Assembly: GCF_030816295.1 (NCBI RefSeq) | Contig: NZ_JAUSXV010000001.1 | Span: 2,914,001 to 2,978,000 of the forward strand | Source of the DNA: Microbacterium natoriense | Lineage (GTDB): Bacteria > Actinomycetota > Actinomycetes > Actinomycetales > Microbacteriaceae | DNA: 64,000 nt | Reading direction: 5' to 3' | Shown: positions 1-64,000 of the stretch, in pieces | Layout: every line of letters starts with the position of its first letter | How positions within the stretch are numbered: the first letter of the stretch is position 1 | The notes under the pieces: generated by a model | What the model was told of the DNA's origin: nothing | Database searches by the model: none | What the model saw: the letters and a program-made list of their open reading frames with translations, nothing else | Translations under genes and position numbers: made by a program

Positions 1-474
1 TATGACCGCCGGGCTATCTGCGTGCGGGGCAGCGCGATCTACGTTGGGGCTGCAGCCGATGCGCGTGGCCGCGTCGGCGACGAGATCTACGATTCCCTCG
101 CGCCGAACTGGTCCGTCGACTAGTACGCTCCTGTCTCCGAACCAGATCTTCGCCGACGTTGCGCGCAACTTCGACAGTTGACGCTCTGTCGGATCGTTGC
201 CAGGAATCATGACGCAGGTCGCACCCAGCGCGACGATGGCGCAGAAAACTGCCAAATCAGAGATCGAATTGCTAGGGCTTAGCGCGACCCTATCTCCGGC
301 ACACACACCATATCGACCGGCGAGCTCTTCGGCGATACAGTCGACTTTCTTGCCAAGCTCGCCGTAGGTGATTTCGGTTCGTTCGGCGCCAGCACCGACT
401 TCGATCACAGCGATATGCTCTCCGCGCCGATGCCATTGTTCGACAAGTTCAGGGAGCGTCTCAGGGTTTGACAC
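1..474 (-). CDS. AMP-dependent acyl-CoA synthetase/ligase, N-terminal part (cut by window edge)
   Basis: The N-terminal ~158 residues of an ANL-superfamily adenylating enzyme are visible. The translation has the family's opening pattern: TYGELGKKVDCIAEEL, then a GVCAGDRVALSPSNS stretch, then a conserved AIVALGATCVMI segment. The reading runs off the window just before the expected P-loop (SSGTTG-type) motif, so specificity cannot be read. The start is GTG at 474: the preceding in-frame codon is TAA, and a GATGAGG Shine-Dalgarno-like stretch lies upstream. It starts 11 bp after the UMP-kinase-like gene and belongs to the same minus-strand run. With the carrier protein and thioesterase nearby, its likely job is to activate an acid and load it onto that carrier (inference). 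Confidence 0.85.
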   Translation of the reverse strand, partial: MSNPETLPELVEQWHRRGEHIAVIEVGAGAERTEITYGELGKKVDCIAEELAGRYGVCAGDRVALSPSNSISDLAVFCAIVALGATCVMIPGNDPTERQLSKLRATSAKIWFGDRSVLVDGPVRREGIVDLVADAATRIGCSPNVDRAAPHADSPAVI

Positions 475-485
475 TTAGACCCTCA

Positions 486-1190
486 TCAAGACACGACGGT
501 ACCAATGTGAGAACCCTCGACAATCGCCTTCATGGTACCCGTCGACTCAATGTCAAAGATGTACAGCGGAAGCGAATGATCTCGCGCGAGAATGAACGCA
601 CTCTGATCCATAACTTGCAGGCCCCGAGCGAGCACATCGTCATATGACAGGCGATCAAAGAGGGTTGCGCTTGGATCAGTGTTTGGATCTGCACTGTAGA
701 CGCCGTTGACACCGTTTTTCGCGACAAACACAGCGTCAGCGCCTAACTCAACTGCGCGCTGAACAGACGGGTAGTCGGTAGTTGTGAAGGGCTGCCCGTT
801 TCCTCCGCCGAGCACAACGATCGCGCCTTTTTCGAGATGATGTCTGGCCCGGAGTCGTATATAGGGTTCGGCCAGGTTGTTGATTGGAAGGGCCGTCATC
901 AATCGCACATTCTCTTGCCCAAGTGCGGAAAGCTTACCTCGTAGAAGGACCCCGTTGATCACAGTGCCCAGCATGCCAATGTTGTCGGCTTCGACGCGGT
1001 CGATCCCCCACGCCTCGGAGCGATTGCCGCGGAAGACGTTCCCACCGCCGACGACCACAGCTACTTGTAGCCCCAACTCGGCAAGAGAAATAATCTCGCG
1101 CGCCAGGTGTTCAAGACTTTCTTCGCTGAAGCCGAATTCTTTGGTCCCGGAAATCGACTGACCGGACAGCTTGACAACGATGCGCTTCAT
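486..1190 (-). CDS. UMP kinase-like protein (PyrH family), extra copy inside a biosynthetic-type cluster
   Basis: Amino-acid-kinase fold, 234 aa, close to the usual UMP kinase length. The glycine-rich GGGNVFRG loop is at residues 48-55. A DNIGMLGTVIN segment near 69-79 matches the bacterial PyrH nucleotide-binding helix, where most PyrH read DYMGMLATVIN. Further on come GGGNGQPFTTTD, NGVNGVYSADP and a VMDQSAFILARD stretch. Family members transfer phosphate from ATP to UMP. The housekeeping pyrH normally sits with tsf and frr. This copy instead lies between an adenylating enzyme and an adenylate-kinase/NDK fusion, so it is a paralogue with a dedicated role: either phosphorylating a pathway nucleotide or serving as a resistant duplicate (inference). 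Confidence 0.88.
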   Translation of the reverse strand: MKRIVVKLSGQSISGTKEFGFSEESLEHLAREIISLAELGLQVAVVVGGGNVFRGNRSEAWGIDRVEADNIGMLGTVINGVLLRGKLSALGQENVRLMTALPINNLAEPYIRLRARHHLEKGAIVVLGGGNGQPFTTTDYPSVQRAVELGADAVFVAKNGVNGVYSADPNTDPSATLFDRLSYDDVLARGLQVMDQSAFILARDHSLPLYIFDIESTGTMKAIVEGSHIGTVVS

Positions 1191-1212
1191 GCCGACGTAC
1201 CCCTCATTTCGT

Positions 1213-2676
1213 TCAAGTCAGACTAACGTATCTGCTCGACGTCCGGGTACGTCGGCTCAACCTCCATGCGCTTCGCAACACGCGCTCGACTGGTTTCGAC
1301 CCCCAGTCCTGCCCCGCCGAGTCACGAAACCAAGATCCTGAACCCCGCGGCGTTTGGTCGACGGCGTAAGCTAGAGCGCCGGAAACCGGGCGCCTCGACC
1401 AGATCAACGTTTCACGTACAGCCTCAAGGGGGCCAGCTGACAAGTGAAATCCGTTCTTTTGAAGAGTGAACGGTTGAAGCGAGTACTTTCCTCGGGCGCC
1501 CTCCCCGCGGAGGCTCGTGGGGAGGGCTTTCGTCGGGTCGGATGAGCCGAGCACTTCGCGTCGGAGCGCTCCCCATCCAGAACGATCCGGCCTTGTCGGA
1601 TACAGCCCGACCGCAATGACAACGTTGCCTGGTTCTTCATACGAACGGATTTGGTTTGGCATATGGCCGTTGACCAGCACCTGGCCATCTGCCCGCGACT
1701 CATTGCGCCAGTATCCTTGCTCCGTCTTCCAGACCTTTCCCTCCTCCCAGGTGCCATACTCATCGGGTGCCAGTGCCTCCATGCCGCCGACGAACTTCGG
1801 GCCGATGAGGGAAGACGCGTACGCAGCATAGAGGTAATGTATGTCGAAGTGTGCTTTAGCTCTCAAGAGTACATCCGCGGATCCGGTCAAATGCCGGGCT
1901 TCCCACGCGACTCCCCATCCGTGCTCTTCGAACCGCCTGCTCACGGTGCGTAATAGGTCGCCGCTGCCGGTCAAGTGAGGTTTGATAAGGAGGACGGGCC
2001 CGGGCGCCAGGCTACAAATGTCTCGGGGCGAAGTGACGTCATGTTCAAAACCGAGGAAGCGGTCCGACGGTGACGACTTGTTGTCCTCAACGGGTATTTC
2101 GGCGAGCAGTAGCGCCGAGAGAGCGGACTTTAACACGTCTTCCACATCCATGTCGCCGTCGATAGTTAAGGTCGGCGCAAGTGCCTCCAACTCGCGGATA
2201 GTACGTTCCAAAGCGGAGAGTTGTGCTATCGAACGCGCAACGTGGATACTTTCGACATCATCCACGCGATTTCCGGTCGTGGCGCGTTCGAATAGTCTCC
2301 TCGCCCGGGTTATGTCCGGGGCCACGAGGTTGATAGCAAGCGTAGGCCGCAAACCAACTTGTATCAGCCCTTCGGCGACAGACACTCCTCCGTCCACGAC
2401 AATCGGTTTGCTGTCAGTGATCTGATCAAGCGCCACGCGGAGCACGCGAGCGATGTCGCTTCCCTCGAATGTGTCATTGCCGTTGAAGGCCTGTTCCATC
2501 CGCTGGTCCCATCCAATGCCGCTCTCCCGCAGGCGTCGAAGCTCGTCGCCAACTGCGATTCGATGCACGCCACCGAGAGCGCGAGCAAGGCCGATGCCCA
2601 ACGTCGTTTTTCCCGAGCCGGGCAAGCCCGTTAGAACGATTATCGTCCTCCCTTTGCCCCATCCCACACTTGTCAC
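1213..2676 (-). CDS. Fusion of adenylate-kinase-like P-loop domain with nucleoside-diphosphate-kinase-like domain
   Basis: I see two domains in 487 aa. The N-terminal half has a Walker A GLPGSGKTT (about residues 17-25), a GDELRRL stretch resembling the adenylate kinase NMP-binding entry, and an R-x5-GNRVDD-x2-E pattern like the adenylate kinase lid arginines. The C-terminal half (about 228-430) matches NDK: VLLIKPH with the lysine near 232, a LGSSDPTKALPTSLRG segment with the arginine near 390, and NGFH with the catalytic-type histidine near 411, spaced N-x-x-H as in NDK. About 60 residues are inserted between the early and late NDK elements. Start: GTG at 2676 gives a GTGA overlap with the upstream stop; ATG at 2706 is possible. 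Predicted to turn an NMP into an NTP (inference). Confidence 0.75.
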   Translation of the reverse strand: MTSVGWGKGRTIIVLTGLPGSGKTTLGIGLARALGGVHRIAVGDELRRLRESGIGWDQRMEQAFNGNDTFEGSDIARVLRVALDQITDSKPIVVDGGVSVAEGLIQVGLRPTLAINLVAPDITRARRLFERATTGNRVDDVESIHVARSIAQLSALERTIRELEALAPTLTIDGDMDVEDVLKSALSALLLAEIPVEDNKSSPSDRFLGFEHDVTSPRDICSLAPGPVLLIKPHLTGSGDLLRTVSRRFEEHGWGVAWEARHLTGSADVLLRAKAHFDIHYLYAAYASSLIGPKFVGGMEALAPDEYGTWEEGKVWKTEQGYWRNESRADGQVLVNGHMPNQIRSYEEPGNVVIAVGLYPTRPDRSGWGALRREVLGSSDPTKALPTSLRGEGARGKYSLQPFTLQKNGFHLSAGPLEAVRETLIWSRRPVSGALAYAVDQTPRGSGSWFRDSAGQDWGSKPVERVLRSAWRLSRRTRTSSRYVSLT

Positions 2677-3794
2677 GATGTCTTCACACCGACCATGGTC
2701 GTCCACGTACTCTGCGAGCGCGTTCTGGCGTCGGCGACCGCGAGAAACTCTTGGCTGAGCTCGGCGAGAGTAGGCATCGATACAACGCCGAGCACTGCTG
2801 CTGCCTTCGAGACTCGCTCCGACGGGAATACAGCCGAGACTGCGGCGATCGCGTATCGCACTTGCTCCCGGAAACCGAGTTCGGCGGAACGTGACGCGAG
2901 CGCCTCGATTTCAAAGTCCGTCGCGTCGACGTATCTGGCAAGGTCGGTGAGCTTGATGATGTTCCAGCTCATATGCCACTCGGAGTGCTCCGGATCAATC
3001 GTCTCGCGGGCGATGTGCAAAGCGAGCTGGATGCATAGGTCGACCGCTGACGGCGATGGCACGCTGAATGATGTCCCTACTCCCCAGGTCATTGTTGTAG
3101 TCGTCTTTACGTCTAGAAGGCGCTCCGCGGCGACCGACTGCCCACCTGTTGCGGTACTGCCAACCCGGAACTGAACTTGCGCGACGAGGTAGTCGATAAC
3201 GGGGTCGTCCTGCAACGCAAGGAAGTTTGGTAGACCACGAGAATGCAGTAGCCAGTTTCGTAGCTCGCCCGTGTGGAGCGGATCGATAGTTGTCTTGTCC
3301 GGAGACCAATACCCCATGGAAAAGCCCGCATCCCCCATCCCCGAAACAATGGCATCCAGGTCGTCACGGCCTGCAAGCAGGTCCAGGTCATACATCTTCC
3401 GGGCGCCGGGCGGATAGCAGGTGCCGAGCAATAGAGGTCCCCCCTTACCGACCATCCATCTCACCTCTGCGCCATTAAGCCCCTGGGATATCGCACGGAG
3501 TGCCTCGAACTGGGCCGCAGTGCGGCACTCGTTCACCCGGTGCAGTTGGGTCCAGTGATTGAACAGAAGCAGTGGCATGCCGGCGCTCAACACGGTCTCG
3601 AGCGACTGTAGTTGCCAGAGTCGAGTCCACGCTAGAAAGGCCACTTTGTGGAAGAGAGCGAGCGCAAAGAACTGCCCCCAGTCGAAGTCCGCGGTCGCGA
3701 TGAGACGTTCGATATCAGCACGCGTTGTGTCTGCATCCTGGCGATGATCGGCGAGGGCCAGGAGCAACTCCAGCGGCGCGTTATCAGTCGACAT
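2673..3794 (-). CDS. Uncharacterised nucleotidyltransferase family protein (NTP_transf_5-like)
   Basis: A 373-aa protein carrying the hallmark of the NTP_transf_5 family: a KGG segment (about 117-119), then CYPPGARKMYDLDLL with the aspartates near 136 and 138. This is the metal-binding D-x-D of a Pol-beta-like nucleotidyltransferase, followed by a helical region. Members often sit in peptide or polysaccharide biosynthetic loci, and their substrates are mostly unknown. ATG at 3794 is preferred; a TTG at 3803 is in frame. Its 5' end overlaps the Dabb gene stop, and its 3' end overlaps the kinase fusion by four bases, so the genes are translationally coupled. It could use an NTP made by the neighbouring kinases (inference). 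Confidence 0.72.
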   Translation of the reverse strand: MSTDNAPLELLLALADHRQDADTTRADIERLIATADFDWGQFFALALFHKVAFLAWTRLWQLQSLETVLSAGMPLLLFNHWTQLHRVNECRTAAQFEALRAISQGLNGAEVRWMVGKGGPLLLGTCYPPGARKMYDLDLLAGRDDLDAIVSGMGDAGFSMGYWSPDKTTIDPLHTGELRNWLLHSRGLPNFLALQDDPVIDYLVAQVQFRVGSTATGGQSVAAERLLDVKTTTTMTWGVGTSFSVPSPSAVDLCIQLALHIARETIDPEHSEWHMSWNIIKLTDLARYVDATDFEIEALASRSAELGFREQVRYAIAAVSAVFPSERVSKAAAVLGVVSMPTLAELSQEFLAVADARTRSQSTWTTMVGVKTS

Positions 3795-4068
3795 GGAAGT
3801 CAAACACGATCTGGCTGCTCTGACTAGACAGCTCGTTGCGGATGGGGTCGTGCAACGGGTTCGACCCCCAGGCGGCGAGATCCTCCGCTGTCTCGAACCG
3901 TAGCACGAACGCGTGTTGGTGGCCTCGAGTTCGTTCGGACGAATCGGCGCCGACGCGAGCTTCGACTAGGCCGGGTACGTTTCCATTCAACTGCGACACC
4001 CTCTCCAGGGTTTCGCGTATGCGCTTCTCGTCACCCGTTGTTCGTATGAGCACGATTCTGTCGATCAT
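3784..4068 (-). CDS. Small alpha-beta barrel (Dabb / stress-responsive A/B barrel) protein
   Basis: A 94-aa protein with the ferredoxin-like dimeric barrel pattern: a first strand DRIVLIRT, a long helix, VPGLVEARVGAD in the middle, HQHAFVLRFETAEDLAAW, then HDPIRNEL and a final strand. Dabb proteins occur as stress-induced proteins and as cyclases or decarboxylases in natural-product clusters; no catalytic residue is diagnostic here. It is the first gene of the minus-strand unit that runs down to the adenylating enzyme. A GGAGGCAA ribosome-binding stretch lies just upstream of the ATG. The region up to 4102 is shared with the divergent kinase gene and should hold both promoters. Confidence 0.75.
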   Translation of the reverse strand: MIDRIVLIRTTGDEKRIRETLERVSQLNGNVPGLVEARVGADSSERTRGHQHAFVLRFETAEDLAAWGSNPLHDPIRNELSSQSSQIVFDFHVD

Positions 4069-4101
4069 TGTTGCCTCCTTCTTGGGTACTAGGGTTTGTT
4101 C

Positions 4102-4989
4102 ATGAGTTCGTTCGAAGATGTGGGTCGCGCCATCTCTGAATATGGCCTAGAGATCGATCGGCCAATCAGGTCAGTTTGGGGCCGTCGGACCCAATGGGAG
4201 TGCACTGACCGGCGCGGCGAAAAGATCTTCCTGAAGGAATGGTCGCGAGTCGCGGATAGTGCACCCCGCGCCAACGAGCTTGCAGTCCTGACTCGCTTGC
4301 ACGCAACTAGTCCGGGGGTGGGCGCTGCACCCGTCGCGTTCGGCCCGGGCCTTATGGAGATCGAGGTCGGAAGCTCAGTCCTCACCGCGTCCGAGTTCAT
4401 TTCCGGACAAGATCTCGAGACCGGGTACTCCGAGGAAGGCATCGCAGCAACGTTCCAAGTCATCAATCGGATGCACCGCCATGTTGACCAGACGTTGCCT
4501 GTGTCAGCGGATCCAATCCACTCACTCGCTCGTGAAGTGATCACACGGTGGGGAGCAAACCCCGTGGTCCGTAGATCGGCCGGCCTGCTACGCGACGGCG
4601 CTGAGAGGCTTGCATCTTTACCGACCGCCGCGATCCATGGAGACCTGAACTTCAGCAACGTCATGCTCACTGTCGCCGGGCCAAGACTAGTCGACTTCGA
4701 ATTCTCAAGGAATGACATCCGGCTCCTCGATCTGGCCGCGTTGTCTTTCCCGTCGCGGGGTGCACAGAACGGAGCGCTCCAATCCGTTGAGGCCCTCAAC
4801 GACAACAAACTCATTCAACTGGCGGATACACACTTCGACCCTCCCGTCAGCCAATCTGAGCGAGAGATGTTCCCGTCTGCCGTCATCCTTCATCTTCTAC
4901 GCATCTTTCGCGACGTAACCCGACAGAGTCCGCACTCCGCCGCGCTCGTGCTGCCCGCCCTCGGCACTGCACTGGCCCGCTACGTCTAA
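4102..4989 (+). CDS. APH-fold phosphotransferase (aminoglycoside/choline kinase-like)
   Basis: A 295-aa protein with the Brenner-type catalytic loop HGDLNFSN beginning at H179, a metal-binding VDFE with the aspartate near 198, and a candidate ATP lysine in FLKEW near 45. This superfamily phosphorylates hydroxyls of small molecules such as aminoglycosides, macrolides, choline and homoserine. It is the only plus-strand gene of the cluster, divergent from the Dabb gene and overlapping the carrier-protein gene tail to tail by a few bases. ATG at 4102 follows an AGGG stretch; a TTG at 4096 is possible. In this setting it could tailor the product by phosphorylation or inactivate it for self-protection (inference). 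Confidence 0.82.
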   Translation: MSSFEDVGRAISEYGLEIDRPIRSVWGRRTQWECTDRRGEKIFLKEWSRVADSAPRANELAVLTRLHATSPGVGAAPVAFGPGLMEIEVGSSVLTASEFISGQDLETGYSEEGIAATFQVINRMHRHVDQTLPVSADPIHSLAREVITRWGANPVVRRSAGLLRDGAERLASLPTAAIHGDLNFSNVMLTVAGPRLVDFEFSRNDIRLLDLAALSFPSRGAQNGALQSVEALNDNKLIQLADTHFDPPVSQSEREMFPSAVILHLLRIFRDVTRQSPHSAALVLPALGTALARYV

Positions 4990-5240
4990 TCCCGAACGAT
5001 CCGGGCGATCAGCCGCTCGATGTCGCCGAGCGTGGCAAAGTGCTCTGGGCGGAAGTCTTCATCAGGAATCTCCAGGTGGAGGGCCGCCTCAATGGCGGAC
5101 GCAAACTGGTAAACGGAAAGGGACGACACGCCATACTCGCGTAGCGTGCGCCCCGAATCGAACTCCATCCCTTCAGCTCCGCCTGATGCCCCAATCGCTG
5201 CCACGATCGCTTGCCGGATATCACCCTTCGTAATACTCAA
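4986..5240 (-). CDS. Acyl/peptidyl carrier protein
   Basis: An 84-aa acidic helical protein typical of discrete carrier proteins. The phosphopantetheine site reads GVSSLS (residues 37-42), with S40 in the position of the serine of the usual G-x-D-S-L; the acidic residue before it is replaced by serine, which is uncommon. The start is TTG at 5240, giving a 20-bp overlap with the thioesterase gene upstream. That spacing implies coupled translation with the thioesterase, SAHH-like and reductase genes. It should hold an acid activated by the adenylating enzyme. No phosphopantetheinyl transferase is in the window, so one must come from elsewhere. Confidence 0.85.
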   Translation of the reverse strand: MSITKGDIRQAIVAAIGASGGAEGMEFDSGRTLREYGVSSLSVYQFASAIEAALHLEIPDEDFRPEHFATLGDIERLIARIVRD

Positions 5241-6015
5241 GCCACTCTCCTACTTCCTCCCAAAAAGGGGTCATACGTCGGCCACAGATCATTTCAAGGT
5301 GAGACAAACCCGGAACCAGCAACAACCGCGACCGTATCCAGCGATGGTGGCGGAACATCGCCTGGGCTCGTTCACCGGAACTCCCGCTTGATGTAGATGC
5401 GACAACGAGGATCGGACACCGAAGTCCGGCTACCTGCGCATCGATAGTTCGGTCCGTAGCCAGCTTGCGCAGTTCAGCGACGACTCCCTCTGGGAACCAT
5501 CTGTAGGTGCACCTCCCGAGGTATAACGCTTCGGTGTCATCCAATAGCCGCCCATCGGACAAGATAGGAGTGTCGGACTCGCCCGCCAGGCGCCGCTCGA
5601 TTTGACGGCGGAGTCTAGGCTGCCAGGCCGGGCAGTCCATCAATCCCTGGCCTATGTCGTCACACGAAGCTGGGGACGGTGCCCCCGGTGTCAATCCGCC
5701 GTCGATCAGAACGAGCGCGTCCGGCTCCAATTCGGCCGCCATGGCAACCGCCAAGGTTGCTCCGAAGCTGTATCCAACAAGCACACGTGCCTCGCCGTCA
5801 GGTTCGATCCAATGGGTCATAACGTCTGCGCGTATGTCAGCAAGACGAGTCCCGGCCAACTCGCGCTCGTGATGCTGCAAATCAACCAATCTGTATCGCG
5901 CCGAGCGGACTGTATGCCGGCGGCGGCGAAGCACAGCCCGCAGATCTCGGCCAGGGTCTTGCGCGCCGTGCTCTCGGTCGTTCTGCCATCTTCCCGGCAA
6001 GAAAAGAACCGTCAT
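5221..6015 (-). CDS. Alpha/beta hydrolase, probable type II thioesterase
   Basis: A 264-aa alpha/beta hydrolase starting MTVLFLPGRW, with nucleophile elbow GYSFGA (S83), an acidic residue in LVLIDGG and a histidine in GLSHLEM near the C-terminus, which gives a full Ser-Asp/His set. The size and the separate carrier protein next door fit an editing or releasing thioesterase, although a free ester or lactone hydrolase is not excluded. It overlaps the SAHH-like gene by four bases at its start and the carrier protein gene at its end. It is therefore the third gene of a four-gene coupled unit that reads down from 8210. Confidence 0.8.
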   Translation of the reverse strand: MTVLFLPGRWQNDREHGAQDPGRDLRAVLRRRRHTVRSARYRLVDLQHHERELAGTRLADIRADVMTHWIEPDGEARVLVGYSFGATLAVAMAAELEPDALVLIDGGLTPGAPSPASCDDIGQGLMDCPAWQPRLRRQIERRLAGESDTPILSDGRLLDDTEALYLGRCTYRWFPEGVVAELRKLATDRTIDAQVAGLRCPILVVASTSSGSSGERAQAMFRHHRWIRSRLLLVPGLSHLEMICGRRMTPFWEEVGEWLEYYEG

Positions 6016-7367
6016 ATGACACGCCGCAGAAGGTGGGAAGCTTCGCTGGAGACTGCCGCGATCAGCGTGCGAACAATCTGCGATTGAAACCGGTCAAAGT
6101 CGGGTTCCGGAACGCCCTCGGAACGAAATAGGTTCAGTGCATGACCATCACCAAGTACCTTCACGACCGCTCCATCGTGATCGAAGACTCTCCCGTAAGG
6201 CGTGTCGCGCATGACGTGCCCAAACGATCGGAAAATGGGCGTGAGGTCATTGGAAGCAACGGCGCATAGGCGTCCCCCATCCCGTAGGTGGGCGAGGACA
6301 CTTTGGTCGATACTAGGTGTGCCGGAGCACCCCACCATCCAGTCAAACGTCTCGGTGCCGACGTCCGTCGCCCGTTCTGCGGCGAGATAGCCTGCTGCGG
6401 AAGCTTCAGCTCTCCTCTTCGGGTTCGGTTCGATTACGGAGCATCGAATCCCGATCGCCGTCAATTGCTCGGTGACGTGGGCACCGAGATTGCCAAAGCC
6501 GAACACAAGGGCTGTGGTTCTGTCTACCCTGGCGTGTTGGCTGCTCGTCAGAATTTGCCTAACGAAGCTTGATGCGATTGCACGGCTCAACCCGAGTTTC
6601 ACACTCGATGATGCGAGATCGATGACCTCATCTGCATACTTTGCCAGGCGCAGCGCGCGCATGCCCTTGGATGTCGTTTCGATCATCGTTCTGGTAGACC
6701 CGCTGCCGCGTTCTCGCTCCATCACGTGCTGAATCAGCGCGCCACCGTCGTCAATGATGCATGTGGGATCGGAAGTTTCGGCTAGAACCAAGCCGAACAT
6801 CTCACTGTCGATAACCTTATAGCCGCGTTCCTCCAGCGTCCGATGAACTCTTCGGCCGTACAGAGTTTCGTCAGCCTTCGCAAACACCACGGTGGTTCGA
6901 GGATCGAGTCCGTTCCGTTCGAGCGCGATGACGAGGCCAACCCGCTCGAGGAGGAGATGGTCGTGGATCCAGAGCGTTTCACCTGACAAGGGGTCCAATT
7001 GACTAGTTGGGTCTTGTTGCAGCGTCTCCGGACAAAGGGCGAGGATCGCGGCCATCTCAGACTCGTTGAATGGCGCGACCGCATTCCATACATGTGTCCA
7101 CAATCGCTCTATTGCGCGATTATCTGAAGCTCTCGGGGTGACGAGGACTATGTCGATCGCGTCAAGGTACGGAAAGGGATCGCCGAGCCTTTGCTTGATC
7201 GGAGTAGGGAATCCGATCGAGGTTGCATGAACAGCCAGATTGGAGATGGCTGCGTCATCTCCGGCCTTGAGCTGATCAACCGCATCTGCCGCCCGGTCCG
7301 CTACAAGCTGGAGGGTCTCAGGAGAGCCATATACGCGTTCAACATGGCGAGCTTCCGATGTCTGCAC
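6012..7367 (-). CDS. S-adenosylhomocysteine-hydrolase-like NAD-dependent protein
   Basis: A 451-aa protein. The C-terminal half has a Rossmann motif GFGNLG followed by an acidic strand end (VIEPNPKRRAEA) and a WMVGCSGTPSI segment, which is the layout of the NAD domain of adenosylhomocysteinase. Just before it, a SSVKLGLSRAIASS stretch matches the region around the catalytic lysine. The N-terminal half is diverged, so I would not call it the housekeeping ahcY. SAHH-fold enzymes oxidise C3' of a nucleoside transiently, and paralogues could do so for a pathway nucleoside. Start GTG at 7367 lies directly after the TAA of the reductase gene. Substrate is unknown. Confidence 0.7.
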   Translation of the reverse strand: MQTSEARHVERVYGSPETLQLVADRAADAVDQLKAGDDAAISNLAVHATSIGFPTPIKQRLGDPFPYLDAIDIVLVTPRASDNRAIERLWTHVWNAVAPFNESEMAAILALCPETLQQDPTSQLDPLSGETLWIHDHLLLERVGLVIALERNGLDPRTTVVFAKADETLYGRRVHRTLEERGYKVIDSEMFGLVLAETSDPTCIIDDGGALIQHVMERERGSGSTRTMIETTSKGMRALRLAKYADEVIDLASSSVKLGLSRAIASSFVRQILTSSQHARVDRTTALVFGFGNLGAHVTEQLTAIGIRCSVIEPNPKRRAEASAAGYLAAERATDVGTETFDWMVGCSGTPSIDQSVLAHLRDGGRLCAVASNDLTPIFRSFGHVMRDTPYGRVFDHDGAVVKVLGDGHALNLFRSEGVPEPDFDRFQSQIVRTLIAAVSSEASHLLRRVI

Positions 7368-8210
7368 TTACTCACACCCCCGTCGTCCGATGGCGCTCAC
7401 GTCGATGTCAGTCCCCAGCCGTTGTATCGCGCCAGCAACGACGGCCTGGGCTTCGGCCACCATCGTCAGTGAACCATCGGTGCCAGGCACAAGCGCCCAC
7501 GATTCGAGGACGTTGTCGAGGTCTTTTCGCGCAAGCGCGGCGGAGAATTGCGCTTTGTCTGCACCCAGGAAGATTGCGTCACCGAACCTCTCCAGCATGG
7601 TTGAGGCTGCGGAGCCGGCGGCAAGCCCACGCATCGTCAGCACCGGGTCCAAACCCAGAGCTCCGGCCAGCGCTGCCCCGTCCACTAGGGCGCAGAGGTT
7701 CACCATGTGGACTGCCTGGTTAACCAGCTTCAGTGCCATTCCCTGTCCGACAGGGCCACAAGCGATGATCGTGCGAAAAAGATCAAGCGCACGAATCTGA
7801 GCGAGGATCGGATCGTGCGCGTCGGCACCGACGTAGGCCGTCAAGCCGCCGCGTCTCGAGAGAGCACTGGCTCCGGATACGGGACAATCAACATAGCGCC
7901 CCCCACTCAGTCCTACTTCTTTTCCAGCCTCCCGCGCCTCCGCCGGACTGGTAGAACTGCAGTCAATTACCAACGCGGGGGCATGCTGCACGGACTTCAG
8001 GACGTCGAGAACGGCGGTTCCATCTGGCAAGCAAAGTATCAAGATGTCCGCGGGGCCATTGGGCCTCACCGCGCCGCTGGCGAGGAGCTCGCTCTCGTTG
8101 TCAAGCGAATGTCCGCTCGATCGGAGCACGACGCGATGTCCGACTTCAATCAAACGCTCCGCGATCGACCGTCCCATCACCCCGATCCCGCAGACCTCAA
8201 TGCACTGCAA
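7368..8210 (-). CDS. NAD(P)-dependent 3-hydroxyisobutyrate dehydrogenase-like reductase
   Basis: A 280-aa beta-hydroxyacid dehydrogenase. It has a Rossmann GIGVMGRSIAERL at the N-terminus, the substrate-binding DCPVSGA near 109-115, and GPVGQGMALKLVNQ with the catalytic lysine K161. The family oxidises or reduces beta-hydroxy acids, and some act on imines. The predicted start is TTG at 8210 behind a GGGGGGAG ribosome-binding stretch. It is the first gene of the coupled unit reductase, SAHH-like, thioesterase, carrier protein. The base composition upstream changes abruptly into transposase debris, so the promoter must lie in roughly 8211-8370. Confidence 0.8.
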   Translation of the reverse strand: MQCIEVCGIGVMGRSIAERLIEVGHRVVLRSSGHSLDNESELLASGAVRPNGPADILILCLPDGTAVLDVLKSVQHAPALVIDCSSTSPAEAREAGKEVGLSGGRYVDCPVSGASALSRRGGLTAYVGADAHDPILAQIRALDLFRTIIACGPVGQGMALKLVNQAVHMVNLCALVDGAALAGALGLDPVLTMRGLAAGSAASTMLERFGDAIFLGADKAQFSAALARKDLDNVLESWALVPGTDGSLTMVAEAQAVVAGAIQRLGTDIDVSAIGRRGCE

Positions 8211-8377
8211 ACCGCTCCCCCCTCACTCCACGTCGCCGTGAATTTGTCCGATCCTTGCACGGATGCCGTCAACCCGCAATCAACGCAAGCTGCACGCGGG
8301 ATCTTCAAAGTGCACAGGTCCGCGTTGCGAGTTACTGAACCATCCGCGGTTCTCTGCCGCTCCTGTGTGGGTTTCTA

Positions 8378-8590
8378 CACAGGGTGGACTGGGGTTTCGA
8401 GGGCAGCGTAGTAGACCGTCTCGTACTCGTCGGGCGCGACTTCGTCGAGGGTGGAGTGCATGGACTGCCTCGTTCTTGAATAGACCGAACGTGGACTCTG
8501 ACAGAGCGGTGACGTGTGCATCGCCGATCGAAGCAATCGATGCAATGCTGTCCACCAGTGCAAGGGGCTCCGCGACGGCGCCGACGTGAA
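8378..8590 (-). pseudogene. IS3-family transposase OrfB remnant (frameshifted C-terminus)
   Basis: On the minus strand one frame reads SIGDAHVTALSESTFGLFKNE, matching the IS3 OrfB motif SxGDxxDNAxxESxxxxxKxE around the third DDE residue. A second frame continues as STLDEVAPDEYETVYYAAL, matching the usual IS3 C-terminal pattern. The two parts lie in different frames and both flanks are missing, so this is a dead fragment. The stretch 8211-8377, between it and the reductase gene, shows no gene and probably holds that operon's promoter. Confidence 0.7.
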
Positions 8591-8669
8591 CCGGTCGGGT
8601 TCAACCGGCCGTCGCAACACTCCGATGTGAGGAGCGATGATAGGACGTCCAACGGGATTGTTGAAGGAG

Positions 8670-9290
8670 TTGACGGGCCGGAGTCCGAAGATCTCGCCCG
8701 GGCATACGGGAACGCGACGAGGTGTCGAGCGCGAATCTGGAAGCACGTCGCGGGCGGAGTCTCGTCCGAGGACGCTGCTTTCTTGGCGGGTGTGTCGGCT
8801 GCGGTAGACGCTCGGCGGTTCCGGCATGCTCACGATCTCGTTCACCGAGCCGGACAGCCGGCAACTCTCGTTACTGGGCGGGAGAAGATCGCACTCCTGA
8901 ACGCGGGGCGGGGCACCAGAGTTCCGGGATTCGGTCGCACAGCCGAATTGATGGCGCGACGCCCTAAGCACGCGAAGTGGCTCCCGACCGACCAGCTACG
9001 AGGGTACTTTCAGAATCGGTTGGATGGGAGCCCGCGAGACAGCAGGATGGGACCGTGATCGATGGTGCGCACGTGCTGGCGTGGCAGAGACGGAACGCGC
9101 CGCACCAGCAGGATCGACGCTAGCCGACGGCGTGGAGCTCGCAGCAGGACTCGAAGCGGCTCGAGATCGAGTTCCCGGATGATGAGAGCATGCGCCTTGG
9201 CCAAGAGGCGATCTACCAGTCGCTGTTCATCGAGGGACGCGGCGCGCTCAAGCGTGAGCTTGTCGCGGCGCCGCGAGCAAGGAACATTCC
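8670..9290 (+). pseudogene. IS30-family transposase remnant (multiple frameshifts)
   Basis: Two recognisable blocks lie on the plus strand. Around 8727-8800 the translation gives GGVSSEDAAFLAGVS, the N-terminal helix-turn-helix region of IS30-type transposases. At 9160-9282 another frame gives EAIYQSLFIEGRGALKREL, the conserved stretch that precedes the IS30 catalytic domain. MARRPKHAKW in between also fits. The DDE domain is absent. The element is decayed and separates the biosynthetic genes from the ABC exporter genes. Confidence 0.72.
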
Positions 9291-9401
9291 AGCCGTTCCA
9301 TGCTGCCGGTGAGCCTGACACGATTGGATGGGTACGGCCACCAGCCTTGCACAAAACACGGCCGGCGCTCGAGGCAGCCCATCAGCCTTCAGCCACGTGA
9401 C

Positions 9402-10247
9402 TTATGCACCCGGGCTTGTATAGTGACGGGCCTGCCGCATGAAGAACCACCATCCTGCACACAGGCAAACCGGGCCAACCAGAGGCGCGGACACGGCGAG
9501 CCAAACTGGCACCAGAAGCTCCGCCGTCTTGTCGAGTACAACAGTCGCAGGCAAGTATGCGATGAATGCTAGCGGCAGCCCGAAGGTCAATGCGAAGACG
9601 CCGACCGGCCCGAAGACTGGAAGCGGGTACGCGCCGAAATCCCTCAATGTGTGATCGACACTGATCTTCAGGTTGCGCGTGGACCCCAACCGGAAGGACA
9701 GCCCCGAGAGTCCAATTTGCAGCCCGGCCTCGAGTAGGCCTCCTCCAATCGCCGCCACGACAATCAGCGCTACTAGCCAGGGTGTCCATGGAAGGGGAGC
9801 GATAACGATCGCGACGATGAGGATGCCAAGGCCGAGCGCCAGGTCGCCGATGGCACCAACGTTGAACCATCGGGTGAGCAATTGAATGAGCGGATTCACT
9901 GGGCGCAGGAGGAATCGATCGAAGTCACCCTCGCGGATTACCGAGTCGATCACCAGATGCTGACCGAAGAATACCGACGCAATGCCATGAGCCGTCAATC
10001 GAAGCCCATACAGAAACGCGATTTGTGGCGTAGACCACCCTGCGATCACCCCAAAACGATCCAGCAACACACCGATGAAGAGCAACTGGGTTCCCTGGAG
10101 GGCCGCGGTCCCCGCCACCATCAGAAGGATATTCCCTTTGTAGATGAAAGACTGCTTGACCGCGACTCGGAGCAAAATCCACCATTGGCAGGCAGGACTT
10201 GGATATTTGGCGCGCACGCGAGCGACGTGACGTGGGCCGTCAACCAC
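9402..10247 (-). CDS. ABC-2 family permease subunit (exporter), second permease
   Basis: A 281-aa membrane protein with about six hydrophobic segments. The conserved patch RPVNPLIQLLTRWFN is typical of the ABC-2 permeases that work in pairs with a NatA-like ATPase (PF06182 type). It is the last gene of a three-gene unit; its start overlaps the stop of the preceding permease gene by eight bases. It should form a heterodimeric export channel with that permease. Downstream it runs into IS debris. Proximity to the biosynthetic genes suggests product export or self-protection, but the cargo cannot be read from sequence. Confidence 0.82.
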   Translation of the reverse strand: MVDGPRHVARVRAKYPSPACQWWILLRVAVKQSFIYKGNILLMVAGTAALQGTQLLFIGVLLDRFGVIAGWSTPQIAFLYGLRLTAHGIASVFFGQHLVIDSVIREGDFDRFLLRPVNPLIQLLTRWFNVGAIGDLALGLGILIVAIVIAPLPWTPWLVALIVVAAIGGGLLEAGLQIGLSGLSFRLGSTRNLKISVDHTLRDFGAYPLPVFGPVGVFALTFGLPLAFIAYLPATVVLDKTAELLVPVWLAVSAPLVGPVCLCAGWWFFMRQARHYTSPGA

Positions 10248-11076
10248 CGTTGATCACCGTTCGGTGAACCGCACGCATATTCACCAGATATGCGATAAGT
10301 GAAAGTAGAAGGATCCACCCGATCTGCAGAAGGAGTTCACCGACTATGTTCCATCCCGGCGATCGGTCAAACCAAATGGACAGAGGCGTAAAAATCTGCG
10401 CACTGAAAGGAAGGAGACGGAGTACATCAGCGAGACCGTCCGGCATAAACCAAAGCGGGATGAGTGAACCTGAACAAAAGGCGGCCGCCATGTTGTAGAT
10501 CACGTACGCGCCGCTCGCTTCCGTCGTCCAGAACGCCGTCATACCGACGATGAGGTTGCACTGGATCGCTATGGTGAGGCCAAATACCGTACTGACGGCA
10601 AATGCGATGGTCTGCCACCATGTGCTGGACGCCGGAACGGAACCGATGGATAGAGCTAGCACTAGACAAACTATGACCTTCGGGAGATTCGCGAGACTCG
10701 TTCCGAGTTGAGCGGCTGTTGCCTGCGTCACGATGCCCACTGGCCGCATGATGTCAAACACGATGTTACCTGTGCGCACACGGCTCTGGAGTGTCGAGAA
10801 TTGCCAGGGCTGAAACACCACTGCGAACAATGCGCCGAGAACCGCATACCCGACCGCGTCCGCGCGTTCGATGCCACTCACGACGTCGCGCTCCCCATAA
10901 ACTGCTTGCCAAACGAGCATCACGAGGACGATACGGATCAGAGCGCTCACAATACCGACGACCACCTCCGCACGGAACACGAGCACGGAGCGCATTCCTT
11001 GGGCTACGAGCGCAACGCGCACAGCGAGCGCGCTTGGAGGCCTGTCACTCGCGTCTAATGCGTCACCCATGATCAT
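10240..11076 (-). CDS. ABC-2 family permease subunit (exporter), first permease
   Basis: A 278-aa membrane protein with six likely transmembrane segments and the patch FDIMRPVGIVTQATAAQLG. This is the same R-P-V/I block seen in the partner permease, so the two are distant paralogues. ATG at 11076 (or 11070) overlaps the end of the ATPase gene by 14 bases. The arrangement ATPase, permease, permease with overlapping ends is the usual one for this exporter class and predicts equal expression of the two channel halves. Confidence 0.82.
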   Translation of the reverse strand: MIMGDALDASDRPPSALAVRVALVAQGMRSVLVFRAEVVVGIVSALIRIVLVMLVWQAVYGERDVVSGIERADAVGYAVLGALFAVVFQPWQFSTLQSRVRTGNIVFDIMRPVGIVTQATAAQLGTSLANLPKVIVCLVLALSIGSVPASSTWWQTIAFAVSTVFGLTIAIQCNLIVGMTAFWTTEASGAYVIYNMAAAFCSGSLIPLWFMPDGLADVLRLLPFSAQIFTPLSIWFDRSPGWNIVGELLLQIGWILLLSLIAYLVNMRAVHRTVINGG

Positions 11077-12073
11077 GAATCTTACGGGTTGTATAGATCG
11101 AGGCTATGACTTCCTCAAGTTCGGGTTCCTGGACTGTCAAATCGGCGACTGGCAGGGTGGCAGTGGCACGGGCTATCGCGGCGGACGTCGCTATCTCGGA
11201 CGGGTCGAACCTCAAGTCCAGGACGGTTGCTGAGCCGTCCGATCGGGTAGCGACGTGCTCGACTCCGTCAATGCTCCAATGGGCGGGTGCCTCGCGTGAC
11301 AATTCAATCCGCAGAGTGCGGTGCGGCAGGTACGCCTGTCGCAGAGCGTCGATGTCGCCGTCGAACAGGATGCGTCCGTCGTCGATGATCACGACTCGGC
11401 GGCACAACTGCTCGACGTCGCCGATGTCGTGCGTCGTCAGCATGACAGTCGTGTTCGACGTGCGGTTCCGTTCTCGAATAAAGTCCCGTATCCGGCCTTT
11501 GGCGACAACGTCGAGGCCGACGGTTGGCTCATCGAGGTAGAGAACCGGTGGCTGATGCAGCATCGCAGCAACTAGGTCACCCCGCATGCGTTGTCCGAGC
11601 GACAGCATTCGCACCGGTCTGTCGATGAACGACCCGAGGTCGAGCAGATCGACAAACTCACTGAGCGTCCTCTCATAGGTCGAGCGAGCGATGCCATACA
11701 GCTTCGCGAGAACATCGAAGGAGTCCCGCAAGGGAAGGTCTACCCATAACTGGGTTCGCTGCCCGAAGACAGTCCCGATCGTATGCGCGTTCGCGGATCG
11801 ATTCTTCCACGGAACGATCCCATTCACGCTTACAGTGCCGCTCGTAGGGACAAGTACCCCCGTCAGCATCTTGATTGTGGTGGATTTCCCGGCACCATTA
11901 GGACCTAGATAGCCAACAATCTCTCCTGGCTCAATCGAGAGCGAAACCCCGTCGACCGCGCGGTTTACCACCTTCTTCGTGGTGATGAGATTCCGGATGC
12001 CCGAAAACGCTCCGTTGACGCGGACGGGACGCGTGAACTCTTTGACCAGATTCTCTGCGACGATGATCGACAT
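11063..12073 (-). CDS. ABC transporter ATP-binding protein (NatA/daunorubicin-resistance type)
   Basis: A 336-aa ATPase with Walker A GPNGAGKSTT, a Q-loop around FGQRTQLW, signature LSLGQRMRG, Walker B VLYLDEPTVGLD and the switch histidine in LTTHD. The long C-terminal tail after the ATPase core is usual in DrrA/NatA-type exporters. It heads the three-gene exporter unit and would power the two downstream permeases. A perfect 22-bp tandem duplication (12088-12131) lies 15-58 bp upstream of the ATG, where its promoter would be expected. Confidence 0.88.
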   Translation of the reverse strand: MSIIVAENLVKEFTRPVRVNGAFSGIRNLITTKKVVNRAVDGVSLSIEPGEIVGYLGPNGAGKSTTIKMLTGVLVPTSGTVSVNGIVPWKNRSANAHTIGTVFGQRTQLWVDLPLRDSFDVLAKLYGIARSTYERTLSEFVDLLDLGSFIDRPVRMLSLGQRMRGDLVAAMLHQPPVLYLDEPTVGLDVVAKGRIRDFIRERNRTSNTTVMLTTHDIGDVEQLCRRVVIIDDGRILFDGDIDALRQAYLPHRTLRIELSREAPAHWSIDGVEHVATRSDGSATVLDLRFDPSEIATSAAIARATATLPVADLTVQEPELEEVIASIYTTRKIHDHG

Positions 12074-12087
12074 GCCTCGAACGTATC

Positions 12088-12131
12088 GAGAAGCCAGCCG
12101 GCCAGTAAAGAGAAGCCAGCCGGCCAGTAAA
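12088..12131. repeat. Perfect 22-bp tandem duplication upstream of the ABC exporter
   Basis: A 22-bp unit beginning GAGAAGCCAGCC occurs twice back to back (12088-12109 and 12110-12131) without a mismatch. Each copy contains the palindrome GCCGGC. It sits in the probable promoter region of the exporter operon. It may double an operator or may simply be a recent slippage event. Confidence 0.9.
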
Positions 12132-12151
12132 GATGCCGCGGTCCTGCGCGT

Positions 12152-12240
12152 GCCGTGGTGTCCATCAACGACGGCATGATCGTCGTCGCGTCCAGCCGCG
12201 AGGCGAAGCTGCTCGGCCTCGATCTCGGGGAGCCGCGGGT
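12152..12240 (+). pseudogene. Fragment of a Y-family DNA polymerase (UmuC-like)
   Basis: The plus-strand reading contains NDGMIVVASSREAKLLGLDL, which matches the UmuC motif SNNDGxxVAxSxEAKxLGxxxG at the palm-domain start. Neither the upstream MYALVDCN-type start nor the finger or little-finger regions follow; after about 12240 the frame loses similarity. It is a short relic, probably left by a deletion at an element boundary. Confidence 0.55.
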
Positions 12241-12503
12241 CACCTGCTACTGGAGCCCTTCCGCGGCGTGCACGAAGGCGTCGGCATCGCGGGTTTCATC
12301 GACTCTGTGTAGAAGAAGGCGGCAAGGAGGCGCTCGAGCTCGAGGGGCGGAATCGCCCAGGGCCTTCGTGCCAGATGAAGCGCGAGATACTCCCCCAGCG
12401 CGCGACGATGCACCGGGACGAGCTCGTGATCATGTAAGCCCGAATGGTGCGGCGCATCGCGCGCCCACTGCTCTGTGCGTCGCTGCAGGTGCCGAGTCGG
12501 GGT

Positions 12504-12711
12504 TCAGAACACAACAGCCGCCAACGCGGATGAGATGGCGGCGAGCACGCCGAGGTAGGCGGCCAGACCCCATCGGCGGACATCTCGGCCCATGGTAGTC
12601 ATGCCCCGAGCGCGAGAACGGCCCCAAGACCGTGACGAGTGGTCCGGCATACGCGCCGGCCCACAACTCTATGACGATCGCGCGGACCAACCGGTGAATG
12701 AGCATCATCAT
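12504..12711 (-). pseudogene. Possible frameshifted small membrane protein gene
   Basis: From ATG 12711, with a GGGAGAAGG ribosome-binding stretch upstream, the minus strand reads MMMLIHRLVRAIVIELWAG and on to SGHDYHG. There another frame continues from 12593 as MGRDVRRWGLAAYLGVLAAI and ends with a TGA at 12504. The second part is a plausible membrane helix. One indel would join them. I do not recognise the product, and it may be debris. The rest of 12241-12503 holds nothing I can support. Confidence 0.25.
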
Positions 12712-12730
12712 GCACCTTCTCCCGTCCTAG

Positions 12731-13057
12731 GTGGCCGAAGTCGACGCGAACTGGCGGAGGGGGATCGGTTCGGGAGGCAGCGCCTCCTCTGTAGCGCTCA
12801 CCAGCGATAACCTGTCGAAGGGAACCAGACCCGCCGGCTTTGCTTCCGCCCGCTGGCCCCGAAGGCACTCAGGTCCGCACGTGACCTCCGGCAGAGTGGG
12901 GTACGTCGTGAATGGCACCCCGTACTTGCCCGACATCAACCTTCTACGCCCATACGACGAGAGCGCGTTCGTAGCGATCGAGGGCGACAACGTGGGCCTA
13001 CTCGAGGGCAAGCACGTTCAACTGGCACGCGGACTCGCCGATCAAACCAATCTGTGA
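12731..13057 (+). other. Unrecognised open frame of doubtful coding status
   Basis: A 108-codon frame starts at ATG 12731. Its second half reads like a folded protein (YVVNGTPYLPDINLLRPYDE, then VAIEGDNVGLLEGK), but the first half is low in hydrophobic residues. The opposite strand is also open over the same stretch, with no known motif. It lies in debris between an exporter and an integrase. I list it so that the region is not read as empty; a real gene is possible but unproven. Confidence 0.2.
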
Positions 13058-13391
13058 TCCTCCTTGCGGGCACTCCTACGCTCAGGCTGTATACCTGCGT
13101 CGCGCCAGGCACGGAAGAACAATCCTTCCGCTCCGTGTTCCTCAACGGCTACACACGCCCAAGCGATATCAGACCGCCAACGAATACTGGTCCCAGCAAC
13201 GGAACGCTGCCCGGACGCAGGCGCCTCCCTCTCGGTACTCAAATCGGATCGGCGTGCGCCGCGACAAAGTCGAGCGGTCTCGGCGTGCTCAATGCAATCG
13301 CCTCGATCGGCGCGGATCGAACACGGAGAATCGCCGATTTTTGCGAACCTTCAGCCGAAGGAACGCATCGCAGGCCGCTCGTCCCGGTATC
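13058..13391. other. No supported gene; probable element-edge debris
   Basis: About 330 bases beyond the 3' end of the integrase gene. Several overlapping short frames are open on both strands, and none has a recognisable domain or a convincing ribosome-binding site. This is a likely place for an attachment-site remnant of the neighbouring integrase, but I could not identify a repeat by eye. Confidence 0.3.
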
Positions 13392-14639
13392 TCAAGTACC
13401 AGCCTTTAGTGTGTACGTTTCATCGCTCGGGAGATACGGCAATCCGCCAATCAGTTCGTCCAGCACAGTCGCGGTCGCCACCGTTCTGAACGGAGCACCT
13501 GCATAGTGGCGCATCGTGGTTCGTTGATCCGAGTGTCCTAGAAGGTGTTGTGCGTCCCGAAGGTCACCAGAGTGCATCGCGATCAAGGTTGCAGCGGTGC
13601 GGCGGAAGATATGTGGAGTCACGTCTTCCACCCGTAGACCTGTAGTCGCCAGTTGGTCGACGAACACAGGATCCTCTCGAATTCGTCTCAGTGTGCGGCA
13701 CACGTTTCTGGCATGACACCAGGCGCCTGGTACGCGGCCTTGTATCGCAGGGTTATGCGGAGGCTCCTCTTGTCTTTGACTTCGACATCGACGAGCGTCA
13801 TCTAGTGCCCTTATAGCGAAATCCGGGAGCCGGATGCGACGTGCTTGCTCGCGCGATTTGAGGCTCTCCTGACGCACGAGTCCGCGTTGGGAGTCATTGA
13901 TGAGCGTCCCCGTGACGCTGACGGCCCGTGCCCGCCAGTCGATGTCGATGTTCCTCAGCGCGAGCACCTCGTTGATCCGAAGACCTGATCCGAGCATGAC
14001 CTCGACGACCCAGCCAAGAACGAACGCGGAGGATCCAACGAATCGGGCAGAGCGCTGTTCTTGCGCGTGGATAAGGGCACGCAGGACGAAAATCTGTTCA
14101 AGGCTCAGGACGCTCGGTGTTCTCGCTGTTCTCTTCCGTCGACGGAGTTCTCGGACCAGGTTCCGCTCCAGAAGCCCCTGCTCGACTGCTGTCCCCAGGG
14201 CGCCGCTGAGCGCGGAGCGGGCCGTATCCAAAGCAGCGGTACCTCGACTCGACTCCACCGCCGCCAACATGCATTTGACCCGCGCAGGCTGTTGCGCTTC
14301 AGCGAGAGGAACGGCACCGACCAGCCGAGACAACCACCGCCCCGTGGATTGATATCCCCGCAGGGTCTGGGGACGAACGTCCCCAGAGCGATCGTCAAGC
14401 CATAGTCGTATCGCATCGGAGATGGTGAGGTCCTCGCTGCTCCATGGAGGCTCCATCGCGAGTGCGAGCACTTGGGCCGTGAGGCCCGCCAAGGCGGCGT
14501 CAGCGGTTGAGGCTGCGAACGAGGGTGGCCGTAGGCGTCCACCGGCATCACGAGTGCGACATCGGGCCCTCACTCCGAAGACTTCCTCCGTGTAGCTCAC
14601 CGTCCGCATTTCGCCGACGCGAAGAGGTGCGCGTGCCAT
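13392..14639 (-). CDS. Tyrosine recombinase / phage-type integrase (first)
   Basis: A 415-aa integrase. An N-terminal SAM-like core-binding domain lies around residues 70-165. The catalytic domain has R221 in SGLRINEVLAL, the box II H343-x-x-R346 in HIFRRTAA, H369 in LLGHSDQRTT and the nucleophile candidate Y379 in RHYA. All five signature positions that I can see are present, so it looks active. It is transcribed away from the XRE gene at 14796 and marks one end of an integrative element whose other end I could not locate. No tRNA adjoins it. Confidence 0.9.
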   Translation of the reverse strand: MARAPLRVGEMRTVSYTEEVFGVRARCRTRDAGGRLRPPSFAASTADAALAGLTAQVLALAMEPPWSSEDLTISDAIRLWLDDRSGDVRPQTLRGYQSTGRWLSRLVGAVPLAEAQQPARVKCMLAAVESSRGTAALDTARSALSGALGTAVEQGLLERNLVRELRRRKRTARTPSVLSLEQIFVLRALIHAQEQRSARFVGSSAFVLGWVVEVMLGSGLRINEVLALRNIDIDWRARAVSVTGTLINDSQRGLVRQESLKSREQARRIRLPDFAIRALDDARRCRSQRQEEPPHNPAIQGRVPGAWCHARNVCRTLRRIREDPVFVDQLATTGLRVEDVTPHIFRRTAATLIAMHSGDLRDAQHLLGHSDQRTTMRHYAGAPFRTVATATVLDELIGGLPYLPSDETYTLKAGT

Positions 14640-14795
14640 TAGGAACGCCGACAGCGAAACATTCCGTGTTCAGGCGCGGGACTGGCCATCTTTCCTCCTG
14701 GGGCAGCATCGATCTCAGCTACTTGGTACAACATCTGAAACCAAAGCACAAGGTTTTGTACTGTGTTCCGTCGGCCACTCCCTTGAGCTTGATAC

Positions 14796-15035
14796 GTGCA
14801 CGTCGGAGAACCGGATCTCGCCCAACTGAGTCTCGTTCTCAATCGGTACCGTGAAATCTCTGGCATGACGTTCGAGCAACTTGCCGAACGATCTGGCCTC
14901 AGTCGCCAGACACTCTTGAACATCTCGGCGGGTCGCAATTACGGAGATCTCCGCACATGGCTCAAACTGGCATCCGCATTTGAGGTTTCGCTCGACGCAA
15001 TGCTCTCTGACGTCTGGAACGAGGAGACCCGGTAG
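14796..15035 (+). CDS. Small XRE-family helix-turn-helix regulator
   Basis: A 79-aa protein that is essentially one Cro/C1-type domain: MTFEQLAERSGLSRQTLLNI holds the helix-turn-helix (about residues 24-43), followed by the usual third and fourth helices. The start is GTG at 14796. It is divergent from the integrase. In the 156-bp intergenic region the arms GTACAA and TTGTAC (14726-14731 and 14756-14761) form a weak inverted repeat that could be its operator. Such regulators commonly control integrase expression. Confidence 0.78.
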   Translation: MHVGEPDLAQLSLVLNRYREISGMTFEQLAERSGLSRQTLLNISAGRNYGDLRTWLKLASAFEVSLDAMLSDVWNEETR

Positions 15036-15084
15036 GGGCGTGAGGACAGCCGTCTGCACCGTATAGGCGGACATACTGCTATCT

Positions 15085-15240
15085 CTACGTGCGCTCCGTG
15101 AAGGCGGTGGTAGTTGTGGTGCCAGTTCGGATGCACGGGCACCCAACGCACTGACGTCTGCGAAGCACCTTGCCCATCGCAGACCCGGCGAGTGGAGAAG
15201 ATCGCGCTCAGCATCGCTCAATACACCACCGTCTCCGCTA
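15085..15240 (-). pseudogene. Possible IS481-type transposase C-terminal remnant
   Basis: The minus strand around 15090-15127 reads NWHHNYHRLHGAH, which resembles the W-x-H-x-YN-x2-R-x-H-x-ALG stretch near the end of IS481/integrase-core transposases. Surrounding frames are broken. Region 15036-15368 otherwise holds no gene that I can support. Confidence 0.4.
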
Positions 15241-15368
15241 GGAGCATCGGCATGGATCGATGGCTAGTGACCGACACGTACCGAATCTGAGCACACCGCT
15301 CCCCGACTTGAAAAGACACGCCGACCTCAGTTCATGAATCTGAGTATGAAACGGTTACCATCTGTTGC

Positions 15369-15596
15369 ATGACCGCGACGAGGTTGCCCTCAGCAAAGGC
15401 GCTTGAGCGCCTTGAACCTGCTCAGCTCACCGAACTGGGTGGACGCATCAAGCACGAGCACCTGAACCGGCGAAACGCGTATCGAACCTGCGCAAATTGC
15501 GGTACCACCTGGCTTGCCCGTGCCGGCGCCCTCTACTGTCAGCCGAAGTGCCGACTCGCTGCATTCCGAGCGCGAAAGAAGGTCAACAATGCCTGA
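15369..15596 (+). CDS. Small zinc-finger protein coupled to a DNA methyltransferase
   Basis: A 75-aa protein. The N-terminal half is helical and charged. The C-terminal half has four cysteines, C-x2-C (YRTCANCGTTW) and C-x3-C (YCQPKCRLAAF), spaced like a small zinc ribbon or FCS-type finger, and it ends in a basic tail. Its stop overlaps the methyltransferase start in the sequence ATGCCTGA, so the two are translationally coupled. No family name comes to mind. A role in DNA recognition or in partnering the methyltransferase is an inference from coupling alone. Confidence 0.7.
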   Translation: MTATRLPSAKALERLEPAQLTELGGRIKHEHLNRRNAYRTCANCGTTWLARAGALYCQPKCRLAAFRARKKVNNA

Positions 15597-16485
15597 GTCG
15601 CTGAAACTTCGAGCCTCGAGGCGCTACGGGACGCTCTCTCCGTTGCGATACCCGGGAGGCAAGGCTTCGCTTGCGGGGTTCTTCGCCGACTTGATTGCCG
15701 GTCTCGACCTGAAACAAGCCACATACGTGGAGCCCTACGCGGGCGGTGTCGGTGCGGGGATCGCCCTGTTGCGCGAAGGACTGATCAATACTCTCGTTAT
15801 CAACGACTTCGATCCTGCGGTCTATGCGTTCTGGAAGACCGCAACCACGAGAACAGCGGAGTTCATCGACCTGATCGTCAGCACCCCCTTGAGCGTCGAG
15901 GAATGGCAACGACAGCGCTCCGTGTACCGCGCCGCACGGTCGGAAGACCTCCTGAAACTCGGGTTCGCGTTCTTCTATCTCAACCGTACAAACCGTTCTG
16001 GTGTCCTCACTGGCGGGGTCATCGGCGGTCTTGCTCAGACCGGGAACTACAAGATGGATGCACGATTCAACAAAACCACCCTGATAGAGCGCCTCGAGGC
16101 GATCGGGGAACTCTCGAACCAGATCACCGTCACCTCTCGTGACGGACGGTCCGTCATCCGTGAGTATGGCACCCGAACCGATGTCTTCATGTACATCGAC
16201 CCGCCGTACGTTCAGGCCGGTTCCCGGCTCTACATGAACTCATTCGATGGGCGGGACCACGCGGCGCTCGCGGACATCGTCAACGGAGTCGACAGGGCTC
16301 ATTGGCTGATGACGTACGACGTGGACCCGCTGATCGAACGGCTCTACGCAGAGCAGTTTCAGACAAGGTACGAACTCTACTACTCGGCCCAGAACTACAT
16401 CATGTCCGATGAGTTGCTGATCGCTTCCCCGAGCGTTGCGCAGGCGATCACGGAGAAGGTGCTGCGGGCGCCGGTGTCAGCATGA
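15589..16485 (+). CDS. Dam-type (D12 class) adenine-specific DNA methyltransferase
   Basis: A 298-aa protein. The SPLRYPGGK motif lies near residues 17-25, the SAM-binding EPYAGGVGAG near 48-57 (the F-x-G-x-G equivalent), and the catalytic D-P-P-Y tetrad at 204-207, preceded by FMYI. This order is the alpha-group (Dam/D12) layout, and the product should be N6-methyladenine. ATG 15589 overlaps the stop of the small zinc protein. The 3' end overlaps the convergent ParB-domain gene by 38 bp. No restriction endonuclease of a known family adjoins it, so it is either an orphan or half of an unusual modification system. Confidence 0.9.
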   Translation: MPESLKLRASRRYGTLSPLRYPGGKASLAGFFADLIAGLDLKQATYVEPYAGGVGAGIALLREGLINTLVINDFDPAVYAFWKTATTRTAEFIDLIVSTPLSVEEWQRQRSVYRAARSEDLLKLGFAFFYLNRTNRSGVLTGGVIGGLAQTGNYKMDARFNKTTLIERLEAIGELSNQITVTSRDGRSVIREYGTRTDVFMYIDPPYVQAGSRLYMNSFDGRDHAALADIVNGVDRAHWLMTYDVDPLIERLYAEQFQTRYELYYSAQNYIMSDELLIASPSVAQAITEKVLRAPVSA

Positions 16486-17983
16486 AGCCGATGAAGTGCT
16501 CCACGTTCTGCCACGCGTCCCGCACGCTCTGCGCGTCCATCGCATGATTTGCGTCGTGAGCGGCCATGTTGAACCAACGCAAGGAGCCGGGACGAATATA
16601 CTTCCCTGAGTCGTCGCGGAGAAGATCGATGACGTTCTTCAGCGGGCGACGCGATCCATATGCCTTGTGCACGTCGTTCATCACCCTGCCGAGCTCGCCG
16701 CTCACCGGCGTCCCGCGCTCGGCGAAGTGCCACTTGATACTCGCCTCAACGACACTCCGCATCAGCATCGCCGTCGCCACGGCGTAGTTGGCGACGTCGA
16801 GCGATCGAAGCTCATTCAGCCTCTTCCTCAGACCGACGGGCGCGTGACCGTACGCCACAGTGACGTGCAAGGACTTCAGAGTGTCTGGGTTGTTCGGGCC
16901 CCGACCACCTGTCCCACCCGGCTGCCCGCCGAACCCGAAACCACCCGAACTTCCGCCATCACCGGTTGCGGCCCCGCCCGGCCCTCCTCCTTGCCCGGCT
17001 GTTGAGCCCTCAGCGCCCGTGGCGCCCCCTGCATCACCGGCCCCGTCGATAACATCCGAATCTCCGGTGGCCTCAGACGGATCATCCGTCGGCTCATCCA
17101 CCGGCGAAGCCAAGTCTCCAGCGAGCTTGGAAATCAGCGACTTCATATCCTCGTCATACGTCTCCGATGACCGCTTCGGGAACTTGCGGGTGTTCAGTTC
17201 CTTTGACTCGAAAAGTCCGACGAGACGCTCCAGCGCACGCAGCTGCTTCCTCGTCGACGGGATCGACGTCGGCACTCCGTCCTTGTCGAAGCTGAGCCCG
17301 AGTACTTTCTGAATGTCAGGATTGCCGTATGCATACTCAAACGAGGTCATCTTGAGGCGAGAGCTCGCAGCGTACTTTGCCAGTTTCTGATCCGTGAAGT
17401 TCGCTTCCTTGAGGATCTTTCGAACGTGGTACTGCCGGATATACACGGACGGGTTGTTGATGCCGGGCAACTCCTGACGGATCGTTGTCAGCGACATGCC
17501 GGCCTCAAGCTGCGCGATGACGAAGCGAGCCTGTGCGTCCCTCCCCCAGATGTTCTTGGATGTGCCGAGATGAAGCCTCGCCAGCAGCATTCGAGTCGCA
17601 TCTCTGCTGGGGGCGACCATCACCCGGACATCCGTTGGCAGATTCTCGGCTTCGATCTCGTGTCGCCGCTTGAGCGTCTCTAGATACTCGCGGGACTCCC
17701 CCGGCGCGATCGACGGGTCAAGCAGCGCTTTCAAAGCCGTAGCTCGCCTGTTCCCTTCGAGGACCACGTACTTGCCGCCGTCCTTGACAGCCAAGATCAG
17801 CTCGTTGTCGACGTAACCCTCTAAGAGAATCTGGCGGGCGAGGCCCTTCACATCGTGCTCTGCGAAGAGGTAGGTAATCGCTGCTGACTCGCTGGGAAGC
17901 ACGTCTTCGATGCGGAAGTTGTTCAGGTCCAGATGAAGAGAGGCGACAGCGACCTCGACGATCGGAAAAGGCTGGTATGACAT
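16448..17983 (-). CDS. ParB-like N-terminal domain protein with glycine-rich linker and helical C-terminus
   Basis: A 511-aa protein. Residues ~1-120 match the ParB/sulfiredoxin-type domain: SLHLDLNNFRI, a helix, GYVDNELILAV, then VVLEGNRRATALKALLD, the box-II-like EGNRR. The middle is helical with an RQYHVRKIL segment. A Gly/Ala/Asp-rich disordered linker follows (about 300-365). The C-terminal ~140 residues are all-helical and recall HEPN-like or DUF4145-like folds, but I see no clear R-x4-6-H. No ParA is present, so plasmid partition is unlikely. Proteins of this build accompany phage and defence loci. It converges on the methyltransferase gene, and a palindrome lies just upstream. Confidence 0.65.
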   Translation of the reverse strand: MSYQPFPIVEVAVASLHLDLNNFRIEDVLPSESAAITYLFAEHDVKGLARQILLEGYVDNELILAVKDGGKYVVLEGNRRATALKALLDPSIAPGESREYLETLKRRHEIEAENLPTDVRVMVAPSRDATRMLLARLHLGTSKNIWGRDAQARFVIAQLEAGMSLTTIRQELPGINNPSVYIRQYHVRKILKEANFTDQKLAKYAASSRLKMTSFEYAYGNPDIQKVLGLSFDKDGVPTSIPSTRKQLRALERLVGLFESKELNTRKFPKRSSETYDEDMKSLISKLAGDLASPVDEPTDDPSEATGDSDVIDGAGDAGGATGAEGSTAGQGGGPGGAATGDGGSSGGFGFGGQPGGTGGRGPNNPDTLKSLHVTVAYGHAPVGLRKRLNELRSLDVANYAVATAMLMRSVVEASIKWHFAERGTPVSGELGRVMNDVHKAYGSRRPLKNVIDLLRDDSGKYIRPGSLRWFNMAAHDANHAMDAQSVRDAWQNVEHFIGFMLTPAPAAPSP

Positions 17984-18005
17984 CGAGCTTCCCCCCGGGA
18001 GTTCG

Positions 18006-18027
18006 AATAGGGCTAGTTCGCCCTATT
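18006..18027. promoter_or_regulatory. Perfect inverted repeat upstream of the ParB-domain gene
   Basis: The arms AATAGGGC and GCCCTATT are exact reverse complements separated by six bases. They lie 23-44 bases upstream of the ParB-domain gene start, in a 359-bp divergent intergenic region shared with the XRE-peptidase gene at 18343. It looks like an operator. The ParB-domain protein or the XRE protein could be the binder. The rest of 17984-18342 shows no gene. Confidence 0.55.
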
Positions 18028-18342
18028 ATGGCGGACCGTGGCGCGGACCCAGGACCGGGCTCCCGCGTTGCCAGTGAGAGCCCAAGAAACCGCAGATCTC
18101 GTGCATCTCCAGAGTCCTGATGCTGCATTTGCTCCAGGAGAGGCGCCGTGGGCGCACCTGATTCCTCCTGTGGGCAACGGTTCTTGGGGACCAGCATGCC
18201 TGTCGACGCGCACGAATGTTCTCAGGCATTCGGTTCCGAAGACCGTGGCAAGAAGCAGTCGCTCCCCCGATCGACACAACGAGGCCCCGAGGTTCCGGAG
18301 AGACTCAAGAGACTTCTTCGAAATTGTTCTAGAATCGCACAC

Positions 18343-19458
18343 ATGTCAATGGATACGGCCTCGGTCGGTGCACGCATCGCAGACGCACGAGAAAGAGCAG
18401 GGCTCACTCAAGCCGAGCTCGCTACCGAGACGGGCATCGCCCGCACCGCTCTTGCGAAGATAGAACGTGGAATCCGGGGCGTCGGAGCACTCGAGATCGC
18501 TTCAATCGCTCGCGCGTTGAGCGCACGGATCGAGTGGTTTCTCACTGATCCACCTGCCGCGCTCGTCTCCTATCGGCTGCGCGAAGGCGACGATATGGAA
18601 GTTGCGACCATCAACACCAGGCTTGAACGTCTTGCTCGCGACGTAGAGAGCGTTCAGGAGCTTGAACCTTCGCTGGTCCCCACCGCTTTGGAGGCTCAAA
18701 CGCCGCTTCGCAGTATCGCTGAAGCCGAGCGGCTTGCTGAGCACGCGCGCCAACTGTGTGGCCTCGATGGTCGTGAGCCGATAAACGATCTCATTGACGT
18801 TGTCGGCGGGCTGGGGCTGTTCGCCTTCTCGCAGGAGTTGGGGGCGGACACCGCCGACGCCGGGACGATCCTCCTCAGCCGCGGGGCGGTGTCGCTGGTG
18901 AACAGCACTGGATCTGTTGGTCGTCGCCGTTTGTCCCTGGCACACGAACTCGGCCACTACCTCCTTGCAGACGATTACACGATCGACTGGCGTATTGCGA
19001 ACCGCTCTTCATCCGACGAGACGGAGGCGCGGATCGACCGATTCGCTCGAGCCTTCCTCGCCCCCGAAGCTGGACTCCGCACGTTCTGGATGTCCACACG
19101 CGGCGACCACAGCATTCGCGACGCAGCGGTGCAGACCGCAAGCCGATTCCGCATTGACATGTCCACCTTGGCCCGACGGTTGCAGGACCTCGGCCTCGCC
19201 GACCAATCCGAGTGCAGCGAAGTCAGGTCCGCCAAGACTCTGCAGGGCGACATCGTCGGATTCGGACTCGTCGTCCCCCACGACCTGGAGGGCACCACGG
19301 TTCCTTCTCGCTTTGGCCAGGCGGTGCTCAAGCTTTACCGCCAGAAGCGTCTGTCGACTGAGCGCGCACTGAGCCTACTCCAAGGCACGTTGAACGCCGA
19401 GGATCTTCCGGAGACTAATCGCTCCCACGAAGACGAGATCTGGGATCTGCTCACCTGA
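18343..19458 (+). CDS. XRE regulator fused to ImmA/IrrE-type metallopeptidase (module 1)
   Basis: A 371-aa protein. An N-terminal Cro/C1 helix-turn-helix (residues ~8-62, LTQAELATETGIARTALAKI) is joined to an ImmA/IrrE (COG2856) zinc peptidase with HELGHYLLAD at 201-210 and a downstream E-x2-ID-FARAFLAPE stretch supplying the third ligand. Family members cleave repressors or act as antitoxin-like regulators. The start is ATG 18343, though an in-frame ATG lies at 18349. A TTCTAGAA palindrome (18327-18334) sits a few bases upstream and is a candidate auto-operator. The stop overlaps the PIN gene start as TGATG, so the pair is co-translated. Confidence 0.88.
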   Translation: MSMDTASVGARIADARERAGLTQAELATETGIARTALAKIERGIRGVGALEIASIARALSARIEWFLTDPPAALVSYRLREGDDMEVATINTRLERLARDVESVQELEPSLVPTALEAQTPLRSIAEAERLAEHARQLCGLDGREPINDLIDVVGGLGLFAFSQELGADTADAGTILLSRGAVSLVNSTGSVGRRRLSLAHELGHYLLADDYTIDWRIANRSSSDETEARIDRFARAFLAPEAGLRTFWMSTRGDHSIRDAAVQTASRFRIDMSTLARRLQDLGLADQSECSEVRSAKTLQGDIVGFGLVVPHDLEGTTVPSRFGQAVLKLYRQKRLSTERALSLLQGTLNAEDLPETNRSHEDEIWDLLT

Positions 19459-20033
19459 TGCCCACCCCTGAGGTCTATATCTTCGATGACGGTCCCCTTA
19501 GCCATTTCGCGGAGGCGGGGTGGCTCGGACTGCTCGGCGCCTACGTCGGGGATGGCGAGGCACTATTGCCGGACACCGTTCATGCTGAACTCCAGAGAGG
19601 CGTAGACCTGCATGGACATCTGAGATCCGTACTGGATGCGTCATGGCTTCGAGTCGAGTTACTGTCAACAGCAGCTGACTTATCTGCGCTGGCAACCTTC
19701 ACGAACCGGCTAGTCGGTGACGACCCGCTGAAGAACCTAGGCGAATGTGGCGTCCTCGCTTTGGCGAAGACCAGAGGTGGAATCGCCGTGATCGACGATC
19801 GCTTCGCCCGCCAGGTCGCCAAAGAAGAAGGCATCCGCTTCACGACAACCCTCGACCTTCTGCTCAAGCTCGTCCAGGGGGGACACCTGTCGATGGCCTT
19901 TGCGTCGCGTGTCGCAGACGAGCTGTTGAGAACGGAGTACATCCTCCCTATCGGCTCGGGCGGGTTTGGAGCCTGGGCCGCCATGCACGGGCTATATGAC
20001 GAGCCCGATCTCGACGGGACAGACGATCTGTGA
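19458..20033 (+). CDS. PIN-domain nuclease-like protein, putative toxin (module 1)
   Basis: A 191-aa protein with the PIN layout. The first acidic site is in FDDGPLSHF (D10/D11). E96 falls in LGECGVLALAK, and D113/D114 in VIDDRFAR, which completes the metal-binding acidic set. It lacks the usual short VapC length and has an extra C-terminal helix region. It starts at the TGATG overlap with the XRE-peptidase gene. By analogy with toxin-antitoxin loci, the peptidase-regulator would restrain this RNase. That pairing is inferred from coupling; cleavage target is unknown. Confidence 0.78.
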   Translation: MPTPEVYIFDDGPLSHFAEAGWLGLLGAYVGDGEALLPDTVHAELQRGVDLHGHLRSVLDASWLRVELLSTAADLSALATFTNRLVGDDPLKNLGECGVLALAKTRGGIAVIDDRFARQVAKEEGIRFTTTLDLLLKLVQGGHLSMAFASRVADELLRTEYILPIGSGGFGAWAAMHGLYDEPDLDGTDDL

Positions 20034-20089
20034 CCGAGACCACAGGTTAGAACGCGATGTAACGTCCGTCCCAATGCGTCCGTGAACTC

Positions 20090-20236
20090 ATGTCGTTGGT
20101 TGAGCATCTCCTGGCGCAGGGTCGCTCATACCGCACGCGTGAAGATCAAGAGAGCGCATTCACGGTCAGGCTCGCCACGCACAGGGTGTTAGACCAGCTG
20201 CTGCATCACGCTGTTCGAGTCAGGATCCCTCACTGA
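20090..20236 (+). CDS. Short hypothetical open frame (48 aa)
   Basis: ATG 20090 to TGA 20236 encodes a basic 48-residue peptide beginning MSLVEHLLAQG, with an amphipathic pattern. No strong ribosome-binding site is visible, and it may be a remnant of a longer gene. It is the only coding candidate between the PIN gene and the AlpA gene. Confidence 0.22.
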   Translation: MSLVEHLLAQGRSYRTREDQESAFTVRLATHRVLDQLLHHAVRVRIPH

Positions 20237-20332
20237 CAGAGCTGTGTCTATCAACCGACCGCTCCGCCGCGGCCCATCGAACATGCGGCGGTCGCCTGCG
20301 CTGACGATGCATTGAGCGCGTCGATCCCCAAG

Positions 20333-20572
20333 TTACGATCGCCACTTCTTCGGAATCAGTCCGCGTTCGCGGGCATCCTCGAGCGAGTACGGGATGCTCT
20401 CCTCGATCCACGTCTCAACGTCGACGGGACGGTACCAAACGTGCTTGCCGGCATACAGGAAGCGCGGCCCTTCGTCGCGCGTTCGCCACGACTCCAGTGT
20501 CCGTTTTGAGACCTGAAGGATCGCGGCCACGTCGTCGGTCGTCAGCAACTGCGGGATAGATGACTCACCCAT
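20333..20572 (-). CDS. AlpA/excisionase-type helix-turn-helix protein (first)
   Basis: A 79-aa winged-helix DNA-binding protein: LLTTDDVAAILQVSKRTLES, then GPRFLYAGKHVWYRPVDVETWIEES. This is the standard MerR-like excisionase pattern, with the wing around the KHVWYR turn. Such proteins bend DNA at attachment sites or activate integrase genes. It is not adjacent to an integrase: the nearest are 5.7 kb and 7.3 kb away. An 11-bp tandem direct repeat at 20650-20671, about 80 bp upstream of its start, is a plausible binding site. Confidence 0.85.
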   Translation of the reverse strand: MGESSIPQLLTTDDVAAILQVSKRTLESWRTRDEGPRFLYAGKHVWYRPVDVETWIEESIPYSLEDARERGLIPKKWRS

Positions 20573-20649
20573 GCGTTACAGACTGCCACCAACAAGCAGA
20601 GGATGCGTAGTTACCAGTAGCAACTTTTCGAGGACTCCCCCGAAGCAGG

Positions 20650-20671
20650 GAAAACGGACAGAAAACGGACA
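20650..20671. repeat. 11-bp direct tandem repeat, possible excisionase binding sites
   Basis: GAAAACGGACA occurs twice in perfect tandem (20650-20660, 20661-20671). The 11-bp spacing places the copies about one helical turn apart, as is common for Xis-type binding arrays. The wider stretch 20573-21149 contains no gene that I can support beyond a frame from 21002 that may be the upstream part of the RusA-like gene. Confidence 0.7.
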
Positions 20672-21149
20672 CAATAGTCCAGAAAATTGCCATCCATAGG
20701 AACTTCAATGGTCCGTTCTGCCGCGGAATTACGCGGAAGTCGACGAATCTCGATCGAGCTTGAATCATAAGCCTCACGAAGTGGGATCAAAACGAAAGTC
20801 GTTATGAATCAACCTCGCGTAGTCCGACTGCAGCTGGTCCTCGGCGGGTGGACGACCAGATCGGGTTACAGAGTCACGACCATCGTGACGCGGTCGGTGC
20901 GCTCACGGAGTTCGCGCCCGATGCGGCCCCGTATCCTGACGATGGGCGCTGTTGGAGTGCTCCAGTAGGCGACTGCGGTCGAGCATCCATGGGAGGACTA
21001 GATGGATCGTTACTGGTCGACGCCGCGCGGACTGCACGCCGCCCAGACTTACCGCAGAATGGTCTCACTTCACATCAGCGCAGACCTGGTTCCTCCGAGC
21101 AAACGGGCGATGGGCGCTGTGAAGGCCCGCGCCCAGGAAGTGCTCAGCG

Positions 21150-22318
21150 ATGCCTTCGCCTCGTCCAGAGCACATACTTCCCTACACCCGAAGATTCGTT
21201 GGCCCAAGCCCCCGCGCCGCGGTGGCGCTCGACATCGCACTGTACGGCGAACTGTTGAACGCACCTCGCGTCGACACCATCTGCAAGTGGCTTCTCGACG
21301 AGCTTGCGGGCCATGTCTATCGCGACGACAGACAGGTCAAGTTGCTGTTCGCGCATGCGGACCGGCGGGACCGAGAGGCGGAACAGGCCAACAGCCGAAC
21401 GGATCCGCGACGGGAAGACACGTCAGCATCAGCGACGTTCGGGGCGGCCTGGAGCGTGATTCCAGACGAACCCGGCCTGCGGGACCTGGATGCGAAGCCT
21501 AATTCGTCGCCGACGTTGTACGTGCGTGCCAGAACTCGCGCAAATGTGCTGGCTGCGCTAAGAGCGACAGGCGACCTCCCCTATTCATGGGATCCAATAG
21601 ACGATGACGACGACTACAAGTACTGGAATCCCTACACGGCGACCTATCCGGGGACTCGTAGAAGCCTTGTGGAGTATAGGGAGCTGCTGGAATCGCGCAT
21701 TGAGCCCGACGCAGAGGAGCTCACCCTCGTTGGACGGCAGTTGGACTATCACGATCAAGCTTCTGAACAGCGGATCGTTGATGTCTTGTTCTCCTCGCTT
21801 TTCACCTTCCTTCCTGCGCAGCGGTTCCTCGGCTGGAATCTCCTACGCGATCGCCTGGGCACGGCACCCTATGTGTTCGATCTTGGCGTGCTGCCCGAGG
21901 TCGGTGGCAGTGCCGCGTTCAGGTCGCGCCTGCAAGTGCTCTTGAACCAGCGTCGAACTCAATACCCAGAGCTGTTCCCGATGCGCGCAAAGAGTGGGAT
22001 ATCTATCGTCTTGTTCGAAGACGGCACCCATGAGAAGGATCTCGACAACCTTGTTCGTACGGTGCTACCCGACGTTCTCGATGTCCTGCGTCCCCCGAGG
22101 ACGGACCGCCCAGGGTGGGTGGCCACCGCGCCCGACATCGAAACCACCTATCCCGACATCCCCTTTCTCGAGGTGGCTGCGCTTTCGGCGAAGGACGCTG
22201 ACATGCCACCGGGCACGCTGATCTTCGGCCTTTCAGGGGGCCATCGGCACCAAAGCTGGTGGGCAAAGCGGAGTCGGACTTGGAGAGGCAGCTCGACCAA
22301 CTCATCGACCGGTACTAG
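21150..22318 (+). CDS. RusA-like Holliday-junction endonuclease family protein, frameshifted as given
   Basis: The region near residues 30-60 reads APRVDTICKWLLDELAGHVY followed by RDDRQV, which is the RusA signature (D-x-D-N-type helix then DD-x-Q). A second partial copy, EKDLDNLVRTVLPDVLDVL, lies in the C-terminal third, so this may be a tandem RusA-like protein. Near 22239 a G5 run shifts the frame: inserting one base gives an ending KLVGKAESDLERQLDQLIDR with a stop at 22318, far more natural than the basic tail of the literal frame. ATG 21150 has a GGAAG upstream; a frame from 21002 could add an N-terminus through another shift. Confidence 0.6.
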
Positions 22319-22393
22319 GACGTTCCCGCGCTCTTTGCGACCGGCGTCGCACGAAAGGCAATCTGATGTTGGACGGCCCCTCAGTGGTCTGAT

Positions 22394-22945
22394 TTACGCT
22401 TCGCCGCGCAGAAGGATTCTCGTGGCAAGACGGACACGTGATCCAAGACCATCAGCCTGAAGTCGGACGGGCGTCGCCGTAGCGCGGAGGTCATCAAGCG
22501 CAGCTCGCATCTGGCTGAGCTCGGTGTCGCGGGCCTGTTGGTGGCGGTCTTCGATGTGTCGGATGTGAATCCGGACGAGCACTCCCGCAGATCCGACCCC
22601 GGCGGCAACCGCCGTCACCGCCAGAGCCACCCCCGTTGATGGCCATCCAACGGACGCGTACAAGGCGACCCCGAATGCGGCTGCGCCACCCGCTACACCG
22701 CACGCGATTTCAAGATCATGCGGGGCGGACGTGTGCCGGCGCTCGAAAAGAGCACCGATGGGCGCAGCCAACATCGTTAGCAGAAGGACCCAAAGGACTC
22801 CTGTCGGGAGCATCTCCTTCGGCGGGAACTTCAGATCCAGCACTACGCTCATCGCGCAGACGATGACGGTGGCGCCAAGAAGAAGTACGACTCGCCTGTA
22901 AGTACGCGTCTCGATGAAGCTGTCGTCTTCGGAGTTCCTGTTCAT
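22394..22945 (-). CDS. Hypothetical membrane protein with C-terminal coiled region
   Basis: A 183-aa protein with four hydrophobic helices in the first ~125 residues (VVLLLGATVIVCAMSVVLDL, GVLWVLLLTMLAAPIGALF, then two Ala/Gly/Val-rich ones), followed by a charged helical tail rich in R, Q and E. I do not recognise a family. ATG at 22945 is preferred to one at 22969 because it starts a normal charged N-terminus. It ends facing the RusA-like gene and is the last of a group of small minus-strand genes. Confidence 0.6.
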   Translation of the reverse strand: MNRNSEDDSFIETRTYRRVVLLLGATVIVCAMSVVLDLKFPPKEMLPTGVLWVLLLTMLAAPIGALFERRHTSAPHDLEIACGVAGGAAAFGVALYASVGWPSTGVALAVTAVAAGVGSAGVLVRIHIRHIEDRHQQARDTELSQMRAALDDLRATATPVRLQADGLGSRVRLATRILLRGEA

Positions 22946-22991
22946 GCGGGTACTGTCCCACACGAGCACCAGTGCCGAACGGATCAGCCGC

Positions 22992-23141
22992 TCAGGAAGC
23001 TTTAGCGAGGTCGACGATCCACTGCGGAGTCTTCACACCTCGCGCCTTGTCGCCGTTGACGACGATGCGCGCGGCGAGACGACGTTCGTTCTCTGTCGGG
23101 GCACGTCGACCTGCCCGCTCTTCGAGTTCCGCCTTCGTCAT
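22992..23141 (-). CDS. Small hypothetical protein (49 aa) with a strong ribosome-binding site
   Basis: ATG 23141 is preceded by an AAGGAGG sequence at ideal spacing, which decides the start and supports translation. The peptide begins MTKAELEERAG, is charged and helical, and ends VKTPQWIVDLAKAS. No family is recognised. It sits between two membrane-protein genes on the same strand. Confidence 0.6.
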   Translation of the reverse strand: MTKAELEERAGRRAPTENERRLAARIVVNGDKARGVKTPQWIVDLAKAS

Positions 23142-23235
23142 CTCGCACCTCCTTCGCAATCGGTGTCTGCCTGCACTCAGTGTAACGCTTACGGTCCAAT
23201 GGAGGCCAGAAGACAGCCCGTTGAGATCTGTGCTC

Positions 23236-23778
23236 TCAGCGAGCTTCTGAACTCGGCTCATCCTCGGACGAGCCCTCGCGTTCTGCGTCAGCTCGTCCTT
23301 CTGCGTTCGCATCGAGAAGAGCGTCGTGCTCGGCTTCGTCGCGCGCCTCGGCATCCGCCCAGTCATCTTGTTCCAAGCCGTCGCCGTTCGGATCGAATGT
23401 CACGGCCCGCGCTACTTCTGCAAGGAACGCACGGTCCGCACGTCGCGCGAGGCGCGTCGTCTGCAGTTCGACGACGGCGGCGGCACCGGCCTCTCGTTCA
23501 ATGCTCGTCGCATTCGGCTTGACGTAGAGGTTCAAGGCCCACTCCACACGTTGCCACCATGCATTCAGTCGCACCTGGTGCCGCGAGCCTCCGAACGCGA
23601 GGGACGCCGCAACCACGGCAGCGAACCCTCCGAATCCTGGACTGACCAGCCACGCGCTCGTCCAGGGCCAGCCTGCATCGCGCCACCACACGCCCAGGCT
23701 CTGCCACCATGCCGGGACATCAACGATGCCGAGCAGCTGAAGAGTGACGATAGTCATCGCCCCGGCAACGGCGATCAT
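23236..23778 (-). CDS. Hypothetical membrane protein with acidic C-terminus
   Basis: A 180-aa protein with two membrane segments (AVAGAMTIVTLQLLGIV near the N-terminus and SPGFGGFAAVVAASLAFGG around 46-64). A soluble helical part with VEWALNLYVKPNATSIE follows, then a strongly acidic tail rich in D, E and A. This two-helix plus cytosolic tail layout is common in small proteins of mobile elements. I do not recognise a family. It may form a unit with the 49-aa and 183-aa genes downstream. Confidence 0.6.
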   Translation of the reverse strand: MIAVAGAMTIVTLQLLGIVDVPAWWQSLGVWWRDAGWPWTSAWLVSPGFGGFAAVVAASLAFGGSRHQVRLNAWWQRVEWALNLYVKPNATSIEREAGAAAVVELQTTRLARRADRAFLAEVARAVTFDPNGDGLEQDDWADAEARDEAEHDALLDANAEGRADAEREGSSEDEPSSEAR

Positions 23779-24086
23779 GGCAGACGCGAATGGCGCCCGG
23801 TGCGTAGAGATCCAGGCTTTCGCTGTCGCACCTCATCAGGGTTCGGGTGGTGTGGCCTCATAGCGGGGAGTCTAAGGTCCAAGATCCTCACGGGGTCCAG
23901 GTCCGCGGATACGTTCCGGGTCTGGTCACGTTGGCGCATGCACTCACAGTAATTGGTGTTCCTCGCCCTAATTTTGGGTAAGTAGGCAACGGCCGATCCG
24001 AGTCGCCCGACGCCCGTCGCGATCACGTAACTCCGTATGGCGTCTTCGTACTCACCCGCCATCGCTGTCGTCCCATATGAACTTGG
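23779..24086. other. Intergenic stretch without supported gene
   Basis: About 310 bases between two minus-strand genes. No frame with a recognisable domain or convincing start is visible, and no clear hairpin terminator. It probably carries the promoter of the membrane-protein group. Confidence 0.4.
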
Positions 24087-25178
24087 CTACGCGACAGCTC
24101 TCCATGGTTGCGCCGTAACCGCGTCGACGACATCTCGCGGGCGTTCGAGGAGGGTTGCCATCATCGTGTACCGCTCCACGAAGTCGGTGACTTCGGCACC
24201 CTGGTTGGCGCTTTGCCAGTGCCGCATCGCGTCGTTGAAGTCGCCACGGATCTCCGCGGAGACGCTCGGCAGGAGGCATTCCCCTAGGCGATCGAGGAGC
24301 TCATGCCAACTGTCATAGACACGGTTCTGCGCCTTTCCCGCTCGTTTCGCGATCCCTTCCGGGTCCGGACGCATCCCCAGCTGCATCTCCCGCAGTTCCA
24401 TGTGTCCGATCGCTCCGGTAGCTGCCATGGCCTTCGCTAGTCCTCCCTCCGCGCGCTGCACCCTCTCGATATCCACCCGCACGTGCGCGCTGTCGGCAAC
24501 CGTGGCCAGCCCTCCTACGGGCACGGGAATCGACTGAACTGCCGCAATCGCCTGCGGACGTACCGCCAGGGACAGCGTCCCCAGCGCCTCGTGCACGTTG
24601 AGATACCGGACGACATCGAGATCGTCTCCGTCTAGATCGCTGATACAGAGATCAGCCGCGATCTCTTGGTTCTCGTCTTTGTACCCGGTGTTGATCCGCA
24701 GCCGGCTGGGGCTCAGCGCAACCCGGTAGAGGTAGAACTGCGAGCCGCCGTCGCCTTGGTTCTCCATCCGGCGGAGCATGTTCTCGATCGCTGACTCGTA
24801 CGTTCCGAGATGCAGCGCCTTCGACGATTGCTCGGCGAGATAGCCTTCGCGAGAGGGCCAGTAGTCTCGCTTGTTCCCGGTCATGGAGTCGGCGATCTGC
24901 TGCGCGTAGTCCGGCGATGGCCAATCAGGTGAGGTACTTGTGTGGTACCACGCGAGGTCTGCGACGCTGTGGAGGGCGGGATCATTCCGGTCGCGGATCG
25001 CGGCGACTCGCGGGCCGAAGTGGATCTTCGTGCCACAGTGTGCACACTGTACTCGGCAGTTGTTGGCTTGCGCCTCATAGTCAGCCGCTGAAATGAATGT
25101 GGTCTCTCCGCATTCGCAGTTCATCCAGTAGCCGTAGTTGAATCCGTCGAATCGTTCAACAAGTGCGGGGACGTTCAA
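24087..25178 (-). CDS. Unrecognised 363-aa protein with N-terminal zinc ribbon
   Basis: The first 50 residues hold two cysteine pairs, C-x-C (MNCECGETTF) and C-x7-C-x2-C (NCRVQCAHCGTKI), a likely zinc site. A second domain follows with LAWYHTSTSPDW, KALHLGTYESAIENML, QFYLYRVALSP and a later DVVRYLNVHEALG. The order H, then a hydrophobic core tyrosine, then a late H-E vaguely recalls H-Y-E ADP-ribosyltransferase folds, but this is only a visual resemblance. The C-terminal ~120 residues are helical. It overlaps the upstream 136-aa gene by four bases, so the two form one unit. Confidence 0.6.
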   Translation of the reverse strand: MNVPALVERFDGFNYGYWMNCECGETTFISAADYEAQANNCRVQCAHCGTKIHFGPRVAAIRDRNDPALHSVADLAWYHTSTSPDWPSPDYAQQIADSMTGNKRDYWPSREGYLAEQSSKALHLGTYESAIENMLRRMENQGDGGSQFYLYRVALSPSRLRINTGYKDENQEIAADLCISDLDGDDLDVVRYLNVHEALGTLSLAVRPQAIAAVQSIPVPVGGLATVADSAHVRVDIERVQRAEGGLAKAMAATGAIGHMELREMQLGMRPDPEGIAKRAGKAQNRVYDSWHELLDRLGECLLPSVSAEIRGDFNDAMRHWQSANQGAEVTDFVERYTMMATLLERPRDVVDAVTAQPWRAVA

Positions 25179-25585
25179 GCGGTCTCCGCCCAGATGATCT
25201 CGTCCTCTTTGAATCGTTCGATGAAGAGTCGGCCCAGTTCAATCCAATCCTCCGTCTCCACTTCGTCGGCGTGGAGCTCAAGCGTCTCCTCAACGTCCCA
25301 GCCATCGAGAGTGAGGTATGGCTGAGCCCATCGCTCGGATGCCCAGGCGACTCGAGCTCCACGTCGTCGTTCGGATTTCCCCATTCCGATCCAGAACAGG
25401 TTTCCCGGGTTGTGCCCCTTGATGCTCGGGAACTCGGATGCGTGTGCCCACCGGCGCCATGCGTAGTTGAACCCGGACTCCAGAGACATCTTGCTGCTCG
25501 TCACTGCTCGGACGCCGTTGGCGAGCACTCCGAGGGCGAGTCCGTCGACGACGTGTTTGATCTGCTGGTCTTTCGTTCTGTGCAC
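25175..25585 (-). CDS. Unrecognised 136-aa partner protein
   Basis: A compact, mixed alpha/beta-looking protein beginning MHRTKDQQIKHVVDGLALG, with several tryptophans (RRWAHASEF, NLFWIGMG, DGWDVEE) and an acidic C-terminal part (ELHADEVETEDWIELG). No known family. It is co-translated with the zinc-ribbon protein downstream through an ATGA-type overlap, so the two probably act together. A divergent intergenic region (25586-25784) lies upstream, shared with the frameshifted plus-strand gene. Confidence 0.6.
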   Translation of the reverse strand: MHRTKDQQIKHVVDGLALGVLANGVRAVTSSKMSLESGFNYAWRRWAHASEFPSIKGHNPGNLFWIGMGKSERRRGARVAWASERWAQPYLTLDGWDVEETLELHADEVETEDWIELGRLFIERFKEDEIIWAETA

Positions 25586-25784
25586 ATATTCACGCTACCG
25601 ACCGGCTCCGACGTCACAGGGCCCGTAGCGGGCCGCTCAGACAGGATTCTTCTCGCTCCGAACAGTCCGGTGGGTCGGGCGTACGATCACAGGATGGCGA
25701 AGGAATCATTCAAGCCCGGCGATGAGGTCTTCACCGTCAGGTCACGATGCGTTCGGACACCTCGCGCAAGAACGGAGCCCACGC

Positions 25785-26187
25785 ATGCGGACCAGTGAGC
25801 GAGGTACTTTGACAGCCTCCGAAGTGGCGATCTCCATCTCCTCGTTTGTGGCGGCAGGCGATGTCCAGGCCGCGACGCAGGCCTTTCTTCAGTTCGTGAA
25901 CGGAATCAGCACAGGCAGCAAGCAGACCTTTCTGACGCTGTCAGCGGATCCGCCAGGCGACAGCGGGCCCGGCTGGTCCTGGGCGATCGCGGGCATCGTC
26001 GACCTGCACGCGCAGCGAGTCGGCGTTCCGGCCCCCGATTGGGCATTGGCCACTTCCGGGGACTGCGTCCGCGGAATGGGCCCCATGGAGCCCGAAGGTG
26101 GCGCATCTCATCGATCCTTCCCGGGTCCCCGAACCACTCCGGCGGCGAGGGGTCCTGATCGAATCCGGTGAGCTCGACTCCGCGTAG
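25785..26187 (+). pseudogene. Small hypothetical gene with a single-base frameshift
   Basis: ATG 25785 (GGAG upstream) opens a frame reading TASEVAISISSFVAAGDVQA and VDLHAQRVGVPAPDWAL. Near the GGGG run at about 26056-26061 the reading must drop one base to continue as SAEWAPWSPKVAHLIDPSRV and PLRRRGVLIESGELDSA, ending with a TAG at 26187. The joined protein of ~133 aa looks like a widespread actinobacterial small-protein family that ends in a RRRG-x-x-I/L-x-x-x-x-L-x-S pattern. I know no function for it. It lies immediately upstream of the second XRE-peptidase gene. Confidence 0.6.
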
Positions 26188-26254
26188 CTTCTGTATCCCG
26201 TTCCGCAACTGCGCGGCAAAGCTGCTCGCCCCATGTTCAAGAAAATGGCGTAAC

Positions 26255-26271
26255 GTTGGGATTTTCCCAAC
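26255..26271. promoter_or_regulatory. Operator-like palindrome upstream of XRE-peptidase module 2
   Basis: GTTGGGA and TCCCAAC are perfect inverted arms separated by TTT. They lie 22 bases before the ATG of the XRE-peptidase gene, where a core promoter would be. Autoregulation by the XRE domain of that gene is the simplest reading. Confidence 0.6.
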
Positions 26272-26292
26272 TCTTGGCCGTAAGGTGATGCC

Positions 26293-27354
26293 ATGGATAT
26301 GGGGCAGCGTATTGCAGCGCGCATCGACGCCCTCACGCCCGCAGCGACACGCAAGGAGTTTGCGGAACGCGTCGGAATGGCGCCTGATGCGCTTTCGCGT
26401 GCACTCAGCGGGAAGCGAGGCTTCGCAAGCATCGAGTTGGTCAGGATCGCAGACGAGCTACAGGCAGACATTCACGAACTGATCACCGGAGAAGTGAGTC
26501 CTCACCAAGTGATAGTGAACGCCCGCCACAACTACGATCACAGCACGTCAGATCGCAGTGTGCCTACGTTCGCCGACGACAAGATCGTGCTGGAGGAGAT
26601 CTGTGTCGCGTATGCACAGGCTTCGTTGCCTGCACGCGAGAGCGCGTCCGACGGACATGATGTCGAAGCCATTCGCGGCGCGTTGGGGCCTGGTTTCGTA
26701 CGTCCGTTCGCAGATCGCATCGAAGAGCGCCTCCAGATCGATGTCATCAGGGTGAACGGCCTCGGAACCGCGTACTCGGGCACGGCAAACGGTAGAAAGT
26801 TCATCGCGATACCAGCAACAGGCAGCTGGTTTCGCGAGAACTGGGACCTCGCCCATGAGTTAGCCCATGTCTTCGGCCTCCGCAGCGAAGCCGAAGCGAA
26901 CGCATTCGCTGCGAACCTCCTCCTCCCCGAGGAGCTGTTGAGGTCGATCGACTGGTCCGCGGCCTCACAGGAGGCGATCGCCGACTTCTTGTGGCAGACA
27001 GGAGTCTCCACCAGCGCGCTCCGAATCCGTCTTGATGCACTCCGTATCTCCTATGCCGACGCGTCGCATGTTCTTGCGCAGAACACTCAACGAGCTCTTC
27101 GACGTGCACGCGGATGGTCTTCGGAGTTCGGTGACGAGATCACGATGCGAATGGAGGCTGCCAGTAGAAGGCGTTTCCCGCTCGTCCTGCAGGAGGCTCA
27201 CGAGATCGGTGTGGAGGAGGGACGACTCGGGCCGGGCTACTTGGCATGGATGCGAGGAGTCGAGCCCGAATGGATCATCGAGACGTACGCCCCCGAGGTG
27301 CTGGACCCAAGCTTGGATGACCTCGCGGCAGCATTCGGATTGAGCGTTGACTAG
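26293..27354 (+). CDS. XRE regulator fused to ImmA/IrrE-type metallopeptidase (module 2)
   Basis: A 353-aa protein. The helix-turn-helix lies at about residues 4-62 (ATRKEFAERVGMAPDALSRA), and the zinc peptidase motif HELAH at 188-192 is followed by EAEANAFAANLLLPEE, which supplies the third metal ligand. It is clearly not a recent duplicate of module 1: linker length and sequence differ throughout. An AAGGTG stretch precedes ATG 26293. The stop lies inside the start region of the PIN gene (TTGACTAG, eight-base overlap), so peptidase and nuclease are co-translated. Confidence 0.88.
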   Translation: MDMGQRIAARIDALTPAATRKEFAERVGMAPDALSRALSGKRGFASIELVRIADELQADIHELITGEVSPHQVIVNARHNYDHSTSDRSVPTFADDKIVLEEICVAYAQASLPARESASDGHDVEAIRGALGPGFVRPFADRIEERLQIDVIRVNGLGTAYSGTANGRKFIAIPATGSWFRENWDLAHELAHVFGLRSEAEANAFAANLLLPEELLRSIDWSAASQEAIADFLWQTGVSTSALRIRLDALRISYADASHVLAQNTQRALRRARGWSSEFGDEITMRMEAASRRRFPLVLQEAHEIGVEEGRLGPGYLAWMRGVEPEWIIETYAPEVLDPSLDDLAAAFGLSVD

Positions 27355-27892
27355 GACGCTCTTCTTCCCCGACACGACTGTTGTGAGCAACTTCGCCCTG
27401 ATCGACCAGATGGCGCTGCTCGAGACTCTCGTGAACGGGAATGGCGCATGGTGCGCAACAGTCGCTTCCGAGTGCTCGACCGGAGCAACGAAACCCGGAC
27501 TTGAGAAGATGGCTATAGCGCGCAGCATCTTCGGCGAACCGATCTACGCAACGCCGGCGGAACACGTCGACATCATCGTGTTGCAGGATCAGATGCGTCA
27601 GCCAGGAGATCGAGACACGGCGCATCTCGGAGAGTCTGAAACGATCGCGATCATCATCAGCCGGCAGCTCAGGGCTGCTTTCGTCACAGACGATCGAGAT
27701 GCGCAGCGCCAGGCCGCATTGCGCGGGATTCCTGTGTATAGCACCTGGCACATCCTGAAGCTGGGAGTCGCAACAGGACATCTCACCAGCGAGGACTTCC
27801 TCGCGGCCTATCAGACGCTCGTCGATGCAGATCGCGGACATCCTCCTTGTGGCCGAGGCGAGAGCTCAGTGGCCGCCTGGATCATCAGCTGA
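27347..27892 (+). CDS. PIN-like nuclease, putative toxin (module 2)
   Basis: A 181-aa protein with FFPDTTVVSNFALID (D9), HLGESETIAI (E96) and FVTDDRDAQ (D115/D116, D118). These acidic positions line up closely with module 1 although overall identity is low. The DTTVVSNF start is characteristic of a PIN-like group often found beside COG2856 proteins. Start TTG at 27347 lies within the end of the XRE-peptidase gene. Its 3' end overlaps the convergent integrase gene by 27 bases, which ties the module to the mobile element. Predicted metal-dependent RNase. Confidence 0.78.
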   Translation: MTRTLFFPDTTVVSNFALIDQMALLETLVNGNGAWCATVASECSTGATKPGLEKMAIARSIFGEPIYATPAEHVDIIVLQDQMRQPGDRDTAHLGESETIAIIISRQLRAAFVTDDRDAQRQAALRGIPVYSTWHILKLGVATGHLTSEDFLAAYQTLVDADRGHPPCGRGESSVAAWIIS

Positions 27893-29122
27893 CAGATCGC
27901 TCCGTCCACCGAGCCGCGAGAACGCTCGGTCGAGGATTGCAGCGGCCTCGGGATCCACTTCGCTCAGCTCGTGAATGTAGTGCTTCTTGGTGATCCGCGG
28001 GTCTGCGTGTCCGAGGACCTTCGCGGCTAATTCGGCGCCAGCTGCCTGGTTGTCGACGGATGCCACGGTCTTCCGCAGGGCGTACGGCGTCAGGAGGTCG
28101 ACATCGATGCCCACGCGCCCAAGCAGTTCACGATGCTGATTGCGAAACTCACGGAAGAGGCGGTCGATGTAGTTGACGGACATCGGGGTGCCGTTCTTCG
28201 TCGGCAAGAGAAGCTGATCGGGATTCGGTTCATAGCACGCGACCAGCCGTCGGAGCACTGCGTCCGCGTAGTCAGGAACGGTCATCGTGCGCTCCTGCCC
28301 TCTGCCCTTGGGGTGGTCCTTCCGGATGTTCTTGAACTTCTTCGTCCGGTTGACGTTGCCCGACAACGAGACTTTCGCCGGCTTCGACAGCAGGTGTACG
28401 TCGTCGAGGGTCAGACCGAGCACCTCGCCAGGCCGCAACGAAGTGCCCAGGGTGATGAGCAGGAAGTCCTCCATGGCGCGGACGTTGGGTCTGCTTCCAC
28501 CTCGCCGCCCCGGGTTCTTCCCCTCCCACTCTCGGATCAACGCGATGATGAGCAGAAGCTGGTCTTCCTCCAGTTGAATGCTGCGCTTCCGGGTGTTGTT
28601 CCGCAGCTTGGGAACGTCGTTCATCGGACTCGTTGGGATCACGCCGTTGAGAGCGGCAAACATGAGCATCCCCGACAGCGTCTTTCGGGTCACGGAGGCG
28701 AAGCTGTACGACCGCTCGCGTGCAAGGCGCTGCAGAAGGTTGTGGATGAAGCCAGCGTTGAGCGATCCGATCGGTACGGCGCCGATGTAGGGAAGCACGT
28801 TGTTCTTGACGCGGTTGTGATACGCCTCCCTACTGGACTGCTCGATCGCGTCTTCTGCCCTCATGTCGACGTCGGCAAGCCAGAGCGATGCGAGCTGTTC
28901 GGTCGTGGACACGACCGTCAGCGGCACGAACATGCCGCCCCACACTTGGTTCGCCTTGATCTGGATCGCGTCCTCGGCTTCCTCAGCAGTGTTGCACCAT
29001 GCCTCGAGAACGTGAAGGTCGCCGGCACCGTCGCGAACTCGGCCCCTGCTCCGATAGGCGCCGCCGATCTCATTGGTGGAGACCTTGCCGAGCTCACCCG
29101 GCTTCTTTCTCGGCCTAGGCAA
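27866..29122 (-). CDS. Tyrosine recombinase / integrase (second), adjacent to tRNA-Asn
   Basis: A 418-aa integrase with an AP2-like N-terminal arm, a SAM-like domain (about 70-170) and a catalytic domain. R230 is in GTSLRPGEVLGL, the box II histidine is replaced by tyrosine (Y347-x-x-R350 in TPYALRK), H372 is in VLGHADPRITKKHY, and Y382 is the nucleophile. The Y-for-H change is tolerated in many actinobacterial integrases. The gene is preceded by, and overlaps, an excisionase-like gene, and the pair lies 200 bp from the 3' end of tRNA-Asn, the probable attachment site. Confidence 0.92.
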   Translation of the reverse strand: MPRPRKKPGELGKVSTNEIGGAYRSRGRVRDGAGDLHVLEAWCNTAEEAEDAIQIKANQVWGGMFVPLTVVSTTEQLASLWLADVDMRAEDAIEQSSREAYHNRVKNNVLPYIGAVPIGSLNAGFIHNLLQRLARERSYSFASVTRKTLSGMLMFAALNGVIPTSPMNDVPKLRNNTRKRSIQLEEDQLLLIIALIREWEGKNPGRRGGSRPNVRAMEDFLLITLGTSLRPGEVLGLTLDDVHLLSKPAKVSLSGNVNRTKKFKNIRKDHPKGRGQERTMTVPDYADAVLRRLVACYEPNPDQLLLPTKNGTPMSVNYIDRLFREFRNQHRELLGRVGIDVDLLTPYALRKTVASVDNQAAGAELAAKVLGHADPRITKKHYIHELSEVDPEAAAILDRAFSRLGGRSDLSADDPGGH

Positions 29123-29345
29123 CGCTCTGCCCTGCGATGTAGTCCCGGATCGAATCCGCGGTCCATCGGAGGTGCTCGCCGATCTTGATGGGTGTCGGTC
29201 CAGTGTTCGTGTAGCGCCACGATTCGACCGTCCGCGGCGACACTCCGAAGTACTCGGCGACCTGCTCCTTCGTCAGCAGCGCCGGGAGCGCCACGTTGGC
29301 GAGAGCTTCGGATCCTGACTTGGTTGAGGCGTTTTTCTTGCTCAT
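29115..29345 (-). CDS. AlpA/excisionase-type helix-turn-helix protein (second)
   Basis: A 76-aa protein: LLTKEQVAEYFGVSPRTVES, then GPTPIKIGEHLRWTADSIRD, the MerR-like excisionase fold. The start is ATG 29345, since an upstream frame extension has no support. It overlaps the integrase start by eight bases, so the two are co-translated, a standard xis-int arrangement. It presumably binds within 29346-29547, between its own start and the tRNA. Compared with the AlpA protein at 20333 the fold is the same but the sequence differs widely. Confidence 0.88.
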   Translation of the reverse strand: MSKKNASTKSGSEALANVALPALLTKEQVAEYFGVSPRTVESWRYTNTGPTPIKIGEHLRWTADSIRDYIAGQSVA

Positions 29346-29550
29346 GACGGTCACATACCCGGTGCGAGCCGGGTTCTGCGCGGATCGTCGCGACTCATCG
29401 CGTAGTCGTTGCCGTGAAGCGCCACCAGAAGTCCCTGGTAGGCGATTTCTAGTGAGTTTTTGGTGAGTACCACCGTGCGTACCGTCGTCGGCATACATAG
29501 GAGAAGGCGCCCCATCCCTAGAAAAACTGGGACGTGACGCCTTCTATTGG

Positions 29551-29623
29551 CTCCCCGGCTTGGACTCGAACCAAGAACCTGCCGGTTAACAGCCGGCTGC
29601 TCTGCCAATTGAGCTACCGAGGA
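29551..29623 (-). tRNA. tRNA-Asn (anticodon GTT)
   Basis: On the minus strand the 5' acceptor TCCTCGG pairs with the 3' CCGGGGA (one G-T wobble). A D-arm (GAGC ending), an anticodon stem GCCGG/CCGGC with loop CTGTTAA, and a T-arm with GGTTCGAGTCC follow. The anticodon GTT gives asparagine. The 3' CCA is encoded (29548-29550). Its 3' end faces the excisionase and integrase, so it is the likely attB for the second element. Confidence 0.95.
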
Positions 29624-29720
29624 ATGTGCTCCGCTGCGCGGGCAACTCGTCAATCCTAGCAAATACTTTCGCGTGGTCGTGACACGGGCCACGCCTCGGG
29701 CGTGTCGAGCCACGGGGACG

Positions 29721-30494
29721 TCATGGCTGCGAATCCGCCTCGGCGTTCGGCGCCCAGAGCAGGTCCTTGCCGACACCCCGAGCGACGACGTGGCCACCTC
29801 TGAGCATGAGCGTCTCGGCGTTCAGCTCGCGGATGAAGTCGGCATCGTTCGTCACGAGAAGCGCCCCCATTCCCAGCTCCTTGCGTCGACGGGTGATCGC
29901 GTCGAAGACCACCGGACGCACCTCGAGGTCGAGGTTCGCGAGGATCTCGTCGGCGATCAGAACACGCGGCTCGAGCACGAACGACCGAGCGATCGCCACA
30001 CGCTGCCTCATGCCGGCACTGAGCTCATATGGGAACTTCGCGGCCGTCCCGAGTGGAAGATGCAGTTCGTCGAGCAGAGTAGCCACACGGATCGACAGGG
30101 CTTTGGTGTTCACCCGTCGTTCCCGCGCGAGGATCGGTTCGGCGATGACCTCCTGAACCGTGAGCCGAGGCGGCAGATCCGCACCGGCGCCCTGTGGCAC
30201 GAATCCGGTGCGGTAGGTCAGGACCCGATGCTTGCGCCCAGGACGCCTCACGTTCACACCGCACACGTGTGCGCTGCCGCCCACGATGCGCACGGACGGA
30301 TCCGTGGAACCGGCCAGGGCCAGCACCAGCGACGACTTTCCCGACCCCGTGGGGCCGGCGACGCAGATCAGTCCGCCAGGTGAGAGCGAGAAGGTGACGC
30401 CGTCGACGGCCCGGGTCGGCGATCCGTGGCCTGCACGGTCGATCACCAGATCCGAGCAGTCGATCGCGTGCGTGGGGTCGTGCCGGCGGGACAT
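29721..30494 (-). CDS. ABC transporter ATP-binding protein
   Basis: A 257-aa ATPase with Walker A GPTGSGKSS, a Q-loop around FVPQGAGADLPP, signature LSAGMRQR, and a Walker-B-like segment VLIADEI followed by LDLEVR. The H-loop position reads LLVTNDAD, with asparagine where most have histidine, which could lower activity. The overall pattern resembles peptide/nickel-type (Dpp/Opp) ATPases with a RVLIADE block. No permease adjoins it. It is the first gene on the core side of the tRNA-Asn junction and precedes dnaG on the same strand. Confidence 0.82.
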   Translation of the reverse strand: MSRRHDPTHAIDCSDLVIDRAGHGSPTRAVDGVTFSLSPGGLICVAGPTGSGKSSLVLALAGSTDPSVRIVGGSAHVCGVNVRRPGRKHRVLTYRTGFVPQGAGADLPPRLTVQEVIAEPILARERRVNTKALSIRVATLLDELHLPLGTAAKFPYELSAGMRQRVAIARSFVLEPRVLIADEILANLDLEVRPVVFDAITRRRKELGMGALLVTNDADFIRELNAETLMLRGGHVVARGVGKDLLWAPNAEADSQP

Positions 30495-30530
30495 GGTTCC
30501 ATCCTGCCCTGCGCGCGGCGGCGGAACCCG

Positions 30531-32387
30531 TTACGACTCGGCGAAGCGCTGACGCTCGACGTCGAGATCGCGCAGGCGCATGCGCAGTGCGCGGCCTCCG
30601 TCGGAGTCGGCGGGCACGCGCTGCACCGCCCCCAGCAGCTCGTTCTTCTCATCGTCGAGGCTGCGCACGATGAGACGCCGACACAGATCTGTCGCCGATG
30701 CCACCGCACCGGCCTCGTCACGCGCCGGGAACGGCGTCATCAGCAGCTCGCCGCCGAGGGAGCGATAGGGCTCACGCACGGCGTTGACCGCCTCGGTCAC
30801 CCACCCCGCCCTGGTGCGGTCGGGGGCGGATGCGACCGCTTCGCGCACGGCGTCGAGACCCGGCGTGCGAAATGCCGAGCTCAACGCCCTGCCCAACAGC
30901 CCCTGATCGATCTGGTGCCCGTACTGCAGCGCCCCCATCAGCGCGTCGCGTTCCAGCGCGACCTCCGCCGATCGGGGCAGGCTCGCGAGCGTCACGGGCG
31001 CGAGTGCCGGCCCGTCTGAGGGCCCATCGCCGTGTGGCTGCTCGTGGCGGGGAGCATCGGGAGGAGCGGTGCGGCCCGAGCGTCGCACCTCGCTGCGGAC
31101 CTCGGTCGGGTCCATGCCGAGGCGGCGAGCGAGGACGCGCTCGTAGCCGGGACGCAGCAGCGGATCCTTGATCTCGGCGACGATGGGAGCCGCCGCACGC
31201 AGCGCGCCGACGCGTCCCTCGACCGTCGAGAGATCGAAACCCCCCAGTCTGCGGTCGATCGCGAACTCGAACATCGGCACTTTGGCATCCATGAGGGTGC
31301 GCACCGCGGCATCCCCCCGTTGCAGGCGCAGATCGCACGGGTCGAGTCCGTCGGGAGCCACAGCCACGAAGGTCTGCGCCTTGAAGCGGTCGTCCTCGGT
31401 GAATGCGCGCAGAGCGGCCTTCTGCCCCGCTTCGTCGCCGTCGAAGGTGAACACCACCTCGCCCGAGGCGTTGTCGTCGCCCATCACCCGGCGCAGCACC
31501 TTGATGTGATCGGTGCCGAAGGCGGTCCCGCAGGTCGCGATCGCCGTCGTGAGACCCGCGAGGTGGCAGGCCATCACGTCGGTGTAACCCTCGACGACGA
31601 CCACGCGTCGCGGATCTCCGCGCGCGATGTCTTTCTTGGCCAGGTCGAGCCCGTACAGCACCTGCGCCTTCTTGTAGATGGGCGTCTCCGGGGTGTTCAG
31701 GTACTTCGGGCCCTTGTCGTCGTCGAACAGACGGCGGGCTCCGAATCCGATGGTCTGCCCCGACACGTCGCGGATGGGCCACACCAGGCGTCCGCGGAAG
31801 CGGTCGTACACGCCGCGCTGGCCGGTCGAGACGAGACCGGCGGTGCTGAGCTCGTCTCTCGTGAATCCCTGGGCGGTGAGCGCCTTCAGCATCCCGTCCC
31901 AGCCACGAGGGGCGAAGCCGACGCCGAAGTGCGCCGCCGCTCCCGCATCGAACCCCCGTTCGCCGAGGAACCGCCTGCCGGCTTCGGCATCGGGAGACAG
32001 CAGCTGCGCACGGAAGAACTCGGCCGCTGCGGTGTTCGCGGCGTAGAGCCGGGCCCGTCCGCTCGTCTCGGGCGCCGCCCCGCCGTCTTCGTAGTGCAGC
32101 GAGTAGCCGATACGTCCGGCCAGCCGCTCGACGGCCTCGGTGAAGCTGACATGGTCGATCTCGCGCAGGAAGGAGTAGACGTCGCCCGACTCCCCGCAGC
32201 CGAAGCAGTGATAGTAGCCGACCTGCGGCCGCACGTGGAAGCTCGGGCTCTTCTCGTCGTGGAAGGGGCACAGACCCTTGAGCGATCCGACGCCGGCAGA
32301 TTTCAGCGCGACGCGCTCTCCGACGATGTCGGCGATGTTCGTGCGCGCCTTCACCTCGTCGACATCGGCCTGACGGATGCGGGGCAT
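30531..32387 (-). CDS. dnaG: DNA primase
   Basis: A 618-aa protein starting [18 protein letters not shown]. The CHC2-type zinc finger is [11 protein letters not shown] with [10 protein letters not shown] (about 37-65), and the catalytic TOPRIM region has VVVEGYTDV and the [11 protein letters not shown] acidic motif. A helical C-terminal region would contact DnaB. It makes RNA primers at the replication fork. Start ATG 32387 overlaps the dgt stop (TGATG), so the two are co-transcribed, as in other Microbacteriaceae. Confidence 0.96.
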
Positions 32388-33785
32388 CAGCGCACCTCGG
32401 CGACGGAGCGGCGCTCGGCCGGTGTCGCAGGGCGAGCCCCCGGGCGCGCGTGCCGTGGGCTCCAGATGCCTACCTCGGCGGGGTCGATCTCCCCGACCAG
32501 GCGGTTGTGCCAGTCGATCGCGCTCTGGTCCGTGAGGCTCGCGATCTGGTCGACCACGACCCTTGCGCGTTCGGCATCGTTCGCCGCCGCCACGAAGTCC
32601 GCCGCGAACGCGGGTTCGAGCACGTCGGCGCCAGCCGACCACAGGGCATCGGTCGACCACAGGGAGTCAGCCAGCCGCTTGAGCACGCGTCGCTGCTCCT
32701 TGTAGACGCCCTTGCGAGCGTCGATCGTGACGATCGCCTGGCCCATGATGCCCTTGAGCACCGCGATCTCGGTCTCGACGACGCGCGGCACGACGACGTG
32801 CGCGTTGTAACGCACGAGCGCAGGCCCCGCGTACGCCTCCCGCGTGGCGGACACGGACGCGCGGGCGAACCGGCCGATGAAGTCGCTGGTGAGGTTCTTC
32901 AGCCGGGCGAGGTCCTGCCGGGAGCGGTTGAAGGAGTTCAACCACATCGGCAGCCCGGCGAGACGGTACAGCGAATCGGCGAGCTCGTCGCGGGTGAAGT
33001 CGTAGCCCACCCACTGCTGGATGCGGTCGATCAACGCCTCGTGCTCACGCGCGTCCGACAGCTGCGCGACGTCGACGTAGCCGTTCACGATCGCGTCTTC
33101 GAAGTCGTGCACCGAATAGCCGATGTCGTCGGAGAGATCCATGATCTCGGCCTCGATGCAGCGAAGCCGCCCCGGCGCCCCCTCGCGCATCCAGCGGAAC
33201 ACCGGCTCGTCATCGGGATAGACGCCGAACTTGAGGCGGCCGCCGGGGTCGGGAACCGGGCTGTCGGCAGTCCACGGGTACTTGCAGGTGGCGTCGAGGC
33301 TCGCGCGCGTGAGGTTCAGACCGACGGAGCGGTCGTCATCGTCGAGCACCTTCGCCTCGAGCCGGGTGAGGATGCGCAGCGACTGTGCGTTGCCTTCGAA
33401 GCCGCCGATGTCCTCCGCCCATTCGTTGAGCGCCCGCTCTCCGTTGTGGCCGAACGGCGGATGGCCGAGGTCGTGGCTGAGGCACGCGGTGTCGACCACA
33501 TCGGCCGAGACGCCGAGTGCGGTGGCGAGCTCGCGACCGACCTGGGCGACCTCGAGGGAGTGCGTGAGCCGGTTGCGCGCGAAGTCGGCGGTGCTGGGCG
33601 GGGCTCAGCACCTGCGTCTTGGCGGCCAGACGACGCAAGGCCGCCGAGTGGAGCACGCGCGCGCGATCGCGCGCGAAGTCATCTCGCTCGGATCGGTGCG
33701 TCTCGGCGAAGTAGCGCTCGGCGTCGCGCGGGTCGTAGCCGTCGGTCCGCTGGGCGGCTGAGCCTGCCTGCAGATCAGCCGCCAC
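32387..33785 (-). pseudogene. dgt: Deoxyguanosinetriphosphate triphosphohydrolase-like protein, one-base frameshift as given
   Basis: The N-terminal frame from GTG 33785 reads DPRDAERYFAETHRSERDDF and ends LAAKTQVLSPA; the rest continues one frame over as TADFARNRLTHSLEVAQVGR and ACLSHDLGHPPFGHNGERAL, containing the HD-domain histidine/aspartate motif. A single extra base in the CCC of GCCCAGC (plus-strand GGG, 33596-33598) separates them. Restoring it gives a full-length HD-type dNTPase, which hydrolyses dNTP to deoxynucleoside and triphosphate. Flanks (dusB overlap, dnaG overlap) are intact. Either a sequencing error or a recent null allele. Confidence 0.85.
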
Positions 33786-34929
33786 TGTTCTCGATCTCCG
33801 CTCCGCGCATCATCTCCGACGTCGACTCGCCGATCTCCCGGGACTCGAGCCACTTGTCGGGCAGAGAGGTGCGCTTCGGTCGGCCCGCGCGACCGCGCTG
33901 CCCCTCGGCATCCGCCCCGGGGTAAGGCGCACCGCGATCGAGCTGGCCCAGCAGATCGTCGATGTGCTGGAGGCTGGATGCCATCGCGAGTCCCGTGCGG
34001 ATGTCGCCGCCGACCGGGTAGCCCTTGAAGTACCAGGCGACGTGCTTGCGCACGTCGCGGCATCCGTGATCCTCGTCATCGAAGAACTCGACGAGGAGTT
34101 CGGCGTGACGGCGGAAGGCGTCGGCGACGAACCCGAGGGTCGCGTCGACCGGCGTCGTCTCTGCGCCGAATGCCGCGGCGAGGTCGCCGAACAGCCACGG
34201 GCGGCCCAGGCAGCCGCGCCCGACGACGACGCCGTCGCAGTCGGTCTGTTCCATCATCCGCACGGCATCCTCCGCAGACCAGATGTCGCCGTTCCCGAGA
34301 ACGGGGATGCTGGTGACGGCCTGCTTGAGCTCTCCGATGGCGTTCCAGTCCGCGTGACCCGAGTAGTACTCGCCGGCGGTCCGTGCATGCAGGGCGACTG
34401 CCGCCGCCCCCGCGTCTTCGGCGGCGCGGCCCGCCTCGATGAAGGTCAGGTGGTCGTGATCGATGCCCTTGCGCATCTTCACAGTGAGCGGGATGTCTCC
34501 CGCCGCCTTGACGGCCTGCGTGACGATATCGGCGAAAAGACGGTTCTTCCAGGGCAGGGCCGCTCCCCCGCCACGACGGGTGACCTTGGGCACCGGGCAT
34601 CCGAAATTCAGGTCGATGTGGTCGGCATGATCCTCGGCCACGATGATGCGGACCGCGTCGGCGATCGTCTTCGGGTCGACGCCGTAGAGCTGGATCGAAC
34701 GCGGTGTCTCGGACTCGTGGTGTCGGATCAGGCGCATCGTGCTCTCATTGCGCTCGACCAGTGCGCGCGAGGTGATCATCTCGCTCACATACAGGCCCGC
34801 TCCGTACTCGCGGCAGAGGCGACGGAACGCGGTGTTCGTGATGCCGGCCATCGGCGCGAGCACGACGGGCACGTCGAGGTCGATCGGTCCGATGCGGAGC
34901 GGGCGGGCGGGAGCGGTGGCGACAGTCAT
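33775..34929 (-). CDS. dusB: tRNA-dihydrouridine synthase
   Basis: A 384-aa FMN-dependent TIM-barrel enzyme starting MTVATAPARPLRIG. The FMN-site APMAGITNTAFRRL, the catalytic cysteine in LNFGCPVPKV and GNGDIWSAEDA are all present. ATG 34929 follows GGAAGG, better than an upstream ATG at 34971. It reduces specific uridines in tRNA D-loops using NADPH. The 3' end overlaps the dgt start, so dusB-dgt-dnaG form a coupled operon. Confidence 0.95.
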   Translation of the reverse strand: MTVATAPARPLRIGPIDLDVPVVLAPMAGITNTAFRRLCREYGAGLYVSEMITSRALVERNESTMRLIRHHESETPRSIQLYGVDPKTIADAVRIIVAEDHADHIDLNFGCPVPKVTRRGGGAALPWKNRLFADIVTQAVKAAGDIPLTVKMRKGIDHDHLTFIEAGRAAEDAGAAAVALHARTAGEYYSGHADWNAIGELKQAVTSIPVLGNGDIWSAEDAVRMMEQTDCDGVVVGRGCLGRPWLFGDLAAAFGAETTPVDATLGFVADAFRRHAELLVEFFDDEDHGCRDVRKHVAWYFKGYPVGGDIRTGLAMASSLQHIDDLLGQLDRGAPYPGADAEGQRGRAGRPKRTSLPDKWLESREIGESTSEMMRGAEIENSGG

Positions 34930-34988
34930 GACCCTTCCATTCTCCCAGACGCGGAGCCCATGGCGCCCCATCGACCTAAGCTGTGGAT

Positions 34989-35489
34989 ATGACCGATTCC
35001 GCAGTGCGCAGCATCCCCTTCGTCGACGCCCAGGGAGCGGAGAAAACGCTCGACGATCTCGGCGCCGACGTCGTCCTCGTCGTGAACGTGGCCTCGAAAT
35101 GCGGCCTCACCCCCCAATACGAACAGCTCGAAGAACTGCAGCGCCGCTACGGTGATAAGGGCTTCAGCGTGGTCGGCTTCCCGTGCAACCAGTTCTTCGG
35201 ACAGGAACCGGGTTCGGTCGACGACATCCTCGAGTTCTGCTCGGTCACCTACGGCGTCACGTTCCCGATCAACGACAAGGTGAAGGTGAACGGCCGGAGC
35301 GCCGCCGAACTGTACAAGGCGCTCAAGGAGACTCCGGATGCCGGCGGCAAAGCCGGGCGGGTCGAGTGGAACTTCGAGAAGTTCCTCGTCTCCCCCGACG
35401 GATCGGTGCAGCGCTTCCGACCGAAGCAGACGCCGGACGACCCCGCCATCGTCGGAGCCATCGAGGCGGCGCTCTCCAGCGTCGGCTGA
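34989..35489 (+). CDS. Glutathione peroxidase-family thiol peroxidase
   Basis: A 166-aa protein. The peroxidatic cysteine C38 is in NVASKCGLTPQY, a second cysteine C66 in GFPCNQFFGQEPG and the WNFEKFLV tryptophan complete the family signature. With cysteine rather than selenocysteine, and no glutathione in actinobacteria, it most likely works with thioredoxin or mycothiol-linked reductants. ATG 34989 is chosen; a GTG at 34983 is in frame. It is divergent from dusB with only about 60 bases between starts. Confidence 0.93.
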   Translation: MTDSAVRSIPFVDAQGAEKTLDDLGADVVLVVNVASKCGLTPQYEQLEELQRRYGDKGFSVVGFPCNQFFGQEPGSVDDILEFCSVTYGVTFPINDKVKVNGRSAAELYKALKETPDAGGKAGRVEWNFEKFLVSPDGSVQRFRPKQTPDDPAIVGAIEAALSSVG

Positions 35490-35609
35490 TTGCGGGCGCT
35501 CTGACGCCCCTCCAGGTGAACGCGTGTTCACCTGGAGGTCAGATCGTCGCCACCTGCACTCCCTAGTCTCGCCGCGGCGAATCCCGCCGCACGACGAAGG
35601 AGACCAGGA

Positions 35610-36833
35610 ATGCCCGATCGAATGCCGATGAGCCGACGCGCCGTCCTCACTGCCGGAGCGCTGGGCGCCCTGGGCGCCGCCCTGCCGGTGAGTGCCGCGC
35701 ACGCCGATCCGGCGCCACCACCCGCTCCTGCCGCAGCCGCCGGCTCAGGCGCAGGGAAGCCGCGGCCTAACGCCCCGAAGCTGCGATTCCGCGCCGACGG
35801 GACGTTCAAGGTGGTGCAGTTCAACGACACTCAGGATGACGAGCAGACCGATCGACGCACGGTCGAGCTCATCGAGAAGATCCTCGACCAGGAGAAGCCC
35901 GATTTCGTCGTGATCAACGGAGACGTGATCTCGAGTGGCTGCGAGACCCGGCTCGCGGTGAAGCAGGCGATCAACAACGTCGTGTGGCCCATGGAGTCGC
36001 GCGGCATCCCGTGGGCCGTCACCTACGGCAACCATGACGAGGATTCCCTGCCCGGGTCGGGCGTAGACGAAGCGGGCATGCTCCAGATCTACCGCTCGTA
36101 CGCCTGGAATCTGAACGCCGACAACGCCGCTGGTCTGACGGGCACGAGCAACACCCTCGTGCCGGTCGCCTCGTCGACGAAGAAGAACCGCGATGCGTTC
36201 GCACTGTGGATGATGGACTCGGGCCGCTACGCACCCGACGCGATCAACGGCCAGGACTTCTCAGGCTACCCCACGTGGGACTGGCTGCGCATGGACCAGG
36301 TCGCCTGGTATCGCGATCAGTCCACGTCTCTCGAGCGACGTGGTGGCCGCAAGGTGCCCGGTCTCATGTTCATCCACATCGCGCTGTGGGAGCACCGCTT
36401 CATGTGGTGGGGAGGAGTCGACACCCGCACGGAGGCGGATGCCGCCCGCGGCAGGGCGCGCCACGGCATCGTCGGAGAGCGAAACGAAGACGAGTGCCCC
36501 GGTCCGTTCAACTCCGGGATGTTCAACGCGATCCTCGAACGCGGCGATGTGAAGGGCGTCTTCGTCGGGCATGACCATGTGAACGACTACGTCGGCGACT
36601 ACTACGGGGTCAGACTCGGTTACGCCCCGGGCACGGGTTTCGGCGCGTACGGACTCGAAGGGGCCGAACGCAACAGGATGCGCGGCGGTCGCGTGTTCGA
36701 GCTCACCGAATCAGGCGAGGCCGTGTCGATCTCGACCCGCGTCGTCTACGCCCGCGACCTCGGCATCGACCTCACCGCAGACGATCAGCCCATGGAGCCC
36801 TTGCCGCTCGCTCCCGCTCAGCAGAAGGTCTGA
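35610..36833 (+). CDS. Secreted metallophosphoesterase with Tat signal
   Basis: A 407-aa calcineurin-like phosphoesterase. A twin-arginine signal (MSRRAVLTAGALGALGAALP, cleavage near SAAHA-D) is followed by an Ala/Pro-rich linker. Metal-site motifs are FNDTQDD (for D-x-H, with Q in place of H), NGD, GNHDE and GHDHVND. The pattern resembles yeast Dcr2/PPN-type and bacterial extracellular phosphodiesterases. ATG 35610 follows AAGGAGA. It probably folds with metal in the cytoplasm and acts outside on phosphate esters; the substrate is unknown. Confidence 0.88.
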   Translation: MPDRMPMSRRAVLTAGALGALGAALPVSAAHADPAPPPAPAAAAGSGAGKPRPNAPKLRFRADGTFKVVQFNDTQDDEQTDRRTVELIEKILDQEKPDFVVINGDVISSGCETRLAVKQAINNVVWPMESRGIPWAVTYGNHDEDSLPGSGVDEAGMLQIYRSYAWNLNADNAAGLTGTSNTLVPVASSTKKNRDAFALWMMDSGRYAPDAINGQDFSGYPTWDWLRMDQVAWYRDQSTSLERRGGRKVPGLMFIHIALWEHRFMWWGGVDTRTEADAARGRARHGIVGERNEDECPGPFNSGMFNAILERGDVKGVFVGHDHVNDYVGDYYGVRLGYAPGTGFGAYGLEGAERNRMRGGRVFELTESGEAVSISTRVVYARDLGIDLTADDQPMEPLPLAPAQQKV

Positions 36834-36855
36834 CGGCCGGTCGAAGCGCGGCGGG

Positions 36856-37548
36856 TCACGCCTCCACGGAGTCGCCGCGCTTCGACCAGAGGTCGCGCAG
36901 CACGTTCTCGAAAGCCGCAGGGGGCTGCGCACCCGAGATGCCGTACTGGCCGTCGATCACGAAGAACGGCACGCCCTGGATGCCGTAGGCCTGAGCCTGA
37001 GCCTGATCCTGACGGACGGCGGGCAGGTGGGCAGCCGACTCGAGAGCCTCACGGGTCTCGTCGGCATCCAGTCCGACCTCGATCGCGAGATCGACGAGAT
37101 CGTCGATGCGGCCGACATGCCGGCCCTCGGTGAAGTACGCCGACATCAGGCGCTCCTCCATCTCGTGCTGCAGACCCTGGGCCTTCGCGAAGTGCAGCAG
37201 CTCGTGCGCCTTCACGGTGTTGGTGTGCTGCAGAAGGTCGAACCGGTACGCGAGACCGGCCTCCGCCGCGACACCGGTGACGTGTGAGAGCATCTGCTCG
37301 ACCTGCGCGCGCGGCATGCCCTTGTGACCTGCGAGGAAGTCGACCTCATCGCCGTGGAAGTCGACGGGAGTGTCGGGCGACAGCTCGAACGAGTGGAACG
37401 TGATGTTCACCTGCGGGGCGTCCTCATCAGCGGCCACCGCGTCGAGACCCTTCTCGAGATTGCGCTTGCCGATGTAGCACCACGGGCAGGCGATGTCGGA
37501 CCAGATGTCGATCGAGATGGGTTCAGTCACACTCTCATCCAACCGCAT
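36856..37548 (-). CDS. DsbA-family oxidoreductase (FrnE-like)
   Basis: A 230-aa thioredoxin-fold protein with a C-P-W-C active site in SDIACPWCYIGKRNLE and a large helical insertion. It ends with GVPFFVIDGQYGISGAQP, the cis-proline strand typical of FrnE. Members are cytoplasmic, with no signal peptide here, and act in polyketide isomerisation or oxidative stress. The start is uncertain: ATG 37548 is the longest, but GTG 37530 has a better GGATGAG upstream. It is divergent from the P-loop kinase gene. Confidence 0.9.
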   Translation of the reverse strand: MRLDESVTEPISIDIWSDIACPWCYIGKRNLEKGLDAVAADEDAPQVNITFHSFELSPDTPVDFHGDEVDFLAGHKGMPRAQVEQMLSHVTGVAAEAGLAYRFDLLQHTNTVKAHELLHFAKAQGLQHEMEERLMSAYFTEGRHVGRIDDLVDLAIEVGLDADETREALESAAHLPAVRQDQAQAQAYGIQGVPFFVIDGQYGISGAQPPAAFENVLRDLWSKRGDSVEA

Positions 37549-37582
37549 ACGCCCGGGCGCTATTCCGTTCTAGGCTTCTCGG

Positions 37583-38143
37583 ATGCTCTCTTCCGCCGAT
37601 CTCCTGCCGTTCCGACCCGACAGAGTGCTGATCGCCGGCGTCACCGGTTCGGGCAAGACGACGCTCGCTCGGCGGGTCGAGGACAGATGGGGACTCCGCC
37701 ACATCGAAATCGACGGACTCTTCCACGGTCCGGACTGGACCCCTCGTCCGAGTTTCCTCGACGACGTGCGCACGTTCGCCGGAGAGGATCGCTGGGTCAC
37801 CGAGTGGCAGTACACGAGCAAGGGGACGGATGACATCCTCGCCCCGCGCGCGCAGGTGGTGCTGTGGCTCGATTATCCGTATCGGGTCGTGCGCACGCGC
37901 CTCATCCGCCGGACCGCGTCACGACAGCTGCTGCGCACCCGTCTGTGGAACGGCAACACCGAGCGCGGCCTTCTCAGCATGTTCCGCCGCGACCCTGAGG
38001 AGAACATCCTGCTCTGGCAGACGAGGACGCTGCGCAAATGGAGCGAGCGGATGCCGGTCGTCGAAGAGCGCTTCCCGCACCTGACGATCGTGCGGCTGCG
38101 GAATCCGCGCGAGACCGAGCGGTGGTTGCGGGCTCAGGCCTGA
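37583..38143 (+). CDS. P-loop kinase-like ATPase (adenylate kinase/topology-modulation type)
   Basis: A 186-aa protein with Walker [27 protein letters not shown] supplies an acidic substrate-site residue, then come [20 protein letters not shown] and a late arginine-rich helix. This matches the FlaR/adenylate-kinase-like group annotated as topology modulation proteins, whose substrate is not established. Its 3' end overlaps the convergent uppS gene by ten bases. Confidence 0.82.
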
Positions 38144-38934
38144 TCGGGCGAATCCACCGCGCCGCCGAAGCGGCGATCTCGCGAGAGGTACACGCCGATC
38201 GCGCGCCACAGCTCCTCGCGGGAGAAGTCCGGCCACAGCGTGTCGAGGAAGACCATCTCGGCGTAAGCCGATTCCCACAGGAGGAAGTTCGAGGTCCGCT
38301 GCTCCCCCGAGCTGCGCACGAACAGATCGACGTCGGGCATGTCCGGGACGTACAGGTTGCGCCGGATCGTCTTCTCGGTGATCGCGCTCGGCTTGACCCG
38401 CCCGGCGGCGACATCCGACGCGATCGCCCGCATCGCGTCGACGAGCTCGACGCGGCCTCCGTAATTGACGCACATCGTGAGGGTGAGCACGTCGTTGCCG
38501 CGGGTGAGCTGCTCGGCGTACTGCAGCTCCTTGATCACACTGCCCCACAGGCGCGGCTTCCGCCCCGCCCAGCGCACCCGCACACCCCACTCGTTGAGCT
38601 GATCGCGCCGACGGTGCAGGACATCGCGGTTGTACCCCATCAGGAAGCGCACCTCCTCGGGCGAGCGCGCCCAGTTCTCCGTCGAGAACGCGTACACCGA
38701 CAGGTGTTTCACACCGGCCTGGATGGCGCCGGCCACCACATCGAGCAGGACCTCCTCGCCCGCCTTGTGCCCCTCGATGCGGTTCAGTCCCCGGCGGTTC
38801 GCCCACCGGCCGTTCCCGTCCATGACGATCGCCACGTGCTCGGGAACCTTCGGGAACGCGGGAGGTTGCACTCCGGTCCAGTCCAGCGGACGGTATGCGA
38901 CGGCATCCTTGTGCGTGTACGGCTTCGGGGTCAC
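38134..38934 (-). CDS. uppS: Isoprenyl transferase (polyprenyl diphosphate synthase, UppS family)
   Basis: A 266-aa cis-prenyltransferase with [18 protein letters not shown] (catalytic aspartate, diphosphate-binding residues), [14 protein letters not shown] and the C-terminal [19 protein letters not shown] signature. It makes the lipid carrier for cell-wall glycans by condensing isopentenyl diphosphate. GTG 38934 overlaps the recO stop as GTGA, giving translational coupling in the conserved recO-uppS pair. Confidence 0.95.
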
Positions 38935-39659
38935 CGGTTTCCTTCCAGGTGAGCGAGCGAGCGGATGCCGCGCTCGAGGTGCCATTGGGCGTAGGCGGCG
39001 ACGAGTCCGGATGCCGCCGAGGTCTCGACCGGAGAAGCCGCGTCGATGATCTCCCACTCCCCCGCCATGAGCGATCGCAGCAATGCGATCGTCCGTTCTG
39101 CGATCTTGGGACTTCCCGCCGGCGCGTCATTCCGGCACACCATCCCGCCGAGCTGTCCGATGAAGTTCGCATGCGGACCGGGTGCACCGCACCGGGCGCA
39201 GTCCCCGAGAGAGGGCGCCCAGCCGGACAACGCCATGACGCGCAGAAGATAGGAGTCGAGGATGCTGCGCGCGGCGTGTTCGCCCCGGGAGAGCGCGCGG
39301 AGCCCGCCGACCAGCAGAAGATACTGCTCGGGCGTCGCCTCGGAATCGCTCAGGCGATCGGCCGTCTCGACCATGGCGTTGGCGGCGGTGAACCGATCGT
39401 AGTGCGCGGCGATCTCGGCGCCGTAGGAACCCAGCGACTCCGCCTGCTGCACGATGTCGAGCGATCGCCCCTGGTACAGCTGCACGTCCGCGACCATGAA
39501 CGGTTCGAGGCGCGAGCCGAACTTCGACGAGGTGCGCCGCACCCCTTTCGCGACCGCGCGCAGCTTGCCGTGTCGTCTCGAGAGCATGGTGACGATGCGA
39601 TCCGCCTCACCGAGCTTGTGAGTGCGCAGGATCACCGCTTCATCTCGGTACGTCGGCAC
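38931..39659 (-). CDS. recO: DNA repair protein RecO
   Basis: A 242-aa protein starting [20 protein letters not shown], an OB-fold with [21 protein letters not shown] helical domain follows, with the zinc-site cysteines in [10 protein letters not shown] and a later C. It loads RecA onto SSB-coated DNA with RecR. The start is GTG 39659; upstream of it the reading has no family similarity. It is divergent from the TRIC-type gene, about 34 bases between starts. Confidence 0.95.
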
Positions 39660-39693
39660 CTCTCGATTATCCTCCGTGCGGGACAATAGAGGG

Positions 39694-40392
39694 GTGACCG
39701 AACCGCTCTTCACCGTTCCGCTCTGGGCTGATCTCCTCGGCGTCGGCCTCGGCGGCGTGCAGGGCGCGATGTTCGCCTCGGGATTCCAGGGGCAGCGACG
39801 CCTGGACTGGCTCGGTGTCGCGATCATCGGCATCATGATCGGCATGGGCGGCGGACTCATCCGCGACATCCTGCTCGGGGTACCGCCCGCCTCGCTCAAG
39901 AGCGACTGGTACCTGGTGACGGCCACGGGTGCGGCGCTGTTCGGGATGCTGCTGGCCGGACTCTTCAACCGACTCAACAAGGTCATCGTCGTGCTCGATG
40001 CCGTCGTCATCGGAATGTTCGGCGCTTTCGGGACGAGCAAGGCGATCGCATTCGGCGTCCCGCCCGTCCCGGCCGTCTTCATCGGCGCATGTGCCGCAGT
40101 CGGAGGCGGGGTGCTGCGGGACATGCTGATGGGCCTGCCGACCGCGATCATGCACGTCGGCTCGCTATACGCCGTCGCCGCGGGTGCGGGATGCGCTTTC
40201 ATCGCGATCGCCGTGCAGGGCTTCGGCATGTCGGTCACCCTCGCCGCGATCATCGGTATCGTCGTCACCGCGGTGATCCGCATCCTCGCCGTGAGCTTCG
40301 ACGTCTCATTGCCGGAGCAGCGCCGCCTCTACCGGCGCCGTGTAGCCGCGGAGACCGGCATGATCCCCATCATCAAGCCCCCCGCCGACTGA
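39694..40392 (+). CDS. Trimeric intracellular cation channel (TRIC/UPF0126) family protein
   Basis: A 232-aa membrane protein with about seven helices in two repeats. Each repeat has the G-G-G-x-x-R-D motif: [12 protein letters not shown] and [12 protein letters not shown]. This double signature defines bacterial UPF0126/TRIC channels; some relatives were called glycine transporters. The start is GTG 39694, 34 bases from recO. The basic C-terminal tail is cytoplasmic. Confidence 0.92.
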
Positions 40393-40466
40393 GCCCTCGG
40401 TCACCTGCCGCGGCCGGCCGAACGCCGCGGCCCTCATATGGCACCTGCCGTCGGAATCCGCCAGCC

Positions 40467-40559
40467 GATCCGACCAGAGGTGCCGCGTCCTCGATACCCG
40501 CCGAACTGAAACTGGCGCCTCTGGTCGGGATCCTGCGTGGATTCCGACCAGAGGCGCCA
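40467..40559. terminator. Repeat cluster with a long hairpin between convergent genes
   Basis: A motif near CCGACCAGAGGYGCC occurs three times: direct at 40467-40484, inverted at 40513-40530 and direct at 40542-40559. The last two form an 18-bp stem (17 of 18 paired) with an 11-base loop. It lies between the stops of the TRIC gene (+) and leuA (-), so it can act as a bidirectional terminator. The third, slightly different copy suggests a small dispersed repeat. No T-run follows. Confidence 0.65.
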
Positions 40560-40602
40560 CCTGGGAGCGAAAAGGTCGTCCCCGGACGGGGAGCGAGACG
40601 TC

Positions 40603-42483
<1,881 letters not shown>

Positions 42484-42536
42484 GCTAGCAGGTCGATCCC
42501 GCTGAGACGATCGGACCTCCGCCGACACTGACAGGT

Positions 42537-43160
42537 ATGAGCACCCCTCGCACCCGCGCCATCGTCGGCGTCGCATCCGCCCTCGCGCTTCTCGCGCTCA
42601 CCGCCTGCAGCACCTCGCCGGGAAGCTCGCCTGCACCGACCAGTGTGTCGCTCGTGACGGCGCCCGCACCCGACGGGCGGGTGATCGCGACGGGCACCGT
42701 GATCGATGACGGCGGCCATGTGCAGCTCTGTCTGGGGGCGGTCGCCGAATCCCACCCTCCGCAGTGCTCGGGTGTCCCGCTCGAGGGCTGGACCTGGGAG
42801 GGCGTCGACGGCAGTGAGACGGCCGACACCACGACCTGGGGAACCTACGCCGTCTACGGCATCTTCGACGGCGAGAAGGTCGCCGTGACAGATCCGCCGA
42901 TCATGCTCGCCCTGTACGACCCGATTCGACCGGAGGATCCTACGGGAGGCGAGGTCGGCACGACGGCGGATGCCGAACTCGCTCGCGTACAGGACGACAT
43001 CGCAGAGCGCCTCGGCGCGGCGGCGACCGAGGTCCGGACCGAGCGGGGCTACGTCTGGGTGGAGGTCCCGTGGGATGACGGCACCCTGCAGGACTCCGTG
43101 AATGCGCTCTACGGCGACGGCGTGGTGATCGTCTCTTCGGCCTTCAGAGAGGTCGACTGA
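42537..43160 (+). CDS. Secreted lipoprotein of unknown function
   Basis: A 207-aa protein with a lipoprotein signal (RAIVGVASALALLALTACS, lipobox LTAC with the cysteine near 24). A beta-rich domain with two cysteines (QLCLG, QCSGVPLEGW) follows, then a C-terminal part with a repeated acidic pattern and YVWVEVPWDDG. It is anchored on the outer face of the membrane. No family name is certain. It converges with the I36-like gene. Confidence 0.75.
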   Translation: MSTPRTRAIVGVASALALLALTACSTSPGSSPAPTSVSLVTAPAPDGRVIATGTVIDDGGHVQLCLGAVAESHPPQCSGVPLEGWTWEGVDGSETADTTTWGTYAVYGIFDGEKVAVTDPPIMLALYDPIRPEDPTGGEVGTTADAELARVQDDIAERLGAAATEVRTERGYVWVEVPWDDGTLQDSVNALYGDGVVIVSSAFREVD

Positions 43161-43178
43161 CACAGCGGGGCACAGGTA

Positions 43179-43661
43179 TCAGAGGACGCAGCGGAGATTC
43201 GTCGTCGTGCCGTAGATGTTGGCCCATCCGCCGACGTACGCCGTGGCGAGCACCGTCGTCCCGTTGCGGGCCTGTGTGTACCCGGAGGAGCGCGCATGCG
43301 CGAGCGAGCGCGCACTGAACGAAGAGGGGACGGAGTGGATTCCGCACGTGCTGAACGCGAGCATCGTGCCGCCGAGGGAGTATCCCGCGAACAGGCAGAC
43401 CCCGCCGCTCGGGCACGGGCCCACCGACGACGCCGAGAACGAGCGCGGCGAACCGGTCGGAACGACGAGTTCCATGTGGAGCGCCGGCCAGACGGCATGA
43501 TGTCCGTCGATGAGCACGCCGCCGGGAACCTCCTCCAGCATCTGTGCGACCTCCGGCGCGACGTCGACGCGTCCGTCATCGACCGCATCGGCCGGCGACA
43601 CAGCCGTGATCGCCAGCAGCACACCCGTCGCGATCGCGATCAGCGACCGGACCGCCGTCAC
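43179..43661 (-). CDS. Secreted peptidase-inhibitor I36-like protein
   Basis: A 160-aa protein with an N-terminal Sec signal (AVRSLIAIATGVLLAITAV, cleavage near SPADA). A domain with CPSGGVCLFAGYSLGG and later cysteines fits the actinobacterial peptidase inhibitor family I36 (SMI-like). Such proteins are exported and may inhibit metalloproteases. GTG 43661 overlaps the preceding gene as GTGA, so it is the third gene of a sigma-factor unit. Confidence 0.72.
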   Translation of the reverse strand: MTAVRSLIAIATGVLLAITAVSPADAVDDGRVDVAPEVAQMLEEVPGGVLIDGHHAVWPALHMELVVPTGSPRSFSASSVGPCPSGGVCLFAGYSLGGTMLAFSTCGIHSVPSSFSARSLAHARSSGYTQARNGTTVLATAYVGGWANIYGTTTNLRCVL

Positions 43662-44644
43662 TTCGCGACCTCCTCCGGCACGTCGAACAGACGGTAGGCG
43701 ATGACCGCCCCAGCTGGAAGCACGTCGTCTTCGAGGACGTTGGTCCGCTCGAAGCCGACGATGCGGCCGGAGTCGGCCGAGAGCAGCACGACATCGCTCG
43801 CCGCGCCATCCGCCGACGTCACGCGCAGACCGGCGACGTCGCGGCCGAGCCGGTCGACGGTCGCACCGAGAGAAGTAGCGCCCTCCGTGTCGTCGAGGAT
43901 CGCGAGTATCTGCGACTCCTGCTCGTTGGTCAGCGTCCATTGCTCGAGCAGTGCCGAAGCCGCCATCAGCACGTCGTAGGAAGTCGGATCGGCAGGCATC
44001 CCGAACGCGACGAGGGCCGCCGCGATGTCCTCGCGCGCCGCTCCGGGGGGCGCGGCCACGGGGCTCGCGAACTCGCCGGGAGCCATCTTCAGGTCCATCG
44101 ATACGCGACCGCTGCTGGTGACTTCCGCCGACACGTTCGCCGACGCATCGGAAGGGTCATAGGGGGCGCCGTCGATGACCGTCACCCGACCGGACTGGTC
44201 GGCGTCCCACTGCAGCGTGACCAGCTGCGGAACCACCACTGAGGTGCCGTAGTCGGCGTCGATGTTGAACGACCACGTCGCCGAGCGCACGAACCTCACC
44301 GGCTCGACGGGTCCTGGCCCCCGGGCGAGAGCAGCCTGTGCATCTTCGATCGTCTCCGCGACCGTGCTCGCGCCCGAGAAATCGAGAGGCTGAGGAGAGC
44401 CGGCCACTGCGGCGCTCGTCGGCACGAGCACGTTGACGCCGATGACTGTGGCGGTGACAGCGGCTGCAAGGCCGGCGAGAACACCGATCACGCGGTTGCG
44501 CTTCCGGTGCGGGTGCGGGTCGGTGGCCATGATCCGCTCGAGCATCGCGAGGGCCTCAGCGTCCGGCTTCGCGTCGATCGGCGTGCGAGCCGATGCGGCC
44601 TCGACCAGCAGCCGATCCAGCTCCTCGTCAGTGATCTTCGGCAT
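43658..44644 (-). CDS. Single-pass membrane protein in a sigma-factor operon (CU044_5270-like)
   Basis: A 328-aa protein. The first ~45 residues are cytoplasmic (DEELDRLLVEAASARTPID), one membrane helix follows (VIGVLAGLAAAVTATVIGVNVL), and a large extracytoplasmic part is rich in beta strands. ATG 44644 overlaps the sigma gene end by 17 bases. Position and topology are those of an anti-sigma or signal-relay protein, but the classical zinc anti-sigma motif is absent. The family is one I recall from actinobacterial sigma loci; function unproven. Confidence 0.7.
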   Translation of the reverse strand: MPKITDEELDRLLVEAASARTPIDAKPDAEALAMLERIMATDPHPHRKRNRVIGVLAGLAAAVTATVIGVNVLVPTSAAVAGSPQPLDFSGASTVAETIEDAQAALARGPGPVEPVRFVRSATWSFNIDADYGTSVVVPQLVTLQWDADQSGRVTVIDGAPYDPSDASANVSAEVTSSGRVSMDLKMAPGEFASPVAAPPGAAREDIAAALVAFGMPADPTSYDVLMAASALLEQWTLTNEQESQILAILDDTEGATSLGATVDRLGRDVAGLRVTSADGAASDVVLLSADSGRIVGFERTNVLEDDVLPAGAVIAYRLFDVPEEVAK

Positions 44645-45161
44645 CAGTTGCCCCCTCCAGGCCCAGCCCCCGGCGCAGCTTCTCGTGTGCGCGACGATGA
44701 ATCCGATCCGCACAGGCACGGGAAACACCCATCGACCCGGCGATATCCCCCACCGCGAGTCCGTCCCAGTACGTGAGCATGATGATACGCCGTTCGCGCA
44801 CGCTGAGACCAGAGAGAGCTCTCAGGACTTCGGCGTGATCTGCGGATGCCCCGCTCTCCGCGTCCTCGTTCGAGAGGCCGGCATGCACGGCCGCGGTCAC
44901 CGCGCGGCGGTCGGCCACTCGATTCCATCGCCGGCGCAGAGACCGATCGGCGAACTTCAGCAACCAGGCGCGATCGAGCGGTCGGTGCGGTTTCAGTCGC
45001 GACCACGCGCTGAAGAAGACCTCTGAGACGATCTCGGTCACCTCGGCATCGTCGTCGACCACGCATTCGACGTGATGTCTGACGGCAGCCCAGTTCTCAT
45101 CGAACACACGGGAGAAGACCTCGTTGCGCAGCGAGTTCGGGTCTTCGCTGCTCGCCTTCAT
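44628..45161 (-). CDS. ECF-type RNA polymerase sigma factor
   Basis: A 177-aa protein with a region-2-like helix set (VSEVFFSAWSRL, RAWLLKFADRSLRRRWNR) and a region-4 helix-turn-helix (LSVRERRIIMLTYWDGLAVG, then SRACADRIHRRAHEKLRRGL). Its length is that of small ECF factors. It begins a coupled unit with the membrane protein and the secreted I36-like protein, which it may control. ATG 45161 is followed by an acidic N-terminus. Confidence 0.85.
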   Translation of the reverse strand: MKASSEDPNSLRNEVFSRVFDENWAAVRHHVECVVDDDAEVTEIVSEVFFSAWSRLKPHRPLDRAWLLKFADRSLRRRWNRVADRRAVTAAVHAGLSNEDAESGASADHAEVLRALSGLSVRERRIIMLTYWDGLAVGDIAGSMGVSRACADRIHRRAHEKLRRGLGLEGATDAEDH

Positions 45162-45209
45162 GAGGGCGGCAGCGGCGGCCTCGCCGCCTGGTGACGGAGC
45201 GCGCCCATG

Positions 45210-46106
45210 TCAGAATCCGAGTCGGCCGAGCTGCTTCGGATCGCGCTGCCACTCCTTGGCGACCTTGACGTGCAGTCCGAGGAACACACGGGTGCCGAGC
45301 AGTCCTTCGATCTCGCCGCGAGCCTTCGCCCCGACATCACGCAGGCGCGAGCCCTTGTGACCGATGATGATGGCCTTCTGGCTGTCGCGTTCGACCACGA
45401 TCGACGCGTGCACGTCGGTGAGATCGCTTCCCTCACGGGGAGCGATGTCGTCGACGACCACGGCGATCGAGTGCGGAAGCTCGTCGCGCACTCCGTCGAG
45501 GGCGGCCTCTCGGATGATCTCCGCGATGCGGTCCTCTTCTGTCTCGTCGGTCGTGATCCCCTCGGGGTAGAGAGCGGGGCCGGTCGGCATGAGCGCCAGC
45601 ACCTCGTCGGACAGCACCTCGAGCTGGTCACGCGTGAGCGCCGACAGCGGGATGACGGCGGCCCAGTCCTCGCGCAGCGAATCGACCTCCATCAGCCGTT
45701 CCGTGATCTCATCGCGGCTCGCGGCATCCGTCTTGGTCACGATCGCGATCTTCTTCGCCCGCGGATACCCGTCGAGCGATGCGGCGATGCGGCGATCGCC
45801 GGGGCCCACCTTCTCGGTCGCGGGCACGCAGAAGCCGATCACGTCGACATCGCCGAGAACCTGCTCGACGAGATCGTTCAGCCGCTCGCCGAGCAGCGTA
45901 CGAGGTTTGTGGATGCCGGGCGTGTCGACGATCACGAGCTGCCCCTCGGGCCGGTTCACGATGCCGCGGATCGCCCGCCTGGTCGTCTGCGGCTTGTCGC
46001 TGATGATCGCGATCTTCTCGCCGACCAGCGCGTTCGTCAGGGTGGACTTGCCCACGTTCGGGCGTCCGACGAAGGTCACGAAGCCGCTTCTGGCCTGCTC
46101 AGTCAT
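45210..46106 (-). CDS. era: GTPase Era, ribosome assembly factor
   Basis: A 298-aa protein with G1 GRPNVGKSTL, G3 DTPGIHKP and G4 TKTD motifs. A C-terminal KH domain contains IVVERDSQKAIIIGHKGSRL. It binds the 3' end of 16S rRNA during 30S maturation. ATG 46106 lies ten bases after AAGGAG; an in-frame ATG 18 bases upstream is less likely. It overlaps the CNNM gene stop and ends the conserved phoH-ybeY-CNNM-era run. Confidence 0.96.
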   Translation of the reverse strand: MTEQARSGFVTFVGRPNVGKSTLTNALVGEKIAIISDKPQTTRRAIRGIVNRPEGQLVIVDTPGIHKPRTLLGERLNDLVEQVLGDVDVIGFCVPATEKVGPGDRRIAASLDGYPRAKKIAIVTKTDAASRDEITERLMEVDSLREDWAAVIPLSALTRDQLEVLSDEVLALMPTGPALYPEGITTDETEEDRIAEIIREAALDGVRDELPHSIAVVVDDIAPREGSDLTDVHASIVVERDSQKAIIIGHKGSRLRDVGAKARGEIEGLLGTRVFLGLHVKVAKEWQRDPKQLGRLGF

Positions 46107-47382
46107 CGTCTGCTTCTCCTTCATCGGGCGCTCCGGGCGCCCTCTCCACGAACACGGTCGCGATTCCACGGCCGCGCCCTCTCGACGCCCCGCCCGTGAG
46201 CAGGAGGCCGTCGACGACCGCTGCGGCTCCCGGCTGCGGAACCTGTCCGAGCGTCTTACCCAGCAGCCCGCCGATCGAGTCGACGTCCTCGTCTTCGAGT
46301 TCGAGTCCGAACAGATCGCCGACATCCTCCAGCGGAAGGCGGGCGCTCACGCGGTACCTGCCCTCGCCGAGATCGACGACTTCCGCCGACACCTGATCGT
46401 ACTCGTCCGCGATCTCACCGACGAGCTCCTCGATCAGATCCTCCAGGGTGACGAGGCCCGAGATGCCGCCGTGCTCATCGATCACGAGGCACACGTGCAC
46501 GGCATCGCGCTTCATCTGCTGCAAGAGGGTCTCGGCGCGCATCGACTCGGGGACGAACGTGGCGGGGCGTGATATCGGCCGAATCGATGCGGCGCGCCAG
46601 GCGCTCTCGTCGCGGAAGGCGAACTGCACCAGATCCTTGAGATAGAGAACGCCCACGACATCGTCGGCCTCATCATCGACGACGGGCATCCGAGACACAC
46701 CCCGGTTCAGGAACAGCGCCATCGCTTCGCTCGTCGTCGCCGTGGCGTCGACCGCGACCATCTCGGTGCGCGGCACCATCACCGCGCGCACGAACTGATC
46801 CGTGAAATCGAAGACCGAATGGATGAGATCCCGATCGTCCTCTTCGATGAGGGCGTTCGACGCCGCCTCGTCGACCATGCTCAGCAGCTGCTCCTCGGAG
46901 CTGAAGGTGCTGCGTCCGGCGCCCGGCGTCACCCGGTTGCCGAGCACGACCAGACCCTGCGCAAGCGGGCCGAGGATGATCCGCACTCCGCGCACGACAG
47001 GTGCGCAAGCGCGCAGCATCCGATCCGCATGATGACGACCGAAGGTGCGCGGGCTGGCGCCGACGAGCACGAAGGTGATGCCGGTCATGAGGACGGCGGC
47101 GGCGAGCATCGCCCACCAGATGTTCTCGAAGAGGTTCGAGAATGCGACGGTGACCAGCACGGCGGCCGTCGTCTCTGACAGCACGCGGATGAAGGCGACC
47201 GCGTTCACGTGGGCTTCAGGATCGGCGGCGATGCGCGCCAGCTGATGCGCGTTGCGCCCCTCGGATCCCATCTCCTCCAGGTCGGCGCGCGACCTCACCC
47301 CGAACGCGGCGTCGATCGCCGCCATCAGACCGCCGAAGGCGACCAGCAGCACGGCGCCGATCAGGAGGAAGGCGACGGTCAT
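46099..47382 (-). CDS. CNNM/hemolysin-C family transporter-like protein with CBS pair
   Basis: A 427-aa protein with a DUF21 membrane domain (three to four helices in the first ~150 residues). A CBS pair follows (VMVPRTEMVAVDAT, VSRMPVVDD, VCLVIDEHGGISGLVTLEDL), then a CorC_HlyC domain starting AEVVDLGEGRYRV. Relatives transport Mg2+/Co2+. Its start overlaps the ybeY stop by four bases. Confidence 0.92.
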   Translation of the reverse strand: MTVAFLLIGAVLLVAFGGLMAAIDAAFGVRSRADLEEMGSEGRNAHQLARIAADPEAHVNAVAFIRVLSETTAAVLVTVAFSNLFENIWWAMLAAAVLMTGITFVLVGASPRTFGRHHADRMLRACAPVVRGVRIILGPLAQGLVVLGNRVTPGAGRSTFSSEEQLLSMVDEAASNALIEEDDRDLIHSVFDFTDQFVRAVMVPRTEMVAVDATATTSEAMALFLNRGVSRMPVVDDEADDVVGVLYLKDLVQFAFRDESAWRAASIRPISRPATFVPESMRAETLLQQMKRDAVHVCLVIDEHGGISGLVTLEDLIEELVGEIADEYDQVSAEVVDLGEGRYRVSARLPLEDVGDLFGLELEDEDVDSIGGLLGKTLGQVPQPGAAAVVDGLLLTGGASRGRGRGIATVFVERAPGAPDEGEADDD

Positions 47383-47837
47383 CGTCGGCGTTCAGCCGCA
47401 GCGAACCCCTGGATGAGCTCCTTCTGCAGACCGAACATCTCACGCTCCTCGTCGGGTTCGGCGTGATCGAAGCCGAGCAGGTGCAGAAGTCCGTGGGTCG
47501 TGAGCAGGATCAGCTCGTCCATCAGCGTGTGGCCCGCGGCCTGCGCCTGCGTCTCGGCGACCTGCGGGCACAGCACGATGTCGCCGAGCAGACCGGGGGC
47601 CGTCTGACGGTCCTCCGTACCCGGGCGCAGCTCGTCCATCGGGAAGCTCAGGACATCGGTCGGGCCCGGCTCGTCCATCCACTGCACGTGCAGGGCTTCC
47701 ATCGCGCCCTCGTCGACGAGCACGATCGCCACTTCGGCGTCGGGGCTGACGTGCAGCTGGGCGAGGTTGAAGTCGGTCAGCCGCTGCAGCACGGTCTCGT
47801 CGACATCGATCGCCGACTCGTTGTTGATCTCGATCAT
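47379..47837 (-). CDS. ybeY: Endoribonuclease YbeY
   Basis: A 152-aa protein with the zinc-binding H-x3-H-x5-H motif in THGLLHLLGFDHAEPDEE and the preceding PTDVLSFPMDE stretch. It takes part in 16S rRNA maturation and ribosome quality control. It overlaps phoH upstream by four bases and the CNNM gene downstream by four, so the run is tightly coupled. Confidence 0.95.
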   Translation of the reverse strand: MIEINNESAIDVDETVLQRLTDFNLAQLHVSPDAEVAIVLVDEGAMEALHVQWMDEPGPTDVLSFPMDELRPGTEDRQTAPGLLGDIVLCPQVAETQAQAAGHTLMDELILLTTHGLLHLLGFDHAEPDEEREMFGLQKELIQGFAAAERRR

Positions 47838-48907
47838 GAGAGTCCTCGTTTCGGCATCCGGTCTCTGGGGCCGGGGCGCTGTGCGCCCCGGCGATCGGCG
47901 CGGTTGGCGAACTCGGCCGCCTGCTCGCGCTCGAAGCGCTGCGCCGTGCGCTTCTCGTCGTACTCGCTGTACGCGTCGACGATGCGTCCGACGAGCGAGT
48001 GACGCACGACGTCCTCACTCGTCAGCCGGGAGAAGTGGATGTCGTCGATGTCGTTCAGCACGCGAGTCACCAGGCGGAGCCCGGAGGATCCCTGGGGCAG
48101 GTCGACCTGGGTGATGTCGCCGGTGACGACCATCTTCGTGCCGAAGCCCAGACGGGTGAGGAACATCTTCATCTGCTCGGGCGTGGTGTTCTGCGCCTCG
48201 TCGAGCACGACGAAGGAGTCGTTCAGCGTGCGCCCGCGCATGTAGGCGAGGGGGGCGACCTCGATCGTCCCCGTGGCCATCAGCCGCGGCACGATCTCGG
48301 GATCCATCATCTCGTTGAGCGCGTCGTACAGCGGCCGCAGGTAGGGATCGATCTTGTCGGTCAGCGTGCCGGGGAGGAATCCGAGTCTCTCGCCCGCCTC
48401 GACGGCGGGACGCGTGAGGATGATGCGCGTGACCTCTTTGCGTTGCAGCGCCTGCACGGCCTTCGCCATGGCGAGGTACGTCTTGCCGGTGCCGGCGGGG
48501 CCGATCCCGAATACGATCGTGTTCTCCTCGATCGCGTCGACGTACTCCTTCTGACCCGGGGTCTTCGGTCGGATCACCTTGCCCCGCGTGGACAGGATCG
48601 CCTCGCCGAGCACTTCGCTCGGCCGGGGGCCGCCGTCTCTACGCAGCATCTGCGCCGAGCTCGTGACATCGCTGGGCGCCAGGTCGTGCCCGTTCCTGGT
48701 CATGGTGAGCAGCTCGTCGACCAGTCGTCGGGCCGCGGCGACCGCTGCCGCCTCGCCCGTCAAGGTGATCTCGTTGCCACGCACGAGCACCTGCACGTCG
48801 GGATGCTCCTTCTCGAGCATCCGCAGCAGCCGATCCTGCGGACCGAGCAGCTGGACCATGGCCACGCCGTCGGCGTAGATCCGTTCAGTGGTGTCGTCAG
48901 AAGCCAA
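47834..48907 (-). CDS. phoH: PhoH-like ATPase
   Basis: A 357-aa protein. A KH-like N-terminal part (VLVRGNEITLTGEAAAV) precedes the RNA/DNA-helicase-like ATPase with Walker A GPAGTGKTYLAMA and Walker B FVVLDEAQNTT. The start is taken as TTG 48907, inside the end of the HIT gene (GTTGGCTTCTGA), because this gives the normal N-terminus of the family; an internal ATG is possible. Often co-transcribed with ybeY, as here. Confidence 0.92.
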   Translation of the reverse strand: MASDDTTERIYADGVAMVQLLGPQDRLLRMLEKEHPDVQVLVRGNEITLTGEAAAVAAARRLVDELLTMTRNGHDLAPSDVTSSAQMLRRDGGPRPSEVLGEAILSTRGKVIRPKTPGQKEYVDAIEENTIVFGIGPAGTGKTYLAMAKAVQALQRKEVTRIILTRPAVEAGERLGFLPGTLTDKIDPYLRPLYDALNEMMDPEIVPRLMATGTIEVAPLAYMRGRTLNDSFVVLDEAQNTTPEQMKMFLTRLGFGTKMVVTGDITQVDLPQGSSGLRLVTRVLNDIDDIHFSRLTSEDVVRHSLVGRIVDAYSEYDEKRTAQRFEREQAAEFANRADRRGAQRPGPRDRMPKRGLS

Positions 48908-49244
48908 CGAGCTTGTTCTCCTCGAAGTTGCCGAGCACATGGGCGTGCACGTGGAAGACGGACTGGGCGGCACTGGCGCCCTTGTTGAAGATCAGCCGGT
49001 ACTCGCCGTTGGCGTGCTCGTCGGCCAGTCGCTGGGCGACCGCCACCATCTCGGCGAGCAGATCGGGGTCACCGGCTGCGAGCTCGGTGACATCTCGATA
49101 GTCCTCTGTCTTCGGAATGATCAGGACGTGCAGCGGAGCCTGCGGGTTGATGTCGCGGATCGCGAAGATGCGCTCGGTCTCCAGCAGGATCTCGCCGGGG
49201 ATGTCGCCGGTGAGTATGCGCGTGAAGATCGAAGGCTCGCTCAT
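48897..49244 (-). CDS. HIT-family nucleotide-binding protein
   Basis: A 115-aa protein with the histidine triad FHVHAHVLG and the family opening IFTRILTGDIPGEILLE. HIT proteins hydrolyse nucleoside phosphoramidates and similar adducts. It overlaps the phoH start. The order rsmE, HIT, phoH is widespread in actinobacteria. Confidence 0.95.
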   Translation of the reverse strand: MSEPSIFTRILTGDIPGEILLETERIFAIRDINPQAPLHVLIIPKTEDYRDVTELAAGDPDLLAEMVAVAQRLADEHANGEYRLIFNKGASAAQSVFHVHAHVLGNFEENKLVGF

Positions 49245-49267
49245 GGTCCCAGTCTAGTGAGCGCAGC

Positions 49268-49996
49268 TCACCAGCGGCCGAGCAGCGCGGACAGCACGGC
49301 GATCGCCGCCGGGCCCGCAGTCGAGGTGCGCAGCACGGTGTCGCCGAGCAGCACACGCTCGGCACCGGCATCCGCGAGCCGATCGAGCTCCTCCGGGGCG
49401 ATGCCGCCCTCCGGGCCCACCACGAGCACCAGGTCGCGCCCGTCCGGTTCGAGTTCCGAGAGGCGGACGGATGCCGTCGGATCGAGCAGCAGCACTCGGT
49501 GCGTCTCGGTCCGCTCCATGAGCTGGGCGGTGGAGACGGGCGGAGTCACTTCCGGCACCCAGGCCCGATGCGCCTGCTTCGCGGCCTCGCGCACGATCGT
49601 CGCCCAGCGCTCGCGACCCTTCGCCGCCTTCGGCCCTTCCCATCGCGACACGCTGCGCGCCGCCTGCCAGGGCACGATCTCGTCGATGCCGAGCTCGCAC
49701 GCGGCCTGCACCGCCAGTTCGTCGCGATCGCCTTTCGCGAGGGCCTGCGCGAGCACGAGACGCGGCTCCGGCATCGCGTGCACGACACGCTGCGCGATGC
49801 GCACGTCCACGCGGGACGGTGCGACCTCCTCGGCGACACCCGTGAGCCAGACTCCTCGCCCGTCTCCCACGGTGACGGCTTCTCCGACCCGCAGACGCCT
49901 GACCACGGCGGCGTGCTTGGCCTCGGCGCCTGTCAGCGACACGATGTCGCCGGCATCGGAGTCGGTCGACGACTCGACCAGGAAGTGCAGCGTCAT
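49268..49996 (-). CDS. rsmE: 16S rRNA (uracil1498-N3)-methyltransferase
   Basis: A 242-aa SPOUT methyltransferase with an N-terminal PUA-like part (ADIV-type EAKHAAVVRRLRVGEAVTV). The trefoil-knot motif is LVVGPEGGIAPEELDRL, followed by VLLGDTVLRTSTAGPAAIAV. It methylates U1498 of 16S rRNA. It follows dnaJ with a two-base gap, in the usual order. Confidence 0.95.
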   Translation of the reverse strand: MTLHFLVESSTDSDAGDIVSLTGAEAKHAAVVRRLRVGEAVTVGDGRGVWLTGVAEEVAPSRVDVRIAQRVVHAMPEPRLVLAQALAKGDRDELAVQAACELGIDEIVPWQAARSVSRWEGPKAAKGRERWATIVREAAKQAHRAWVPEVTPPVSTAQLMERTETHRVLLLDPTASVRLSELEPDGRDLVLVVGPEGGIAPEELDRLADAGAERVLLGDTVLRTSTAGPAAIAVLSALLGRW

Positions 49997-49998
49997 CG

Positions 49999-51111
49999 TC
50001 AGTGCGAACGGAAGCGGTCGCGGAGCTTCGAGAACAGCCCCTGCTGGAACTGCGCCAGCTGAGGGGCGGGCGCCTTCGTCTTCTTCGCGAAGTCCTCGAT
50101 GAGCTTGCGCTGCGCAGCGTCGATCCTGGTCGGCGTGACGACCTGCACACCGACGCGGAGATCGCCGCGCTGCGTGCCGCGCAGGGGGGTGATGCCGCGG
50201 CCCTTGATCGTGAGCACGTCGCCGGATTGCACTCCGGAGCGGATCTCGAGGTCGACCTCGCCGTCGAGACCCTGAATCGTGGTCTCGGTGCCGAGGATCG
50301 CATCGGTCATCGACACCTCGAGCGTCGCCAGCAGATCGTCGCCGTCGCGGCTGAACGCGGGGTGGGGGTTCACGGTCACCTCGACGTAGAGGTCACCGTT
50401 GGGGCCGCCGGCCTTGCCGACCTCGCCGGAGCCCGGGAGCTGCAGCCGCAGCCCCGTCTCGACGCCGGCCGGGATGTCGAGCGACACCGTGCGGCGCGAA
50501 CGCACACGACCCTGCCCTGCACAGGTGCCGCAGGGGTACGGGATCGTCGTTCCGTAGCCCTCGCAGGAACCGCAGGGCTGGGAGGTGACGACGTTGCCCA
50601 GAAGACTCCGAACCTGCCGCTGGACGTGGCCCGAGCCGCCGCAGATGTCGCAGGTGACGGGCGAGGTGCCCTCCTGGCAGCACGATCCCTGACACGTCTC
50701 GCAGAGCACTGCCGTGTCGACCTCGATGTCGCGATGAGCGCCGAAGACGACGTCGTCGAGTTCGAGGGTCACGCGCACCAGCGCGTCCTGGCCGCGCTCG
50801 CGACGCGATCGCGGCCGGGCGCGTCCGCCGCCCTGTGATGCTCCGAAGAACGTCTCGAAGATGTCGCCGAATCCGCCGAACCCGCCGAAGTTCGCCGAGG
50901 CCCCATCACCGCCGCCCATGTCGTAGCGTCGGCGCGAGTCCTCGTCGCTCAGCACGTCATAGGCGTGCGTGACGAGCTTGAACTGCTCTGCCGCGTCATC
51001 GCCCGGGTTCACATCGGGGTGCAGCTGACGCGCGAGCCGCCGATAGGCCTTCTTGATCTCATCGAGGGAAGCGTCCCGGGACACCCCGAGAACCTCATAG
51101 TGGTCCGCCAC
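49999..51111 (-). CDS. dnaJ: Chaperone DnaJ (HrcA-linked copy)
   Basis: A 370-aa protein with the J-domain HPD in [10 protein letters not shown], a Gly/Phe region ([11 protein letters not shown]), and four C-x2-C-x-G-x-G zinc modules (CETCQGSC with one deviation, [24 protein letters not shown]). C-terminal substrate-binding domains follow. It stimulates DnaK ATPase. Placement directly after hrcA marks it as the DnaJ2-type copy of actinobacteria, likely under CIRCE control. Confidence 0.95.
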
Positions 51112-51147
51112 GATCGCCTTTCTGCGTGTGTCTTCGTGCGCGCCGCG

Positions 51148-52176
51148 TCAGCGGCCCGCCTCGTCTTCGTCGAGCATCCGCGACAGATAGCGGGCCACGG
51201 CCCGTGCCGCCGCGAGGTTGCTCGGATAGTCCATGCGCGTGGGCCCCATCACGCCGACCCGCGCCGTGCCGCCGGGGGCGGCGTAGTCGCTGGCCACGAT
51301 CGACGCCTCACCGAGTCCGAACGGCGCGTTCTCGGTGCCGATGCTGGCCGACAGCCCATGGGCATCGGCCTCCATCTCGCTCATCAGTCTCAGGAGCGTC
51401 ACCTGCTCCTCGATCGCCTCGAGGAGAGGATGGATGCTGCCGCGGAAGTCCTGCCCGCGGCGGGCGAGCGTCGCCGCTCCTGCCATCACCAGCCGCTCCT
51501 GACGGAACTCCCCCAGCTCATCGATCACGACGCTCGACAGTGTGCGCAGCACGGCGTCCTTCGTCATGTCGTCGTCGAGGAGCCCTTGCAGACGCTCGGC
51601 GGCCTCGCTCACCGCCCGCCCCGTGATCATGGCCGACAGACGCGCGCGCAGCACGGCCAGATCCGACTCGTCCACCATCTCCGGCAACGCCGTGACCCGC
51701 TGCGAGACCCCGCCGGCGTCGGTCACCAGAACGATCAGCATGCGGTTCGGAGCGAGCAGCACCAGTTCGAGGTGCGTGACGTGGGCCCGCGCGAAGGAGG
51801 GATACTGCGCGAGCGCCACCTGGCCGGTGAGCTGGGTGAGCACACGAACGGTGCGGGCCATCAGGTCGTCGAGATCGGCGGGGTCCGTGAGGAAGGACTC
51901 GATCGCGGTTCGCTGCGCCACCGTGAGCGGGCGCAGCTGTGCCAGGTGGTTGACGAAGACGCGGTAGCCCTTGTCCGTGGGCACACGCCCGGAGGACGTG
52001 TGCGGTGCGGTGATCAGCTCCTCGTCTTCGAGCAGCGCCATGTCGTTGCGGATCGTCGCCGCGGAGACTCCGAAGGAATATCGATCCACGATCGAACGGC
52101 TGCCGACGGGTTCGTGCGTCTCGACGTAGTCCTGCACGATCGCCCGGAGCACCTGAAGGCCTCGTTCACTGACCAT
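51148..52176 (-). CDS. hrcA: Heat-inducible transcriptional repressor HrcA
   Basis: A 342-aa repressor. The N-terminal winged helix includes YVETHEPVGSRSIVDRYSFG and AATIRNDMALLEDE, and the rest is the GAF-like domain. ATG 52176 gives the family's normal MVSERGLQVLRAIV start. It binds CIRCE, and a CIRCE element is present 15 bases upstream, so it is autoregulated together with dnaJ. Confidence 0.96.
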   Translation of the reverse strand: MVSERGLQVLRAIVQDYVETHEPVGSRSIVDRYSFGVSAATIRNDMALLEDEELITAPHTSSGRVPTDKGYRVFVNHLAQLRPLTVAQRTAIESFLTDPADLDDLMARTVRVLTQLTGQVALAQYPSFARAHVTHLELVLLAPNRMLIVLVTDAGGVSQRVTALPEMVDESDLAVLRARLSAMITGRAVSEAAERLQGLLDDDMTKDAVLRTLSSVVIDELGEFRQERLVMAGAATLARRGQDFRGSIHPLLEAIEEQVTLLRLMSEMEADAHGLSASIGTENAPFGLGEASIVASDYAAPGGTARVGVMGPTRMDYPSNLAAARAVARYLSRMLDEDEAGR

Positions 52177-52190
52177 CGCATCCCTCCCGT

Positions 52191-52217
52191 CTGGCACTCT
52201 GACACCTAGAGTGCCAA
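52191..52217. promoter_or_regulatory. CIRCE operator of hrcA-dnaJ
   Basis: Reading the minus strand: TTGGCACTC, nine bases, GAGTGCCAG. This matches the CIRCE consensus TTAGCACTC-N9-GAGTGCTAA with one change per arm. The inner eight bases of each arm are perfectly complementary. It lies between hrcA and the divergent carboxylesterase gene. Confidence 0.93.
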
Positions 52218-52247
52218 TCCTAACGCGTACACCTTAGGATGGCGCTC

Positions 52248-53663
52248 ATGCCAGCGCCGTGCACAGTCTCCCTCTCCTCCGGCGCGGTCCGGGGAACGGC
52301 CGAGGCGGGCATCCGCCGCTTCCTCGGCATCCCGTACGCGGCCGCGCCGTTCGGCGACAACCGATTCCGCGCGCCTCAACCCGTGCAGTCGTGGAAGGAC
52401 GAACGGGACGCCACGGCATTCGGGGCGACCTCGCCGCAGCTCCCCTACCCCGGCGCGATCGGCGAGCTGCTCGGGTCCGTGCGCATCGAAGGCGACGAGA
52501 TCCTCACCGCGAACGTGTGGGCGCCGACCGATGCGTCGGCTGCTCCGGTGCTGCTGTGGATCCACGGCGGCGCGCTGGAGCGGGGCGCATCCGCCATCCC
52601 GCTGTACGACGGCGAGGCGTTCGCGCGCGCCGGCATCGTCTTCGTGTCGATCAACTACCGCCTGGGCTCCGAAGGCTTCTCGGTCCTCGAAGGCGCACCC
52701 CGCAACCTCGGGCTGCAGGATGCCGCAGCCGCTCTGGAGTGGGTGCATGCGGAGATCGGCGCCTTCGGCGGTGACCCCGGGCAGATCACCGCGATGGGCG
52801 AATCGGCCGGAGGCGCCATCGTGGCGGGCCTGCTCGCACGCCCCTCTTCGCGCGCCCTGATCGCACGCGCGATCATCGAGTCGGGTCCGCTCGAGGCGCA
52901 GAGCGCCGGCCGAGCAGGTCGCGTCACCGCGCAATTGGCCAAGCGTCTCGGGATCGCCGCCGACCGCCGTTCCTTCGCCGGTGTCGCACCGGATCAGCTG
53001 CTGGAAGCGCGTCGCGACCAGGCCGCCGGCTCGTCGCCTCTCGGTGGAGCCCCAGGCTTCCAGTTCGCGATCGATCCGGAGAGCCTGCCCCATTCGCCGC
53101 ACGAGGTGCTGGGCGAGATCGACACGCCTCTGCTGATCGGCAGCAACACCGACGAGTACCGACTGTGGTTCGCTCCCGCAGCGCTCGCCGCCATCCGTCC
53201 AGTGAAGCTGCTGCTGGCATGCCTGGCCCTGCGCATCCCCCGGCGCGCCGTCGCGGCCTATCGGGCGGAGTTCCCCGGCGCGTCCACCGGGGAGATCTTC
53301 GGTCAGCTCGCGACCGACATCATGCTGCGCGCGCCGCTCAGCCGCGTCGCACGCGCGCGCACGGCCCCGACCCACGTGTACGAGTTCGCGTGGCGGAGCC
53401 CGGTGCGCGATCTGCGTGCGGCGCATGCCCTCGAGCTCGGCTTCGTCTTCGACCGGCTCGTCGACGAGGAAGCGCAGCGCCTGGCGGGCCCTGATGCTCC
53501 TCGCGAACTCGCGACGGAGATGCACGCGTCGTGGATCTCGTTCGTGAAGACGGGAGACCCCGGCTGGCCCGTGTACGGCCCCGATCGGCTGACGCGGCTC
53601 TTCGACACCGTCAGCACGACGGTCCCCCAGCGGCGGACGACCGCGATGGACCTGCTCCCCTAG
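52248..53663 (+). CDS. Carboxylesterase type B family protein
   Basis: A 471-aa hydrolase: GIRRFLGIPYAAAP opening, PVLLWIHGGALERG oxyanion strand, nucleophile GESAGG, an acidic residue in GSNTDEYRLWF and a late histidine in DLRAAHALELGFVF. It hydrolyses carboxylic esters of unknown origin. ATG 52248 has AGGA upstream; ATG 52239 is in frame. Its end overlaps the convergent hemW stop by four bases. Confidence 0.92.
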   Translation: MPAPCTVSLSSGAVRGTAEAGIRRFLGIPYAAAPFGDNRFRAPQPVQSWKDERDATAFGATSPQLPYPGAIGELLGSVRIEGDEILTANVWAPTDASAAPVLLWIHGGALERGASAIPLYDGEAFARAGIVFVSINYRLGSEGFSVLEGAPRNLGLQDAAAALEWVHAEIGAFGGDPGQITAMGESAGGAIVAGLLARPSSRALIARAIIESGPLEAQSAGRAGRVTAQLAKRLGIAADRRSFAGVAPDQLLEARRDQAAGSSPLGGAPGFQFAIDPESLPHSPHEVLGEIDTPLLIGSNTDEYRLWFAPAALAAIRPVKLLLACLALRIPRRAVAAYRAEFPGASTGEIFGQLATDIMLRAPLSRVARARTAPTHVYEFAWRSPVRDLRAAHALELGFVFDRLVDEEAQRLAGPDAPRELATEMHASWISFVKTGDPGWPVYGPDRLTRLFDTVSTTVPQRRTTAMDLLP

Positions 53664-54898
53664 TCGGTCAGCTCGCGCACCACGGCGTCTGCGAGAAGTC
53701 GGCCCCGCAGGGTCAGACGCACTCTGCCGTGCACCGCGGCTGCCGGGTCGACCAGGCCGTCGGCGATCAGCCCGGCGACCCGCGAGCGCTTGTCAGCGGG
53801 CAGATCGGCGACCGCGATGCCCTCGGCGAGCCGGCTCAGCAGCAGCACCCGCTCCAGCATCCGAGCCTCGTCATCCGGACGCTCGGTGCCCGCGGCCGGA
53901 GAGTCGAAAGCGGCGAGACGCTGCGCATAGGCCGCCGGGTGCTTGACGTTCCACCAGCGGAGCCCCGCGACGTGACTGTGGGCGCCCGGCCCGAAACCCC
54001 ACCAGTCGCTCCCCCGCCAGTAGGCCAGGTTGTGACGGGAGCGATTGTCGTGCTGGGTCCCCGAGGTCGTCGAAGGACGCGCCCAGTTGCTCACCTCGTA
54101 CCATTCGAAGCCGGCTGCGGCGAGCCGGGAGTCGGCGAGCTCGTACATGTCGGCCTGGAGATCGTCATCGGGCGTCGGCACGTCGCCCCGGCGGATCTGC
54201 CGCGCCAGTTTGGTACCGTCTTCGATGATCAGCGCGTACGCGGAGATGTGGTCGGAGTCGAGCGCGAGCGCCGCGTCCAGCGACCGCTCCCAGTCGCCGA
54301 GCGACTCGCCGGGGGCGCCGTAGATCAGATCCACGCTGACCGCGAGACCGGCGTCCTTCGCTGCAGCGACGGCCGTGTCCACGTTCTCAGGACGATGCGT
54401 GCGGTCGAGCGCGGCGAGGACGTGCGGGACCGCCGACTGCATGCCCACCGACAACCGCGTCACGCCGGCATCCGCCAAGGTGCGGACCACCTCGGGGGTC
54501 ACCGTGTCGGGGTTCGCCTCGACGGTCACCTCGGCCCCGTCGACGAGGCCGAAGGCGGATGCCGCAGCATCCAGCATCCGCGCCAGATCGCCGGCGGGCA
54601 GCAGCGTGGGCGTGCCGCCGCCGAAGAAGACCGTGTCCATCGGTCGCAGGGCGCCGACATCGGCGAGCACACGCTCCGCGATCGCGATCTCGGAGATCAG
54701 AGTGGACGCGTAGTCCTCCTGCTTCGCCCCGCGCAGTTCACCCGATGTGTAGGTGTTGAAGTCGCAGTATCCGCAGCGCACCCGGCAGAAGGGAACGTGC
54801 AGATAGGCCGAGAACGGCACGGCGGGATCGATCGGAAGATCCGACGGCAGTCTGCCGTCTGCGGGAGCCGGATCGCCGAGAGGGAGCGGGCCCGCCAT
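53660..54898 (-). CDS. hemW: Radical SAM heme chaperone HemW (coproporphyrinogen oxidase-like)
   Basis: A 412-aa radical SAM protein with the cluster motif C-x3-C-x2-C in HVPFCRVRCGYCDF, GGGTPTLL, VTVEANPDTV and the C-terminal HemN domain with HNLAYWRGSDWWGFGPGAHS. HemW carries heme to targets and does not make it. ATG 54898 overlaps the DUF1990 stop. It lies between DUF1990 and the carboxylesterase, downstream of lepA, a common order. Confidence 0.93.
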   Translation of the reverse strand: MAGPLPLGDPAPADGRLPSDLPIDPAVPFSAYLHVPFCRVRCGYCDFNTYTSGELRGAKQEDYASTLISEIAIAERVLADVGALRPMDTVFFGGGTPTLLPAGDLARMLDAAASAFGLVDGAEVTVEANPDTVTPEVVRTLADAGVTRLSVGMQSAVPHVLAALDRTHRPENVDTAVAAAKDAGLAVSVDLIYGAPGESLGDWERSLDAALALDSDHISAYALIIEDGTKLARQIRRGDVPTPDDDLQADMYELADSRLAAAGFEWYEVSNWARPSTTSGTQHDNRSRHNLAYWRGSDWWGFGPGAHSHVAGLRWWNVKHPAAYAQRLAAFDSPAAGTERPDDEARMLERVLLLSRLAEGIAVADLPADKRSRVAGLIADGLVDPAAAVHGRVRLTLRGRLLADAVVRELTD

Positions 54899-55551
54899 CA
54901 CACGGGGGTCGCGTACAGCGGCGAGATCGCCCGCAGGTAGCGGGCGAACAGCTCCTTGCGACGCCGCCTCACAAGAGCGGGCAGCAGCCGGTACAGCAGG
55001 GAGTTCGGGGCGTCGAACGCGCGGACGGTGAACCAGACCTCGTCGTTGTCCTCGCGCCAGTCGATGTCGAAGGACTCCTCGCCGCTGACCACCGATCCTC
55101 CGACGGTTCCCAGGACGAAACCGATCCGCCGCTTCTCCTCCGTGACCGAGATCACGCGCAGTTCGGCATCGGCCCGCATGCCGGAGACGTGGCCGTGCAG
55201 CTTCAGGGTCATGCCGGGCCCGACGAACGGAGTGCCCTCGGCATCGAAGCGCTGCTCCACGTCTCGACGACTCGGAGCTATCGGATTGCCCTCGGCGTCG
55301 AAGCTCACCCCCGCATACGCGGGACCGGATGCCGGGCGCACGTCTTCGATGCTGAGCCCCGCCGCGCGCTGCGCCGTCCACGACAGCAGCGACTCACCGG
55401 CCGTCTGGAACCGCTCAGCCCCGCTGCCGATCCGCCAGGACTGCTCTGCAGGGAGGCTGCGCTCGGGCGGATACTGCATCAGATCAGGGGCATGGGTTGC
55501 ACCCACGGCCGCATAGTCCACCGTGTCGTCTCGGAAAGTCCCGCGCCGCAT
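54898..55551 (-). CDS. DUF1990 family protein
   Basis: A 217-aa protein starting MRRGTFRDDTVDYAAVGATH, the DUF1990 opening with YAAVGAT followed by WRIGSGAERFQTA. The end has VWFTVRAFDAPNSLLYRLLP and a basic tail. Function is unknown, and the fold may be a lipid-binding START-like one. ATG 55551 follows GGTGGAG, which decides the start over a longer reading from 55593. Confidence 0.88.
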   Translation of the reverse strand: MRRGTFRDDTVDYAAVGATHAPDLMQYPPERSLPAEQSWRIGSGAERFQTAGESLLSWTAQRAAGLSIEDVRPASGPAYAGVSFDAEGNPIAPSRRDVEQRFDAEGTPFVGPGMTLKLHGHVSGMRADAELRVISVTEEKRRIGFVLGTVGGSVVSGEESFDIDWREDNDEVWFTVRAFDAPNSLLYRLLPALVRRRRKELFARYLRAISPLYATPV

Positions 55552-55634
55552 GATCTCCACCCTACTTCGGCTTTCCTGAGCGATCACCCCCACGCGCCGC
55601 CCTTCGATGAGCTCGGGGACCCGGAGTGGCTCGC

Positions 55635-57488
<1,854 letters not shown>

Positions 57489-57729
57489 GTCCCCTCGATT
57501 GTACGGTCAGGGGAGGCTAATGCTCGATCAGCCCGATCCGGTGATAGTCTCGCGAAGTTGCCCGGGTGAAGTGCATGACACCGAATCCCGCGGGCGATAG
57601 GACTCCGTCACAGACAGCGTGCTGGCGTCATGTCGCGCAGAACGGCCGTTGGTGATTGAATGACTACCCGGCTCAGCGTTGCGTCGGCAGATCCTGGCGA
57701 GCGTCTGTAAAAGAGAAAGAATCACACCC

Positions 57730-58713
57730 TTGATCAAGTATCTCGCGCGCCGAGCTCTCGGCTGGCTGCTCATGATCGTGGTCGCGACGAATCTCACGTA
57801 TTTCCTTGCGTGGAATTTTCTCGATCCGCGCAGCAATTACGTGGGCCGGCGCCCACCGTTGACCGAAGAGCAGATCGTCAACACCCTCAAGCCGCGCAAC
57901 CTCAGCGACACCGTCCCGCTCATCGAGCGGTGGTGGACCTGGCTCACGAACATCGTTCTGCACTGGGATTGGGGCGTCAGCCCGACCGGCGGCTCCGTGA
58001 ACGAGCAGATCGCCTACCGCATGTGGGTCAGCGCTGAGCTGGTCCTCGGGGCGACGATCCTCACGACGATCCTCGGCATCGCACTCGGCGTGTACACCGC
58101 GTCGCGGCAGTACAAGCTCGCCGACCGCATCGGCCAGGCGACCAGCATCATCACGATGAACATCCCGATCGTGGTCGCCGCGTTCGGCATCGTGCTGCTC
58201 GCCATCGGGCTCAACAACGCGACCGGCGTGCGGATCTTCTTCGTCACCGGCAACGCCAGCCGAGACGTCGAGGGGTTCTTCCCCGTACTGATAGACGTGC
58301 TGCAGCATCTCACTCTGCCCACGCTCGCACTGGTGCTCATCGGCTATGCCGGCATCCACTTCCTGCAGCGGTCGCTGCTGCTCGACAACATCAGCGCCGA
58401 CTACGTCCGCACCGCTCGCGCAAAGGGCCTCACCAAGCAGGAGGCGATCCGCAAGCATGCTCTGCGCACCTCGCTGATCCCGGTCGCCACCCAGGTCGCC
58501 TTCACGATCCCCGCCGTCTTCACCGGCGCCGTCCTCACGGAGACGATCTTCGCGTGGAACGGCATGGGCAAGTACTTCATCGAGACCATCACGAAGAACG
58601 ACATCCACGGCACGGTCGCGATCGCGGCCTTCGGCGCCGTCCTGACGGCGATCGGTGCGGTCCTCGCCGACATCGCCGTCGTCGTGCTCGACCCGCGCGT
58701 GAGAGTGAGCTGA
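57730..58713 (+). CDS. Oligopeptide ABC transporter permease 1 (DppB/OppB type)
   Basis: A 327-aa permease with six membrane helices. The ABC-transporter EAA loop region is ADYVRTARAKGLTKQEAIRK, and the late VLTETIFAWNGMGKYFIETI block is usual for the DppB/OppB branch. TTG 57730 is chosen since the reading before it has no similarity; an ATG lies 51 bases upstream. It is the first gene of the four-gene importer. Confidence 0.92.
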   Translation: MIKYLARRALGWLLMIVVATNLTYFLAWNFLDPRSNYVGRRPPLTEEQIVNTLKPRNLSDTVPLIERWWTWLTNIVLHWDWGVSPTGGSVNEQIAYRMWVSAELVLGATILTTILGIALGVYTASRQYKLADRIGQATSIITMNIPIVVAAFGIVLLAIGLNNATGVRIFFVTGNASRDVEGFFPVLIDVLQHLTLPTLALVLIGYAGIHFLQRSLLLDNISADYVRTARAKGLTKQEAIRKHALRTSLIPVATQVAFTIPAVFTGAVLTETIFAWNGMGKYFIETITKNDIHGTVAIAAFGAVLTAIGAVLADIAVVVLDPRVRVS

Positions 58714-58714
58714 C

Positions 58715-59648
58715 ATGACCACCGACATGATCGACCCCACTGTCCACCCGTCGGATGCGCCGGCCATCACACCGAAGGTCGCCACCAAGCGCCTGTCGAA
58801 GTGGACCCTCTACTCCCGCCGGTTCGCCCGCAACAAGGGCGCCATGGCGGGCATGGCCATCTTCGTCCTCCTGGTGCTGTTCGCCATCATCGGTCCGCTG
58901 ATCGCCCGCTACGACCACACCGCGCTCGACTTCCTGAACCTCAACACGGGCGCGTCGACCGAGCACTGGTTCGGCACCAACAGCGCGGGCAACGACCTGT
59001 TCGCGCAAGTGGCGGTCGGTCTGCAGCGCTCGCTGATGATCGCCGTCACGGTATCGGTCGGAACCACCGTCGTGTCGGCGCTGGTCGGCACAGCCGCGCG
59101 CCTACTTCGGCGGCTGGACCGAACGGATCGCTCTGCTGGTCATCCACTTCATGATGGTGATCCCGAGCTTCCTCATCCTCGCGATGATCTCGAACAAGGC
59201 CGGCGGCGACTGGCGGGTCATCTCGCTGATCATGATCTTCGTGATCGGCTGGTACTTCCCCGCTCGAGTGATCTGGACCATGGCGCTCTCGTTGCGCGAG
59301 CGCGAGTACGTCAGCGCCGCTCGCTACATGGGCGTCAGCGGCATGAGGATCGTCCTGCGCCATCTGCTGCCCAACATCGGCTCGCTCCTGGTGATCAACT
59401 TCACCCTCGGCGTCGTCAACGCCGTCGTCACCGAGACGGGACTGTCGTTCCTCGGCTTCGGGGTGAAGATCCCCGACGTGTCGCTCGGCGCCCTGATCGG
59501 ATCCGGTTCGAGTTCGCTCGTCACCGCTCCGTGGCTGTTCTACTTCCCGGCAGCCGCCCTCGTCCTGCTCACTGTGTCGATGGCTCTCATCGCCGACGGT
59601 CTGCGCGACGCCCTCGATCCCACGTCTGCAGCGGGAGGCCGCGCATGA
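58715..59648 (+). pseudogene. Oligopeptide ABC transporter permease 2 (DppC/OppC type), one-base frameshift as given
   Basis: From ATG 58715 the frame reads KWTLYSRRFARNKGAMAG and FGTNSAGNDLFAQVAVGLQR up to LVGTAA. One base too many in the GCGCGC at about 59095-59101 forces a shift to the frame with YFGGWTERIALLVIHF and the EAA loop REREYVSAARYMGVSGMRIV, ending in TGA 59648. Removing that base gives a normal 310-aa DppC. As written, the first frame runs without a stop into the ATPase gene, producing a false 953-codon reading. Transporter context is otherwise complete. Confidence 0.88.
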
Positions 59649-61576
59649 GCACCGTACTCTCCGTCCGTGACCTGAAGGTCAGCTTCGCCTCAGAGGCGGG
59701 CCGCGTCGACGCCGTCCGGGGCGTCTCGTTCGATCTCGAGGCCGGCAAGACCCTCGGCATCGTCGGCGAGTCCGGCTCGGGCAAGTCCGTCACCTCGCTC
59801 GCCATCATGGGCCTGCTCGACGAGAACGCCCGTGTCACCGGCTCGATCGTCTACGACGGCCAGGAGCTGCTCGGCAAGAGCGACAAGCAGATGTCGGTGA
59901 TCCGCGGCAACGGCATGTCGATGGTCTTCCAGGACCCGCTGACGTCGCTGACTCCCGTCTTCACGATCGGGGAACAGCTGATCGAGGCGCTCACCGTGCA
60001 CCGCAGCCTCTCCAAGAAGGAGGCGTGGGACCGCTCGGTGGAGCTGCTCAAGCTCGTCGGCATCACCGAGCCGGAGCGGCGCATGAAGTCGTTCCCGCAC
60101 GAGTTCTCGGGCGGCATGCGTCAGCGCGTCGTTATCGCGATCGCGATGGCGAACAACCCGAAGCTCATCATCTGCGACGAGCCGACGACCGCTCTCGACG
60201 TCACGATCCAGGCGCAGATCCTCGACCTGATCGAGAAGGCCCAGGACGAGACAGGGGCAGCGGTCATCATGATCACCCACGACATGGGAGTGGTCGCCCG
60301 CACGGCGGACGACGTCATGGTCATGTACGCGGGCAAGCCCGTCGAACACGCGCCCGCGCGCGAGCTGTTCCACCGCACTCGGATGCCGTACTCGATCGGC
60401 CTCCTCGGCGCGATCCCCCGGATCGACAAGGCCGAGAAGGAGCCGCTCACTCCGATCAAGGGCAACCCGCCGCTGCTGATCAACCTTCCGGACGCGTGCC
60501 CGTTCGCCGACCGCTGCCCGATCGTGAAGGACGCGTGCCGTACGCACGAGCCCGAGCTGCTGCCGGTCTCGACCGGCACTGGCGAGCCCCACCTGGCCGC
60601 GTGCATCCGTGCGGATGAGATCGATGACGACGGTCGCCTCGGCGGTCTTCCGATCTACCCGATCCGAGAGGTCCCCGAGAGCGAACTGACCCGGATGCCG
60701 CGTGAGGAGCGACCGATCACGCTCGAGGTGAAGAACCTCACGAAGACCTTCCCGCTGCTCAAGGGCGCGTTCCTCAAGCGCAAGGTCGGCGAAGTGCAGG
60801 CGATCAAGGGCATCAGCTTCGACGTCCGCGAGGGCGAGACGATGGCGATCGTGGGCGAGTCCGGTTCGGGCAAGACGACGACCCTGCTGCAGATCATGGA
60901 CATGGTCAAGCAGAAGGACGGCGACATCATCATCGCCGGAACCAGCGTCAACGAACTGCACAACCGCAGGATCGAGCGCGAGCTGCGCCGCGACATCCAG
61001 ATCGTGTTCCAGGATCCGATGGGTGCTCTCGACCCCCGAATGACGGTGGCCGACATCATCGCAGAGCCCATGTCGGCGATCGGCATGCCGAAGGCGGAGA
61101 TCCACGCACGCGTGGATGAGCTGATGGACCTCGTCGGCCTCAACCCGGCGCACAGCGACCGCTTCCCGCAGGCGTTCTCGGGAGGTCAGCGTCAGCGCAT
61201 CGGCATCGCCCGCGCCCTGTCGACGAACCCGAAGATCGTCGTGCTCGACGAGCCGGTGTCGGCGCTCGACGTGTCGATCCAGGCCGGCGTGATCAACCTG
61301 CTCGACGAGCTGAAGGTGAAACTGGGATTGTCCTACCTGTTCGTCGCCCACGATCTGTCGGTCGTCCGGCACATCGCCGACCGCGTCGCCGTGATGTATC
61401 TCGGCGACTTCGTCGAGCACGGCGACGTCGACGAGGTGTTCGACAATCCGCAGCATCCGTACACCAAGGCCCTGCTCTCGGCCATCCCTGTTCCGGATCC
61501 GGACGTCGAGCGCTCGCGTGAGCGGGTCGTGTTCGACCCGGAGACGCAGACGACGCGTCCTGTCACGGCGGCCTGA
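59645..61576 (+). CDS. Fused oligopeptide ABC transporter ATPase (DppD-DppF in one chain)
   Basis: A 643-aa protein with two ATPase domains. The first has GESGSGKSVT, FSGGMRQRVV and LIICDEPTTALD, and is followed by the OppD-type cysteine cluster in DACPFADRCPIVKDAC. The second has GESGSGKTTT, FSGGQRQRIG and IVVLDEPVSALD. In most systems these are separate proteins. ATG 59645 overlaps the permease stop (ATGA). It energises uptake of peptides bound by the lipoprotein at 61773. Confidence 0.94.
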   Translation: MSTVLSVRDLKVSFASEAGRVDAVRGVSFDLEAGKTLGIVGESGSGKSVTSLAIMGLLDENARVTGSIVYDGQELLGKSDKQMSVIRGNGMSMVFQDPLTSLTPVFTIGEQLIEALTVHRSLSKKEAWDRSVELLKLVGITEPERRMKSFPHEFSGGMRQRVVIAIAMANNPKLIICDEPTTALDVTIQAQILDLIEKAQDETGAAVIMITHDMGVVARTADDVMVMYAGKPVEHAPARELFHRTRMPYSIGLLGAIPRIDKAEKEPLTPIKGNPPLLINLPDACPFADRCPIVKDACRTHEPELLPVSTGTGEPHLAACIRADEIDDDGRLGGLPIYPIREVPESELTRMPREERPITLEVKNLTKTFPLLKGAFLKRKVGEVQAIKGISFDVREGETMAIVGESGSGKTTTLLQIMDMVKQKDGDIIIAGTSVNELHNRRIERELRRDIQIVFQDPMGALDPRMTVADIIAEPMSAIGMPKAEIHARVDELMDLVGLNPAHSDRFPQAFSGGQRQRIGIARALSTNPKIVVLDEPVSALDVSIQAGVINLLDELKVKLGLSYLFVAHDLSVVRHIADRVAVMYLGDFVEHGDVDEVFDNPQHPYTKALLSAIPVPDPDVERSRERVVFDPETQTTRPVTAA

Positions 61577-61772
61577 TCGATGCCGTGATGATCGCCTCGG
61601 GCATTTGCGAGAGGTGGTCATCACGGCCTCCCGCTGTTCCGGATGACGAGCGGATGACGCTCTGGTCACCGTCCGATAACAGTTAGGCGGTATTCACTGC
61701 GCGACGCTGTGGCACCCGGACATCGAGAACTAGTCTTCCCTTTATGAAACGCCGAAAGGCGAAAGGAGCACC

Positions 61773-63494
61773 ATGAAGCACAAGAAGCTGTTGGGGGCGA
61801 TCGCGATCAGCGGCGTCCTCGCACTCGCCCTCGCGGGTTGCGCGAGCGGTTCCGGAAACACCGGTGGCGGGGATGGCAACGGCGGCGGCGAGACCGTCGA
61901 GACCAAGTCCGCCGACTACAACCCGCAGCCTCGTGAGAACCTCAAGGAGGGCGGCGAGGTCAACTTCGAGATCAATGAGGTTCCGGAGCAGCTGAACGCG
62001 TTCAACAGCGACGCCAGCGCCGACACCGCGCGTCTGTGGTACTACTACATGCCGCAGATCCTTCTGGTGAAGCCGGAGGGCGAGGTCTACAAGAACGACG
62101 CCTACCTCGACGCATACGAGATCGGCGAGAAGGACGGCAACACGACCGTCACCTTCACGTTCACCGACAAGGCGCACTTCAACGACGGCACCGACATGGA
62201 CTGGACCGCCATCGACGCGACCTGGAAGGCGAACCGCTCGCTCGACGAGGGTTACAACCCCAACGCGACCGACGGCTACAAGCAGATCAAGTCCGTCGAG
62301 CAGGGTGACACCGCCAAGACCGCGATCGTGACCTTCGACGGCACGTTCGCCTGGCCGTCCATGGCCTTCCTCACGGGTGGCGTCCTGAACCCGAAGCACG
62401 CTGACGCGGAGACGTTCAACAACGCGTACATCGGCAACCTCAACGCGGAGTGGGGCGCTGGCCCGTACACCGTCGACGAGTTCGACGCCAACGCAGGCTT
62501 CGTCTCCTTCAAGCCGAACCCCGAGTGGTGGGGCAACGCTCCGATGCTCGACAAGGTGACCTTCACCGCGCTCGAGGACGACGCTGCGATCAACGCGTTC
62601 AAGAACGGTGAGATCGACCAGGTCGAGGCGGGCAGCGAAGAGCGCCTGAAGCAGGTCGAGGATGTCGACGGCGCCGTCGTGCGTCGTGCCCAGCAGACCG
62701 CCAAGACGGTTCTGATGGTCGACGGCGACAAGCCGCAGTTCGAGGACGTCAACGTCCGCAAGGCCTTCTTCATGGGCATCAACATCGATCAGCAGAAGCA
62801 GATCGCGTGGAAGGGCCTCGGCTACGAGGAGAAGGCCGCCGGTTCGCTGAACATGTACTCGTTCCAGGATGGCTGGAGCGACGCATTCGGTGAGGCCGGC
62901 CTGAAGAACGATGTCGACGCCGCCAAGAAGCTCCTCGACGAGGCAGGCTGGAAGGAAGGCGAAGACGGCATCCGCGAGAAGGACGGCGTGAAGTTCTCGG
63001 TCGTCTACCCGATCTTCAGCAACAGCCCCGTCCAGGAGGCTCTCGCGAAGTCGCTGCAGGCCCAGGAGAAGGAGCTCGGCATCGACCTCCAGATCGAGGT
63101 CCGTGCATCGGCCGACTTCTCCGACGACTTCACGTCGAAGAACTGGGACATCTTCGGACTCCGCTTCACCGACTCCGACCCGTTCGGACCGGCGTGGATG
63201 TGCCAGATCTACTGCTCCGACAGCGGCCTGAACCTCTCGGGCACCGGCACGGCCGACATCGACAAGATGATCGCCGACGACGTCGAGTCGCAGAAGGACG
63301 CTGAGAGCTGGACCGCGGCTGCCATGAAGCTCGAGCCGAAGATCATCGAGCAGACGTGGGGCGTCATCCCGCTCTACAACGGCCCGTCGGTCTACGTCGC
63401 CCAGAAGGGTCTCGCGAACCTCACGCCGGAGCCCTACGTGGGTCTGGACCTCTTCGGCGTCACGCCGGTCGAGGACCTCGGCTGGGAGAAGTAA
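61773..63494 (+). CDS. Oligopeptide-binding lipoprotein (SBP family 5)
   Basis: A 573-aa protein with a lipoprotein signal (LLGAIAISGVLALALAGCAS, lipobox LAGC). A Gly/Ser/Asn linker and the SBP_bac_5 domain follow, with VTFTFTDKAHFNDGTDMDW and DVNVRKAFFMGINIDQQ. AAAGGAG precedes the ATG. It is the receptor of the importer encoded just upstream. A strong hairpin terminator follows the stop. The 196-bp gap before it probably holds its own promoter, allowing higher expression than the membrane parts. Confidence 0.93.
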   Translation: MKHKKLLGAIAISGVLALALAGCASGSGNTGGGDGNGGGETVETKSADYNPQPRENLKEGGEVNFEINEVPEQLNAFNSDASADTARLWYYYMPQILLVKPEGEVYKNDAYLDAYEIGEKDGNTTVTFTFTDKAHFNDGTDMDWTAIDATWKANRSLDEGYNPNATDGYKQIKSVEQGDTAKTAIVTFDGTFAWPSMAFLTGGVLNPKHADAETFNNAYIGNLNAEWGAGPYTVDEFDANAGFVSFKPNPEWWGNAPMLDKVTFTALEDDAAINAFKNGEIDQVEAGSEERLKQVEDVDGAVVRRAQQTAKTVLMVDGDKPQFEDVNVRKAFFMGINIDQQKQIAWKGLGYEEKAAGSLNMYSFQDGWSDAFGEAGLKNDVDAAKKLLDEAGWKEGEDGIREKDGVKFSVVYPIFSNSPVQEALAKSLQAQEKELGIDLQIEVRASADFSDDFTSKNWDIFGLRFTDSDPFGPAWMCQIYCSDSGLNLSGTGTADIDKMIADDVESQKDAESWTAAAMKLEPKIIEQTWGVIPLYNGPSVYVAQKGLANLTPEPYVGLDLFGVTPVEDLGWEK

Positions 63495-63512
63495 CTCTTC
63501 CGAATCGAACAG

Positions 63513-63552
63513 GAGGCGGGGTCGGTGGTTCATCCACCGGCCCCGCCTCTTT
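63513..63552 (+). terminator. Intrinsic terminator after the peptide-binding lipoprotein gene
   Basis: A 16-bp stem (63513-63528 with 63534-63549, one G-T pair) closes a five-base loop TTCAT and is followed by TTT. The stem begins GAGGCGGGG. It lies 19 bases after the stop and closes the importer operon. Confidence 0.92.
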
Positions 63553-63580
63553 CGTGCCCGCTGCGTTCTAGGCTGAGTCC

Positions 63581-64000
63581 GTGACCGTCCAGATCGTCCT
63601 CGTGCACGGCATCCGCACCTCCGCCACCATGTGGCGCTCGCAGCTCGCCTTTCTTGAATCGATCGGCGCTCCGGCCACCGCGATCGATCTGCCAGGGCAC
63701 GGCACCCGAATGCACGAGGACTTCACGCTGCACGAGGCGCTGCACACGATCGATGCGGCGGTGCGTGACGCCGGAAAGAGAGGCCCGGTGCTGCTCGTGG
63801 GGCACTCGATGGGCGGGCTCCTGACCCTCGCTTACGCCGGAGGCAGGCAGCGTCCCCCCATCGCCGGTCTGATCGCGGCATCCTGCACCGCGCTCCCCCG
63901 CGGCGCAGGCCTCGCTGCCTACCGCGTGATCGCAGGGGCGGTCAACGCACTGCCCGACCGCGGGATGTGGCTCACCGAGCGCATCCTCAGTGCGACGATC
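63581..64000 (+). CDS. Alpha/beta hydrolase, N-terminal part (cut by window edge)
   Basis: About 140 residues are visible from GTG 63581: QIVLVHGIRTSATMWRSQL, AIDLPGHGTRMHE and the nucleophile elbow GHSMGG. The acid and histidine lie beyond the window. It is a cytoplasmic serine hydrolase of unknown substrate, probably transcribed separately given the terminator just upstream. Confidence 0.9.
   Translation, partial: MTVQIVLVHGIRTSATMWRSQLAFLESIGAPATAIDLPGHGTRMHEDFTLHEALHTIDAAVRDAGKRGPVLLVGHSMGGLLTLAYAGGRQRPPIAGLIAASCTALPRGAGLAAYRVIAGAVNALPDRGMWLTERILSATI

Follow-up and report, generated by a model that had tools for sequence, protein, structure and literature searches.

A rare gene cluster combining nucleotide kinases and carrier-protein enzymes on an integrative element of Microbacterium natoriense, with a tentative pathway to a nucleotide-containing metabolite

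Gene Content and Organization of the Locus

The window analyzed here is a stretch of 64,000 nucleotides of Microbacterium natoriense DNA; positions are counted from its first letter, negative ones lying to its left. All ten genes named in a preliminary description were found at positions 1 to 8210. On the minus strand are encoded the N-terminal part of an AMP-forming ligase (1..474; the complete gene extends to L003:16945 and encodes 509 aa; PF00501, 1.7e-60 at full length), a PyrH-type UMP kinase distinct from the housekeeping copy (486..1190; TIGR02075), a fusion of an adenylate-kinase-type (AK) domain and an NDK domain whose insert carries N-x-H-x-P (1213..2706; AAA_18, 6.4e-10), the Pol-beta-type nucleotidyltransferase NTP_transf_5 (2673..3803; KGG...YDLD; PF14907, 1.6e-19), a Dabb-domain protein (3784..4068; PF07876, 9.5e-12), an acyl carrier protein with a GVSSL serine (ACP, 4986..5240; PF00550, 5.9e-08), a thioesterase-like alpha/beta-hydrolase with a G-Y-S-F-G nucleophile motif (5221..6015; PF12697, with PF00975 sub-threshold), an SAHH-like NAD-binding enzyme with a divergent active site (6012..7367; weak SAHH profiles, PDB SAHH at 4.9e-06), and a dehydrogenase resembling HIBADH and tartronate-semialdehyde reductase at the superfamily level (7368..8210; PF03446, 2.1e-17, and PF14833). 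The tenth gene, for an APH-fold small-molecule kinase (4096..4989; HGDLNFSN and VDFEF; PF01636, 5.1e-11), lies on the plus strand, and the set is therefore not one single-strand operon. The catalytic motifs looked for by motif search were present in the window copies.

The overlapping ends ascribed to these genes hold for only five of the nine junctions (4 to 34 nt, using the first possible ORF starts), one of the five being formed by the convergent ends of the ACP and APH genes; one junction abuts and three leave gaps of 11 to 27 nt. Leftward extension, which had been proposed as a check, completed the ligase gene and added a GT2, a GT8 and a cupin-like gene, and the whole set of ~13 genes extends from about -3810 to 8210. 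No NRPS or PKS core gene was among the 13 scanned. Beside the set, at 9402-12073, lies an ABC-2 exporter trio, also on the minus strand, composed of a permease (9402..10247; PF06182, 9.4e-38), a probable second permease (10240..11076; recognized by ORF position, overlap and its sequence by eye, with no NCBIfam match) and a DrrA-like ATPase (11063..12073; TIGR01188, 207 bits, below the cut-off of 312). One weak inverted pair was the only repeat in window positions 1-13000, and a scan for promoters and terminators gave counts no higher than in shuffles.

The Integrative Element Carrying the Cluster

The cluster is carried by a 35-kb element integrated at a tRNA-Asn gene (29548-29623). A tyrosine integrase belonging to the element adjoins the tRNA (27866..29122, minus strand; PF00589, 1.8e-11), and a repeat search detected a 38-bp direct repeat with its left copy at -5425..-5388 and its right copy at 29547..29584, overlapping the tRNA end. 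A same-species genome lacking the element shows the empty site; integrase, direct repeats and empty site together identify a tRNA-integrated mobile element. The cluster is rare, its genes look intact and are conserved, and its integrative element is absent from another strain of the species.

The element also encodes a D12 DNA methyltransferase and two HTH-IrrE proteins. Elsewhere, NDK-like hits in two genomes (G903 and G949; L037 and L038) stand in other gene contexts, the L037 relative beside SIR2-like, thymidylate-synthase-like and ITPase-like proteins as read by eye. Both observations would suit a nucleotide-signal or anti-phage module that travels on a mobile element and has no metabolite pathway. 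This reading is considered very improbable: a pathway better accounts for the ligase, ACP, hydrolase, two glycosyltransferases and exporter, and a PADLOC scan of seven of the 13 proteins yielded just two hits, both weak (E about 8e-05) and both falling on the AK (P-loop) half of the AK-NDK fusion. A known defence system was thus rejected for want of a specific match among the seven proteins scanned. Against PHROGs, the AK half gave only weak hits of kinase, ATPase and terminase type, and NTP_transf_5 gave one weak hit to an unknown family.

The Nucleotide Kinases

The locus had been credited with a full set of nucleotide kinases, and the AK, PyrH and NDK domains do all carry their key residues, but a role in making ordinary NTPs is not given by this. 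The NDK half scores below the PF00334 gathering score of 27 bits (13.0 in the window, 21.3 in L008). A profile built from seven NDK relatives matched 112 PDB sequences at E<=1, the best at 1.6e-09, and the best 60 of these 112 are all named NDK, one of them jointly with FAP67. The residues K, H, R, DP, R, N, H and S are kept in 7/7 relatives, and the domain has a large insert. We take one His to be catalytic and K, R, R, N and S to bind the nucleotide; with these residues in place and solved NDKs recovered by the profile, the domain is assigned to the NDKs.

The AK half reaches only 30.8 bits against the curated adenylate kinase model TIGR01360 (cut-off 284.1) and lies outside that family, although a PDB adenylate kinase was matched at 1.8e-06. 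The P-loop and the VGDxxR NMP site occur in 4/4 AK-NDK copies and the LID arginines R137, R141, R147 and R158 in 3/3, while a LID pattern search matched one of four; together, P-loop, NMP site and LID arginines point to a predicted adenylate kinase fold. Hits to the AK half alone were obtained in seven genomes (G897, G038, G648, G1254, G1288, G1349 and G1363), and, judged by the matched range, are taken as probable ordinary adenylate kinases.

PyrH, at 279.1 bits against TIGR02075 (cut-off 243.9), is a member of the UMP kinase family. It is 56% identical to the PyrH of a related cluster in a Hamadaea MAG and 41% to its own housekeeping PyrH, and the two cluster copies share 41-47% with three housekeeping PyrHs. 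Recent duplication of the housekeeping gene was rejected, since the cluster copies are closer to each other. Because the NDK domain carries an insert and PyrH is nearest to the Hamadaea cluster copy, the cluster kinases need not simply supply ordinary NTPs. The APH-fold kinase motifs are found in 4/4 loci. The best NCBIfam models for the Hamadaea APH protein are homoserine kinases (38 bits, below the cut-off), and the APH kinase may thus phosphorylate an acid or alcohol and not a nucleoside.

A full-length, divergent extra PyrH could also serve self-protection: the product would inhibit, or be activated by, nucleotide kinases, PyrH and AK-NDK would be insensitive copies, and the product would be inactivated in the manner of aminoglycoside-type resistance enzymes, by phosphorylation through the APH kinase and nucleotidylation through NTP_transf_5. 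Both folds, APH and nucleotidyltransferase, are typical of resistance enzymes. The AK-NDK protein, however, is fused and bears an insert, and is no copy of a housekeeping target; this explanation is regarded as unlikely.

The Carrier-Protein, SAHH-Like and Accompanying Enzymes

The SAHH-like enzyme scores 25.2 bits against TIGR00936, far under the cut-off of 497.6, and falls outside the curated SAHH family. In a residue map against housekeeping SAHHs it retains counterparts of the first His, DDGG, Glu and probably Lys and has lost those at the positions of the FDN, GH and HP motifs, so its reaction may differ.

The AMP-ligase is 45% identical to its Hamadaea counterpart; this match scores 367 bits, and the next one in the same genome 115. 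A small acid as its substrate is weakly suggested at best, because a long-chain fatty-acid ligase subfamily is the NCBIfam model that fits it best, with a score below the cut-off. Other comparisons with Hamadaea gave 38% for the HIBADH-like enzyme (94.7 bits against TIGR01505, below the cut-off of 340.75), 30% for the hydrolase (22.3 bits against PF00975, below the threshold of 26.4), 36% for the ACP and 43% for NTP_transf_5, whose motif is present in 4/4 loci. At E<=1, neither the cupin-like protein nor the NTP_transf_5 profile matched any PDB sequence.

Recurrence in Other Genomes

The Hamadaea MAG (L017) holds 11 of the 13 genes together, at 28-56% identity. A five-gene core, consisting of NTP_transf_5, the SAHH-like enzyme, the APH-fold kinase, a small ACP-like protein and the AK-NDK fusion, occurs in two genomes of another genus (G150 and G1294, genus g9), where dN/dS values of 0.12-0.35 indicate purifying selection. 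The SAHH-like enzyme and the APH-fold kinase have relatives in all three other AK-NDK loci (L017, L008 and L036). The co-occurrence check suggested at the outset thus found most of the set again, and this independent recurrence upholds the view of a cluster joining carrier-protein chemistry to nucleotide kinases. A chance gathering of genes was rejected on the recurrence in Hamadaea and g9 and on the 367 versus 115 bits of the ligase; it is unlikely because most of the same genes stand together in a distantly related bacterium.

Some genes did not recur. At E<=1e-3, none of L017, L008 and L036 gave a match to Dabb. Within L017 (20,456 bases) the ABC trio, Dabb and GT8 were unmatched; this contig starts 330 bases before PyrH, and the missing genes could sit past its end. 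The surroundings of the g9 core gave no match to PyrH, ligase, hydrolase, HIBADH, GT2 or other glycosyltransferases, the single PyrH of G150 lying away from the core, and the g9 carrier-like protein had no Pfam hit (L008) and no tblastn match to the window ACP in either genome. Scanning genome contigs for AK-NDK with two narrow patterns gave 40 stretches, none confirmed. Plasmid searches found no record with NTP_transf_5 or with the L008 AK-NDK, and seven records with the L017 GT2.

The smallest core speaks further against self-protection: AK-NDK, APH and NTP_transf_5 are among its five genes, and PyrH is not beside them. The core also bears on a simpler idea, that the kinases only return the AMP of the ligase and the UMP or UDP of glycosyl transfer to NTPs, for which an AMP-ligase and two glycosyltransferases in one cluster would provide the need. 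Yet the g9 core keeps AK-NDK where ligase and glycosyltransferases are unmatched, the NDK domain carries an insert, and hosts already possess such recycling kinases. Recycling is accordingly judged a shade less probable even than self-protection.

Comparison With Known Systems

The nearest biosynthetic logic is that of thuringiensin (thu), in which an adenylation-ACP protein, a glycosyltransferase and a late kinase are proposed to link a sugar acid to adenosine; the comparison is by description only, and AK-NDK, PyrH, SAHH-like and NTP_transf_5 proteins are absent from the 11 genes listed in the available part of a review (PMC4147579). For angustmycin, the available part of the report describes an SAHH homologue, AgmF, that acts in a biosynthetic cluster and not in methyl recycling, as a nucleoside dehydratase requiring H56, D129, K184, D188 and H299 (PMC8599513). 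When mapped via housekeeping SAHHs, the window enzyme has counterparts of H56, D129 and probably K184, and lacks those of D188 and H299, and so does not carry the AgmF-type dehydratase residues as that excerpt gives them. ACP, NDK and NTP_transf_5 are absent from the six pathway enzymes, AgmA-F, named there (PMC8599513).

Plasmid locus L007 of Streptomyces sp. HUAS 15-9 resembles the cluster in having SAHH, a cupin-domain protein, an N-x-H-x-P NDK-like domain, NTP_transf_5 and an ABC trio. It differs in that its NDK-like protein also contains a nucleotidyltransferase-like domain (by eye; no Pfam hit) and in an SAHH with most motifs close to the canonical form; its cupin belongs to Cupin_5 and may be unrelated to that of the cluster. 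A guanylate kinase gene lies nearby with no PyrH annotated, and an aminotransferase and a pitrilysin are present with no ligase or ACP annotated. Plasmid locus L039 of Rhodococcus opacus has a cupin-like protein (58%) adjoining an AMP-ligase (38%). It shows no match to the cluster kinases or the SAHH-like enzyme, and carries a dioxygenase, an aminotransferase, NRPS-type pieces and ileS; the last may be a resistance copy, which lends self-protection some further support.

Among NCBIfam models, the window ACP comes closest to the cispentacin ACP AmcB (NF058660; 33.9 bits, below the cut-off of 80), and no cispentacin model was among the matches listed for the other scanned cluster proteins (best 25 for the ligase). 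The NDK passages on N-phosphohistidine and the reference titles of PMC6429109 mention no such cluster. A literature search, mostly outside subscription journals and with no library of characterized clusters, found no characterized cluster with this gene set, which weakly suggests that the cluster is undescribed.

Proposed Pathway

We tentatively propose, with a probability of about 0.4, that the cluster makes and exports a nucleotide-containing specialized metabolite through a dedicated kinase relay, as read from the gene sequences. A nucleotide would be linked to an acyl or aminoacyl unit, or would serve to activate it, as the preliminary description supposed. With the help of bound NAD+, the SAHH-like enzyme would probably reshape the sugar of a nucleoside. 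Phosphates would be added step by step by the APH-fold kinase, by the AK domain (or, where the nucleoside part is a uridine, by PyrH) and by the NDK domain, up to a triphosphate of the modified nucleoside that would be outside the reach of housekeeping kinases; NTP_transf_5 would pass its nucleotidyl group to an acceptor. Where the cluster is larger, the AMP-ligase would charge the ACP with an acid, which the HIBADH-like enzyme would reduce, a GpgS-like GT2 would glycosylate at its hydroxyl and the hydrolase would release; the DrrA-type ABC trio would export the product. Step order, substrates, base identity and product are what we infer.

The relay is favored because 11 of 13 genes recur in Hamadaea and the five-gene core in G150 and G1294, because catalytic motifs are present and the NDK residues kept in every relative, and because the cluster PyrHs are nearer each other than the housekeeping copies. 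The L007 plasmid locus, with its NDK-like protein beside SAHH, NTP_transf_5 and the ABC trio, also argues for it, as does the AgmF precedent of an SAHH homologue acting on a nucleoside, so far as the available part of the article describes it (PMC8599513). The g9 loci count against it, through their unmatched carrier-like protein and the unmatched PyrH, ligase, hydrolase, HIBADH and GT2.

A bolder version of the relay is doubtful. The cluster would make its own non-canonical NTP (APH, AK or PyrH, inserted NDK, Pol-beta-type transferase) and place the nucleotidyl group on an ACP-bound hydroxy acid, giving exported glycosyl-acyl nucleotides, a class not yet isolated; the core would be a transferable module shared by unrelated bacteria, its base-specific kinase varying from PyrH here to guanylate kinase in L007.

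Significance

If true, the relay would open genetic access to a family of nucleotide natural products that genome mining keyed to NRPS or PKS core genes could overlook, since none of the 13 scanned genes is of that kind. The AK-NDK fusion, with the insert in its NDK domain, would be a ready probe for more clusters. The insert raises the question of which nucleotide the domain accepts, and the SAHH-like enzyme without the FDN and GH motifs raises that of which reaction it may catalyze.

Gene Content of the Cluster and Its Carrying Element

The cluster is real, looks intact and is mobile. All ten genes that the preliminary description placed at 1-8210 are there, with the domains claimed for them. 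The genome of M. natoriense is one contig of 4.19 Mb, in which the window occupies 2914001-2978000, and the cluster was read leftward into the adjoining DNA (L003, in which coordinates exceed those of the window by 18000), with gene starts taken as the first possible ones. This extension completed the AMP-ligase gene (509 aa, L003:16945-18474, minus strand) and added a GT2 gene (L003:15857-16957, minus), whose product has glucosyl-3-phosphoglycerate synthase as nearest solved relative (7.7e-06), a GT8 gene (L003:14996-15877, plus) and a gene for a putative cupin (L003:14190-15017, plus). The last label is a reading of His-rich motifs, and Pfam and PDB searches gave no match to this protein. 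Three ABC-2 exporter genes (9402-12073), the middle one assigned by position, lie to the right of the ten-gene set, and the cluster thus counts 13 biosynthetic and three exporter genes. The genes for the APH-fold kinase (APH), GT8 and the cupin-like protein are on the plus strand and the other ten biosynthetic genes on the minus strand.

The cluster is carried by an integrative element of ~35.0 kb (~-5425 to 29584, negative positions lying left of the window) in a tRNA-Asn gene (29548-29623). A 38-bp repeat at 29547-29584 has a perfect second copy at -5425 to -5388, G+C content changes from ~60% inside to ~65-70% outside, and in another genome of the species (G1161) the two flanks are joined at the insertion site with 99.1% identity, which constitutes an empty site. 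The fused adenylate kinase-NDK protein (AK-NDK) was not found in that genome (90 contigs, 99% complete). Two tyrosine integrases (27866-29122 and 13392-14639) are encoded on the element, together with a D12 DNA methyltransferase (15514-16485), two HTH-IrrE proteins (18148-19458 and 26293-27354) and an HTH_17 protein (20333-20572).

State of the Enzymes

In the window, AK-NDK, NTP_transf_5, APH, ACP, AMP-ligase, hydrolase, HIBADH, GT2, GT8 and the cupin-like protein each show catalytic motifs typical of their families. Three of the four AK domains escaped the LID pattern, and two further patterns were misplaced, one in each of the two copies from genus g9 (that of G150 and G1294); the residues concerned are seen in the alignments. 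In 7/7 relatives the NDK domain has retained its lysine, its first and its catalytic histidine, both arginines, the asparagine, the serine and DP. In profile comparison with the PDB, the two halves of this domain match solved NDKs separately, and the stretch between them spans ~100 profile positions vs ~30 residues in 6aes and ~65 in 1xqi. The insert, which holds N-x-H-x-P in five of seven relatives and N-G-F-H-P in the other two (the NDK-like hits L037 and L038), may be equivalent to the nucleobase pocket.

In the SAHH-like enzymes the N-terminal His, DDGG, Glu and NAD+ site still have counterparts, and the FDN, GH and HP motifs are missing. These enzymes probably also keep the counterpart of the SAHH Lys, which is invariant in 8/8, the His and Lys correspondence to true SAHH being taken from one alignment. 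The housekeeping SAHH of the genome lies at 2172452-2173906, and a further SAHH-related stretch (G000:C1:388953-389696) is 40% identical over part of the query. Identity between the two cluster PyrHs is 56%, against 41-47% with three housekeeping PyrHs, which share 66-73% among themselves.

Recurrence and Rarity

Failure of the genes to co-occur in other genomes was the main ground on which the cluster could have been rejected; they do co-occur, most of them in a Hamadaea MAG (L017) and a five-gene core in genomes G150 and G1294. An NTP_transf_5 scan of species contigs (84,980 species) matched 84 pattern stretches, and L017 was the one confirmed. Eleven of the 13 cluster genes have counterparts there inside 17.5 kb (tblastn, E<=1e-3), with local identities of 56% (PyrH), 47% (cupin), 45% (AMP-ligase), 43% (NTP_transf_5), 38% (HIBADH), 36% (ACP), 34% (SAHH-like and AK-NDK), 31% (GT2), 30% (thioesterase-like hydrolase) and 28% (APH); those of Dabb and GT8 were not found at this threshold. 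L017 additionally encodes a carbamoyltransferase and an ATP-grasp protein; neither the window nor the stretches L003 and L004 contain a match to them.

G150, of the same class and a different order, has a run of five adjacent genes encoding NTP_transf_5, SAHH-like enzyme, APH, a small carrier-like protein and AK-NDK, four of which have tblastn matches to the window cluster. The carrier-like protein gave no tblastn match to the cluster and no Pfam hit, and is called ACP-like by its place, pairwise alignment and serine motif. The identical order recurs at 70-86% identity in G1294, of the same genus, and dN/dS between the two (0.12, 0.21, 0.30, 0.35 and 0.28, from NTP_transf_5 to AK-NDK) indicates that the core is under selection.

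The cluster is rare in the samples searched. Full-length AK-NDK was found in 2/396 genomes drawn from the phylum (single-protein query), 2/394 from the class, 1/269 from the family and 1/247 from the genus, as well as in 1/250 from the family of the Hamadaea genome (plus three matches to one half only), 1/278 from the order of G150 and 2/148 from its genus (plus six matches to one half only). These counts include the own genome and the draws overlap; pooled, they represent four distinct genomes. None of 40 pattern stretches was confirmed in an AK-NDK scan of the species contigs, both patterns being narrow. Among 72,556 plasmid records, the window and Hamadaea queries found a relative of the NDK half alone, in one record, and the AK-NDK of G150 (L008) found none.

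Wider Relatives

SAHH-like relatives were detected in nine plasmid records with the window query (annotation was used for five and ORFs for the unannotated sixth) and in 12 with the Hamadaea query, of which three further ones were compared, one annotated and two by tblastn alone. In four Streptomyces records (L011, L012, L013 and L015) an SAHH-like + Gfo/Idh/MocA fusion is adjoined by a phosphotransferase and a TIM-barrel "AP endonuclease"; this recurrent cluster also holds hypothetical proteins, and in L011, the one of the four scanned with Pfam, the gene after the fusion, the last of the cluster, is weakly HprK-like. A distant SAHH-like match outside actinobacteria, 27% identical to the Hamadaea protein, occurs in an Aeromonas caviae record (L041:10001-10957).

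The plasmid locus of Streptomyces sp. HUAS 15-9 (L007) brings together SAHH, NTP_transf_5, a Cupin_5 protein, an NDK-like + nucleotidyltransferase-like protein, an ABC trio and a guanylate kinase, whose gene (L007:6951-7616), near the SAHH/NDK-like locus, is a possible parallel to the window PyrH. The one plasmid relative of the cupin-like protein (58%), in Rhodococcus opacus (L039), directly adjoins an AMP-ligase 38% identical to that of the window. The surrounding region (L039:13998-28714) holds cupin-like, AMP-ligase, dioxygenase and aminotransferase genes, condensation-domain pieces and an ileS gene, possibly a resistance copy protecting against an inhibitor of isoleucyl-tRNA synthetase. 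The same type of insert is also seen in NDK-like proteins that lie away from the cluster, in two genomes sampled from the family to which the Hamadaea genome belongs: by eye, one (L037:9685-10674) neighbors ITPase-like, nucleoside-kinase-like, SIR2-like and thymidylate-synthase-like genes, and the other (L038, ~4540-5247) adjoins an NRPS.

Proposed Pathway

The smallest recurrent set comprises three proteins for phosphoryl or nucleotidyl transfer, which have four transfer domains between them, together with one SAHH-like enzyme and one carrier-like protein. The kinases may serve self-protection or cofactor recycling, both live alternatives; the simplest pathway using every protein of the set would be a nucleoside-to-nucleotide relay. 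In such a relay a nucleoside would be modified, APH would add the first phosphate, AK the second and NDK the third, and NTP_transf_5 would transfer the nucleotide while the carrier protein holds the acceptor or acyl part. AgmF, as described in PMC8599513, is a demonstrated precedent for an SAHH homologue acting on a nucleoside in a natural-product pathway.

The acid unit may be a small hydroxy acid, to which the cluster points weakly because malonyl- and oxalyl-CoA synthetases are the best solved relatives of the AMP-ligase, the HIBADH-like enzyme scores best, below cut-off, with 2-hydroxy-3-oxopropionate reductase, and GT2 resembles glycerate glucosyltransferase. Against such an acid count the best NCBIfam match of the ligase, at 217 bits to a subfamily of long-chain fatty-acid ligases whose cut-off is 476 (malonyl-CoA synthase follows with 170 against 558), and the GT2 scores of 26.6 bits for an exopolysaccharide GT2 vs 26.2 bits for the glycerate enzyme. 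In the thuringiensin proposal outlined in PMC4147579, a sugar acid is assembled on an ACP, glycosylated, linked to adenosine and phosphorylated late; the product of the present cluster, like the role of its kinases, is proposed here from gene content, with the nucleoside-to-nucleotide relay as the simplest reading.
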